Shown here piece after piece: positions 1 to 64,000 of a stretch of 64,000 nucleotides of DNA (the stretch's first letter is position 1; each line of letters starts with the position of its first letter). The stretch covers positions 7,241,394 to 7,305,393 of the forward strand of contig NC_087084.1 of assembly GCF_026151205.1 (NCBI RefSeq). Direction: 5' to 3'. The DNA is from Bolinopsis microptera (taxonomy: Eukaryota > Ctenophora > Tentaculata > Lobata > Bolinopsidae). A program made the position numbers and the translations under genes. Below the pieces are notes generated by a model. That model had not been told where the DNA came from. It ran no database searches and saw only the letters and a program-made list of their open reading frames with translations.

Positions 1-351
1 AGTTGTGATTCAAGAGGGGAGAAGGAGGGAGAGAGAGCGAGAGTGAGAGAGGACACACACACACATATACATTTCAGTATCACACTTGGGTCAAGAAATG
101 ATGAATTAAACCGCTTACCACCTACCACCTTGATCATCGGGCTTGGTCAGAGTTTTATTGGCGCTGTACCAAAAAAAACCAGACCCTGACTGTTTTCTTG
201 ATTAAGCCGCTCGGAAATTGCACGCGAACGAACAGACAAGCACACACCTTGAGATAATTGGTATTCATTATTATTGTGAAATTATGACAGAATTCGATGT
301 AGCGCTAGATTTTCACACTACGGTACGAATCTGCGAAAACATGGGCAGTAG
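1..351 (+). repeat. Dispersed repeat, copy 1
   Basis: Nearly identical to 35701-36058 in the same orientation. The second copy has a few substitutions and an 8-bp insertion in the CA-rich stretch. It contains a GA-rich and CA-rich low-complexity head. The last ~65 bp (from about 285) also resemble 43565-43632, inside the spacer of the giant inverted repeat, so this segment is probably an end of a mobile repeat family. The left boundary is cut by the window. No gene is supported here. Confidence 0.8.
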
Positions 352-2488
352 AATTACAATTTTAGTTTCGTTTTTAAATGTTTTCGATCCATATTTATAT
401 CAAATATATTTAAATTAGTATTTGTCATGATATAAGATGTACAAAATACAAAAAATATTTTTATAAAATTGCACTTTTTTTCCTTCGAAACAATAAATTC
501 AAACAATAAATACACATAATATAACAACATATAAAAATTCAATATAAAAAGTTAATAAAAATCTTAGACAATTTTATAAAAACCTTTTGTAGAAGTAGTA
601 ATATTAGCCAATCCAATTAGTAGGCTCTAAATTAATAGCTAAATCTGTTATCTGATATTTTGACTATATTACCACATTTTTATTCCTCTTTCTTCTTTAA
701 AAGCAATAATTATCGTTATTGGAGGACTTTGCCGCTTCGACGCGCCGCGCGAACTAGCATTCTTGCTTCGCATCGTCGATCGTTGCTCTGCTTCGCAGAG
801 CAACTTGTAGCTCGATGCGCTACTGTGCCGCGCCGAGCTGGGATGAATTTTGTCATACGTTGTATGACCCGCCGCGCACGGGTGCGCGGCTCCCCTGTAT
901 CGTCGAAACTCTACAGTTTCGACCGTGTGGTCACCACGTGATACAAAATGAATTGACATCGTCAATTAACAGAGCAACGATCTCGATGGGTCGACATCGT
1001 CAATCAATTGTCGTTCTTAATGAGTTTGACGGATGTTACTCGTCTAAATTTCTTCGAAGTAGCGCGCGCCGCTTTCTTCTCAAAATGTTAGCCCGATGGC
1101 AAGTGCTACGAAGTAGCGCGCGTCGGGCCAGATCATTAAAAATGCAATGGTCAATTAATGAGTCAAATCTTATTCTTTTCCTAATAAGAGTAATTGCTTC
1201 GCTGTATCTTTAACCTGATTTTCTAAATATAGTTGATCAACTAACTTTTTGAAAAAATTGCACTTTTTTGGATTTTTACAAAAAATATTTTTGGAGGACT
1301 TCCCCGCCTCGAAAAGTGGCATGCAACGTATGTCAACTTAATCATGCGCCATAGAGCAAGTTTTCAGATACTGCCAATTTTAGGGGGTGCACGATAAAAA
1401 TAAACTTGCTCGGATTTTTAAAATTTTTGTACCATGATTGTTTTCTAGAGACTGTAAGAATTTTCACAGTACCAAATTTGTTTTACCTTTTTGGAAAGAT
1501 CAGTGAATTTCGCCTATCGTTGATTTTTGTCGTTTTATTCTGTCATATCTTAATTTGGTTCATTGAATGAGATCATTCTGAAAATTGGCGAAGACCTTCC
1601 AATAGGGCTTTCACAACTGTCCGAAAAATATGTTGGATATTGGAGCTGGAGTTCTAGTTGATATAGTAATGAAAATAGGGCAAAATGGGGCAAAATACGC
1701 TGTTTTAAGCTGTAACATAATGTTTAATGGTTAGATATGCTTTAAATTTTTCGGACACTTTCCTTGTAAGTTTATATATAAGCTCTAGCTTACCAATTTT
1801 TGTTTAAATCGGATCGAGGAAAGGTTACTCAATACGCATTTGTTTCAAGAATTTTGTGCTGGCCGAAATTAGCGCTAAAAAACCATGCTACAGTCGGCAC
1901 GCGAGGCTCACTGTCGATGGCGCACTACATACCAATATAAGTATTAAATAGTCTAAACACAATCATCAGAGTATTATTTCGCCCTTAGGGGTCGTTCACT
2001 TTTAAATATTACGTAATCAGTCGAGGGGGAGGGGGTTAAGTTAATTGACCATTGATAATTGACGATATGATGTCAATTCATCGCAGCTCGGTGCGGCACA
2101 GTAGCGCATCTCGCCGATCTTTGTCGTTGCGAGAAGCATAATTGAGTGCGCGGCGCGGCACAGTAACGCATCGCGCTACAAGGGAGGGGGGTTCCCAAAT
2201 AAAATGATTACGCTAGTGTTATTTTAACACAGTAGCATTAGTTTTGTGTAAAACTGATTACGGAGGGGGGAGGGAGGGTTTAAAATTGTCCAAAAAGTGA
2301 TCACGCAATTGTGAACGACCCCTTATAAGCAGAAAAAGGTATTTAAGATAAGTGGAGAGAATTCAGAGTACTGTACGTCCTATAGGCCAGGAAACATAGA
2401 AAAAGTTTGTCCCGCTATAATGTTAACAAATGAGTTAGGCCTATTTATATTATTTTGTAGGTTCGAGGTTGGACTCTAATATTTGAAA
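352..2488. other. Intergenic, repeat-derived; no gene seen
   Basis: AT-rich DNA with embedded GC-rich, CpG-rich segments at about 715-930, 1040-1135 and 2080-2180. These segments share motifs such as ATGCGCTACTGTGCCGCGCC with the foldback at 44400-45430, on one strand or the other. Short open frames here overlap on both strands and follow the base composition, so I do not call them genes. The stretch 1135-2080 holds nothing I recognise. Confidence 0.6.
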
Positions 2489-2836
2489 CAAATATTTTAC
2501 GAGTATCACCCGTTAATATATTGTTCTGAGATCTCACACGAGTGTTCTCCTTTACTAAGTGACATGGTAGGTGTCTCACTACACACTTTTATATCCAGCC
2601 CTTGATAACCGATCTGAAGGATTAGTCTGAAGGATTAGTCTGAAGTTGTAGTCTGAAGTTGTAGTCTGAAGTTGTAGGTTTATAACCTACCAAAACGCGC
2701 CAAGTTGGACTCGTCGACGGTCTTGAAGTCTGAAGGCGAAGAGATAGGGGTTAACTTAACGGGTGATACTCGTTAAATATTTGTCAACCGTCCACGAGTC
2801 CAACTTGGCGCGCGTCTTGGTAGGTTATAAACCTAC
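2489..2836. repeat. Interleaved inverted repeats (A-B-A'-B')
   Basis: Arm A (2489-2516) is the reverse complement of 2756-2783 with one mismatch. Arm B (2674-2714) is the near-perfect reverse complement of 2794-2836. The order A, B, A', B' is interleaved, not nested. A short tandem repeat of a ~15-bp unit (AGTCTGAAGTTGT core) lies at about 2620-2675. A weak relative of arm B is visible near 44145-44200. Most likely this is a rearranged MITE-type element. Confidence 0.7.
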
Positions 2837-3058
2837 AAGGGTTAACCACCGGACCGATGTAGGTTAGCCACCATGATATTATGTGAATGTCGTATTATAC
2901 TTATAGAGTGGGGAGGTAACAGTTGTGTTCTTCGTAGAACTAGAAGTGGGAGGACTGGGTCTGGTTCAGAATGATGAATATCATGTAGTAGGGGATCCAA
3001 CTGTTTGGGTGAAGAGGGTGTTAGGAATGTGTTTACTTTTAGTATATTAATACGTACG

Positions 3059-3256
3059 TACCTGGAATTTTAACTGTAAAATATTGTGAACATGTAAAAT
3101 ATAGTGTAAATGCAGGAAATAGCGTAAGCGAGCGACCGATTTCATTCTCTGTACCCAATATTGGGTTTCGGTGAAAATATTTCAATACTAACGTAGGTAA
3201 TTACTCAAACTCAAAGTTGGAAATTTGAATACAATAAACAATAAAACATGAGATGA
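3059..3256 (+). repeat. Direct repeat, copy 1 (partner 4431-4618)
   Basis: About 190 bp matches 4431-4618 in the same orientation, including a CCCAATATTGGG palindrome-like core. The first copy ends about 100 bp before the signal-peptide exon of the receptor gene; the second lies in that gene's first intron. Confidence 0.8.
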
Positions 3257-3353
3257 GTTTTTTTAACTAAACGAAGAGAGACGAGAGTCATTATCGTCAA
3301 ACGTTTTTAGAGCAGCTGTTTTTGCAAAAGCTGATCATCTCTAGAGTTAGAAA

Positions 3354-6300
3354 ATGTTCCTGCTTTTCCTCTTCTTGACAAGTTCCATTAGTGGTAAGTT
3401 ATTAAGTTATATTAATAGGTCAAACTATCTAATTGATTCATTTCTTATCCAATTAATTTTATGTTTCTTCAAATTGGCTGAATATGACTGGTTGGAAGCT
3501 AAAAAGGATTCAATGAGTAAAAACTATTTTAGAAGTCATAGGAATTTTAAGCGAGAAATTGTTCATTTTTCGTCTATCTAATATGGGTTGGTCTGATACT
3601 AATTGCGGGAGAATCCGAGAACGGAAAGCCCAATTAAGTGTCCGGGAATTCCACGGAAATATATTCAGTGAAATTCCTTATTTCACGGAATCTCCCGTAA
3701 TTACTATTAGCGGTTAGCCTCATCAGACGCAAGTTGAAAGGTTGACTAATTATCGTCTTAGTACAGACAGATCCGTCTGAAAAAAATCGATCTACCGACA
3801 CAAGAAGCTTTTTAAGGATTTTTGACGTTTTTGAGTCTCATTAGGTGCCCTTTATGGCTGACAAAATTTTCCAAACCTTTCCACTTTTACCAATTAACTG
3901 ATTGTCTGACGTAAACATTACTTTTACAAAAGTAACTTTTCCTCCTGATAAATGAACACCCTCGATTAATCCGCAAGCTTTTACGATGTTCAAAACTAAA
4001 GATATTCGACAAAAAATTGAACTGTAATGTCTTTTCATCTCATCATTGTTCAATCATTGTACAGATATCTGTACAATGATCGACCTGAGACGAAGAGACA
4101 TTACAGTTCAATTTCATCGCTACATGTTTCTGTGGAATTCCACCGTAAGTTTCGCCGTAATTCCAGGAATTACGGAGAAGTTTGGCTTCTCGGTTGCTGC
4201 CTACTTCCTTATCTTTTCGATTGAAAGGTTATAAAATCTAGCTTAAGCATTAAGATGACTAACCTTACAATAAAAACTGTGACCACTACAATTGTTGTAG
4301 ATAGGGCTCTGATATAAACTGGAGTGAAACTCTTGTTGGCTACACCGTCACCGTTACCATGGTTACGTGCTACAGTCTCTTGCTGTCTATTCATGTTAGC
4401 CACGTGATATCTTATCACAAACAACACGTACCTGGAATTTGAACTGTAAAATATTGTGAAAATGTAAAATATAGTGTAAATGCAGGAAATAGTGTGAGCG
4501 AGCGACCGATTTCATTCTCTGTACCCAATATTGGGTTTCGGTCAAAATAATTTAATACAGTAATACTACTCAAACTCAAAGTTGGAAATTTGAATACATT
4601 CCATAAAACATGCGATGGTTTGAAGTATACTTAGTCGAAATATTGTGATAAAATTTGAAGTCGAAATTCGAAGTCGAAATTCGAAGTCGAAATTCGAAGT
4701 CGAAATTCGAAGTCGAAATTCGAAGTCGAAATTCGAAATCGAAATTCGAAGTCGAAATTTTGCAGTCGAAATTTGGAGTCGAAATTTGAAGTCGAAATTT
4801 TGCAGTCATAAGCTGTAGAATAAGTAAACGATGGCAGTCATTATTGTCATTACGATGGTAGTCATTATCGTCGTAGTCACGATACAGGTGAAACGACAAT
4901 GGTGGTCAAGACAATGGGGTCACAACGTGATACAAAAAATTCCAAAAATAATCGATTTAAATCCCATTTAATTAAAATTAAATTGCGAATCCTAGTCCTT
5001 TCTGTTTCCATAGGGATTGCCTGGTCATGGTGATTCTGAAACTTAGCCGGAAGGCACTGCTCATCCTACCTATCATGACCCTGTGGAATTGCTCTAGCTC
5101 AATTGTTTTAGCTTCAGATGATGCACATTTTAAATTAGATAATACATTTTTTGTATATGCCCCATTTTATTCGCAAAAAATACTACAATATTGATATTAT
5201 TTTACTTACACAGCACTCAGAGAAGGATTCATTATAAATAGACATTTCAGGATGATGATTAATCAATCTACACTGGCATGGACTGTCACGTGACCTTTTC
5301 AACCCGTTCTCTAGCTGGCCCTGAACGACTATTCGAAACCCTATATTATAAGCCTCTAACCCTAACCCTAACCCAATTCCTAGTGCCTAAGTGCATAGGC
5401 CTAACAAAAGCATATGCAACCCTAACGAGAAATTATACCAATTTCCTTATACGGTTATATCACGTAATCATGAGGGTGATTCGGATTCAGTGTCCGAAAA
5501 TACATCGATTTAAGTTGGTTTTAGAAAAATCTCGAATCTCGAGTGTAGAGTGATTTAGCACGCTCGGCCGGACATTTCACAGATAAGAGACTAGTTTAGC
5601 ACGCTCGGCCGGACATTTCACAGATAAGAGACTAGTTTAGCACGCTCGGCCGGACATTTCACAGATAAGAGACTAGTTTAGCACGCTCGGCCGGATATTT
5701 CACAGATAAGAGACTAGTTTAGCACGCTCGGCCGGACATTTCACAGATAAGAGACTAGTTTAGCACGCTCGGCCGGACATTTCACAGATAAGAGGCTAGT
5801 TTAGCACGCTCGGCCGGATATTTCACAGATAAGAGGCTAGTTTAGCACGCTCGGCCGGACATTTCACAGATAAAAGACTAGTTTAGCACGCTCGGCCGGA
5901 CATTTCACAGATAAGAGACTAGTTTAGCACGCTCGGCCGGACATTTCACAGATAAGAGGCTAGTTTAGCACGCTCGGCCGGATATTTCACAGATAAGAGA
6001 CTAGTTTAGCACGCTCGGCCGGACATTTCACAGATAAGAGGCTAGTTTAGCACGCTCGGCCGGATATTTCACAGATAAGAGACTAGTTTAGCACGCTCGG
6101 CCGGACATTTCACAGATAAGAGACTAGTTTAGCACGCTCGGCCGGACATTTCACAGATAAGAGAATAGTTTAGCACGCTCGGCCGGACATTTCACAGATA
6201 AGAGACTAGTTTAGCACGCTCGGCCGGACATTTCACAGATAAGAGACTAGTTTAGCACGCTCGGCCGGACATTTCACAGATAAGAGACTAGTTTAGCACG

Positions 6301-9300
6301 CTCGGCCGGACATTTCACAGATAAGAGACTAGTTTAGCACGCTCGGCCGGATATTTCACAGATAAGAGACTAGTTTAGCACGCTCGGCCGGACATTTCAC
6401 AGATAAGAGACTAGTTTAGCACGCTCGGCCGGACATTTCACAGATAAGAGACTAGTTTAGCACGCTCGGCCGGATATTTCACAGATAAGAGACTAGTTTA
6501 GCTCTCCCAAAAAGGACCCCTCATCGGAATGTAATATTTACTGAAAAAGAAGGTCCCTTGAACCTGCAATATTGGGATGCAATATTCAACAAATTTATCA
6601 TATTGGACTGAAGTAATATCATTTTGCGTGAGGTTCCTCTCACTAAATTTTAAAATCGACTTTTCGATTCCATTTTAGAATTCCCAGTCGTCTCCTTGTA
6701 AATAGAGCTCTGCAACTTCTTATCGCAACGTTTCCAATCGTTAAAAATCGAAATCGTAAAAATGGTTATGTTTTTGATGTTTAGTAGTAAACCCGCGATG
6801 GGGTGGCATGTGCCTCAATAAAAATATTACAATCATTTATTATTATATCAATTTATCATTAAATATTTCAAGAATATCAATAACTAAACGTATGGTTGAT
6901 CCTTCACACTTGGTAAAATATATAAAAATAAAGTTAATCTACACTAGATTGTAACTGTTTGCGTCTCAGGTTTTCAAGACAAGCTACTCCGCTTCCCAAA
7001 CGACCTTTCCAAAGATAACTATGTGATTATGAAGCCTGATTTCAGCGCTGTACAACGGGAAATCTCCATCTGCTCCTGGCTCAAGATAGGCTTTGATTAC
7101 ACACCCTTTTCAAGTAGATTTGCTGTACCATGGTTCAGCTACGCTGTTCATGAAGCCGACAACACAATACTTTTGGGGGTTGAGTATTTCTTTATGGTTA
7201 ACTCCGCGGGAAATTCGTACCTAATGCAATTGCCAATAACTATCATACGAGATGAGTGGTACCACTTTTGTTTCACCTGGAAATCTGGAAGTGCAGATGT
7301 GTATGTTAATGGAGTTTCAGTGCTCTTTGATGAACAACGTGACGTAAGAGGACACATACCTTTAGGTGGAACTCTTGTTTTGGGACAAGACCAGGATGGC
7401 ATAGGCTGGTTTGGGGATTATGAACAGGGCGGATCGTTTGCCGGTAATTAAAGAACATATTTTTAGCGAGGAGGCTGCTTCTGTTCTTTTTATAAGTGTC
7501 CATCCAAAGTTTTATTGACATGGTAAAATTTTTCTGAGACCTAACATTATATTGCAGGTGACATGTACCAATTGAATGTCTTCAAGAAAAAACTGACTGA
7601 GAAAGAGGTGATAGAGATGTATGATAACTGTTGGTGGTGGACAGATAGGAGCCGCAAACTTAACTCTGACGTTGTTTTTAGCTGGAACGAAATATTGAGG
7701 AAAGGAGCGATTAAAGGGAACATTACAATGGAGGAAAGTAAGTGTTAAACTTACTAGGTAGGGAGGTATGGAGGTAGGGAGGTAGGGAGGTAGGGAGGTA
7801 GGGAGGTAGGGAGGTAGGGAGGTAGGGAGGTAGGGAGGTAGGGAGGTAGGGAGGTAGGGAGGTAGGGAGGTAGGGAGGTAGGGAGGTAGGGAGGTAGGGA
7901 GGTAGGGAGGTAGGGAGGTAGGGAGGTAGGGAGGTAGGGAGGTAGGGCGGTAGGGAGGTAGGGAGGTAGGGAGGTAGGGAGGTAGGGAGGTAGGGAGGTA
8001 GGGAGGTAGGGAGGTAGGGAGGTAGGGAGGTAGGGAGGTAGGGAGGTAGGGAGGTAGGGAGGTAGGGAGGTAGGGAGGTAGGGAGGTAGGGAGGTAGGGA
8101 GGTAGGGAGGTAGGGAGGTAGGGAGGTAGGGAGGTAGGGAGGTAGGGAGGTAGGGAGGTAGGGAGGTAGGGAGGTAGGGAGGTAGGGAGGTAGGGAGGTA
8201 GGGAGGTAGGGAGGTAGGGAGGTAGGGAGGTAGGGAGGTAGGGAGGTAGGGAGGTAGGGAGGTAGGGAGGTAGGGAGGTAGGGAGGTAGGGAGGTAGGGA
8301 GGTAGGGAGGTAGGGAGGTAGGGAGGTAGGGAGGTAGGGAGGTAGGGAGGTAGGGAGGTAGGGAGGTAGGGAGGTAGGGAGGTAGGGAGGTAGGGAGGTA
8401 GGGAGGTAGGGAGGTAGGGAGGTAGGGAGGTAGGGAGGTAGGGAGGTAGGGAGGTAGGGAGGTAGGGAGGTAGGGAGGTAGGGAGGTAGGGAGGTAGGGA
8501 GGTAGGGAGGTAGGGAGGTAGGGAGGTAGGGAGGTAGGGAGGTAGGGAGGTAGGGAGGTAGGGAGGTAGGGAGGTAGGGAGGTAGGGAGGTAGGGAGGTA
8601 GGGAGGTAGGGAGGTAGGGAGGTAGGGAGGTAGGGAGGTAGGGAGGTAGGGAGGTAGGGAGGTAGGGAGGTAGGGAGGTAGGGAGGTAGGGAGGTAGGGA
8701 GGTAGGGAGTAACCGTACATCGTAGTACATTCTAGTAAGAATTTGATAATCGGACTATTCTTTTAGAGGAGTGCCTCAGCAAGACTTGTGAGAGTATAGA
8801 TCCAGAATGGAAACAACGTGAGATACCCATATGCAAATTTAATACAACTTATGGCCGGTAAGCACATCTTTACAGTTTACATCATGCAAGTTGGTTCTTT
8901 TTTCATCCTCAAGTTGATGTGACTGCCCCGAGATATAATTAATAACGTTAACTCCAACCTTCACAAACTTTAATTATTGGTTTTTTGAATATCTCCTTTC
9001 TCAGAGAGATGGTGCAAAAGACAAGAGTTGACAGCTTTTTTGTTTTGGAGTCCCTTAGGCTCAGATCAAAGTATGGAATGAAAGATTATGCTGAACGATT
9101 AATACTGATATCCTGGAGTTTAACCGTTCTTCTAACGTCTTTGATAGGAGACAGTGTCATTCTCATAGCGACTATAAAATATAACGCCATCAAACATCAC
9201 AAAGTCATAGTAGCCGTAATGCAGAACATGGCTGTTTGTGATCTCCTACAAAGTGTATTCATCGTGTTACCCCGTACTTTGGTATTGATGACAGATCGTT

Positions 9301-9941
9301 TGGTAATATGTGCATTTCTCTGCCACATAGAGGCGAACTTCAGATGGATAAGTTTTGCATTGAACGTACTCCTAACATGCAATTTAACTTCACTGAAGCT
9401 TCTTACCGTGAAGTACCCCTTGAAAACCGGTCCCTGGTCCTCCAGGTTAGGTTACAAAATTTGTGCTGTTCTAGTATGGCTTCTGGCTGTGGGAGTCTAT
9501 GGCCCGATACTATTGTATAACATACTTTATTTAAGACATACTATCCACTTTAGTTACCATGACTATCAGTGTAACTATGATTACAACACAATAAATTTGG
9601 TGTGGTACTGGTGGTATTTGTTTGCCGGTGTAGGTTCCCTTTGTATAATTTGCGCAATCATTATCGTCTTCTCGTCAATACTTCTGCTTGTGGAGGCAAA
9701 AAGAGTAGCTGCTCGCTTTGGAGACACATTGCGGTGGGAGGGTGTAACCACGGTGTTGCTCACTGTTGAAGTAGTGACAATATCGTATCTCCCAAGTTTT
9801 GGGATAGCAGCTGCGGTGCAAATTTTGAATATGAACTTCAGAAACACAACCGTACGCCCCATAGTTTACCTGCAGTACTTCAGTATCATGTCTAACTTCT
9901 TTGTCTATTCGCTAACAGTACGAAGTTTTAGAGCGTTTTGA
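3354..9941 (+). CDS. Pentraxin-domain seven-transmembrane receptor (5 exons)
   Basis: My exon model is 3354-3393, 6970-7443, 7558-7737, 8767-8857 and 9005-9941; every junction is GT/AG, the phases agree and it gives 573 residues. Exon 1 encodes a signal peptide (MFLLFLFLTSSIS). Exons 2-3 encode a pentraxin domain (about residues 15-225) with the exact family signature HFCFTWKS at 112-119, the partner cysteine C48 of the usual disulfide, and a calcium-loop-like LGQDQDGIGW. Exon 4 is a short cysteine-containing linker. Exon 5, from about residue 294, has seven hydrophobic helices with class A-like marks: GDSVILI in TM1, NMAVCDLL in TM2, VKYP in the DRY position and SNFFVY in the NPxxY position. 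No GAIN/GPS segment is visible. Inferred role: surface receptor using a pentraxin ectodomain to bind a ligand or glycan. The stop falls right after helix 8, so a longer spliced tail is possible. Confidence 0.8.
4014..4114. repeat. Foldback with a 28-bp perfect palindrome
   Basis: Arms 4014-4032 and 4096-4114 are perfect reverse complements (19 bp). Between them, 4053-4080 is a perfect 28-bp palindrome. It lies in the first intron of the receptor gene and could form a long hairpin in the pre-mRNA. Most likely a MITE remnant. Confidence 0.8.
4431..4618 (+). repeat. Direct repeat, copy 2 (partner 3059-3256)
   Basis: Second copy of the ~190-bp repeat, differing from the first by scattered substitutions. 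It is followed directly by a 12-bp tandem array. Confidence 0.8.
4656..4806. repeat. 12-bp tandem array
   Basis: About a dozen copies of GAAGTCGAAATT, degenerating toward the right end. It lies in the first intron of the receptor gene. The reverse-frame open reading frame across it (NFDFEFRLRIST-type repeats) is a by-product of the repeat. Confidence 0.85.
5356..5374. repeat. Short TTAGGG-type telomere-like motif
   Basis: Three consecutive CTAACC units inside the first intron of the receptor gene. It is too short to be a telomere; it could be an interstitial remnant or chance. Confidence 0.4.
5554..6501. repeat. 41-bp minisatellite, 23 copies
   Basis: The core GCTCGGCCGG recurs exactly every 41 bp from 5562 to 6464, giving 23 units. 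Variation is limited to a few positions (GGACAT/GGATAT, AGACTAG/AGGCTAG, one AGAATAG). The array sits in the 3.6-kb first intron of the receptor gene. There is no spacer diversity, so it is not a CRISPR array. Confidence 0.95.
7757..8709. repeat. (GGGAGGTA)n intronic array
   Basis: About 118 copies of an 8-bp unit fill most of the intron between exons 3 and 4 of the receptor gene (intron 7738-8766). Only two variant units are obvious (near 7768 and 7948). The G-rich strand is the coding strand, so the pre-mRNA carries a long regular run of GGG tracts able to form G-quadruplexes. The long reverse-strand open frames (LPPYLPTS repeats) are artefacts of the array. Confidence 0.95.
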
Positions 9942-9958
9942 GAATGAATACACTCCAG

Positions 9959-11836
9959 TTTTTCTCCTTTCTCAGATCACCAATACAACAAAGACAAAGA
10001 ACCAATCGGAGACCGATATGCAATCCAACAACACGATCCATTCCAAGAGGTCCCTCACAAATAGATCTGCAAGGTGAAATGTCCCTTACTCCAGCGATAG
10101 AACTACAAGCTGACTCTTACCTTACTCCAGCGATAGAACTTCAAGGTGAAATGTCCCTTACTCCAGCGATAGAACTACAAGCTGACACTTCCCTTACTCC
10201 AGCGATAGAACTACAAGCTGACACTTCCCTTACTCCAGCGATAGAACTACAAGCTGATACATCCCTTACTCCAGCGATAGAACTACAAGGTAAAACGTCC
10301 CTTACTCCAGCGATAGAGCTGAAAGGTAAAACGTCCCTTGCTCCAGCGATAGAGCTGAAAGGTAAAACGTACCTTACTCCAGCGATAGAGCTGAAAGGTA
10401 AAACGTACCTTACTCCAGCGATAGAGCTGAAAGGTAAAACGTACCTTACTCCAGCGATAGAGCTGAAAGGTAAAACGTACCTTACTCCAGCGATAGAGCT
10501 GAAAGGTAAAACGTACCTTACTCCAGCGATAGAGCTGAAAGGTAAAACGTACCTTACTCCAGCGATAGAACTGAAAGGTAAAACGTACCTTACTCCAGCG
10601 ATAGAGCTGAAAGGTAAAACGTACCTTACTCCAGCGATAGAACTGAAAGGTAAAACGTACCTTACTCCAGCGATAGAGCTGAAAGGTAAAACGTACCTTA
10701 CTCCAGCGATAGAACTGAAAGGTAAAACGTACCTTACTCCAGCGATAGAGCTGAAAGGTAAAACGTACCTTACTCCAGCGATAGAGCTGAAAGGTAAAAC
10801 GTACCTTACTCCAGCGATAGAGCTGAAAGGTAAAACGTACCTTACTCCAGCGATAGAGCTGAAAGGTAAAACGTACCTTACTCCAGCGATAGAACTGAAA
10901 GGTAAAACGTACCTTACTCCAGCGATAGAGCTGAAAGGTAAAACGTACCTTACTCCAGCGATAGAGCTGAAAGGTAAAACGTACCTTACTCCAGCGATAG
11001 AACTGAAAGGTAAAACGTACCTTACTCCAGCGATAGAGCTGAAAGGTAAAACGTACCTTACTCCAGCGATAGAACTGAAAGGTAAAACGTACCTTACTCC
11101 AGCGATAGAGCTGAAAGGTAAAACGTACCTTACTCCAGCGATAGAGCTGAAAGGTAAAACGTACCTTACTCCAGCGATAGAACTGAAAGGTAAAACGTAC
11201 CTTACTCCAGCGATAGAGCTGAAAGGTAAAACGTACCTTACTCCAGCGATAGAACTGAAAGGTAAAACGTACCTTACTCCAGCGATAGAGCTGAAAGGTA
11301 AAACGTACCTTACTCCAGCGATAGAACTGAAAGGTAAAACGTACCTTACTCCAGCGATAGAGCTGAAAGGTAAAACGTACCTTACTCCAGCGATAGAACT
11401 GAAAGGTAAAACGTACCTTACTCCAGCGATAGAGCTGAAAGGTAAAACGTACCTTACTCCAGCGATAGAGCTGAAAGGTAAAACGTCCCTTACTCCAGCG
11501 ATAGAACTGCAAGGTGAAATGTCCCTTACTCCAGCGATAGAACTACAAGCTGACACTTCCCTTACTCCAGCGATAGAACTTCGAGGTGAAATATCCCTTA
11601 CTCCAGCGATAGAACTACAAGCTGACACGTCCCTTACTCCAGCGATAGAACTACACGGTGAAACGTTCCTTAGTCCAGCGATAGAACTGAAAGGTAAAAC
11701 TAAAACGTCCCTTGCTTCAGCGATAGAGCTGCACGGTGAAACGTCCCATACTCCACTGATAGAACTGCACGGATTACAGTCTGCAGTCACCGCAACAAAT
11801 TCCAAAAAATTTGGTCACTTTGATTTGATGCGATAG
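9959..11836 (+). CDS. Possible repeat-coded C-terminal tail of the receptor
   Basis: An open frame continues from just after the receptor stop to 11836. After a basic, glutamine-rich stretch (SPIQQRQRTNRR) it runs through about 47 copies of a 12-residue unit (LTPAIELKGKTY; variants LQGEMS and LQADTS) and ends in a non-repeated segment (ATNSKKFGHFDLMR). It is in a different frame from the 7TM exon. A donor at 9918 (ACA/GTACGA) and an acceptor at 9958 (CTCCAG) would join it in frame after YSLT, but the intron would be only 41 bp. With an acceptor at 9975 the tail instead ends early at NRSAR. A 36-bp unit lacking stops in three frames stays open by default, so the frame is weak evidence. It may simply be 3' UTR. 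Confidence 0.3.
   Translation, partial: FFSFLRSPIQQRQRTNRRPICNPTTRSIPRGPSQIDLQGEMSLTPAIELQADSYLTPAIELQGEMSLTPAIELQADTSLTPAIELQADTSLTPAIELQADTSLTPAIELQGKTSLTPAIELKGKTSLAPAIELKGKTYLTPAIELKGKTYLTPAIELKGKTYLTPAIELKGKTYLTPAIELKGKTYLTPAIELKGKTYLTPAIELKGKTYLTPAIELKGKTYLTPAIELKGKTYLTPAIELKGKTYLTPAIELKGKTYLTPAIELKGKTYLTPAIELKGKTYLTPAIELKGKTYLTPAIELKGKTYLTPAIELKGKTYLTPAIELKGKTYLTPAIELKGKTYLTPAIELKGKTYLTPAIELKGKTYLTPAIELKGKTYLTPAIELKGKTYLTPAIELKGKTYLTPAIELKGKTYLTPAIELKGKTYLTPAIELKGKTYLTPAIELKGKTYLTPAIELKGKTYLTPAIELKGKTYLTPAIELKGKTYLTPAIELKGKTYLTPAIELKGKTSLTPAIELQGEMSLTPAIELQADTSLTPAIELRGEISLTPAIELQADTSLTPAIELHGETFLSPAIELKGKTKTSLASAIELHGETSHTPLIELHGLQSAVTATNSKKFGHFDLMR
10066..11775. repeat. 36-bp minisatellite, about 47 copies
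   Basis: Units contain CTTACTCCAGCGATAGA. A homogeneous central block of about 31 units encodes KGKTY-type repeats. It is flanked on both sides by mixed units (GEM and ADT types) like those filling the duplicate array at 20657-23245. Two subtypes of the central unit differ by GAGCTG/GAACTG. The pattern indicates recent local amplification of one unit type. Confidence 0.95.
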
Positions 11837-11888
11837 CCCATGTAAAGTGTTTTCCATTTTTCAATTGAACATTTTGTTTACTTTATTC

Positions 11889-11894
11889 AATAAA
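11889..11894 (+). terminator. Poly(A) signal downstream of receptor gene
   Basis: AATAAA about 50 bp after the end of the repeat frame, inside a segment conserved in the duplicate (23361-23366). A further AATAAA-like motif lies near 11932. It probably marks the 3' end of the receptor transcript, placing the minisatellite inside the mRNA. Confidence 0.45.
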
Positions 11895-13767
11895 GTTATA
11901 TTTATTTGTTCCATTGTTTTGTAAAACAAATAAATTTGATACGGTATAGTTATTTTATTTGTTTTTGTATCTATGATTGAGTAATTTCATGTACAATTAA
12001 TATCGTTAAACGTAATTGGATTTATTAATTGGACAAGTATTAGTAATTGAAATTCTTTCCCACTATTAAATGTTTTAATTGTATTTCCGTTTCGAATACT
12101 TAAAAGATGATCATCGCATCAAACCCATTTTGCTTGTTTCAACTTTAAATCAAGGATCTGAGAATATTCCCGTAGATTTTAGCCCCACTTTTCATTGGCT
12201 AAAATCTTGAAGTTTCATATCACAAAAAAAAGTAAAATCCTAATTTTTGCACCAAAATATACGTGGTACTAGTCGTACTTTTCAATTTACGTATTTAATA
12301 TATACTTTAAGGGTCCATACTTCTCATCTAAGGATCGCAGTATCGTTCGTACTCATTGATCAACAAAACGAGGGCATTGCAGACGAATGGCCTAACTTTA
12401 TGTTATACAATATAACGGGACTAAGGAAATCAGAGCGCAACATCAACCGTAATGCTAATAATAACTCTGTCCCATAAGCACGCCATCACAGAATCAATTT
12501 CACTGCATACCATCTCAGTTACACTGCCATCAATTCGCCAGCAAAAACGGCATGACGCTATGCGACTGATAACAGTCGTTAAATTTTAAAAACTTTGGAA
12601 TAGCTAGCTAGCAGTAGCTATGCGCCTGTTTCCACTCTAACAACTCTAAAAGCATATTAATATGATAATTTCAACTAAAGGCAACTTTATATGTGCTCAG
12701 CTATGTTTTGTTCGACAAGCTCTATTATATACATTTTAATCGTTTTAATGAGATCTAATCTTGTATGAGTTTTGAGTTTTGAGTTTGAATTGATAACACT
12801 TATTATATATATTATTTTTTGAGTAAACATTGGCTGGTACTTCGGGCCGGTCCCCAACAAAACAAAAAAAATAGCTCAGATAGCAAGTATATTGCATGAT
12901 TGTTATAATGGTGGATATGACTGAATGATTTATGATTATTCAGAATTATAATATGAATAATAAATATAAAATAAACAAACGATAGATTTTGAAAGATAAG
13001 CGGAAACTGATAGATATGATGGTTAAGAAATAGTAATAAAAAGCGGGAACTCTTCGTACGTTTTGTAATGGTTTGACCAATACGAGGTCGCGTCTTCAGT
13101 CACGTGGTCTCTCCACTAATATATAATAGGGAGCTCTATGTGGTGTGATTGGGCAATACGCTGACGAATAAACTCTCCGGAGTCCGGACAGAGTGTTTCC
13201 TGATATGATCCGTGTGCTCAGTTCTTCTTTATCAGTTTAGTTGACCGTTACTACATTACTACAGTAATGATCTCATAATTTTGTCGGAGAGTCTACGGTT
13301 ATAACTATTAGCTCATATTTTCTGATTCTGCCTATTTCCTAGTATAGGCCTTTACCGACTCTATAAAATGTCCAGAAAATTCACGGGCTACTTATTATAT
13401 TTATTATCATGTCGAATTAATATCTATTTTTGTTGTATTTAGCATTACAATTATTAAATTAATTTGGCAGTTGCGTGTCGTTATTCGTTATTTTCTTTAT
13501 TAGTCATTTATATTATGTAAAGGTAAGATTTCTGTTTTTCTACCACAACCTAGACATTATGCTAAGTCAACCGTTGATTATATGAAAAATTTTCGATTTA
13601 AAAGACTTTTATTTCACTGAAAGATAGATAAAATGAATGATAACACATTCTACAGTAATTTCATTTTATAACATTACAATAACGAACAGTTAACTTTAGT
13701 TAAGTGGGTGAAACTATTTGCAAATTAACGCTCAATCTCTAGCTTAATATATTTGTATTGTTATCAG
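11895..13767. other. Receptor 3' flank; possible solo-LTR-like block
   Basis: 11895-12340 and 12957-13500 are duplicated at 23367-23810 and 23811-24330. The 620 bp between them (12341-12956) is present only here and holds no gene I can see. 13050-13260 has an LTR-like arrangement: a TATATAATAG box near 13120, then AATAAACTCTCCGGAG about 45 bp later. No matching second LTR, primer site or internal domain was seen, so this stays a suggestion. Confidence 0.35.
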
Positions 13768-13848
13768 CACAGTGGCGCAATCGGTTAGACATTAGCCTTA
13801 TTTCACTGTCTAACCCGGAGGTAGCGAGGTCGAGTCCCGACTGGGTCT
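13768..13848 (+). other. tRNA-like sequence (SINE head or tRNA relic)
   Basis: It has an A-box-like AGTGGCGCAATCGGTTAGAC and a B-box-like GGTCGAGTCCC at normal tRNA spacing, plus a TTAGACA/TGTCTAA hairpin between them. A four-pair T-stem with a seven-base loop can be drawn. The acceptor ends do not pair convincingly, so it is more likely the pol III promoter of a SINE, or a tRNA relic, than a working tRNA. Confidence 0.4.
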
Positions 13849-14001
13849 AAATCTCAAAGTTTGCAAAAATCAGTTATATCGTAAACGTTCACTCATCACT
13901 GAGCTGTGCAGTCACACATAAAAGGCTTGTGTATACGTGTTTCATAACAATAGAACTAGTCACCCACTAACGTTATTCCAGTTTCCACCGTAATATAAAA
14001 T

Positions 14002-16227
14002 CTAATACCGTATAATACGAGCAATGTTCCTCAGTTTATCTAACAAAGGTAGCATGTAAGGTGTATCGTCTAATGTTTTACCCATACCTGGGCACATAAA
14101 AACAGAGCAGTGTACACGTGCTCTTGATAACATTAAGTAAAGTCTACTCAGGTCATTCTCCTCATTGTGCTTCCCCAATCCGCACACGATTATCACAGCA
14201 GGCCACTCAGCTGAGTAACTATAATAAATTTTACACACTGAAATCTTACTACCGGTGTTATCATGTCTCATAGTAATATTGTTCTTAGCTAATGATACTG
14301 CATCACTACTAGTGACATTACTAGTTACTATACCTATAATATCAGAATAATTTAATTCATGTGTAGCACACAATCTATCTAACTCAATATTAAATACACG
14401 TACAATACTATCAACATTGTGATAATTAAAAACATGCATTACAGGTAATGGACCGTGTATGAAGTGTCCTGGTGATTGTGTGGGTAAAACTAAATCTAAA
14501 ATATCTGACGAGGAGAAAAATAATTTAACAAATTGATCTCTGATTTCAGATAAAATATTCGATAAATCTAACGTATTTCTTAAGTTCATAGATAAAGTAG
14601 CCCTTTGATAAGGTTTTAATATATCAATGATTGAATTAGCTAAGTTCAAAATGGTTGATTGAATGTCAGAAATATACCAAACCTGAGTAAAATCACAAGC
14701 TATCCACACATTCTTATCTGCTGATAATTCTAATAACTTGTGAATCAGTACAATAAACTTTTCAGCTGTGGTACTAGATTTAATTATTCCCTGTATATCA
14801 TCAACAAACAAATGATAACCCCTCAGTAGACTGAGTTTATCTGTTAACTGTTTGGTATCTGGATAACATGTTATCTCCACAATAACAACACTACACAAAC
14901 TCTTTGTTATTAGATCAGCTAATTGTACGGGAGTGGGATTATGTTTTTTACTAGTACTTATCAGTTTGTATTTTATACTAGCGTTATCTAACGCACTTTG
15001 ATAATGCTGCGAATTGTTTTCGTCTCCAGTAAACTTAAATACCACAACTTTATTGTCTTTATCAGATTGTATTAGCTGTATTATCTTACCACACAATATG
15101 ACAGTCTTTCCGGTCCCTGCGGGTCCGTTGATCCACAACATATTCTCACTTGAATTAAACACACTATTTTGCTGTGTGGTTAAATTTAGAACCCCAACAT
15201 AGTTGCTTATGACATCGGGAGCTTTAACAACCCCGGGATTTTGATCACGTCTGTTACTTTTTTTAGGCTCGAAAGTGATGCGACCTTCCTTAAGTTGTTT
15301 GTTGACATCCATAATACATCGTCCTAAACTGCACTTGGATTTATCACACGTGTTTCTTTCCGTGGCCCATATGGCTAACAAAATGTTCCGTGCTTTTTCA
15401 TGAGAATCTTGATCTAATCCAGCTATTGGTATTCCTGTACTCGATACTGTTTTGTTAGAAACTCTTCTAATGGATGATATGCCCTGAGTTACATTGGTTA
15501 CCCACCAAGCACGAAAATCATATACATCTTCTTCAAATATGATAGTCGACAGTTCATTATCACTTAACCGGAGTTCCGTCATCTCACTAAATTGAAACTC
15601 ACTTTTAAACCGATTACTGAAATTAGGGTACGCTGTGAACTGAAGAATATTTGCGTCCTGGTCAATACATCTGATCAACTCCACTACCTTGTTTCTCTGT
15701 TTAATTGACTTCTGGAACGTACCATTCAATGCTCTCAACTGCTGTTCTCTGTTACACTCAGGTTGCCAGTCCTCGCCAATTGAACACAGGTGGGAGTCTG
15801 GTTCACATTCCACGATCTCTCCAACATTTTCCATGTTCTTTACCTCGATAACAATGAAACTGTCCACACAAATAATGAGAAAGTCACATTCCCCGTCCTG
15901 ATCCCATGCCTTTTTGCATTTAGGACATCCTTTTCGAATATGACTTTTACCTGCACACAAACGAAATTGATGGTGAGTGTATTTGAAGCTGTGGAGAACA
16001 ATAAAGTTTCCATCTACCTCTTCCAAAGCCCTATACACCTTAACTTCAGTCTCGTAGTCCGACTGATGTCGTTTTTCAAGTCTAAAGCTGGGACCAGGCT
16101 GATCTTCATCTGGGTATATATCTATGTAGGTCTGCTCTGGTGCTCTTGGAAGCATTGTGGGCTTGTAATCAGCCGTTGAGCAGTATTCTTCGTATATTTG
16201 TTTGCCATTTTCTAAATATTTATCCAT
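14002..16227 (-). CDS. NERD-domain superfamily 1 helicase, intronless
   Basis: 741 residues in one uninterrupted exon. Residues ~55-200 look like a NERD (nuclease-related) domain: ETEVKVYRAL (59-68), ECDFLII (113-119) and the catalytic-type VIEVKN (126-131), with a CPKC pair at 101-104. From ~345 there is a UvrD-like SF1 helicase: Q-motif TTQQ (350-353), Walker A GPAGTGKT (368-375), Walker B VDDIQ (475-479), an NLR motif (548-550), and AEWPAVII plus YLMLSRAR (697-704) for motifs V-VI. NERD domains belong to the restriction-endonuclease-like fold and are often joined to helicases. Inferred role: nucleic-acid unwinding with possible nuclease activity, perhaps genome or RNA defence. Absence of introns beside a spliced gene suggests retroposition, transfer or mobility. 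The start is the first methionine of the frame. Confidence 0.75.
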   Translation of the reverse strand: MDKYLENGKQIYEEYCSTADYKPTMLPRAPEQTYIDIYPDEDQPGPSFRLEKRHQSDYETEVKVYRALEEVDGNFIVLHSFKYTHHQFRLCAGKSHIRKGCPKCKKAWDQDGECDFLIICVDSFIVIEVKNMENVGEIVECEPDSHLCSIGEDWQPECNREQQLRALNGTFQKSIKQRNKVVELIRCIDQDANILQFTAYPNFSNRFKSEFQFSEMTELRLSDNELSTIIFEEDVYDFRAWWVTNVTQGISSIRRVSNKTVSSTGIPIAGLDQDSHEKARNILLAIWATERNTCDKSKCSLGRCIMDVNKQLKEGRITFEPKKSNRRDQNPGVVKAPDVISNYVGVLNLTTQQNSVFNSSENMLWINGPAGTGKTVILCGKIIQLIQSDKDNKVVVFKFTGDENNSQHYQSALDNASIKYKLISTSKKHNPTPVQLADLITKSLCSVVIVEITCYPDTKQLTDKLSLLRGYHLFVDDIQGIIKSSTTAEKFIVLIHKLLELSADKNVWIACDFTQVWYISDIQSTILNLANSIIDILKPYQRATLSMNLRNTLDLSNILSEIRDQFVKLFFSSSDILDLVLPTQSPGHFIHGPLPVMHVFNYHNVDSIVRVFNIELDRLCATHELNYSDIIGIVTSNVTSSDAVSLAKNNITMRHDNTGSKISVCKIYYSYSAEWPAVIIVCGLGKHNEENDLSRLYLMLSRARVHCSVFMCPGMGKTLDDTPYMLPLLDKLRNIARIIRY

Positions 16228-16305
16228 TGTTGATCACTCGATATATCTGAAATGAAATCATCTATGAGAGGGATCGATGCAGATTGAAAAATAGAATATT
16301 CCAGG

Positions 16306-16314
16306 ATATATATA
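16306..16314 (-). promoter_or_regulatory. Candidate TATA box of helicase gene
   Basis: Reads CTATATATA on the minus strand, about 80 bp upstream of the start codon at 16227. The region is AT-rich, so chance is possible. Confidence 0.25.
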
Positions 16315-16398
16315 GGTTCTTATAATATTACACAGCTCTTATAGTACATATTTATCAAACTTAATTTTTCAAAATTACTCACTCGTTCAGTGGTCGTT

Positions 16399-17575
16399 CA
16401 GTGGTCGTTTAGTGCCTTGAAAAAGTTCAATGTACAAAGTTTCTTGGGGTGATAATAGACGAACAGCTAAGCTGGGAACCACATCTTAATCATTTATCTT
16501 TAAAGCTGAACTCCAGTATTGTATCAATTAAGAGAATTTGCAAATTCATTCCCAAATCTGAATATTTGAAACTATACAATGCTCTTTTTATGTCACATCT
16601 TAGCTATTGTATAAGTTGCTGGGGTGGTATCCCTAAACATAAGCTGAATAAAATCTTTGCAATTCAAAAACGATGTATAAGACTGCTATTTGGTAACATT
16701 CCCAATTTTGATCATAAAGAATACTATTTAACCTGTGCACGTTCAAGAACTTATAACGAACATATGGCTAGCAAGAACTACTGTCTTGAACACACTAAAC
16801 CGCTATTCACTGAGCAGAAAATTATGAACCTGGAGAATCTGCACATGTACCATACATTTATGGAACTATTCAAAATTCTTAAATTTGATGTCCCCCAGTC
16901 GATTAAAGATCTTTTCAAGTTCTGTCCTAGAAATGAAAAACTTCGTCTGATTGTCCCATTACTGAGGTTAGATATCTCCCAACAGAACTTTTTGTACACC
17001 TCTACGAAAATTTGGAATGACCTCAGCCCCTATGTATTCGAAATTTGTGATGCTAATAAGATGGGATAATAATCCCGGGTTCTTCCAAGAATTCAGACTT
17101 GTCAGCCTCGTCAGGTATTATTAAATCTAACCTTAAAAAGCACTTGCTATCCCTCCAAAATCGAGATGACCCTAATACATGGTAACTACTTTATATTATA
17201 TCTCAAATTCTAAATCCGGTACGGCTCTGCACACATGATATCTCTCTCTGCCATGAAACATGGCTAACCTTTTAAACTATAATTTAAAACCTAAACCTAA
17301 ACTAAAACTCAACTGGGCTCTCCTATGTCACCAAACTAAACCAATAAGTAATTTTATATTATTATATTCTTCTATATTTGTATAACAAGTATATTGACGT
17401 AGTGGATGGTTGAGGGGGTTTCAAGCACAGGTCACTCTCAAATCCTAAAGATAAGCAGTGGCCTTCGGCACTTGAAACCTCTTCAAACCTCCCCTGATTT
17501 ATTTATTATTGATATTGTTTGATTGTGCCGTAAAAATAAATATTTGTTTTATTAAAATATTTGTTTTATTAATTC
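16399..17575 (+). pseudogene. 5'-truncated CR1/Jockey-like LINE, C-terminal RT part
   Basis: The fragment enters at TKFLGVIIDEQLSWEPHL, the conserved block after the RT palm in CR1/Jockey LINEs. It continues with HLSYCISCWGG and IQKRCIRLLF to a stop at 17069. The last coding block (KSNLKKHLLSLQNRDDPNTW) resumes in another frame up to about 17182, so there is a frameshift. The 3' UTR runs to an A/T-rich tail near 17575. The RT catalytic core and endonuclease are missing. It lies between the helicase gene and the receptor duplicate. Confidence 0.75.
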
Positions 17576-19251
17576 AATAGAGGGTCCGAGGTTTGTTTCA
17601 GTGGTTCGTTTCCTTATTGTCCTAACAGTATAGTTATAATAGTTGCGTCAAAAGCCAAATATTTTCGAATTATAATTAGGACTAGGAGTAGGAGCAACGT
17701 CTGAGCATCAAATAATAAGAGCTGATAAAATGTTTATTACTTTCTTGAAAAGAGACGATTTTTGTTTCTATAAAGCAGTGTGTTGATTCCAAAAATTAAT
17801 AATATTATTTATTATGCTCCAAGGCAATTAAGTAATTTCATTGTTTTATTATTTGTAACTTTGTAACCCTTTTTCTCCAAAAATTGTGGCGCTTCTAGTT
17901 CTACAATAACTATTATACATATAGAATGTAAATGCACATTTCATCTCTATATATATTGCAATAAGTACATAAAATTTATTATATATATATGAGTCTCAGT
18001 CAAGTTACTAGCTGGTCGGATTGTCCCCAATTGTGAAATTGCCGTGTTGATTTTAGATTAAATGCTTCCCGGTTATAGAGTTTTCAGATATGAAATTTCT
18101 TAGTCCAGATCATTTTTGCTCAGACTAGTGTACTTTCATCATTAATTTAGCATTGGTTCAATGATATTTATTTTCCACCTGAACAATCATTAAAATTATA
18201 CAAATGAATCATTCTATTTTGGTACCTGCTGTTCAGATCTATAGGATTTAGAGACTGTCAAGATGGAATATGAGTTGGTTGTATCCGCTATTAACTATTT
18301 CTTTGAACCGATACCTGAAATATACTCTCATGTTACTTTCAAATGCTTTTACTTTTTAAGCGGCGTATTCATGGCAGCTGTAGTTTGTACAAATATAACA
18401 TTAGCCATGCCGTAATTGAATCGCAATTAGATAACTGAAATTTAGTATGAAATTGCTAATCAATAATGATTCACAGAAGGAAGATTATTTCGTCTAGATT
18501 CTATAAAACGTTTACAAACCTGATAACCTGGGTAGGAGAGTGTCTTCACAAGATAGACTACAGTTAGGAAGTAGTTGCTCGAGTAAGTTGGTTTGATCCT
18601 GTACTTCTTATCACTGAAATTTGATAAACTCTGCGTGAGTTTCTTTATCTTACAGCTTTAAAATAGCACGGGGCAGTTATATTCTAAAATGGTACTCATT
18701 TAGATGTCCCTCACATAAATCGAGGAATTAATTAATTGATATTAAGTAGGTAATTAAATAATCAAGAACAGCCCCGTAGTCAAGATTATCTGCCAAGGCA
18801 GGCGAGTCCCAACAGACAGCTAAGGAACAGACTACGCGGAGCCTCAGGAAACATTTTGAGAAAATTTAAGAATTTTGCCACATTATCTTGCATTCTTTCA
18901 CGTACCTGCCAAGAAGTTATATAAATGTCTCGTCAACAAAGATGCGTCGATTAGAACAAGCTATCAAATCAGGCCAGGTTTTATAGTGTAAGCTTATAGT
19001 GTAAGCTTACAAAGGCACGAGATCGAGAATAAGAAAGGAGTCACAACGTGCTAACGAATTAATGCGCCACGTGCACTTCACGTAACCCGTCCGAGAGAGC
19101 TCAGAATACCGAGTTTATATCAGCAGGTAAAGTAACTTGATGAGTAGGGTGGCATTTCATTATATCACTGTGGTGTTATATTACATAATACATACCTACG
19201 AATGAGCTCAATACACATACTAGTAGACGGGCCAAGACGTCGAGTGCTATA
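17576..19251. other. AT-rich intergenic stretch; no gene seen
   Basis: I searched both strands by eye for exons with plausible splice sites and for the pentraxin exons expected upstream of the receptor duplicate. Neither was found. Short AT runs and a small duplicated TTATAGTGTAAGC motif near 18981 are the only structures. Confidence 0.5.
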
Positions 19252-20543
19252 AAAAGGAATTATTTGAACGATCAATACTAATATCGTGGAGTTTAACCGT
19301 TCTTCTAACGTCTTTGATAGGAGACAGTGTCATTCTCATAGCGACTATAAAATATAACGCCATCAAACATCACTAAGTCATAGTAGACGTGATGCAGAAC
19401 ATGGCTGTTTGTGATCTCCTACAGAGTGTATTCATCGTGTTACCCCGCACTTTGGTATTGATAACAGATCGTTTGGTAATATGTGCATTTCTCTGCCACA
19501 TAGAGGCGAACTTCAGATGGATAAGTTTTGCATTGAACGTGTTCCTAACATGCAATTTAACTTCACTGAAGCTTCTTACCGTGAAGTACCCTTTGAAAAC
19601 AGGTGCCTGGTCCTCCAGGTTAGGTTAAAAAATTTGTGCTGTTCTAGTATGGCTTCTGGCTGTGGGAGTCTACGGCCCGATACTATTGTATAACATACTT
19701 TATTTAAGACATACTATCCACTTTAGTTACCATGACTATCAGTGTAACTATGATTACAACACAATAAATTTGGTGTGGTACTGGTGGTATTTGTTTGCCG
19801 GTGTAGGTTCCATGTGTATCATTTGCGCAATCATTATCGTCGTCTCATCAATACTTCTGCTTGTGGAGGCAAAAAGAGTAGCTGCTCGCTTTGGAGAAAC
19901 ATTGCGGTGGGAGGGTGTAACCACGGTGTTGCTCACTGTTGTACTACTACTACTACTATGTCGGAGCTAAGTCCGATCTACGCCAGAAAACCCCCTCCAT
20001 ATATCCTTGTCCCGCATCAGGGTTCGCAGTTCCTCTTTAGAGTTTGTCCCAACTTCCTTCAGTAAAATAGACAAGTAGCTTTGTCTTGGTCAGCCTTGCT
20101 GTGCTCTACCGTGCGTAGGTTCCCATAAGACTAAATCACTGGCAAGTAGCTCAGGATGTCGGATGCAGTGTCCCGCCATTTAGTAGTACTAAAGCGAACA
20201 ACCATCCCCCTGTTCGCTAGGGCCGTTACTGCAGAAAGCCTCACGTCTAGAACAATTGATCATTTGTCGCTCCTGATCCTAGAGCATCCTTGTCTCGTTA
20301 CTTGTCACATGCACTTTTTCTAAAGAGGAACTGTATAATGATATACAGAAAGAAAATCTGGATTAGATGTTGTAGTAGTGACAATTTCGTATCTCTTAAG
20401 TTTTGGGATAGCAGCTGCGACGCAAATTTTGAATATGAACTTCAGAAACACAACCGTACGCCCCATAGTTTACTTGCAGTACTTCAGTATCATGTCTAAC
20501 TTCTTTGTCTATTCGCTAACAGTACGAAGTTTTAGAGCGTTTT
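19252..20543 (+). pseudogene. Decayed duplicate of the receptor 7TM exon
   Basis: It matches 9091-9941 closely, starting just before TM1 (ILISWSLTVLLTS) and ending at RSFRAF with a stop. It is disabled by TAA codons at the start of TM2 (HH*VIVD) and before TM4 (LG*KICAV), and by a 425-bp insertion inside TM6. The signal-peptide and pentraxin exons are absent. It continues into its own copy of the 36-bp minisatellite and the same 3' flank, so the unit copied was the last exon plus downstream DNA, about 10 kb away in direct orientation. Confidence 0.85.
19944..20368. mobile_element. 425-bp insertion in the receptor duplicate
   Basis: It interrupts sequence that is continuous at 9766-9770 of the parent copy. 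It is flanked by GTTGTA on both sides (19938-19943 and 20369-20374), a likely target-site duplication. It starts with a (CTA)n run and has an internal inverted repeat, GTTCCTCTTTAG (20028-20039) versus CTAAAGAGGAAC (20320-20331). No coding capacity; it looks like a SINE or short LINE tail. Confidence 0.7.
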
Positions 20544-20656
20544 AAAGAATGAATACAACCAATACAACACCAATACAACAAAGACAAAGAACCAATCAGA
20601 GACCGATATTCAATCCAACAACACGATCCATTCCAAGAAGTCCATCACAAATAGAT

Positions 20657-23245
20657 CTGCAAGGTGAAATGTCCCTTACTCCAGCGATAGAACTACAAGC
20701 TGACACTTCCCTTACTCCAGCGATAGAACTTCAAGGTAAAATGTCCCTTACTCCAGCGATAGAACTTCAAGGTAAAATGTCCCTTACTCCAGCGATAGAA
20801 CTACAAGCTGACACTTCCCTTACTCCAGCGATAGAACTGCAAGGTGAAATTTCCCTTACTCCAGCGATAGAACTTCAAGGTGAAATGTCCCTTACTCCAG
20901 CGATAGAACTGCAAGGTGAAATTTCCCTTACTCCAGCGATAGAACTGCAAGGTGAAATGTCCCTTACTCCAGCGATAGAACTACAAGCTGACACTTCCCT
21001 TACTCCAGCGATAGAACTTCAAGGTGAAATGTCCCTTACTCCAGCGATAGAACTACAAGCTGACACTTCCCTTACTCCAGCGATAGAACTTCAAGGTGAA
21101 ATGTCCCTTACTCCAGCGATAGAACTACAAGCTGACACTTCCCTTACTCCAGCGATAGAACTTCAAGGTGAAATGTCCCTTACTCCAGCGATAGAACTAC
21201 AAGCTGACACTTCCCTTACTCCAGCGATAGAACTTCAAGGTGAAATGTCCCTTACTCCAGCGATAGAACTACAAGCTGACACTTCCCTTACTCCAGCGAT
21301 AGAACTTCAAGGTGAAATGTCCCTTACTCCAGCGATAGAACTACAAGCTGACACTTCCCTTACTCCAGCGATAGAACTACAAGCTGACACTTCCCTTACT
21401 CCAGCGATAGAACTACAAGGTAAAACGTCCCTTACTCCAGCGATAGAACTTCAAGGTGAAATGTCCCTTACTCCAGCGATAGAACTTCAAGGTGATGCAC
21501 TTCCCTTACTCCAGCGATAGAACTGCAAGGTGAAATGTCCCTTACTCCAGCGATAGAACTACAAGCTGACACTTCCCTTACTCCAGCGATAGAACTTCAA
21601 GGTGAAATGTCCCTTACTCCAGCGATAGAACTACAAGCTGACACTTCCCTTACTCCAGCGATAGAACTTCAAGGTGAAATGTCCCTTACTCCAGCGATAG
21701 AACTTCAAGGTGATGCACTTCCCTTACTCCAGCGATAGAACTGCATGGTGAAATTTCCCTTACTCCAGCGATAGAACTTCAAGGTGAAATTTCCCTTACT
21801 CCAGCGATAGAACTGCAAGGTGAAATGTCCCTTACTCCAGCGATAGAACTACAAGCTGACACTTCCCTTACTCCAGCGATAGAACTTCAAGGTGAAATGT
21901 CCCTTACTCCAGCGATAGAACTACAAGCTGACACTTCCCTTACTCCAGCGATAGAACTTCAAGGTGAAATGTCCCTTACTCCAGCGATAGAACTACAAGC
22001 TGACACTTCCCTTACCCCAGCGATAGAACTGCGAGGTGAAAAGTGCCTTACTCCAGCGATAGAACTACAAGCTGATACTTCCCTTACTCCAGCGATAGAA
22101 CTTCAAGGTGAAATGTCCCTTACTCCAGCGATAGAACTACAAGCTGACATTTCCCTTACTCCAGCGATAGAACTTCAAGGTAAAATGTCCCTTACTCCAG
22201 CGATAGAACTACAAGCTGACACTTCCCTTACTCCAGCGATAGAACTTCAAGGTGAAATGTCCCTTACTCCAGCGATAGAACTACAAGCTGATACTTCCCT
22301 TACTCCAGCGATAGAACTGCTAGGTAAAATGTCCCTTACTCCAGCGATAGAACTACAAGGTAAAACATCCCTTACTCCAGCGATAGAACTTCAAGGTAAA
22401 ATGTCCCTTACTCCAGCGATAGAACTGCAAGGTGCATGGTGAAATTTCCCTTACTCCAGCGATAGAACTACAAGCTGACTCTTACCTTACTCCAGCGATA
22501 AAACTTCAAGGTGAAATTTCCCTTACTCCAGCGATAGAACTGATAGGTGAAATGTCCCTTACTCCAGCGATAGAACTACAAGCTGACACTTCCCTTACCC
22601 CAGCGATAGAACTGCGAGGTGAAAAGTCCCTTACTCCAGCGATAGAACTACAAGCTGACACTTCCCTTACTGATCCAGCGATAGAACTTCAAGGTAAAAT
22701 GTCCCTTACTCCAGCGATAGAACTACAAGCTGACACTTCCCTTACTCCAGCGATAGAGCTGCAAGGTGAAATTTCCCTTACTCCAGCGATAGAACTTCAA
22801 GGTGAAATGTCCCTTACTCCAGCGATAGAACTACAAGCTGACATTTCCCTTACTCCAGCGATAGAACTTCAAGGTGAAATGTCCCTTACTCCAGCGATAG
22901 AACTACAAGCTGACACTTCCCTTACCCCAGCGATAGAACTGCAAGGTGAAAAGTCCCTTACTCCAGCGATAGAACTTCGAGGTGAAATATCCCTTACTCT
23001 AGCGATAGAACTACAAGGTAAAACATCCCTTACTCCAGCGATAGAACTACAAGGTAAAACGTCCCTAATCCAGCGATAGAACTGAAAGGTAAAACTAAAA
23101 CGTCCCTTGCTCCAGCGATAGAACTACACGGTGAAACGTTCCTTAGTCCAGCGATAGAACTGAAAGGTAAAACTAAAATGTCCCTTGCTTCAGCGATAGA
23201 GCTGCACGGTGAAACGTCCCTTACTCCACTGATAGAACTGCACGG
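20657..23245. repeat. 36-bp minisatellite, about 72 copies, dimer-organised
   Basis: Same unit family as 10066-11775 but dominated by a 72-bp dimer encoding alternating LQGEMS and LQADTS repeats. Several indels break the reading frame (near 21490, 21710, 22430, 22670 and 23067), unlike the parent array. This fits loss of selection, or an untranslated array. Confidence 0.95.
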
Positions 23246-24330
23246 ATTACAGTCTGCAGTCACCGCAACAAATTCCAAAAAATTGGTCACTTTGATTTGA
23301 TGCGATAGCCCATGTTAAGTGTTTTCCATTTTTCAATTGAACATTTTGTTTACTTTATTCAATAAAGTTATATTTATTTGTTCCATTGTTTTGTAAAACA
23401 AATAAATTTGATACAGTATAGTTATTTTATTTGTTTTTGTATCTATGATCGAGTAATTTCATCTACAATTAATATCGTTAAACGTAATTGGATTTATTAA
23501 TTGGACAAGTATTAGTAATTGAAATTCTTTCCCACTATTAAATGTTTTAATTGTATTTCCGTTTCGAATACTTAAAAGATGATCATCGCATCAAACCCAT
23601 TTTGCTTGTTTCAACTTTAAATCAAGGATCTGAGAATATTCCCGTAGATTTTAGCCCCACTTTTCATTGGCTAAAATCTTGAAGTTTCATATCACAAAAA
23701 AAAGTAAAATCCTAATTTTTGCACCAAAATATACGTGGTACTAGTCGTACTTTTCAATTTACGTATTTAATATATACTTTAAGGGTCCATACTTCTCATT
23801 TAAGAACAATAAATATAAAATAAACAAATGATAAATTTTGAAAGATAAGCGGAAACTGATAGATATGATGGTTAAGAAATAGTAATAAAAATCGGGAACT
23901 CTTCGTACGTTTTGTAATGGTTTGACCAATACGAGGTCGCGTCTTCAGTCACGTGGTCTCTCCACTAATATATAATAGGGAGCTCTATGTGGTGTGATTG
24001 GGCAATACGCTGACGAATAAACTCTCCGGAGTCCGGACAGAGTGTTTCCTGATATGGTCCGTGTGCTTAGTTCTTCTTTATCAGTTTAGTTGACCGTTAC
24101 TACATTACTACAGTAATGATCTCATAATTTTGTCGGAGAGTCTACGGTTATAACTATTAGCTCATATTTTCTGATTCTGCCTATTTCCTAGTATAGGCCT
24201 TTACCGACTCTCAAATTTGCAGAAAATTGACGGGCTGCTTATTATATTTATTATCATGTCGAATTAATATCTAATTTTTTGTTGTATTTTGCATATTAAA
24301 ATTATCAAATTAATTTGACAGTTGCGTCTC
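23246..24330 (+). repeat. Duplicated 3' flank of the receptor gene
   Basis: It repeats 11776-12340 and 12957-13500 nearly base for base, including the AATAAA signal (23361-23366) and the LTR-like TATATAATAG / AATAAACTCTCC block. Similarity stops near 24330, after the GTCGTTATT match. The 620-bp segment 12341-12956 is missing here. Confidence 0.9.
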
Positions 24331-24599
24331 GTTATTACCGTCGTGTTTTTGAAGACAATAAAACACATTTTAAATCAGAACAGTCACAGATTATAAATTT
24401 TAAATTGATGGTACACTCGCAAGACTTTCACAATAACGGCGTTGAAATCGAATATATTAGTTATTCAGACTCAGTAGATCGGTCATAAAATTATAAACTT
24501 GAGAATTTCCTTAAATCAGGCCTGCCGTCAATACGTAATCTTGATCTTTCCGTGATTCTTTAGAAATCGTTAGCAGGTCTTTAGCCGGGATTTGGAATT

Positions 24600-24790
24600 T
24601 GAGCTATCCCGGTCCGGTCCCGGGTCCGGTAAACCGGTCAAGTCACATTTTTAATCCCGGTCGCGGTCCGCGGTCCGGTCAAATGCTGATTTATGTCCGG
24701 TCCGGGTCCGGTCCGGTTAATTCAGGAATTCTGTCCCCGGGGTCCCGGTCCTGTCCCGGTCAATCACTCAATTTGCCGGGATTTGACGGG
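24600..24790. repeat. GC-rich CCGGTC/CCCGGTC repeat block 1
   Basis: Irregular runs of CCGGTC, CCCGGTC and GGTCCGGT in otherwise AT-rich DNA. Open frames through it are repeat artefacts. Confidence 0.85.
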
Positions 24791-25229
24791 ATCTTTTACT
24801 AATTTCATTCACTGTGATTTAAGTTTTTTCTTTCATTCCTTTGTGAATTTCATCTTTAAACAACTCTGAGCCAAAATAAAAACAATGTGTTAAATTGCTA
24901 AACAATGTTTAGGTAACTAATATCGTTACATAACTCATAAGTGCAAACTAACATTCAAGTTTTTCAACTCGGGCTACGCCCAATTGTCATCAATTGGAAT
25001 TGGAGAATGAAAAACTGTTGAATAATTTGAGGGATCAGATTGAGGAATGAGAATTGATGGTGAATTGAGTAAATCAGTACATGAAACATTATTGGTGTAG
25101 TACATAGGCCCATGCACATATGACGGGTTTTTTTTTATTTTTTTCAATTTAATATTCTTAGTTATTATTATTCAAATTGTTCAATTATTACTGTAAATGA
25201 AAGTTGCAGATTCCTATATGAGAATACCT

Positions 25230-25556
25230 GTTTGGTCCCGGTCATCCCGGTCATCCGGTCAAATCCCGGTCATCCAGGTCATCCGGTCACATACGTCAAT
25301 CCCGCGTCATCCCGGTCATCCGGTATCCGGTAAAGTGGATTGTTGGTCCCGGTCCCGGTCCGGTCCCGGTAAGATAGACAAATACCAGAAAATTTATTGG
25401 GTCCCGGTCCCGGTCCCGGTCACGGTAATTGATAATCTTAGTCCGGTCCCGGTCACGGTCCGGTCAAGTCAATTTGTATCCCGGTCCCGGTCCGGTCGGC
25501 CTAAATTCATGTACCGGTCACCTCATGAATATGGAAAATTCTATGAATGCCGGTTG
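25230..25556. repeat. GC-rich CCGGTC/CCCGGTC repeat block 2
   Basis: Same motif family and orientation as 24600-24790, with GGTCATCC variants on the left half. Between the two blocks (24791-25229) the DNA is AT-rich without a gene. Confidence 0.85.
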
Positions 25557-25892
25557 GGATAATATAATGTAATAATGACAAACTGCATATAATAATTAAT
25601 TAAATCAAGTACGTATTGTTATAATCGTAGTTTACCTAGAATTACTAAGTTTATTGAATAAAAAACATTTGATAGGACCTCTCGATCAATCAAGTTTTTT
25701 ATTACTGCTACAAATCTACCAAATTTCACTCGTATTTATTATTCAATTCATTTTCTGCTCTACGTTGTCAGTTTGGTGTTCATATTTTGTTATATATAGA
25801 TATCTTTCCATATTATGCGAACATGGAAAATTAAAACAGCAGCAATAAAACAACTATCAAATTTTCAAACAATAATCGAAACCCGCCCCAAC

Positions 25893-26490
25893 GATGTGTA
25901 GTCTCCACAATGTACAGTCTCCACAATGTGCAGTCTCACAATGTGCAGTCTCCACAATGTGCAGTCTCCACAATGTGAGTCTCCACAATGTGCAGTCTCC
26001 ACAATGTGCAGTTCTCACATGTGCAGTCTCCAACAATGTGCAGTATCCACATTGTGCAGTCTCCACAATGTGCAGTCTCCACCCTGTGCAGGTCTCCACA
26101 ATGTGCAGTCTCCACAATGGTGTGCAGTCTTCCACAATGTGCAAGTCTCCACAATGGGCAGTCTCCACAATGTTGCAGTCTCCACTTTGGTGCAGTTCAG
26201 CAATGTGCAGTCTCCCAATGTGCATTCTCCACAATGTGCAGTCTCAGCAATGTGCAGTCTCCACAATGTGCAGTCTTCACATTGTTGCAGTCTCACAATG
26301 TGCAGTCTCCACAATGTGCAGTCTCCACAATGTTGCAGTCTCCAACATTGTGCAGTTAGCAGTGTGCAGTCTGACAATGTGCTGGACTCACAATGTGCAG
26401 TCTCCACAATGTGCTGATCTCCACATGTGAGTCTCCACAATGTGCAGTTACACAATGTGCAGTCTCCACAATGTGTAGTTCTCACAAACA
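25893..26490. repeat. Degenerate 16-bp minisatellite
   Basis: About 36 copies of CAGTCTCCACAATGTG with frequent one-base indels. Because the indels shift the frame, overlapping open frames appear on both strands; none is a gene. Confidence 0.9.
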
Positions 26491-29400
26491 GTTCACTTTT
26501 AAAACTCAGGATAGGAGGATCTGTAGGGGAAGAGGAGGGAACTTTTTGGTTGTCTGTATTCTGAGTTGGGTGATACTGTACGTACCCACTGTTCTGACAG
26601 TGAAATATGTTCTTTGTCTTCAGCGGCTCCGCCTATACAGTAGCGGAGACAGGGTTCTTGATCTGGGTAACCTGAAGTGAAATGGTTCTGAGCTTTCTGG
26701 GGGGACATTGGCTATGATGGATTCGGTTTATATAAAGTTAATGAATTCAGTTAAATTGTATAAAATTTACAGTTTTTCAGTTTAAAGACTTTCAATTCAG
26801 CAAGAATTGAAGTTTTCTGCACGTTATAACAATTATTAACATACTAAAAAATGTTATTGTTACAGCAAACAAATCTCACCTTGCCACCACAGAGCGTATG
26901 AGGTCAATAAGGTCTGTCTGAGGAGGTGCAGTTTCTTATCACAAAGATCAGACCCAGTCTGCAAAACAGCAGATGGCAGCATTCCTTCTCAGCTCTCCTT
27001 TCATATGAGTTTTTCGATATGTCCAGATATGTCAACATTTTAATAAATATAATTTTAGTAATGATGGAAAATAAACATTAAACTTTTAAACATTGATGTC
27101 GTTGTTTAATATTATTAGAATCTTACCTTCATTATGGGGAAAATCAGAGGTGAGTTGATATTTGGATTCTTTTGCCAACTGGCTTTAGAGGTATAGAGTC
27201 AGTAACTAAACGATACCAGAATTAGGTTTGTATATTGTTTACTCTACCATTATTATTACATGTAATACCATGGTTATGAAATGGATGCCATAATAGAACT
27301 TAGAAGCTTATAAAAATTATATAAAAATTTCAACGGTGTTGATGTTTGGACGACTCGAGTTCCATAATTGAAACTTAATTTATAACTCACCCAATTTAGA
27401 GAAAGTACGTATGCCTCCGTTAATGATAGCCTATAACTAAGTTAATTGTTCTCTTGGGGGTACCATGATAAACATGTGAATGTGTTCTTTATCTACAGAT
27501 CTAGATACGGCAGCGGAGATAAAACTTGCAGTGGTCCGGACCTCGCCTGGTCGTCTCGGTGGCAGATGGCGGAAGATAACTTTCAGTGAGGATAGTGGAA
27601 TGATAACAATCTTATATTTTAACATTTAAATTCTATCAAAAAGTTCTTATATGACTATGATGAACTGATAAGTTTGAGCCAGAAGCGATGGTTAAACTAG
27701 TTAGGACTTTCACATGATGGGTATTGTTATTAGTCGGCAAGCTTATTTTTTTTCAAAAATTTGCACTCATATTTTAGCAATTAATTTCATTTTAGCAATT
27801 TATTTATTTTAGCAATTAATTTATCAAAAGTGGACTTGGGGCCTTGGGTGGAGATATAAAATTTACAAGGTTAATTATCTTACATTCTCGAGAAAACAGC
27901 CATGTTCTTGTTTCTCTTGCTAATACTAATATAATGCTCCTTTTCCCTCCTTGCTTTTCTCCTCTTGGAAGGTTTAAACTCTTAAAAAACCATGATTTGT
28001 TGGCTGTTCTCTGTCTCTGTATTGTTCGGGATGATTTGGGCCTGTAGTTTCGGTCGCAAGTGACAGTTTCTTTAGAGTTGTACTCACTACTGACCGGTCG
28101 ATGAACTGAGCAAAAGCAGTGTTTTCCTCACCAACGATTGGTCGTGAGATGAGGTGGAGGTCAGTTTGATTAGGATTTAAGTAAGATGGGAACTACGTTT
28201 TTGTCGGGCACTGCCATCGAATAACTATTGTCTGTTTATCAGGATGGTTGGTCTACAATTGGAACATCAAACGAAAGAAGTTGGCTCCAAATTTTTACAG
28301 AGATGGAGAAATTTGAAAGGTATCTGGATTTTTTCTACTAATTCTCGTTTTAAGTGTTATCCCATAATTGCATCTTCTAGAGGTGTGTTTGGAGATGGTG
28401 GGAGGGGGGGAAAATAGGTAGAGGCATGAGCAGGTAAAATATTGTTTTTGAACATGGTAATTTATAATTTGCCAGTCGCATGTGCAGTTAGAAAAACACT
28501 ATAATGCAATGCAAATCATATTACTTTTCAATCGTTGTTTTTGGCAGGGATCTAAGAACGGTTGTGTTACTGATGCCACCGACATAATAATTGATTTATC
28601 TTGTTTGTACATGCTCAAAGAAGGTGTATACAAATATTGCTCGGTACAGAAAAAATATCAGTAACTATACTAATAGCAATTAGCATCAGGAGGAATGATT
28701 ATAAAAATAATTGATTTTTTAAAGAATTGGGTATAGTTACAAGAATTGGGAATGTATGTTCTTGAGTTGCTTTGTTTAAACTTCGGGATATTATGCAGTG
28801 AATGGCATTGAGTCATGGGTTGGTAATGAATACTTTTTATAAGTCCTCGTTTGGACCGATTTTTATTATGTTTATCTTAATATTATTATGGAACAAAGTT
28901 AAAAAGAAACAAAAAGAAAGGGAAGTTTTGCCTGATTCATTCGATGGAGTTGCATTACTATCTGATCTTCTTTTCGTTACTATAGAAACATCATGACAGC
29001 TGTATTGCCTTCTTAGTATTCTTTATCTTGTTGAGGGCTCTTGTTGAGAACCTGTTTAGCTGGAGTCTTCTGTATCTGTAGTCGTCGGAACAACGGTGCA
29101 TTTTTTTCGCCTTGTCAATGGTTTCTTCACATCAGGAGTTTCTGTAGTGCTGTACTCACTCACCGAACATGGTCGGGGCTGTGGGAAGCGTTTTCTTTAT
29201 CAGATTGTTCGTGCAACAGTGATGTCTCAGCAGTGGTAACATTGGGATTTTGTGCTAGGCTTTTTTGTTGGCTGGTGCATTACAGAACGTATTTAGGGTT
29301 AGTCCTTTTCATTCTACAGATTTTCTTGTATCATTGACGCTGTTATCAGATGTTTTAGTGGTCAAAAACACTTTTTGCAGACCTTTTGTGGTGCATAATA

Positions 29401-30988
29401 TATCGCCGTCAGAACATCAACCAGATTGCTATGGCCGACCTCCATCTGATAGGTTGGTCTAAGAGGGGATAAATCGATTACTTGACATACTCATAGGGAT
29501 TGTGGGGTTTGTTTTAGTGGAATCAGAAGTATTCGAAAGGTATTTAGGATTTGACTTCTAACGTCGACAGATCTCCTTGTACTATTAACACTATCCTCCG
29601 AACTTTCTCATGGTAGACCACCCGTTCGCGTTCTGGGAGACCTTCTATTGAGTTGTCATCAACTATATGTCGTCGAATAACTACTGGTGCCGGTACATCT
29701 AGATCTTATCTCTTCTGTCTCATTCAGGGGCTTGGTACTTCACATGTTTTTGTGATTTCTCCTGCACGGGAATGGGTATGATATGAATTCAGGATTTGGA
29801 TCTCAGCCTAGATGAAGAGTGCCTGAGCGTTTGCTCAGTCTTTTGCTGGTTCGGAAGTAGACGTAATTTAGGGGCTTGCACAACATTTGAACTTGTTTAC
29901 TTGTCCTTAGGCTGACTATTAGCAACTGGGAGGTGACTCACATTTTCATCTTTAATCGGTTCCTCATCATCATTTTAGGTGCTGATCTAGTTTCACATTT
30001 CACATACGTTGTTAGCTGGAGGAGAGATTTCAGTGAGTCGAACATTTTCGCAATGTTGTTTTAGTTTTTATGTGCAGCTGATTTTTTTGATTCTGCTACA
30101 ATTTTTTCAGCTTAAAGCTTTTACTTGTTTCAGATTTCCGCTGTTTTCTGTCTCTCTGTTCGACTAGGTGGGAGATTTATGAGTTTCAGAGCTGTTTATC
30201 TCGTCATTATCATTTCTTGTGTCCTGGGCTCTAGAATACAGGGACATTATCGCTATTGTCAGTATAGTTGGGAGTTAAAACGTCAGCATTTTTGTTGGTG
30301 GAGTTCATCACACTGACATGAGCAGATTCTTGCAATCTCTTCGTGTCAGTTTATATTAGCTATCGTTTTTTAAATTCTGCCCACTTTACAAACCTCCATG
30401 GGTCTGCAGCTTTTACGCTTTCTTGGCTTTTTTCATTTCTCAACTCTCTGGCCACCTCATCATATTCAAAAGTCATGTCCAGAACATTTTTCTGTGTGTT
30501 TGTCAATTGGCAAGTTCTTCTACTGGGATTATTCATATTATTCATCTTCTGAATCACTATTAATGATCAGTTAAACCACCGCAGGAACTTTTTCATAGTT
30601 GCAATCTATTTGGTTGATGATGTTTGTCCACTGAATAATCAGTTCTTTCAAATGCTGAGTGCATATAAGAGGATAACTGACTGTCCTCCTTGGAATCACT
30701 TTCTTGCTTCTTGGAGACATTTTTAGAGATAACAAAGAGTGAGGTGGACTAGGAGCATGATTGAATTTGTCCGTCTTGAGAATTGCTTATTGAGCTGATC
30801 AAAAACAGCCAGACCTCGTCAGCTGGAGCCTCCCTGAGATACGGTTTGGGATTACAGACTTGTTAAAATCATAATATTAGCAATATTAGGTACATAACCA
30901 TCAATAAATGAAACTGCTTCTAGGTGCCAATATCATGTAAATATTTCAATTTGTAGGTGTTTTAAAAATTATTTAATGCTTCATTCAT
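26491..30988. other. Unassigned 4.5 kb; no supported gene
   Basis: A diverged repeat pair is visible at about 26605-26680 and 27470-27545 (both contain TGTTCTTT, then CAG, then AGCGGAGA). 28000-30700 has coding-like composition on the minus strand, including a 65-residue frame at 30360-30557, but is broken by many stops. It may be a worn-out gene or element; I could not identify a family. Confidence 0.4.
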
Positions 30989-31239
30989 TTAATTTTTCAC
31001 CTTTTTTTTATCGACTTTCTTATATCTTTCACCAATTTCTCGGGGTGGGCAAGCTAAAATTGTTTTGAATTTTTCAATAATAAAAATATATGGCTTATTG
31101 GTTTTAAAAACTTGGACAAATAATGGACCTGAGGTGGGTGTGTAAAATTCAAAGTGACAATTTAATTTCAATCCATCCTTTGTTATCTCACCTAATTCAT
31201 GCTTCACTGCAATCATCAGATGGTCTGGAGGCCCATGAG
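30989..31239 (-). CDS. Candidate terminal exon, unknown protein
   Basis: On the minus strand a good acceptor (TTCTATAATTTCAG, ending at 31240) opens an 82-residue frame that begins HGPPDHLMIAVKHELGE and ends in a lysine-rich tail (KKVDKKKVKN) at a stop. The composition is that of a real globular segment (CHFEFYTPTSGPLFVQVF). I do not recognise the family. The exon needs a phase-1 donor upstream, which the exon at 32232-32333 (phase 0) does not supply, so they are not simply adjacent exons. It could also be a pseudogene fragment. Confidence 0.4.
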
Positions 31240-32231
31240 CTGAAATTATAGAACATGTCATATGTATGTTGTCTATTTTAAAAAGGTAACAATTTTATTG
31301 TGGGTAGAGAATTGCGGAATTTTCCTTATTCGGTACCTCCGGCCGGGGCCTTACAGATCGAAACATATCTATTCATTCCTATAGCTCATCGTATATAACT
31401 CATATTCACGCTGTTATCAATCTACCTTTTTGTTCGTATTGATTCGTGATCAAAGGGGCAGTTTCAATATTGCGTATTATTACAACCTGTTCCTGACCAT
31501 ACATTTTTCTTGCACGATTTTAAAGCTTTTTCCGAGTATGGGTGTTGTGCCTTATAATATGGTAAACACTAAGTTATCTGCTTACTTAGCTCATAGGCTT
31601 TCTCAAACCTGTACATCCGCTAGCTGAAGGCTTTATTCAAGGAAATTGAATATCAGTTATGTTATAGTTTTATAGTTTCTTGCCATCATCTATCTATCTA
31701 TGATCTAGCTCCGTAATATAAATTGTATGGATTTTTATTTGCCGACAACGATAAGGTTTTATCTAAGTATTCCCTAATCGATACTTTTTACCGCATCAAA
31801 AAACATCAATCACAACCAAAGTTATGGATAGTCATAGCGTAAATTGTAATGTGAGCTAGTTATGACGTATCATAGAGCATGGCAACACGTGCACGCGTTG
31901 CTAATCTGTTCTTGCTTGCGCACGTGCAATCTCTTGATGTAGCTATAATCAGCAACGGCGCAGGTAACCTTTGATGAAATTACGACTTTATTCTAACCTT
32001 TATTTTACCTCACTTCCGAGGTTAATTATACAAAATCTAAAGACTTTATAAAAATTCTAAGAATGCTATAGACTATTCTTATCTTTTTTTACAAAACTGC
32101 TAAAAATGGCGAGGTTTCAACTCCATTAGCGAGCTTAAATTGGTGACACCAGAGGGTCATTTTTAGGTCGTTGCCGGGGGGATTTCGTCAAGTTTAAAAT
32201 ATAGTATAGATAGGTGAAAACTGTTACCCAC
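31240..32231. other. Gap between two minus-strand exons; no exon found
   Basis: AT-rich. I looked for an intermediate minus-strand exon joining phase 0 to phase 1 and for a PABPN1 RNA-recognition motif and saw neither. A plus-strand frame at 31430-31627 has no recognisable content. Confidence 0.4.
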
Positions 32232-32333
32232 CTTGATAGCCTCCAGCTCGGCATCCTCCACTGAATCGTTCATCAAGTCATTAGTGTCGTTAAGTGTGTC
32301 GTTTGAAGCATCGTACTGCTCTGTGTCAGACAT
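32232..32333 (-). CDS. First coding exon, PABPN1-like N-terminus
   Basis: ATG at 32333-32331 opens 34 acidic codons (MSDTEQYDASNDTLND...) ending in EDAELEAIK, followed by a good splice donor (AAG/GTGGGT, phase 0). The ending resembles the conserved DPELEAIK segment just before the coiled coil of nuclear poly(A)-binding protein (PABPN1, Drosophila Pabp2). That protein binds poly(A) tails in the nucleus and stimulates poly(A) polymerase. The expected coiled coil and RNA-recognition motif are not found in the 5 kb downstream on the minus strand, so the gene is split by a long intron, truncated by rearrangement, or only superficially similar. Confidence 0.4.
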
Positions 32334-33304
32334 AATGTGGCAGCTATAAAATGGTTATAGGTTAAAATTGTGCATGTTCAACAGAAGTGATCTTAATGTA
32401 AACGACTAAATAGAATTTAATGAATACAGTTAAAAACCTCTCAAATATACCCTTTATTTTCCCTATTAGCCCGTGTATTGATATTTCGCAGAGGTGAGGT
32501 GCTTACATTTGGTGGTAATGACAGTACATTTTGAGCTGTATTCCATTGCTAAGATTAAGGAGGAAAATTGGTTAGTGGAATGATGAAGATTTAAGAAACA
32601 CCAATTGGATAAAACACAGAGATAAAGAGCTATTACGCAGCATGAAAATAGGCATAAGGTCTCTCTGATTTGATTCAGTTCCTCAAGCACAATAAGAATG
32701 TTGATGCATGTTGCCAAATTATTGCCACGGTCCTCTTGAAGATAAGCAGGGCCACTCATCATCCTCCCAAGGATTGACCTCTGTCCCAATTGGGATTCCA
32801 CCCCTTGAGATATCCTACAAGATGGTCACTATAAAATTGAAAATGAAATCACTTACAAGTGACCCATTTAAGGAAGGGCTCATCTTGCAGCTAGAAGAGG
32901 CAAATGCCCACCGGCACTATATTAACGAGATTCGTAAGTTTCTAACGTGAACATTGGACAACTAGGTCCAATGATGATGTATCGAAAGGATTTTCCCTTT
33001 TTTACCACCTTACCATTTTGATTGATTTTGCACATGACTGACATGTTTTAACTGGAGAAAGGGTTCGCACAGTGGTAGTTTTATAAACCACTTTTAATTT
33101 ATTGACCTATTATACCTAGTGGTAGTTTTATAGACCACATTTAATTTATTTACTTATTATACTTAGTATTTATTTTTGGTGACTGTATCACCCAGTTTTA
33201 ACATTTGATAATTGTACAGTTTATTGACGACACATTGACTGAATGTTATTTTATATTAATTCATATTCTAGATATTTTATTTATTTTTCAACAGACGACA
33301 ACTT
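32334..33304. other. No supported gene
   Basis: Open frames occur on both strands at 32466-32950 (plus frame with KMVTIKLKMKSL), but no family, splice sites or repeat could be recognised. Possibly the worn body of the LINE whose 3' parts follow. Confidence 0.35.
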
Positions 33305-33686
33305 CCTGTTTTTTCTTCTATATTAGTTACTCATATCTCTTGTACAGACTTTTTTACAAGGACATTGACAGATGATACTCACATTAGTCATTCATTATTG
33401 CATCTAAATTATTTCACTTGCATTAGGTTTAGAAATTCATTCTCTGGTTAACAGATTTCAAATGTTTAATTAATTTGTAGTATGACAGTAAGGTATCCTG
33501 TTTTTTCTTCTATATTAGTTACTCATATCTCTTGTACAGACTTTTTTACAAGGACATTGACAAATGATACTCACATTAGGCATTCATTATTGCATCTAAA
33601 TTATTTCACTTGCATTAGGCTTAGAAATTTATTCTCTGGTCAACAGATTTCAAATGTTTAATTAATTTGTAGTATGACAGTAAGGT
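33305..33686 (+). repeat. ~190-bp tandem duplication
   Basis: Two head-to-tail copies starting at CTGTTTTTTCTTCTATATTA (about 33307 and 33498) with only a few differences. Confidence 0.85.
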
Positions 33687-34385
33687 ATATAAGAAGTTAT
33701 TTAATTTTGCTTGGGCTATTATATTGACTAGGTATTGAGGTTTAATGATGATATGGAATTTGAATTCTATATAAATTTACACTATGTGGTTGGGGCATTT
33801 TGCATAGTAAATATGGTTACTACTCATATATATCATATTATTTGATTGGTATTCGATTTCTGATTATTTCTCTAGGAATATGATTATTATATCTCAATTT
33901 GGCTTTAGGTAGGGTGCCCCGCTAAAAGAACTGGATTCTTCCAGGAAGCATCCCGTGCACAGAGCTTGGTCTACATATATATTAAATTATTAACCATTCA
34001 TTCTGTATGTGCACGAAAATTTATTTCAATCAATCAATATAAGAAGTTATTTAATTTTGCTTGGGCTATTATATTGACTATTGAGGTTTAATGATGATAT
34101 GGAATTTGAATTCTATATAAATTTACACTATGTGGTTGGGGCATTTTGCATAGTAAATATGGTTACTACTCCTATATATCATATTATTTGATTGGTATTC
34201 GATTTCTGATTATTTCTCTAGGAATATGATTATTATATCTCAATTTGGCTTTAGGTAGGGTGCCCCACTAAAAGAACTGGATTCTTTCAGGAAGCATCCC
34301 GTGCACAGACCTTGGTCTACATATATATTAAATTATTAACCATTCATTCTGTATGTGCACGAAAATTTATTTCAATCAATGAACT
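33687..34385 (+). repeat. ~350-bp tandem duplication, LINE 3' end-like
   Basis: Two head-to-tail copies starting at TATATAAGAAGTTATTT (about 33686 and 34037), each ending in TTTATTTCAATCAAT. The ends look like a LINE 3' tail with a short TCAA microsatellite. It directly follows the 190-bp duplication, so two different adjacent segments were each duplicated. Confidence 0.8.
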
Positions 34386-34389
34386 GAAC

Positions 34390-35180
34390 TAGAGCAAAAT
34401 ATACCTTCTGACAAATGTCCAGGAGCAAGGATGGCCAGCAACTGCGACCCTCAGTGGAGTCCAGTTGCGGCTCATGGAAGTTGGGGGATCATCTTGGAGC
34501 TGGAGAGAGTCCAGAGGCGGTTTACCCGTCTGATTGACGAGGTGGGTACTCTTCCATACAGTCGTCGACTGGAAATCCTCAATTTGACAACGCTGGCAGA
34601 GCGGCGAATACGTGGGGACCTCATTGAATCTTTTAAAATGATAAGTGGTTTGGCCAATTACGGAGCTGGTTTGTTCAGAATGAGCAGATCTGGTCTTAAT
34701 GTGGTATCAAACAGTAGATGCAGTAAAAGTAGCAGTAAAATGAAGAAAGTCCACAGTTCTTTTCTTCCGGAGAGGGTGAGACCATATTGGAACAAACTCC
34801 CCTCGGATGTCAAGAATTGTGGGACTGTGTTAAGTTTTAAAATAAGATTAGAGGCTTTCAAAAAAGAGACTATTTTAAACGGATCCGTAAATGATATTCA
34901 TTTTTGGTATGTTTCGGACGAAGTATTAGGAAAGATTGAGGGATTAAATTATGCTACTAATAAAGAGAAGCACAATGAATATCTTGTGTGTCATCCTCAT
35001 GTTGCTAAGAAACGCTTTATTAACTTATATAGTAGTGGAAAGTATGTAAATTAGATTCATTTTATCTTGGTTGTTTAGGCCAATAGATTTAAGATATTTT
35101 TAAAACTTTAGTAGATATATTTTTGATGATGTGTGATGATGTTTGTGTCATTATATTTTGATTTGATTTGATTTGATTTT
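34390..35180 (+). pseudogene. 5'-truncated CR1-like LINE fragment
   Basis: The frame 34431-35054 has the C-terminal RT blocks LERVQRRFTRLI, PYSRRLEILNLTTLAERR, DLIESFKMISG and the terminal PYWNKLP, typical of CR1-type LINEs. The catalytic RT core and endonuclease are missing. The element ends in a (TTTGA)n microsatellite at about 35157-35180, a usual LINE tail. It is a dead 5'-truncated insertion. Confidence 0.75.
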
Positions 35181-35700
35181 TCAGTGTCCAAATTGTCAGG
35201 TATTAGACATCAACTACCACATAATCTTCTCCTGTCCACTGTACAGTTGTTCCTAGATAGAAAGCCTACAAGAGCATTCCTCTAGTAACCAACCATGTTA
35301 AGAGATGATAGTGATGACAGCATCACTACCTTCCGCTCTCAACCACAAATTGCAATTGATGAACTATCACAAAGATGATTATTATAGTGCTCTCCCTACC
35401 CATCTCCTTGTGACATTACTTCCCCTTCAGTACTGCCTCATCTTCTGGACGTCACTATCCTTAGCTAAGCTAAGTTCTTAACACCCACTTTCAAGTCGAG
35501 TACTCTCGACCCCCTTCGTCCACATGCCTTGCAAACTTACAGAACGGTATTTGTGATAGTCCTAAGTTCCTAAGTTTGCCAAAGATGGTTCCACTATAGT
35601 CAATCGTAGGAGAAGAGAAAGCTTAGCAGTTAGCAACAAACTGTGTGGCTGCATTTTCTTTTGATTTTAGTAGGTCCTAGTATCAATGTAGTAACGTTAT
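35181..35700. other. No gene seen
   Basis: A cysteine-containing stretch at 35180-35260 (CPNCQVLDINYHIIFSCPLY in one frame) resembles a zinc-knuckle LINE tail but ends within 25 codons. The rest is unassigned. Confidence 0.35.
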
Positions 35701-36058
35701 AGTTGTGATTCAAGAGGGGAGAGGGAGGGAGAGAGAGCGAGAGTGAGAGAGGACACACACGTCACACACACATATACATTTCAGTATCACACTTGGGTCA
35801 AGAAATGATGAATTAAACCGCTTACCACCTACCACCTTGATCATCGGGCTTGGTCAGAGTTTTATTGGCGCTGTACCAAAAAAAACCAGACCCTGACTGT
35901 TTTCTTGATTAAGCCGCTCGGAAATTGCACGCGAACGAACAGACAAGCACACACCTTGAGATTATTGGTATTCATTATTATTGTGAAATTATGACAGAAT
36001 TCGATGTAGCGCTAGATTTTCACACTACGGTACGAATTTGCGAAAACATGGGCAGTAG
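35701..36058 (+). repeat. Dispersed repeat, copy 2 (partner 1-351)
   Basis: Same orientation as 1-351 with few differences. Similarity stops exactly where the CCATGG palindrome array begins (GGCAGTAG at 36058), so the array or its carrier was inserted into, or fused with, this repeat. Confidence 0.85.
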
Positions 36059-36715
36059 TATGGTGGCCGAGGAGGGTCATTTTTAAAAATAAAATAAAAA
36101 CCATACTCACGTGGCCGAGGAGGGTCATTCGGCCGAGGAGGGTCATTTTTTAAAAATGGCCCTGCTCGGCCATGGCCGAGCAGGGCCAAACAATATGACG
36201 AAGAAATGGCCCTCCTCGGCCATGGCCGAGCAGGGCCAAACAATATGAAAAAAATGGCCCTCCTCGGCCATGGCCGAGCAGGGCCAAACAAGAAATGGCC
36301 CTCCTCGGCCATGGCCGAGCAGGGCCAAACAATACGAAAAAAAAATGGCCCTCCTCGGCCATGGCCGAGCAGGGCCAAACAATATGACAAAAATGGCCCT
36401 CCTCGGCCATGGCCGAGCAGGGCCAAACAAGAAATGGCCCTCCTCGGCCATGGCCGAGCAGGGCCAAAGAATATGAAAAAAATGGCCCTCCTCGGCCATG
36501 GCCGAGCAGGGCCAAACAAGAAATGGCCCTCCTCGGCCATGGCCGAGCAGGGCCAAACAATATGACAAAAATGGCCCTCCTCGGCCATGGCCGAGCAGGG
36601 CCAAACAAGAAATGGCCCTCCTCGGCCATGGCCGAGGAGGGTCATTTTTAAAAATAAAATAAAAACCATACTCACGTGGCCGAGGAGGGTCATTCGGCCG
36701 AGGAGGGTCATTTTA
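36058..36715. repeat. Array of 11 CCATGG-centred palindromes between direct repeats
   Basis: Eleven copies of a ~32-bp palindrome (arms like TGGCCCTCCTCGGCC, centre CCATGG) are separated by short A-rich spacers of alternating length (AACAAGAAA versus AACAATATGACAAAA). The first copy is a perfect palindrome; most others have one mismatch. Matching ~85-bp segments (GGCCGAGGAGGGTCATTTT motifs around an A-rich stretch) flank the array at 36064-36151 and 36628-36715. Long open frames on both strands are artefacts of the repeat. Confidence 0.9.
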
Positions 36716-37406
36716 TTTAAATGACCAAAACATCGCGCGCGCAATGCGCGTCTTTTACTTCTTAACAATGTCACGCACAGCGGCTTACGTAAACAACAAG
36801 ACAGCGTGGACATTTGCTAGAACACCTCCTCGGACTAAGTTTGCATAATCAATATTTCGGTTCGAATTATAGAACGGACATGTCATTGTCATCATCTTTA
36901 TACTTGAAATCTTTTTTACAAAATGAAACACAGATGTAAAATAATGAATTTATAAGAGCATTATCCGAGAACCCTTAAACACTGCAATGAAACTCCGCTG
37001 AAAAATCTGTTAAGTAGGTGAGAATTTACCTACCATCGGAAAGTTCCAAAATCTGTAGCTAAATCCAAAACGTTTACAATCATACACTCCTTGCACCTTG
37101 AGATACGGAGATTGAACAGCGAGACGGAAAATAAACGATGAGACAGATATTGAACACTAGGAGTTGGACGGACATTAAATACAGAGAGAACTATTTAACA
37201 CGAGATAGAGATTGAAAACTGAAAGACAGATATTAAACACTGCACAGTGAGACGGACAGTCAATACGCAAGGATACGGAGGGAAACACTGGGTCGGTCAT
37301 CAAACATTGAGGGAGACGGAGAATCGAGAGAGTAAACACTGAGTGACATAAACACTGATGTGCATGATTGTTGAACTACTCAAACTCTTTCCCCATTCAA
37401 AACATC
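36716..37406. other. No gene seen left of the inverted-repeat arm
   Basis: AT-rich with a CGCGCGCGCAATGCGCG run near 36735 and loosely repeated phrases (GAGACGGA, AACACTG) at 37100-37350. Whether it belongs to the giant inverted repeat cannot be judged, because the matching sequence would lie past the window end. Confidence 0.4.
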
Positions 37407-38140
37407 AAATAACAAATGCTGTCAGTAGCAGATTGAAAAATAACATTGCATTACTTTAAGATTAAAATTATAACCATTCTGAGCTGCGAAAGTAGCATTT
37501 GATGATTTGAAAGTGAATTTCAATCCTCCAACAAACTTTAGTAAAATACACGACGTCATATGTTTCAAAAGATTGTTATATTTTAAGCTACCCTTGCTTA
37601 TTTAATTAACCTCGTGCTATTTGCTAAAGAGAGAATAGCATTAGCAGATCTAGTTCACGTCTTCATATTTTCATCAAGTCTGCGTGATCTGATGTAATTC
37701 GATGAAGCCACAAATCTCACAGAGCTACAGAATTCAGTGATCGTCTACAACACCAATAAAACCTGAAAAAAATGGAAGTTATGATATACATTTTAGAAAC
37801 TCCATTGCAACATATTGTAATAGATCATCTAATCCGGGGTATAGTATGATGTGAAATTTGAAAAGTATTTAATATAAAAGCAAATTGTTTATCTCGTTAG
37901 GAAAATTTATCAAATAACCATGCGAATTGTGATAGCGTGCTACGACACCGTGATTAATGAATATAGTGTTCATCGTTTACTCACAAATCTGGATCCTAAT
38001 TCTACCAGCTTCACGGAATTTAGAAAAGAACTTTCCTCTGCCACTACACGAAGGCCAACGCAGTAAATTTTAATGCTAAAGATATCTTTCTTCAAGAAGC
38101 ACTTTAAAATTTGGATCAGAATAATAAACAATGAACCTTA

Positions 38141-38355
38141 TGCCAAATTATTAGACGGAGATCGTCTACTGATATTTCTCCGGAGTTTGCAGTTCCACGA
38201 CCGGAGACCATCTACGGTAATTTTGTTGATACTGTATGAATTAATCTCCGAGAAATTCCGGAGAGCTTCATCTCCGTCTAATACAGTAGACGGAGCCGGA
38301 GAATCATCTCCGGAGATGATCTACGGGAAATGGACCTCCGTCTAATAATTTGGCA
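38141..38355. mobile_element. 215-bp MITE, left-arm copy
   Basis: Terminal inverted repeats of about 20 bp (TGCCAAATTATTAGACGGAG) are flanked by TA on each side, as for Tc1/mariner-type MITEs. The interior is rich in TCTCCGGAG and GACGGAG palindromes. No coding capacity. Confidence 0.7.
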
Positions 38356-39447
38356 TAATATCCGGCCATGGAACTGGGGGGTAAACTGTTTTGGAAATAT
38401 CTGTAAATTTTGAAAATGTTTTTTATAAATGATGGCAACGTCTCGACTAAGACGTTGCCCACCTCGACAGTCTGTCTATTGTGTAATCAATTTTACCTAA
38501 GTTAAGTCAGAATTCACACACCATCTGTACCTCAAATAGTCCACTGGCAAAATCATTTTCTACAGAACCCATATACTGTTGAATGGACTCTTTAAATTAC
38601 AGGTAAGACAGATTGTGTCTGAATTATTATCTTTTATTCAGAGAACGTGTAGACTATATAATATATATTAAGTAACTGCACTTATACAAATTTCTGGAAT
38701 CATTGCAGTTGTGTGATAAGTTCATGTTTTAACTCTTAAGTAGTGTTCATGGTGATCATATTTTTGGATCCCAAAACTTGGGAGGCACTCAACACACCAG
38801 GCTGAAGCAAAACTTTCCCCATTTCACCGTACGAGGTAAGATGATCTAAAAGTATGTACTCAGCTTACAACTTTACTCGTGGGACGAGACGTCCTGACTT
38901 GAGCCCCGAAAATTATTGAAATTATATACAGTTAGTAATAAGTATGCACTATGCATACATAAATATAATACCAAACAATGTACAATGTGGTTTGGCCATT
39001 GCTATATATTTAAAATAAAATAAATCTGCCATATAATTATAAAAAATTTAAAAAATAAACCTGAAGAAAGGAGATGGAGAGTACTGAGTAGTTTCAAAAA
39101 ACATACATAGAATTAATTAAATGTTAGACAGAATAAATGCAAGCTTGTATCATTTTATTTTATTTCTCTAGCTCCCAAGACCCGTATTTTAGCCGTTCAA
39201 TCTACTTTTAGTCATCATAACTGCCATTTATTTAAATTTCTTTTACTTTTACAACTTTACTCACTCCCGCATATTGTCATTCATCAGATCACTGTATAAT
39301 AATGTGAACGTCTTTAACTAGAATTTCTCCTTCAAAAAATCAGAACTTGAGGTGCTGAAAAGATAAAGAAAACAAGGAAATCAAAGTCGGGGCCAAACAC
39401 AATGAACAGTACAGCATTGTAGAGTAAAAAATAAACTCTTTAAAATT

Positions 39448-40042
39448 GTGCCCTACAGATCAGTACAATTAGTTGCACTGAACAGGTGGTATACAGTCCA
39501 CTACCTCTTCAATCTCCATATCAAGAAGTATAAACAGGTGGCACTCAGTGATAAAGGAAAAACCCCACTAACATTTTTCCTCAACAAAAACAGGTAAAAG
39601 AAAATTAACATCACAGGTACTCACATCAGATGGCTAACATGGCTACTATCAGGACACCATCCCACTAGCATACTTCCAGACGGTAGCAAAACAACTCCAA
39701 TTTCGAAACCACAAGACTGTGAACACTGCCCAGGGGAAGCAGAAACATCACAACACTTCCTATGTGAATGCATCCAGCTGATGACAACTAGAATGAGGAT
39801 ATTTGGTAAACCCATCCTAACAATTGAGGAACTCATCAATAGTAAACTCGACCACATTATCAAATTCGTGGAACAGTCAACAAGGTTTGAGACGATCTAT
39901 TTGGATAGCATCTAGGACATACACAAGGTTCATTAATAATCATACACTAGACCCACACAGGACTATCTCAGATAGTGACACATATTCAGGTGTGGACCAT
40001 GCTCGGAAGTCCCTCGCCTGCCCGCCAAAGAAGAACATCTGA
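39448..40042 (+). pseudogene. LINE C-terminal fragment, left-arm copy (frameshifted)
   Basis: Plus-strand counterpart of the intact 197-codon frame at 61367-61960. It encodes WLLSGHIPLAYF and a C-x2-C..H..C zinc-knuckle-like segment (DCEHCPGEAETSQHFLCEC), typical of what follows RNase H in I/Jockey-type LINEs. The left copy carries one-base insertions near 39656 and 39700 and deletions near 39911 and 39923, all relative to the right copy. Confidence 0.65.
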
Positions 40043-41639
40043 AGTGGGGTTTGCTCTGAGCAAGGTAGTAACAGCTTCGAGACTCCAGAGGTCTGTTGCG
40101 TTGATATCTATTATTCTATGTTTTTGTATATACTTAGGGAGTCCTGGAGTGTGGCTAGCAGGAGTCACACTCTGTGGGCACGGCGAGAAGGCCTTCCTCT
40201 TTACTAGGTGGCCAGAAACCGTTGACCAAAACAGAGAGAGAGAGAGACAGTCCACTACAATTTAATAAAATGTCCACTGAAATCAGGAGCACAATAGCAC
40301 CAGCTCAAGCTTGTTGACAACTTCTATACAATCATCATTGCTAAAAGTCGCCTAGGAATTCATAAAGCTGCAACATGCAGCCAACAATACAGCATGGACC
40401 TCAAGTGATTATGACACCGCTGTTGATTAAAAATAACCTCCATCAACAAAAATGAGTAACCAGAGTAAGTATCGCAAAACATTCAGAAATTGCCATTAAA
40501 CTTTAGAACTACCAACAACTATTTACAGAATAAATGTTAGAAAAAAGGATAAAAAGTTATTCAAAAAGTACAACTTGTATGGTGACCTTTATTAAGAGGG
40601 AACTGCATTGTTATTAATATTAGATATAAATCCACGATCTACATAAGCACTATTACACTCAGGTACTAGCTCATAAATTAATGATTTTCTTAGTGAATAA
40701 ATAGATACATTTACAGTATACGTAAGTATACGTTAAATTTCGGTTATTCACAAATCACAGGCCGTTAGATTCATTGTCTCCTAGAGTCCTAGTGTAATGT
40801 GTAGTGTTTAGCGTGTAAGGCGTAGTGTTTTGTGTCAAATGTGGATGTGTAGTGTTTTGTGTCTCACAGCAACAAATACAAGCGATCATTAATTGTTGGA
40901 TTAATACGATTATGATCTCAACTTTAATAATCTTAATCATTTAATCAAAACTTGTTCAGTCTGCTCAGTAATATAAAATACTAGCAATAAATCAGTGTTT
41001 GGAGGAAAGCTTGAAGGTATACGATTAAAAATAACTATTATAACTAACCAGGTTACAAGTAAGACAGTCAGTATGTTGCAGACTGCAGAGGTTGAGAGGT
41101 ACATTAATCAGTCACAGTGTGAACTAAAGCATCTGGCTTTGGTCTGACTTCGTTTTCACCGCACTTAGATCGTTGCACTGCTTCAAATCATCTCCTAAAC
41201 AGTTAAAAACTAAAGCAGTTTACTGTTTAAACGAATAGTAACGCAAAATATTTTTATTAAGAATGGACCACATTAAAATCAATAAATCTTCGGCTGCAAC
41301 TTCAAATTGCTACATCAATCAAATGGATACTTGAAGAGCCATAAAATGATGACATTATACAATAGACATTTTACAATATTATTTCCCATTATACCTTGAA
41401 AAAACTACACAGGGAATTTAAACATAAATTTCGAGATACAATTCGAAAGGTTCGAATATCCAGACAAGATATAATAATAATAATACTGTTAGGTATCTGT
41501 GTGTGCACACAAAAATTCTTACGACCTACTGACATTAAGCTAGTTTTTTATTGAAGAGTGAAAAATGTTAAACAGTATATATAATATATATACAATAAAT
41601 TAAATCAAGTGATGCAATTGGCAGAGCACAAACGTTAAT

Positions 41640-43135
41640 CCTGAGCAATAGATATCGTCTATCCTTCGTAGCTCTTCTCCTCAGGTATCAGGTTGAAGGA
41701 GACATTGGATATAGGGGCGGTCCATGCCTTCTTTGGCTTTCCATGTACACCTCTAACTGCTACTAGCACACTCCTCTTTAGTCTTTATTATATCCATGCT
41801 CAGGCGTGTCCTGATGTTACACATCACCTGGCTGTAGTCCTCCTTGGTCTTGGTGGCTATCAACACAGCAAGTCTCCTTATAAAACACTTGGCCTCAAGC
41901 TCAGGTGCCATTCCTCCTGTAGTGGTAAATACAGGGAGGACAAAAATGACCCTTTCTTCAATTATTGTAGCACACTGTTCATGCATACTGGTTCTATTTC
42001 TCATTCTCGTGCAGAGTGTAGAGCTGTGGCATGGTCTTTCCTTGATATGTAGGCGATTTAGGATTGAAAATACGCATGTCAAAGAAAGTCCTCTCAAATG
42101 TGCTCCATACTCCTCTTGCTGATATATCGAGCCTAGCCTTATATCAGCATTGTTGCCCTTTTGTTGGAAGTTGGCTGATTCTATAGGTGTTAACAGGGGC
42201 TAAATCCTCAGCTCACATCCTTGGTCACCAGCCTAAGGTATTCAGCAACAGAGTCTCTCATGTTGTTATGACGGTAGTTCTTACAGTTGAGGATATGATT
42301 GTGATCATTCTTGGCTCCATAATCACAGATTCTTGGGGTGTTAGGGATGTCCCAACCACACCAGAGATGAACAGCATCTCTGAAGTCTTGCTCGCTATAA
42401 GCATACCCTAGCTGTTGAATGGGGAGACATGTTAGCCAAGCTCCTGACCCATGTTCTTGTACCAGTTGCAGTGACTCCCTAGTATTCTCATCCACTTCAC
42501 TCATTATCTCAGCAAGCTCCTTCTTCAAGCGTAATTCTTTAACTAACTTGAGGCTGTTAACTCTGCCCTTTATCTTAATTTTAACCAACTTCATCAGGGA
42601 TGCTTCCTGGTCATAGATGAGGTCAACCAGCTCCTATGTTATCTTGAGTGACGTCTGGTATTCCTTTTCCGCGATCTCTACTGGCTCAACGCTACCAACC
42701 ACCCCTCATCTTACAGGTAGCGCAGACATTCTCCTGTGCAGGTCAGTCACATTCCTACCAATAATTGCCGGAATGAACTTTTCTCTTGTACACTTCTCCA
42801 ATGGGATGAAGAGGTATTAATAGTGTTCTGGATGGTGCGCATCACAAAGGTCCACCGATGACAGAGGGCTTTGGTATACAATGATAGGGCTGCCTGAGGT
42901 TCATCAAGAGCAATTTCTGACAACTCTTCTACAGCCTCCTCTCCACCTATCACTGTTCCCAGATGATGCTCCCCATCGCATGTGATATCTATACCAGTAT
43001 CTCCAAATAAAAACATGGCTGCTGGTAGTAGCCATTTTGGGCCCTTTAGGATAAGAATAGTCTTCACTTTTTTGGGGAAGTAGCCTAACTTAGGACCGTT
43101 CAAACTGAGTAAATCCTACAACAGCCCGAGTTTCT
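41640..43135 (-). pseudogene. Decayed retroelement RT C-terminal fragment, left-arm copy
   Basis: Reading right to left: KLGYFPKKVKTILIL, FGDTGIDIT...HLGTVIG, LYTKALCHRWTFVMRTI, then after stops GSGAWLTCLPIQQLGYAYSEQDFRDAVHLWCGW, a C..H..C segment (CDYGAKNDHNHILNC), RHNNMRDS, and finally VFTTTGGMAPE. This order matches the C-terminal half of an RT-containing retroelement polyprotein common in coral and sponge genomes; the clade is not assigned. The palm with its catalytic aspartates is missing and stops or frameshifts interrupt it. The right-arm copy (46010-46194 plus 52327-53690) shares the same stops. Confidence 0.6.
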
Positions 43136-43494
43136 TCAGAGAACCTGCTGCTGCAGAGTCATCCACACACCACGCTTGCATCAATTGTAAGCTAGTAGCC
43201 GGCTGTTACAGGCCAGTAGTTATCGGGTATAATCCACGATTCTGTATTACATTACCGATTATCAAAGTTTGGTGTGGGTAACTTCTCTGCAGTGGCTCCT
43301 AAGATGTACAAAGGACTTCCTGTTACCAGGCAACATATCATTTGCATTGGCTCAATCTTTGGAATCTTTTAAGACTCTTCTAAAATCTTTCCTATTTAGA
43401 CTGTCCCTTATTCTTTCATCAATGTGTACTCAATATCAATGACAATACGAGAAAACATAGATAGTAATCAAATTAATCGTCGAAAAGATAACCT

Positions 43495-45630
43495 AATAAA
43501 GTGAATAAAGGAGGTTTGAAATGCAACGATAACACTAAAAAATTACTAAAGTATTCTTGTGAAAATATGGCAGTATTTGCTTTAGCGCTCGATTTTCATA
43601 CTACGGTGTAAATTTTCGAAAATATGCGCGGCGCACCTAAAATTTGGTTCCATTAAGAATTAATTATTTTGCCAGAATTATACTTGATGCATTTAAATTA
43701 TTTGTTATTAGTAGACATAGAGAGATGAATTTCGAAAATATTGTTATAGGTTATATAAATATAATATATAAATCATTATATGTTATAATTTAATAATCTC
43801 TACTATAATTCAAAGAATTTTTTCTGTCTGTATGTCTGTACGACCGCCCACGTGCAAATTCGGCAAAAAGCAAAAGGTTGAAAAGTAACCATGGTAACGG
43901 TTTCGTTACACGCACGTGCACGTGCAAAGATTGTTAAAACGGCATTTTTATCGGTTTTGTTGATATTACGTTGTATTTAGTGCGAGCAACATTTTAATCG
44001 GCTGTATCTTCAGTTGTGTAGGATATTTTGACGCGATTTAAACTCATTATGATTAACAAAAAATACTATTAGTTTCCTCCCTGTGACCACGGGTTTTCTA
44101 GGTATTATAATAATTTAATAACAATTTAATATAATGTATTAATAACCTACCAAAATTAAAATGCGCGCCGAGTTGAACTCATTGACGGTAAAATTTTTGG
44201 TTTTACTAGTATCACATGTTAAAATAGCACTTAAGGACTTAATACAAGGTCTTACGGCCAGGAAATCGTACTGGCAGCTGGCAGGGGCCTAAGGCATTGT
44301 AGCGCGATGTGTTACTGTGCTGCGCCGCGCACTAAATTATGCTTCTCACTAGTGTCTAGATCGCGGCAAGATGCGCTACTCATGTGCCTCGCCGAGCTGC
44401 GATGAATTTAAATCGTCAATTAAGCACGTACACAGTACAGCTGTTGTAGCGCGATTTGTAGCGCGATGCACTACTGGGTCGCGCCGCGCATCAAATAATT
44501 CTTCTCGCAACCTTACCTGAGGACCCCAGGCTTTAATGTTGGTAAACAACGAATAGAGATTAGGCGGAATGACAGGCTGAGCGCGGCCCAGTAACTCACA
44601 ACCGTATGCAGATTGGCGAGATGCGAAGGATTGACATCGTGAATCAATAGCTCGCGATGCACTACTGGGTCGCGCGCGCATCGAATAATGCTTCTCGCAA
44701 CCGTATGCAGATTGGCGAGATGCGAAGGATTGACATCGTGAATCAACATTGGTTACCAAAAGTTTAAGGTTTACCCAGTGATGCTCTTAAAATTCTTGCT
44801 TCAAATATTAAGTCTGTAATAAGAACGTCGACAAGACAGCAGTGAGCAGCAATTATTAGCTAGCTAGCAGTAATATATTTAATATTAGCTTCATATAACC
44901 ATGTTGCATGTGCTAACTGTGAATTTCACGCAATGCAAATAAAAGGCTTTGGATAAAGCAATTGATCAGCAGTTAGCAGCACTTTCTTTGCTTGGAGGGC
45001 TTGGACGCGCCGCGCAAATTATCATTTTCACTTTGTATCGACAAGCGTTTGTTGCTTTGTGCTTTGTAGCGCGATGCGTTACTGTGCAGCGCCTCGCACT
45101 CAATGAGGCTTCTCACAGCGACTGGCTAGATCGGCGAGATGCGCTACTGTGCCGCGCCGAGCTGCCATGAATTGACATCGTTAATTAACTTTGTGCTTTG
45201 TTTGTTGTTCATAATTCGCAGAGTACCGATATGGAAAGTTTGACGTCGTAATTGTGAATTGACTGACGGACGATGTCAACCCATTGAGATCGTTGCTCTA
45301 AGAAGCAGAGCAACGATCAACGATGCAAGAATGCTCAATCGATGATGCAAGAATCAAGAATGCTAAGTCGACGATGCAAGAATGCTAGTTCGCGTGGCGC
45401 ATCCAAGCGGCGAAGTCCCCCAAACAAAGAAAGTGCTGCTAACTGCTGATCAATTTCTTTATCCAAAGCCTTTTATTTGCATTGCGCGAAATTTGCAGTT
45501 AGCACATGCAACATGACATGGTTATGTGAAGCTGATATCAAATATATTACTGCTAGCTGATAACTGCTGCTCACTACTGTCTTGTCGACGTTCTTGTTAT
45601 ACACTTAATATTTGAAGCAAGTATTTTAAG
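43495..45630. other. Spacer of the giant inverted repeat
   Basis: 2.1 kb separating the arms. 43565-43632 is a diverged relative of the end of the 1-351 repeat; 43797-44101 is Helitron-like; 44440-44745 has duplicated segments (CGTATGCAGATTGGCGAGAT twice) with CpG-rich content; 44784-45632 is a foldback. No gene. Confidence 0.8.
43797..44101 (+). mobile_element. Possible non-autonomous Helitron
   Basis: Starts TCTCTACTATAAT after an A and ends GGGTTTTCTAG, fitting the 5'-TC and CTRR-3' rule, with a weak CCC...GGG hairpin 10 bp before the end. The TCTGTCTGTATGTCTGTA run near the start is common in such elements. The base after CTAG is G, not the expected T, so the call is tentative. Confidence 0.35.
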
Positions 45631-45632
45631 AG
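44784..45632. mobile_element. Foldback element with ~245-bp inverted arms
   Basis: 44784-45030 pairs with 45385-45632 (terminal CTCTTAAAATTCTTGCTTC versus its complement; also GTCGACAAGACAG, TAGCTAGC and CAAATAAAAGGCTTTGGATA segments). The centre (45031-45384) is CpG-rich and repeats GATGCGCTACTGTGCCGCGC-type phrases also present at 715-1130 and 2080-2180. The right terminus coincides within 2 bp with the start of the right arm of the giant inverted repeat, which suggests a part in its formation. Confidence 0.75.
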
Positions 45633-46051
45633 GTTATCTTTTCGACGATTAATTTGATTACTATCTATGTTTTCTCGTATTGTCATTGATATTGAGTACA
45701 CATTGATGAAAGAATAAGGGACAGTCTAAATAGGAAAGATTTTAGAAGAGTCTTAAAAGATTCCAAAGATTGAGCCAATGCAAATGATATGTTGCCTGGT
45801 AACAGGAAGTCCTTTGTACATCTTAGGAGCCACTGCAGAGAAGTTACCCACACCAAACTTTGATAATCGGTAATGTAATACAGAATCGTGGATTATACCC
45901 GATAACTACTGGCCTGTAACAGCCGGCTACTAGCTTACAATTGATGCAAGCGTGGTGTGTGGATGACTCTGCAGCAGCAGGTTCTCTGAAGAAACTCGGG
46001 CTGTTGTAGGATTTACTCAGTTTGAACGGTCCTAAGTTAGGCTACTTCCCC

Positions 46052-46127
46052 TACTATATTATTGCCCACGTTAAGGGGCCTGTTAATAATTTATTAAATT
46101 ATTAGCTATTTTAGATTTAATAATAAT
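46052..46127. mobile_element. 76-bp insertion with 8-bp target duplication
   Basis: Absent from the left arm. ACTTCCCC is present once in the left arm and on both sides here (46044-46051, 46128-46135). An 8-bp duplication would fit hAT-type transposition, but clear terminal inverted repeats are not visible. Confidence 0.65.
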
Positions 46128-46614
46128 ACTTCCCCAAAAAAGTGAAGACTATTCTTATCCTAAAGGGCCCAAAATGGCTACTACCAGCAGCCATTTTTTT
46201 TTTAATTTGAAAATTCAATTAATCATTATATATATAAATCAAGCGTTACATTTCAGCCATGCAAAATTACAATGACATATTTTGATATACTAAATGATAA
46301 ATGGTACTGCAATATAAGTTGCTTAATGTTTGGCCGGATGACAACTAACGAGAAAAATAAACTTGATTATATAATAATTAATTCGGCTGAACCAACACAT
46401 AGCAAGAGCCACATTAACGTTGGGGCCGTCTACCAAATTTGAATGACAAACATTAACAAGAAATCAAACATATCATAAATAATTATAAGGATTTTGTTCA
46501 TTACAATTCCGTCACAGCTGATAAAGAAAAAGAAAAGGACAAGCAGATAGGAAATTGGACGGACAGAATTGTAACCAACAAAAACAAATTTCTGAGCCTC
46601 ATAAGACTGATGAG

Positions 46615-49600
46615 CTAATCTGGCCAGACTGTATCGGCAGCCCAGAGGTACTTGATCAGTTTGGCCTTAAAAGTAGAAATCCGCTCTGACTGCCGGATAC
46701 ATACTGGTAGACTATTCCATTTCAGCATAGATCTATGAAAAAAGCTATTTCGGAAGGCATCCGAGCAGGGCACAGTGGTACTCATGTAAGTTGAAGTATC
46801 CGACATATCAATTATTTGAGCATTGTGCCTAGTGTATCGGGTGCCCTCTGGACGGCATAGGACTATATATGTAGGGAGCGAAACTGGAATTATGCTATTC
46901 ACTATTTTATAGAAGGTCATAAGATCGTTATAAATAAACTTCTGTTTAACAGGGAGAATATTTAGTTTCTTTTGCTCTGTAGCAAGTTTATCGTCATTAT
47001 AACTGGAGTAAGGTTCACCATTGATCCATTTAATAGCCCTCTTTTGGATAGCAACAAACTGTTGAAGATGAGTTGCAGATTGAGGGGACCATATGACAGA
47101 ACAATGTTCAAATATAGACCTAATTAACGCTAAATAGAACGATCTTTTCTGCCTTTTATCAGTAGTGAAATGACATGTTCTCTTAAGTAGTCCAAGTCTA
47201 GAGGTAGCTTTGGAAACAAGCGCTTTACATTGTGCACCCCAATTAAACCTGGAGTTTATTGCGACTCCTAAATCTGACTGAGAGGGCACAAAGTCAATAT
47301 CACTTCCAGAAAGTTTATAAAAGAAGGTATTGAATGGCAAGTTATCCAGCACGTTTCTTTGCAGGGACACAGAGAGGGCTTTGCACTTTTGTGGGTGGAA
47401 CTTCATTCGATTTCTCACTGACCAATCATAAAGTCTGTTGATGTCATTTTGGATTATGTGATGGTCAGGGTAACCAAGGATCTCCCTCCAAATTTTAGTG
47501 TCATCTGCATAAAGGGCGATATTGGTGCCTTCAGAGACACAGGAGAACATGTCATTTATAAATATTACAAACAATAAAGGGCCAATTCCAAGTATAGAAC
47601 CTTGAGGGACACCAGACCGAACTGGTAGAGAAGAAGACGTTTGGCCTCCTATCACTACTTGTTGTTGTCGCCCCTCAAGATAGGACTTAATAAATTTAAG
47701 CATTAGTCCATCGACATTAAAAATATTCTTTAATTTACTTAAAATGAGGTCATGCGAAACGCTATCAAAAGCTTTCGCAAAATCAAAATATATTATATCA
47801 GTCCTGGACCTGTTATTCAATGCAAGTGCAAGATTGTCTGTGAAAGGTATCATTTGGGTTGTGCATGAACGTTCATTAACAAAACCGTGTTGTCGGTCAT
47901 CCAACAGATCAGAACATGCAGCGTATAATGCAGTCTTTATGCACCTTTCAAAGACTTTCATTACAAGAGATGTTAACGAGATAGGCCTGTAGTTCTCAAC
48001 CGAAGACTTATCGCCCTTTTTGTGCACTGGTACTACAAGTGCCAGCTTCCAATCAGGGGGTATGCATCCGCTCGAGAAAGACAGGTTAAATAAAACACTA
48101 AGTGGGTATGCAAGGCTTTGGGCACAGTTTTTGAGGACTCTCCCATGAATCCCATCAGGGCCAGGGGCCTTGTTAGGATTTAACTTTTTAAGAATCAACA
48201 GAACATCTTCTCTACTAAACACAAGACTTGAAAAACAATCATCACGAAAATCTATGTCAATGCCATAATCGCTCTCTTGAGAAAACTGCTCATAAAAATA
48301 TTCGTTAAAAAGGGCAGCTTGATCAGATGGATTGTTTCGAAAGCGATTATGATATTTGACAGTTTCAGGGATCCTGGTTGACTTTGATTTAGATTTAACG
48401 TAGGTCCAGAATTTCTTGGAGATAAGAGCATCATCGGAGTCATCCTCAACACTGAGTCTCATTCTTTCGTCCATCAAATTTTTAAATTTTGTGCGAAATG
48501 CCCGAAACTTTTGTTTATGAGACTCAGAGTTGCTCCCCTTATGCCTTATTCTCCATTTCTCCTTATTTCGTAGGAGACGATCACATTCGGAGTCATACCA
48601 TGGGGGCTGGAACTGAGACTTAATGGTCTTTTTAGGGATCCATCGGTCACAGGCTGCACCGAGAACTCCTCTGAATCGACTCCAGGCAAGATAAGGATCA
48701 TTACACTCAAATATACTATCCCAATCGATGCTAAATAACTCAGAATTCATGCCCCTAAAATTACCTTTACTATAATTAAAGATCTTTCTTTTAGGCTGCT
48801 TAATATACTTGGTCTTAATATCAATGTCAAATGTGATACAAAAGTGGTCGGACATACACATTTCGTTTTGATCTAAAACTTTAACATTCTTAATAAGGTT
48901 TTGAATGTTAGTGAACACAAGATCTAAGGTGTTGCCTGACTTGTGAGTAGGGGAGCTAATAAGTTGTGTATGTCCGAGGTCATCAGTGAGAAAATTCACA
49001 AAGCTAGAATGTAGCTGGCAAGATGACTGACCATCTGGCCAGGAAATCGAAGCTAAATTAAAGTCACCTACCAGAATGTGCCTTTGCAATTTTCTGGCAG
49101 ATGCTAAAGTAACAAAATGTTTCTTGAAAGATTCAAAATTATCTAAGCCAAGCGTTCCTACTCTATAAAATGTTGATATACAAAAGTTTCTTCCACACTG
49201 AGTCTTAATTATGATGGATAATAATTCAGCTTGAACACTAACTTTAGAGAACTTTAGACTCGAGATATCAATGTCTGTTCTATGGGCAATCAGAACACCA
49301 CCACCGTTTTTTCTGAATTTCTTGGGCTGGGTTGCATCCACTGGATGCGATCTTTAGGATCGGTCAAGCCTAAATACTTTGTATTTGTCAGGGAGCACCT
49401 CATTACTGAGAATGGAATTTTTCAGCCATGTCTCGTTTAGAATAATGATGTGAGGCTTATGTTTGTAGATATAACCATGGAATTCATGTATCTTGGTCAT
49501 ATTTAGTGGTGGTGTTCCTGATGCTAAATCGCGTGTATTTAGGAAACCATGGACATTATTGTAAACAACGGATAAATTTGGTCCAGGGTTCAGTAAGGAA

Positions 49601-50127
49601 CAATTACAAATTACTATCAGGGAAATATTAAGGAGAGATAGAAAAACCAGACCACACCTAGACATGACCCCAAGCCAGCTGCTGGTTATACTGAAAAGTA
49701 ACTTAACAGTCTGTTTCGGTGACATGGTAGGTGACAGTTCGGTTTTTGTGGTAGATAGCAATTTTACAGAAATTGCAGCTAAGGCTGTCCCAATGCCCGC
49801 CTCCCCCCTATACACAAGTTTAAAGTGTCTGAGAAAAATGGTACAAAATATTACCATAAAGTAAAGATTTATGGATGACCTCAAACATGGTACAGAGTGT
49901 ATTTTAGGTTGTAGGGGAGCACCAGGGAGTATATTAGCATCGATAGTCAAAGAAAATATATACAAAATAACATAAAAATAAAATATACCCAATAGAGCAC
50001 ATAACATATGACGAGACAGAAGACAGGACAACAAATTTTCCCCGTTACCTCTATTACTTTTACTGATGATAACATACCTAGAAAACATACCAGTTGCAAC
50101 ACGGTGTTGTTGAGCCGATATTCCCAT
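46615..50127 (-). pseudogene. LINE A ORF2: AP endonuclease-reverse transcriptase, one nonsense codon
   Basis: One frame of about 1170 codons, interrupted only by a TAA at 49354-49356 between FRLDRS and SHPVDATQ; LINE B has a leucine codon there. Residues 1-175 are hydrophobic with about three membrane-like segments (41-62, 86-101, 158-175) and end in SLLNPGP (NPGP 180-183). The AP endonuclease follows: NNVHG, NETWL, GDFNLASISW, SDH. The RT has KKGDKSSVENYRPISL, FDFAKAFDSV, GVPQGSILG and the catalytic YADDTKIW, then the usual thumb blocks (SDLGVAIN, FEHCSVIW, IQKRAIKWI). Role: nicks target DNA and primes reverse transcription from it. A GTG/ATG-like restart after the stop would still give endonuclease-truncated RT. 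Confidence 0.9.
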
Positions 50128-50321
50128 GGAACTTTAAAGTATATTATTAACAGAATTGTGTCTCGCCGTTGTGTTTTGTTAGGTATTGTGCTATAATATG
50201 AAGTAACATACATTATGCTATTACTTCGTTTGAATACATATAAATAACATCCAAATGATCAGATCCAATAGGATACTGATGCAGACAATGAAAAATTTAA
50301 ATATTGAATTGAATTACCACA

Positions 50322-51833
50322 TCAGTATCCCAATGGATTAAACCACTTTGAGTGTATGATTCTGAGATAGAACTTTGCCAACACTGGCATCCCAGCTTTG
50401 GGGCTGGGATGAATATCATAAAAGCCCCTGTTGTCACATTTAGGAAATAATCTCTCGTTTCTGTTTCCATAGCGGTCTAAGAAAGCCCAAAAAACATCAA
50501 GGTAAAACAGTTTATGCCTAGAGCAGCGATCAAAGATCAAATTATTCATAGCACAAACATTACCAGGGATTTTATCTTGTCCGTTGGGGTGGACTGGTGG
50601 AATAGCTTGTACAAAAACACGTGCATTTGGATAAAGTTTTTTTGCTGTCTTCATTAGGTCACTCACAGGGGTCTTGAGATGATTGACACCCTGGGTACAG
50701 TACCGGATGTCGTTGGCACCGAAGCTTAAGAACAGTTTCTTTACCTGCACAAGAGGGTTCTTTGTATGAAAGGCCTCAATAGATTTCTGTATAGCTGAGA
50801 TCTTAAGCCCACCCTTAGCTATGTTGGTGACAGTTTCTTTACCTCTACTGAGGCGATCAGTGTCCAATCGAGCAGCAAAGGAGTCACCAGCAATGAGAAT
50901 GATAGACTTCTGGTGTTTATGAGAGTCTGTGATGGGGGCTTTTGGGGATACTTTATTAGGACTGTCGGATGTAGGAGAGGGAAGAATAGGAGATGAAGGG
51001 GAAGAGGACGGTGTGGTTAACTTTCTGAAGGAGAGACTATACCTCCAACAAATTTCATTGTCAGAAGGTGCAACTCCTGGGGCAATCCTGTGCCTCATGA
51101 CTTGCTGTGCACCAGGCTTCATGATGTTCAGTGTGCCATTGGTGGCAGGAAGGGTGAAGTCTGCGTTAATCAACTCTTGGGCTGGCCTTGACCTAGAGGC
51201 CCTAGTTGTGCGTTGTTCTACTTGGGTTGTATCGAGCACAAACTCAAGTGACCGTGGAGCCCCTATTGAGTAAGTGCAAATGGAGCTGGACTGTGATATT
51301 ATTAGGTCTTCATCGTCTTTATGGAGGCTTAACTTAGCTTGCTGAGTGTCGTACCTAGTAACAAGGCAAGCATCCATGTTGTTGGTGGTGGAGGGGAGGT
51401 CATTAATAAGTCCCATCAACTTAAAGATGCTAGGGAAGTTGTTGATGGGATGTGGCTTGTTAACTATGTTACCAAAGCAGTAGTCTTCTGATGAAGGGCT
51501 TAGCCATAGGGTGTGGACTTTTTTAGATTTGCCTTCAAGATTCATTGAATCTAATTCTTCTGTGATTTTTTTGAATAGATTTTCATCCATTCCAGGGAGG
51601 ACTGGAACGTGCTCTACGAGCGTATGTGGGCTATACGAGACATTTTGAACAGTAGTTTCCTTCTTCGTTTTCTTTTCCTTCTTCTTTTCATCTATACGTT
51701 CTATTTTAGAGGCAAGCTTTTTCTCTTTCAGACTGTCCAGGATACTCTGAGTAAGGAGGGTATGCATGTGTTGCTTTACTTCAAGAGATAAGTTTTGCAG
51801 TAAGGCGAGGAAGTTGGCGGGCAGTGTTAACAT
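50322..51833 (-). CDS. LINE A ORF1: AlkB-like dioxygenase fused to SGNH hydrolase
   Basis: 503 residues, fully open. Residues 1-65 are charged and possibly helical, with a lysine-rich run (KKKEKKTKK). Residues ~75-272 match the AlkB-type 2OG-Fe(II) oxygenase core: 2OG-binding-type LVTRY (157-161), HxD iron motif H171-K-D173, YSIGAPRSLEF (188-198), MKPG then distal H248 (MRHR), and RYSLSFR (264-270) in the 2OG-arginine position. After a serine/proline linker, ~308-503 is an SGNH/GDSL hydrolase: GDS (316-318), GG (341-342), GANDIRY (372-378) and DIH (473-475). SGNH (esterase) domains are known in CR1/L2 ORF1 proteins; the AlkB fusion is not something I can recall as described. Inferred role: RNA-binding particle protein that may repair or demethylate the element RNA and act on membranes or acyl groups. 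Start: first methionine in frame. Confidence 0.85.
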   Translation of the reverse strand: MLTLPANFLALLQNLSLEVKQHMHTLLTQSILDSLKEKKLASKIERIDEKKKEKKTKKETTVQNVSYSPHTLVEHVPVLPGMDENLFKKITEELDSMNLEGKSKKVHTLWLSPSSEDYCFGNIVNKPHPINNFPSIFKLMGLINDLPSTTNNMDACLVTRYDTQQAKLSLHKDDEDLIISQSSSICTYSIGAPRSLEFVLDTTQVEQRTTRASRSRPAQELINADFTLPATNGTLNIMKPGAQQVMRHRIAPGVAPSDNEICWRYSLSFRKLTTPSSSPSSPILPSPTSDSPNKVSPKAPITDSHKHQKSIILIAGDSFAARLDTDRLSRGKETVTNIAKGGLKISAIQKSIEAFHTKNPLVQVKKLFLSFGANDIRYCTQGVNHLKTPVSDLMKTAKKLYPNARVFVQAIPPVHPNGQDKIPGNVCAMNNLIFDRCSRHKLFYLDVFWAFLDRYGNRNERLFPKCDNRGFYDIHPSPKAGMPVLAKFYLRIIHSKWFNPLGY

Positions 51834-52140
51834 CTTGTTGTGAAGTGTGGGAGGATCGGGAGGAGACTGGGTGATCCGGATAAGAGATCAACAGCAGGAT
51901 GTTTCAGTGGCACCGTTGTAAACCCTAGCAATCTGGATCTGAAACAGTTAATAGGCCAGAGATTTATAGTTCAGAGTGAGAAAAATTTGAATTATAATGA
52001 ACAGAGGTGTTGTAAAGAACTGTATAGCAAAAAAAAGAATGCAATACTTATCTAAAGGAGAAGTAGCTAAAAGGAGTTAATAAATTTCAAACATCACTAG
52101 ATCTCTAACAATAAAACTAACCTCGTACCAGACCGCAGGA

Positions 52141-52167
52141 GCCCTGGTAGTACAAGACTACCAGGGC
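52141..52167 (-). ncRNA. LINE A 5' UTR hairpin
   Basis: Perfect 11-bp stem (52141-52151 with 52157-52167; GCCCTGGTAGT arm) and a 5-nt loop. It lies in the 5' UTR, about 310 nt upstream of the ORF1 start on the minus strand, next to an AGGA flank shared with LINE B. Confidence 0.75.
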
Positions 52168-52326
52168 AATAGGAAAAAACGATTACCACCTCCACAACCT
52201 GCCATCTAGCTCAGATCCATCACACCCAGGACACCGGCAGACTTTACTCCAACGGATTACTCATCGGTAGCCATGCCTAAATTATTTGTTATATAGTAGT
52301 GTTGAAAGTATTAAAACCTCAGTATC

Positions 52327-53690
52327 TTTTATTTGGAGATACTGGTATAGAGATCACATGCGATGGGGAGCATCATCTGGGAACAGTGATAGGTGGAGAG
52401 GAGGCTGTAGAAGAGTTGTCAGAAATTGCTCTTGATGAACCTCAGGCAGCCCTATCATTGTATACCAAAGCCCTCTGTCATCGGTGGACCTTTGTGATGC
52501 GCACCATCCAGAACACTATTAATACCTCTTCATCCCATTGGAGAAGTGTCAAGAGAAAAGTTCATTCCGGCAATTATTGGTAGGAATGTGACTGACCTGC
52601 ACAGGAGAATGTCTGCGCTACCTGTAAGATGAGGGGTGGTTGGTAGCGTTGAGCCAGTAGAGATCGCGGAAAAGGAATACCAGACGTCACTCAAGATAAC
52701 ATAGGAGCTGGTTGACCTCATCTATGACCAGGAAGCATCCCTGATGAAGTTGGTTAAAATTAAGATAAAGGGCAGAGTTAACAGCCTCAAGTTAGTTAAA
52801 GAATTACGCTTGAAGAAGGAGCTTGCTGAGATAATGAGTGAAGTGGATGAGAATACTAGGGAGTCACTGCAACTGGTACAAGAACATGGGTCAGGAGCTT
52901 GGCTAACATGTCTCCCCATTCAACAGCTAGGGTATGCTTATAGCGAGCAAGACTTCAGAGATGCTGTTCATCTCTGGTGTGGTTGGGACATCCCTAACAC
53001 CCCAAGAATCTGTGATTATGGAGCCAAGAATGATCACAATCATATCCTCAACTGTAAGAACTACCGTCATAACAACATGAGAGACTCTGTTGCTGAATAC
53101 CTTAGGCTGGTGACCAAGGATGTGAGCTGAGGATTTAGCCCCTGTTAACACCTATAGAATCAGGCAACTTCCAACAAAAGGGCAACAATGCTGATATAAG
53201 GCTAGGCTCGATATATCAGCAAGAGGAGTATGGAGCACATTTGAGAGGACTTTCTTTGACATGCGTATTTTCAATCCTAAATCGCCTACATATCAAGGAA
53301 AGACCATGCCACAGCTCTACACTCTGCACGAGAATGAGAAATAGAACCAGTATGCATGAACAGTGTGCTACAATAATTGAAGAAAGGGTCATTTTTGTCC
53401 TCCCTGTATTTACCACTACAGGAGGAATGGCACCTGAGCTTGAGGCCAAGTGTTTTATAAGGAGACTTGCTGTGTTGATAGCCACCAAGACCAAGGAGGA
53501 CTACAGCCAGGTGATGTGTAACATCAGGACACGCCTGAGCATGGATATAATAAAGACTAAAGAGGAGTGTGCTAGTAGCAGTTAGAGGTGTACATGGAAA
53601 GCCAAAGAAGGCATGGACCGCCCCTATATCCAATGTCTCCTTCAACCTGATACCTGAGGAGAAGAGCTACGAAGGATAGACGATATCTAT
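52327..53690 (+). pseudogene. Decayed retroelement RT fragment, right-arm copy
   Basis: Reverse-oriented twin of 41640-43135; its first ~185 bp lie at 46010-46194, before LINE A. The long pieces 52744-53130 (GSGAWLTCLP..., RHNNMRDS) and 53241-53585 (VFTTTGGMAPE) encode peptides identical to the left-arm copy. A small deletion in the left/right comparison near 52550 alters the end of the first piece. Not a functional gene. Confidence 0.6.
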
Positions 53691-54489
53691 TGCTCAGGAT
53701 TAACGTTTGTGCTCTGCCAATTGCATCACTTGATTTAATTTATTGTATATATATTATATATACTGTTTAACATTTTTCACTCTTCAATAAAAAACTAGCT
53801 TAATGTCAGTAGGTCGTTAAGAATTTTTGTGTGCACACACAGATACCTAACAGTATTATTATTATTATATCTTGTCTGGATATTCGAACCTTTCGAATTG
53901 TATCTCGAAATTTATGTTTAAATTCCCTGTGTAGTTTTTTCAAGGTATAATGGGAATAATATTGTAAAATGTCTATTGTATAATGTCATCATTTTATGGC
54001 TCTTCAAGTATCCATTTTGATTGATGTAGCAATTTGAAGTTGCAGCCGAAGATTTATTGATTTTAATGTGGTCCATTCTTAATAAAAATATTTTGCGTTA
54101 CTATTCGTTTAAACAGTAAACTGCTTTAGTTTTTAACTGTTTAGGAGATGATTTGAAGCAGTGCAACGATCTAAGTGCGGTGAAAACGAAGTCAGACCAA
54201 AGCCAGATGCTTTAGTTCACACTGTGACTGATTAATGTACCTCTCAACCTCTGCAGTCTGCAACATACTGACTGTCTTACTTGTAACCTGGTTAGTTATA
54301 ATAGTTATTTTTAATCGTATACCTTCAAGCTTTCCTCCAAACACTGATTTATTGCTAGTATTTTATATTACTGAGCAGACTGAACCAAGTTTTGATTAAA
54401 TGATTAAGATTATTAAAGTTGAGATCATAATCGTATTAATCCAACAATTAATGATCGCTTGTATTTGTTGCTGTGAGACACAAAACACT
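53691..54489. other. Right-arm DNA without a gene
   Basis: Counterpart of 40850-41640 in the left arm. Contains AT-rich DNA, a TGTGTGCACACA-type short palindrome and an (ATT)n run near 53855. No coding signal. Confidence 0.5.
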
Positions 54490-54963
54490 TTTTTTTATTG
54501 AAATCTTTCAATTATTATCATCAGAATTTATTACAATATCAATGTTGTATAGAATTTCTAAAAATGGACTAGAGAAACCAAAAAATGCCTTGACAAGTGT
54601 ACAGCGATGATAACAATCAGGGGACACCAATACACCCAAATAACCAAACAAAAGGCCTCGAGAGACCTGATGAAAAGTCGAGCAATTACATTGGGCCCCA
54701 AGTGCAGAAGGAGAAAAATGGGCAAATAATATGAGCTGTGAACTTAGGAGGCATTTCTAGGTTTTTAAGAATAATTGCCACAACCCAAAAATTCTCAATT
54801 ACAATTGGCTGATTTGTAATATTTCCAATGGAATGAAGTTTTAACGATAAAATTTAAATAATTGAATATAAAAGACTAAATCAAAATTGTATCCGAATAA
54901 AGCAAAAATGCGTGATGAGTACCTCAAAAAAAAAATTTAAAACAAAAATAATAGAGAAATACA

Positions 54964-57900
54964 CTACCCGTAGTCTGGAGAAAAAGAATTGTCAGGATCT
55001 GAACTAGGGTCAATATCTACAGATGCAGTACAAACATGTTCCTTCCAGATGTGTTTAATAAGTTCTGTTTTAAACACACCTGGTCTGATAATCTCTCGAA
55101 GGGAAAGAGGAAGTCGGTTCCAAGTGAGATGAGCTCGATAAAAGTAAGATTTAGATATAGCTGAGCCAGGTGGAATTGAAGATATTACTGATAAGTGATC
55201 AAGATGTGAGCTTCTCAGTCGGCTTGACCCGGAGAAGAAAGTAAGGTACTGAGGCAGAGTGGTGCATGGGTGGTATTGATGCACTAGGGAATGAAAGAAC
55301 TTGAGATCATGGTAATCAAACCTGTACTTTAGGGGCAGAATATTTAACTGTTTACAATGGGCATTATAGATTTCCTCTACACTATAGCTTACACCGTAAT
55401 CATTACGAATCCATTTGAGGGCCCTTTTCTGCAATCCTTCAAGCCTATTGATAGTGCTACTGGACGCTGGTCGCCAAATGATGGGACAGTGTTCGAATAT
55501 TGAGCGTACAAGAGTAAGATACAAGACTCTTCTCTTGTTCAGATCATTAATAAAATGACAATTTCTCTTAAGCATGCCAAATTTTTGGTTAGCTTTACCA
55601 TATAGAGCATCGGCCTGGCTATTAAAATTTAGATTAGACGTCATGATTATGCCTAAATCTTTTTCAGAATCTGTATAATCAAGAAGAGTTTGGCCCATAG
55701 AGTAAGTGTAACGTGTAAATGGTAAAATGCCATCTAAGGGAGACCACCTCTTAAGTATAGCTAAGACCTTACATTTATCAGGATGAAACTTCATCTTATT
55801 AGTTCTTGCCCATGTCATGAGATAATTAATATCGCTTTGAAGTATATGGTGGTCTTCCTCTTGGGATATCTCTCTCTCCACATTTTAGTATCATCAGCGT
55901 ATAAAAGGATATTAGTGCCCTGAGAAAGTCCAGAATATATATCATTTATGAAAAGAACAAAAAGTGTTGGTCCGATTATTGACCCTTGAGGAACACCTGA
56001 CAACACCGGTAGGGTTGCAGAGATAGCCCCATTAACAACTACACATTGCTGACGTCCGGAGAGGTAACTTTTCATAAATTGGAGAAGCATTCCATCGATG
56101 CTATAATAAAATTTTAGCTTGTATAGTATTAAGTCGTGGTTAACGGAATCGAATGCTTTGGCGAAATCGAAGTAAACAATATCAGATCTAATGTTCTTGT
56201 TAAGAGAGAGGGATAGGCTATCGCAGAATTCAACCATCTGAGTTGCACAAGATTTGTGAGGCAGGAAACCATGTTGACGAGGATCAATTTTATCATAACA
56301 TCTACTCAAAAGTTCATCTCGAATAATTCTTTCCATGACTTTCATAACTAAGCTAGTCAAAGATATTGGCCTATAATTCTTAATGTCATTCTTGGAGCCT
56401 TTCTTGTGTACTGGAACAACAATTGCATATTTCCAATTTGAAGGTAGGAAGCCGGATACATAGCACTTTGTGAAAAGAATCTCCAGTGCTGGGGCTAAGG
56501 TAAAGGCACATTTTTTAAGAACTTCACCATGGATTTTATCCGGTCCCATAGCTTTTCTAGTATTCAAATTCTTGAGAATATCTACTATCCTAGACGAACT
56601 GAAAAGGGTAGATACATAATCAATATCATCCTGTGTGAGTGTGTTATCAACATGTACATCATAATCACTAGGCGATGAGAACTGTTGATGAAAAAAGGTA
56701 TTAAATAGGTTTGCTTGGTCAGAATGATCACTTTTGTGTACATCTTCTAGGTGAATTTGTTCAGGTATGCGAGTATTCTTAGATGTTGCCTTTACATAGG
56801 ACCAGAATTTCTTTGTAATTAGATTCGAATCATCCTCGTCCTCAAAGCTAGATGCCATCTTGTTGGAGGCAATTTTCTTAAAATCGCTTCTGCTTTTAGA
56901 GAACTTAAAGTACTTCTCAGCCTTGCAGGAAGGGTCCGTGGTTTCTTTATAACTTTTGTGTAGCCTTTCTTTTTCTAGGCAGGCCTGATGAGACTCAGCG
57001 TCAAACCAAGGAGGTTGAGCCCTGCCTCCAATTTTAATCTTTGGAATATGTTCATTGGTTCTTTGCTCTAAAACATCCTTAAACTTGTTCCATGATGTTT
57101 CCATATTACCAGTGAACTCTGCCTGCCAGTCAATATCTGCAAGGTCTGCATTAAGTGCATCCCAATTTGCTCTTTTAAAATTTAAAGATTCCCTCTTTTG
57201 CGATTTGATGCGCTTCACCTTTGATTTCAAAGTAAAGGAGACTGCAAAATGGTCGGACTTACATGGAATATTATGTTCTGAAATTTTTATATCGGAGATA
57301 AGATGGGGTTTATCGGTTAAGACTAGATCAAGAATGTTTCCTCCAGTATGTGTTGGACTGGTAATAAGTTGCTCTAAACCAAAGTTACTAAAAGTATCTA
57401 GAAAGAGCTGTTCAACCGGATTGCTGCTACAGTAATTCTGCCAATCAATACCAGGTAGATTAAGATCCCCTGCAATTACAATACCTCTAACACCTCTACG
57501 TTGCCTTGCCTTCCTAACATAATCTTGGAAGGCGTTATGATTGTTGGCCCCTAAAGTACCTACCCTATAGAAGCTGCAAAGAATTAGTTTACTACCGTCC
57601 CTAAATTTGAGTGTTATACCAAGAAGCTCTGCCGGGCACTTGTACTCTAACTTAGTAGATACAATATCAATGTCCCTACGTATAGCAACTAAAACGCCAC
57701 CCCCATGCTTCCTAAATCTTCTTGGATTCTGTGGATCTGGTGGATGGGTTTGTAAGGAACGATCAAGTCTAAAAACTTTGTACGATTCAGGTATGACTTC
57801 AGAGTCAATGATAGACTTTTTAAGCCAAGATTCATTGATCAGGAGGATGTCCGGTTCATGGCAGTGAATATAGTGATGGAGTTCAAATATTTTAGTGTTG

Positions 57901-58520
57901 TCAAAAGAAGGATTGTCGGACTGTAGCTGTGAGAAGGGAATCAGGCCATGCGTATTAAAAGAAACAACCTTGAGGTATGTAGTAGGCCCAGGGTTAAGTA
58001 AGCTTGGGTTGACAATAATTAAAAGGACAGCGTTCAAGGTATGTATCCAAAGCATGCAGCTAACAGTAATAATATTGAGGCAGTGCATAATTAGCTGAAT
58101 GTATCCGTAACTGTCTGGTTTGTTTTCAAGACCAGTGAAGTTCAGCTTGCCAAGTAAGCCAGGAGAAGCCCCTAATATTTTATAAAGCCACCAGTCTTTT
58201 TTGAAGAGAAAAAACAATAATACCGCAGCATAGCTTTTGCTATGACTGTGGAAGAGATGAATAAATTCATTGTCTGAGATGCTGTGGAAGGCTGTGACAG
58301 TAAAAGGTCTAAAATGACACTCCAAAGCCATCCCAATCGTCACACTCATCACACATAATGCAAAATAGAGATACAAATAAATCAAAACAAAAAGTCTTAA
58401 AGCATCAAGAACCCCGATGTCGGGCACAAAGTTACCTGTTATACTAACCTGCTTAGATCTGCGGTTCTTACTGTTGTTATAAATACCAACTCTTAATCTA
58501 TATTGACTTAGATCTATCAT
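54964..58520 (-). pseudogene. LINE B ORF2: AP endonuclease-reverse transcriptase, one frameshift
   Basis: First part 58520-55815, second part 55881-54964 in another frame; they meet in a GA run (about 55868-55880) just after the catalytic YADDTKMW, where LINE A reads on without a break. A change in the number of GA dinucleotides explains it. The N-terminus again has membrane-like segments (38-66, 98-108, 143-170) and SLLNPGP (NPGP 176-179). Endonuclease: NTHG, NESWL, GDLNLPGIDW, SDHF. RT: NYRPISLTSL, FDFAKAFDSV, GVPQGSIIG. The second part has DLGIIMTS, FEHCPIIW and LQKRALKWI. It would be inactive as it stands unless frameshifting occurs. Confidence 0.9.
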
Positions 58521-58642
58521 CTAGTAGCATTAAGGGAACCCTGTTAACCGACATCCAGCTCCAAAAACTTTTAAAATCAGTCTAATATATCTTAAAATTC
58601 GAATTATGAAAACTAGCTTGACCCCTAAAGCCCTAATAGTAA

Positions 58643-60037
58643 TTACTGAAAAGTGAATGGGTCAAAAAAGTTACTATGAACCGCTCTCAGATAAAGTTTA
58701 GCTAGGACACCCATGCCCCTAGCCTCACTGGGATGGATGTCTCCAGCCTTGAAAAATCTATCATCTCTGATATGAGGTACTCGTGGATCAAAGTATCGTA
58801 GAGAAAATGGACGAAAAGCGTCTAACATATGGAATCTTCGATATATACATTCATTCTTGATGACACTATTCATTTTCATAACAAAAGAGTTAGTTCTCCA
58901 GTCATGCCTGCTTTTGCAAGGCAGAGGTAAAAGGGACTGAAAATAAACTTTTGAAGAAGTATAAAGTTCTTTGATTAAAGCACATAGACTCTTAAATTTA
59001 AGCTTAATCTTATCTAAAGAGTCCGCATATCTAATGTCGTTCGTTCCGACACTAATACATATCTTATCTACAATGACAGACTCATTCTTAGACTTAAAAT
59101 CTCTAATCTGCTCCATCACTTGATGTATTCTTGCTCCTCCACTGGCAACAGACACAACATCAACACATTTTCTACCAAGTTTTACAGTGTCCAGCCTGGC
59201 AGCATAGCTATCACCGGCGATTAGGCACACATGTCTGAATGCTGGAGCTGTGAGGCTACCGTTATCAATATCACTCTTGACGTGACCTGACGGTTGTTCA
59301 GCTCCCTTCGTTTGTGCTACATCCGGTAGAGGTGGATGAGGACGCTTTGCCATAGCCCGGAAGGATAATGAATATCTCAGCGAAGGTGTCCCAGGCGCGC
59401 CTGATTCACCAGGAACGCGATGCTTCATAACCTCCTGGGTACCAGGTTTCATAAGCACCAGGCTTCTGTTCTCCATTCTGAAGGATCGGACAACCTTTTT
59501 GTCAGCATTGGAGAGAAAGTCAATCGTCCGGGGTTCACCAATTGATAGATTACAAATGGGCTGATTTGTGTCCATGGTTGTTTCGTCGTCTGCATGCAGA
59601 CTCGTACCTGCACTTGTTGAAGTGTACTTGAGTACTAAACAAGAGTCCATTTTGCAATTAAACCTCTCATTAAATGTCTCCATAACTTTACTGAAAGTAG
59701 GAAGTGTGGTGATGTCCTTAGCATGATGTACTGGCTTACTATCGACATATATGTAAGGCCTGTCGGTTACACTGAGCCATTGTGACTCAGGTCTTCTGGA
59801 TGAAGCCGACAAGTTGAGGGAATCACACTCAGCCAACAAGTCGGAACAAACTGTACTGTCAATTATATCTGGAATAAATTCCAAGTGTCCAACCAGGTGC
59901 CTAAAATCCATAATCTTCTGAGCAGTTTTAATGAGGGCTGCTAGGTCCTGTGTTGAAGCGGATGAAAGCGATTCAATAGTATCTTTGAGGTTAAACATTG
60001 TATTGTACCAAGATGAGGGAGCTGGATTCAGGTTCAC
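58643..60037 (-). CDS. LINE B ORF1: AlkB-like dioxygenase fused to SGNH hydrolase
   Basis: 464 residues, fully open. AlkB-like part ~45-230: LVLKY (134-138), iron motif H148-A-D150, LSIGEPRTIDF (164-174), MKPGTQ with distal H206 (MKHR), RYSLSFR (221-227). SGNH part ~267-464: GDS (275-277), GG (300-301), GTNDIRY (331-337), DIH (433-435). Sequence identity to LINE A ORF1 is low outside motifs and the N-terminal ~45 residues are unrelated, yet every catalytic residue of both domains is kept. That argues that both activities were under selection while the family diversified. It follows a 5' UTR of about 520 nt and precedes ORF2 by 122 nt. The first methionine of the frame was taken as start. Confidence 0.85.
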   Translation of the reverse strand: MNLNPAPSSWYNTMFNLKDTIESLSSASTQDLAALIKTAQKIMDFRHLVGHLEFIPDIIDSTVCSDLLAECDSLNLSASSRRPESQWLSVTDRPYIYVDSKPVHHAKDITTLPTFSKVMETFNERFNCKMDSCLVLKYTSTSAGTSLHADDETTMDTNQPICNLSIGEPRTIDFLSNADKKVVRSFRMENRSLVLMKPGTQEVMKHRVPGESGAPGTPSLRYSLSFRAMAKRPHPPLPDVAQTKGAEQPSGHVKSDIDNGSLTAPAFRHVCLIAGDSYAARLDTVKLGRKCVDVVSVASGGARIHQVMEQIRDFKSKNESVIVDKICISVGTNDIRYADSLDKIKLKFKSLCALIKELYTSSKVYFQSLLPLPCKSRHDWRTNSFVMKMNSVIKNECIYRRFHMLDAFRPFSLRYFDPRVPHIRDDRFFKAGDIHPSEARGMGVLAKLYLRAVHSNFFDPFTFQ

Positions 60038-60381
60038 TGGATTGCCGTCAAGGTATCAAGAGCAGTCACCACCAGTTGTCAGCGATTAAGTGTAGCTGAG
60101 GAAAGAAAGTGAGTTGAATGGTGAAATAACAAAATTGAAGACAAGAATTAATGAGAACAGTGTTAGCAGCGACCAGTGGTCATTATGCTAGCAAGATCAT
60201 CAAAAAACCATCCTCTCAACAAGAAACTTGCTGAGGATGCAGCAACTGTTATCCTGGACTCATAAAAGAAGAGAGTATTATGGAGGTTGAATAATCGAAA
60301 CTGATTGAGAAGAAAGTGGTAAAAATAGGTATAACTAAATTTTTATTTAGTCAATATACAACCTGGTAGTGAAGTTAGGAG

Positions 60382-60404
60382 CCACCCAGCTTTATGCTGG
60401 GTGG
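60382..60404 (-). ncRNA. LINE B 5' UTR hairpin
   Basis: Perfect 9-bp stem (60382-60390 with 60396-60404; CCACCCAGC arm) and a 5-nt loop. It is about 345 nt upstream of ORF1, preceded on the plus strand by the same AGGAG as in LINE A, but the stem sequence is different. Confidence 0.75.
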
Positions 60405-60556
60405 AAGAGAAGGAGAAACTGGCAGTGAACAACTCAAGACACCCATCTGGCTCCCCAGATCCCCATCATACCCGCCGATTCAGCTGCACTTTGCCGCCAT
60501 GCTAGCGTACATGCCTAATAAATGTAATAGATTTGTAGTGTTGTAATTAGTTTAAA

Positions 60557-61366
60557 ACTACACATCCACATTTGACACAAAACACTACGCCTTACACGCT
60601 AAACACTACACATTACACTAGGACTCTAGGAGACAATGAATCTAACGGCCTGTGATTTGTGAATAACCGAAATTTAACGTATACTTACGTATACTGTAAA
60701 TGTATCTATTTATTCACTAAGAAAATCATTAATTTATGAGCTAGTACCTGAGTGTAATAGTGCTTATGTAGATCGTGGATTTATATCTAATATTAATAAC
60801 AATGCAGTTCCCTCTTAATAAAGGTCACCATACAAGTTGTACTTTTTGAATAACTTTTTATCCTTTTTTCTAACATTTATTCTGTAAATAGTTGTTGGTA
60901 GTTCTAAAGTTTAATGGCAATTTCTGAATGTTTTGCGATACTTACTCTGGTTACTCATTTTTGTTGATGGAGGTTATTTTTAATCAACAGCGGTGTCATA
61001 ATCACTTGAGGTCCATGCTGTATTGTTGGCTGCATGTTGCAGCTTTATGAATTCCTAGGCGACTTTTAGCAATGATGATTGTATAGAAGTTGTCAACAAG
61101 CTTGAGCTGGTGCTATTGTGCTCCTGATTTCAGTGGACATTTTATTAAATTGTAGTGGACTGTCTCTCTCTCTCTCTGTTTTGGTCAACGGTTTCTGGCC
61201 ACCTAGTGAAGAGGAAGGCCTTCTCGCCGTGCCCACAGAGTGTGACTCCTGCTAGCCACACTCCAGGACTCCCTAAGTATATACAAAAACATAGAATAAT
61301 AGATATCAACGCAACAGACCTCTGGAGTCTCGAAGCTGTTACTACCTTGCTCAGAGCAAACCCACT
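60557..61366. other. Right-arm DNA without a gene
   Basis: Counterpart of about 40040-40850. Holds a degenerate ACACTA(C) repeat at 60565-60620 (AACACTACRCMTTACA units) and a (CT)n run near 61163. A minus-complement of the LINE C-terminal fragment follows. Confidence 0.5.
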
Positions 61367-61960
61367 TCAGATGTTCTTCTTTGGCGGGCAGGCGAGGGAC
61401 TTCCGAGCATGGTCCACACCTGAATATGTGTCACTATCTGAGATAGTCCTGTGTGGGTCTAGTGTATGATTATTAATGAACCTTGGTGTATGTCCTAGAT
61501 GCTTATCCAAATAGATCGTCTCAAACCTTGTTGACTGTTCCACGAATTTGATAATGTGGTCGAGTTTACTATTGATGAGTTCCTCAATTGTTAGGATGGG
61601 TTTACCAAATATCCTCATTCTAGTTGTCATCAGCTGGATGCATTCACATAGGAAGTGTTGTGATGTTTCTGCTTCCCCTGGGCAGTGTTCACAGTCTTGT
61701 GTTTCGAAATTGGAGTTGTTTGCTACCGTCTGGAAGTATGCTAGTGGGATGTGTCCTGATAGTAGCCATGTTAGCCATCTGATGTGAGTACCTGTGATGT
61801 TAATTTTCTTGTACCTGTTTTTGTTGAGGAAAAATGTTAGTGGGGTTTTTCCTTTATCACTGAGTGCCACCTGTTTATACTTCTTGATATGGAGATTGAA
61901 GAGGTAGTGGACTGTATACCACCTGTTCAGTGCAACTAATTGTACTGATCTGTAGGGCAC
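61367..61960 (-). pseudogene. LINE C-terminal fragment, right-arm copy (open frame)
   Basis: 197 open codons with WLLSGHIPLAYF and the zinc-knuckle-like DCEHCPGEAETSQHFLCEC, as seen downstream of RNase H in I/Jockey-type LINEs. No RT, endonuclease or RNase H core lies upstream, so it is a truncated relic that happens to remain open; the left-arm twin has indels. Confidence 0.6.
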
Positions 61961-63051
61961 AATTTTAAAAGAGTTTATTTTTTACTCTACAATGCTGTAC
62001 TGTTCATTGTGTTTGGCCCCGACTTTGATTTCCTTGTTTTCTTTATCTTTTCAGCACCTCAAGTTCTGATTTTTTGAAGGAGAAATTCTAGTTAAAGACG
62101 TTCACATTATTATACAGTGATCTGATGAATGACAATATGCGGGAGTGAGTAAAGTTGTAAAAGTAAAAGAAATTTAAATAAATGGCAGTTATGATGACTA
62201 AAAGTAGATTGAACGGCTAAAATACGGGTCTTGGGAGCTAGAGAAATAAAATAAAATGATACAAGCTTGCATTTATTCTGTCTAACATTTAATTAATTCT
62301 ATGTATGTTTTTGAAACTACTCAGTACTCTCCATCTCCTTTCTTCAGGTTTATTTTTTAAATTTTTTATAATTATATGGCAGATTTATTTTATTTTAAAT
62401 ATATAGCAATGGCCAAACCACATTGTACATTGTTTGGTATTATATTTATGTATGCATAGTGCATACTTATTACTAACTGTATATAATTTCAATAATTTTC
62501 GGGGCTCAAGTCAGGACGTCTCGTCCCACGAGTAAAGTTGTAAGCTGAGTACATACTTTTAGATCATCTTACCTCGTACGGTGAAATGGGGAAAGTTTTG
62601 CTTCAGCCTGGTGTGTTGAGTGCCTCCCAAGTTTTGGGATCCAAAAATATGATCACCATGAACACTACTTAAGAGTTAAAACATGAACTTATCACACAAC
62701 TGCAATGATTCCAGAAATTTGTATAAGTGCAGTTACTTAATATATATTATATAGTCTACACGGTCTCTGAATAAAAGATAATAATTCAGACACAATCTGT
62801 CTTACCTGTAATTTAAAGAGTCCATTCAACAGTATATGGGTTCTGTAGAAAATGATTTTGCCAGTGGACTATTTGAGGTACAGATGGTGTGTGAATTCTG
62901 ACTTAACTTAGGTAAAATTGATTACACAATAGACAGACTGTCGAGGTGGCAACGTCTTAGTCGAGACGTTGCCATCATTTATAAAAAACATTTTCAAAAT
63001 TTACAGATATTTCCAAAACAGTTTACCCCCCAGTTCCATGGCCGGATATTA
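61961..63051. other. Right-arm DNA without a gene
   Basis: Counterpart of 38356-39447. Contains the 26-bp hairpin GGCAACGTCT...AGACGTTGCC (about 62947-62972). No coding signal. Confidence 0.5.
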
Positions 63052-63267
63052 TGCCAAATTATTAGACGGAGGTCCATTTCCCGTAGATCATCTCCGGAGA
63101 TGATTCTCCGGCTCCGTCTACTGTATTAGACGGAGATGAAGCTCTCCGGGAATTTCTCGGAGATTAATTCATACAGTATCAACAAAATTACCGTAGATGG
63201 TCTCCGGTCGTGGAACTGCAAACTCCGGAGAAATATCAGTAGACGATCTCCGTCTAATAATTTGGCA
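63052..63267. mobile_element. 215-bp MITE, right-arm copy
   Basis: Same terminal inverted repeats (TGCCAAATTATTAGACGGAG) and TA flanks as 38141-38355. Present in both arms at the same relative place, so it was inserted before the arm was duplicated. Confidence 0.7.
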
Positions 63268-64000
63268 TAAGGTTCATTGTTTATTATTCTGATCCAAATT
63301 TTAAAGTGCTTCTTGAAGAAAGATATCTTTAGCATTTAAATTTACTGCGTTGGCCTTCGTGTAGTGGCAGAGGAAAGTTCTTTTCTAAATTCCGTGAAGC
63401 TGGTAGAATTAGGATCCAGATTTGTGAGTAAACGATGAACACTATATTCATTAATCACGGTGTCGTAGCACGCTATCACAATTCGCATGGTTATTTGATA
63501 AATTTTCCTAACGAGATAAACAATTTGCTTTTATATTAAATACTTTTCAAATTTCACATCATACTATACCCCGGATTAGATGATCTATTACAATATGTTG
63601 CAATGGAGTTTCTAAAATGTATATCATAACTTCCATTTTTTCAGGTTTTATTGGTGTTGTAGACGATCACTGAATTCTGTAGCTCTGTGAGATTTGTGGC
63701 TTCATCGAATTACATCAGATCACGCAGACTTGATGAAAATATGAAGACGTGAACTAGATCTGCTAATGCTATTCTCTCTTTAGCAAATAGCACGAGGTTA
63801 ATTAAATAAGCAAGGGTAGCTTAAAATATAACAATCTTTTGAAACATATGACGTCGTGTATTTTACTAAAGTTTGTTGGAGGATTGAAATTCACTTTCAA
63901 ATCATCAAATGCTACTTTCGCAGCTCAGAATGGTTATAATTTTAATCTTAAAGTAATGCAATGTTATTTTTCAATCTGCTACTGACAGCATTTGTTATTT
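63268..64000. other. Outer right arm; no gene
   Basis: Counterpart of 37407-38140. AT-rich, with no coding signal on either strand; the match to the left arm continues to the last base. Confidence 0.5.

Follow-up and report, generated by a model that had tools for sequence, protein, structure and literature searches.

The window analysed here is a stretch of 64,000 nucleotides from Bolinopsis microptera (assembly GCF_026151205.1, contig NC_087084.1, positions 7,241,394 to 7,305,393). Its minus strand carries a LINE element of family E with an A-rich tail, whose boundaries are the points where similarity to other genomic copies ends. A preliminary description of this DNA had proposed that the open frame at 50322..51833 is a LINE ORF1 fusing an AlkB-like dioxygenase to an SGNH hydrolase. 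The frame was recovered at exactly this position on the minus strand, encoding a protein of 503 residues (P0001).

46192..52317, minus strand: LINE element of family E, about 6.1 kb (blastn against L019, L020 and L022; ends read from the sequence)
50322..51833, minus strand: ORF1 of family E (P0001), 503 aa, a single open frame
51684..51818, minus strand: N-terminal helices, residues 6-50 of P0001 (AlphaFold2 secondary structure)
51012..51644, minus strand: AlkB-like 2OG-Fe(II) dioxygenase domain, residues 64-274 of P0001
51315..51323, minus strand: HxD metal motif H171-K-D173 of P0001, invariant in alignments and paired with the HxD of E. coli AlkB
50343..50918, minus strand: SGNH/GDSL hydrolase domain, residues 306-497 of P0001
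49354..50127, minus strand: N-terminal part of the family E ORF2, with hydrophobic segments, NPGP and the start of the endonuclease region
46615..49341, minus strand: remainder of the family E ORF2 in another frame, with endonuclease PF14529 and reverse transcriptase PF00078 (Pfam)

In P0001, N-terminal helices and a Lys-rich stretch are followed by the AlkB domain, a Ser/Pro-rich linker and the SGNH hydrolase domain. All motifs named in the preliminary description are present, namely the AlkB motifs H171-K-D173, H248 and R264-YSLSF-R270 and, C-terminal to them, the SGNH motifs GDS (S318), GAND (N374) and DIH (H475). The endonuclease-reverse transcriptase ORF reported just downstream was also found, as an ORF2 of APE-endonuclease/RT type, although in the window copy it is split between two frames, and the piece at 49354-50127 gives no Pfam match by itself. 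In the related family E copy L020, ORF2 is unbroken and encodes 1168 aa.

The window contains a second element of this kind, belonging to family A.

54484..60520, minus strand: family A LINE of about 6.0 kb whose tail is A-rich (blastn, L009 and L010)
58643..60037, minus strand: ORF1 of family A (P0002), with AlkB and SGNH domains (Pfam PF13532, PF13472)
55815..58520, minus strand: first frame of the family A ORF2, with hydrophobic N-terminus, endonuclease and part of the reverse transcriptase
54964..55881, minus strand: C-terminal part of the family A ORF2, in another frame

The probable ATG start of P0002, at 59998, gives a protein of 451 aa. By blastn the element is 99.4-99.5% identical to L009, which has an unbroken ORF2 of 1184 aa, and to L010. 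Both ORFs are open in 11 of 20 genomic loci (ORF1 of 446-509 aa, ORF2 of 1142-1184 aa). Within each of families A, C, D, F and H, full-length copies share 98-99.7% identity over 5.6-6.1 kb, and family E copies share 95-99% (blastn), which points to recent activity of these LINE families. A search of this genome with P0002, in which the best 91 of 780 candidates were scored so that all counts are lower bounds, returned at least 92 matches, of 30-100% identity, with some loci appearing twice. Among the matches listed, at least 79 extend over 380 residues or more, and 75 of them lack an internal stop. A single cellular gene was ruled out as the source of the fused protein, because near-identical copies are dispersed over many contigs with differing flanks and A-rich ends. 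The endonuclease and reverse transcriptase of ORF2 (PF14529, PF00078), the A-rich 3' tail and the dispersed copies are those of an APE-type non-LTR retrotransposon. No target-site duplications were recognised by eye at the element ends read.

Two further features of these copies were observed. TTTTAATACTTTCAACACTACTATATAACAAATAATTTAGGCATG, or a variant, occurs in a shared stretch at the 5' terminus of family A, C, E, F and H copies, whose ORF1s are only 24-43% identical; this stretch is absent from family D and from some copies of the other families. ORF2 N-termini were compared from the window (49354-50127 and 55815-58520, minus strand) and from L009, L012, L014, L017, L020, L024 and L027. 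In all seven families ORF2 begins with about 160-185 residues in which two to four segments are hydrophobic and transmembrane-like on the Kyte-Doolittle scale, with NPGP between these segments and the endonuclease. We take this NPGP to resemble a 2A peptide without D-x-E; the hydrophobic start with NPGP may represent a membrane leader or else a degenerate 2A site.

Both domains of P0002 score above their Pfam cut-offs (2OG-FeII_Oxy_2, PF13532, 4.7e-15; Lipase_GDSL_2, PF13472, 1.2e-10). P0001 matches only the GDSL model, with no 2OG match at E ≤ 1 and a weak match to the NCBIfam AlkB model (E 0.002, far under the model cut-off); its AlkB assignment is therefore drawn from relatives, profile and fold. 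Nine ORF1s were tested singly. The 2OG model (PF13532) was matched by five of them (P0002, L012, L014, L021 and L033) at 56.8-63.4 bits and not reached by P0001, L017, L024 and L027; seven matched the GDSL model, and every one of the nine matched at least one of the two. An 18-row profile of near-identical copies from seven families was searched against PDB sequences, with ALKBH3 as the top match (9.9e-14), followed by sialate O-acetylesterase (3.4e-12), the zebrafish LINE ORF1 esterase 4c1b (3.2e-10) and ALKBH2 (4.7e-9). A nine-row profile including the second LINE clade described below gave ALKBH3 at 2e-16, sialate O-acetylesterase at 5e-13, 4c1b at 1.1e-12 and ALKBH2 at 1.1e-11.

The preliminary description had proposed comparing a structure prediction with AlkB structures. 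In the AlphaFold2 model of P0001, structure alignments revealed the double-stranded β-helix fold of AlkB, with pLDDT reaching 80 in 11 of the 20 ten-residue blocks that make up the AlkB part (71-270) and standing at 66-68 in the HxD blocks. Structurally, this part comes closest to ABH2 and ALKBH3 in complex with DNA, at 18-24% identity to ALKBH2/3; the profile puts ALKBH3 first and finds ALKBH2 as well, and by fold the two score equally. Alignment to E. coli AlkB with hhalign (probability 83, E 8.6e-6) places the five AlkB positions on their counterparts H131, D133, H187, R204 and R210, as counted from the alignment. The SGNH fold with its Ser, Gly, Asn and His was likewise found. A chance 2OG-like motif in the linker of an ordinary esterase-type ORF1 would agree with the lack of a 2OG match in P0001 by itself. 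It is extremely improbable, given the predicted AlkB fold, the Pfam 2OG scores of five of the nine ORF1s and the profile match to ALKBH3. We rejected it because both halves match profiles and folds and the nine catalytic positions are invariant; on the same grounds, the proposed fusion of AlkB and SGNH in one LINE ORF1 was borne out.

Active-site conservation was assessed in two alignments. The 18 rows have 46 invariant columns among 367 without gaps, including all nine catalytic positions (P0001 numbering: AlkB H171, D173, H248, R264 and R270; SGNH S318, G342, N374 and H475; p about 4e-9), and among the nine ORF1s of both clades 25 of 291 gap-free columns are invariant, again including 9/9 (p about 6e-11), p-values that assume alike and independent columns and serve as a guide only. 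In family F (ORF1s of L023-L026), GTS replaces GDS at the esterase serine, the Ser, Gly, Asn and His being retained.

Between families B and C, which differ by 20% at the protein level, dN/dS is 0.15-0.16 for AlkB and 0.11-0.12 for SGNH. Recent copies hold few changes and give uneven values: for AlkB and SGNH respectively, 0.41 and 0.06 (window family E copy versus L019), 0.42 and 0.16 (L019 versus L020) and 0.23 and 0.22 (window copy versus L020). For AlkB in family F the value is 0.59-1.05 in four of six pairs (no more than nine nonsynonymous and four synonymous substitutions), and in the family H pair it is 1.17 (four nonsynonymous changes, one synonymous). Because dN/dS between B and C is low and the recent pairs are uneven, these substitution patterns argue clearly for long-term purifying selection on the AlkB part, under a constraint perhaps looser than that on the esterase. 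Such looser recent constraint in some pairs would suit an AlkB fold that serves as a non-catalytic nucleic-acid-binding module, and loss of activity has a precedent in the non-catalytic SGNH domain of Oskar (PMC3905857). The invariance of the five metal and 2OG residues in the 18 rows and in both clades, together with the SGNH positions, makes this very unlikely.

At L021, a copy of family E borders an element of another LINE clade and appears to have inserted into it. The remnant ORF1 of that element (L021 448-1512) contains AlkB and SGNH (hhalign 1.8e-16). Its ORF2 (L029, 1133 residues) starts with a PHD-like finger, followed by endonuclease and reverse transcriptase, and is 23-24% identical to the other ORF2s. 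A nearby element with a similar ORF2 start has an intact ORF1 of 728 aa, in which a PHD-like finger (20.4 bits, below the Pfam cut-off of 24) and long predicted helices precede AlkB (2.4e-16) and SGNH (only 13.1 bits in Pfam), with an hhalign match of 2.4e-15 across both domains. The structure model of the second-clade ORF1 has a mean pLDDT of 51.6, so that its AlkB part alone is considered, and with caution. PHD-like fingers, all under Pfam cut-offs, were observed at the start of ORF2 in two elements of this clade and at the start of the one complete ORF1.

L029 2346-5747, L030 2108-3088 and L033 52-2238, minus strand: second-clade elements with PHD-like fingers (Pfam, sub-cut-off)

Because the second-clade ORF1s, both the remnant and the 728-aa protein, have AlkB and SGNH, the fusion is, as judged from sequence, present in two LINE clades of this genome, through either common descent or ORF1 transfer. 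Pairwise identities of ORF1 and ORF2 among the seven families are without correlation (Spearman -0.10, 21 pairs). FastTree phylogenies of the two ORFs conflict at nodes of 0.979 and 0.993: for ORF1, A joins B and C while D joins E and H, whereas for ORF2 A joins E and H. A careful ORF1 tree recovers a group of D, E and H (100/100) and excludes one of A, E and H (AU p 1.6e-6). A careful ORF2 tree does not reject a group of D, E and H (p 0.09), nor one of A, B and C (p 0.07); the tested groups had been picked after the trees were inspected. Exchange of ORF1 between elements might account for such differences, but these tests do not decide the matter. Scans of viral and prokaryote contigs gave 10 and 12 pattern matches respectively and no relative by tblastn; the relatives compared here all come from this one genome.

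These results suggest that the LINEs carry an AlkB demethylase or repair domain and an esterase in one protein, which may clean damage or marks off their own RNA. The preliminary reading of a retrotransposon with its own AlkB-type demethylase or repair enzyme is thereby supported at the level of sequence and predicted structure. Computed support comprises the gene, the domain order, the predicted folds, the retention of both active sites, purifying selection and the near-identical copies. We regard it as an even call that P0001 is the ORF1p of an APE-type LINE whose AlkB domain would repair the element's own RNA template before reverse transcription. In this pathway, ORF1p, assumed to bind the RNA of its element, would deliver the AlkB domain to that RNA. 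The domain, closest to ALKBH3/ALKBH2, would then oxidatively strip Watson-Crick-face base methylation; m1A and m3C as the substrate class are read from the similarity to ALKBH2/3. Clearing would precede target-primed reverse transcription, in which m1A and m3C may otherwise stall the element's reverse transcriptase; the element would therefore carry its own template-repair enzyme. The esterase domain might take the particle to membranes or lipids, by analogy with the proposal for zebrafish L2 ORF1p.

Published work bears on several of these steps. In PMC4120745, ORF1 domains are considered to bind the transcript and to act as its chaperones, and PMC3905857 reports that oligo-(A) RNA is not bound by the ZfL2-1 esterase. 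The first 75 residues of ORF1 are acidic in four of the six families examined, and K+R exceeds D+E over the whole protein in all six. According to PMC12140624, m1G, m1A, m3C and m2,2G hinder common reverse transcriptases and m1A hinders the R2 enzyme used in OTTR; AlkB treatment clears m1A and m3C and increases capture of 3' tRNA halves, with a modest gain for intact tRNA.

The AlkB domain could instead remove m6A with a regulatory role, or a comparable host mark, from LINE or host RNA, allowing escape from host control. FTO and ALKBH5 are also structurally close to the AlkB part, and an orchid Gypsy AlkB is an RNA demethylase in vitro for which a similar escape was proposed (PMC9289625). However, the profile ranks ALKBH3 and ALKBH2 first, with ALKBH5 and FTO absent from the 53 nine-row-profile matches at E ≤ 1, and in human L1, according to PMC7873242, m6A aids and ALKBH5 represses retrotransposition; we consider this reading somewhat unlikely. 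Action on DNA at integration, on single-stranded target or first-strand cDNA, through 1mA/3mC repair or removal of a DNA mark, is unlikely. The DNA complexes among the top structural neighbours agree with it, and the PHD-like finger of the 728-aa ORF1 would fit a chromatin role, but that match lies under its Pfam cut-off and ORF1 domains are thought to act on the transcript. Returning to template repair in its broader form, the proposition that at least seven LINE families and a distant clade encode an ORF1 dealkylase that keeps the template readable by reverse transcriptase, or erases host marks, appears to us evenly balanced.

Among solved structures, human ALKBH3 and ALKBH2 lie nearest to the AlkB part in both profile and fold, but they are divergent host repair enzymes and are not known to have an SGNH domain. 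Type IV ORF1s of CR1/L2 elements (ZfL2-1, PDB 4c1b), recovered by the nine-row profile, also contain an SGNH esterase whose catalytic residues are conserved, and likewise precede an APE-RT ORF2; in contrast, PMC4120745 makes no mention of AlkB or an oxygenase, nor PMC3905857 of AlkB. The Phalaenopsis Ty3/Gypsy AlkB ORF is likewise a retrotransposon-borne AlkB-type demethylase retained through replication rounds, but it is a separate additional ORF of a plant LTR element and ALKBH5-like, and SGNH is not mentioned in the paper (PMC9289625). Plant RNA viruses (Alpha-/Betaflexiviridae, Closteroviridae) are selfish RNA-based elements with their own AlkB, thought to repair RNA (PMC9289625), and the fold of the AlkB part is similar to viral AlkB domains (Foldseek against BFVD); the viral domains, however, lie within replicase polyproteins rather than a LINE ORF1.

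No LINE with an AlkB domain was found among the open-access papers listed, and an earlier description elsewhere is possible; the preliminary description likewise named no account of the fusion. The open-access papers found to join AlkB domains and transposable elements concerned the orchid Gypsy and mammalian ALKBH1, and no LINE. AlkB and SGNH are each known singly in mobile elements; as far as our open-access searches go, their fusion in a LINE ORF1 is new, and those searches turned up no description of a self-repair function for non-LTR retrotransposons. An intact, selected AlkB site in a LINE ORF1 would let methylation or alkylation limits on retrotransposition be tested directly. It would also add a LINE to the selfish RNA-based elements with their own AlkB, alongside plant RNA viruses and the orchid LTR element, and would point to base methylation as a recurring obstacle for genomes passing through RNA.

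Elsewhere in the window, long tandem arrays occupy 5554-6502, 7756-8709, 10061-11767 and 20651-23239, with periods of 41, 8, 36 and 36/72, respectively. The 36-base arrays retain frames encoding repeats such as TPAIELQGEMSL.
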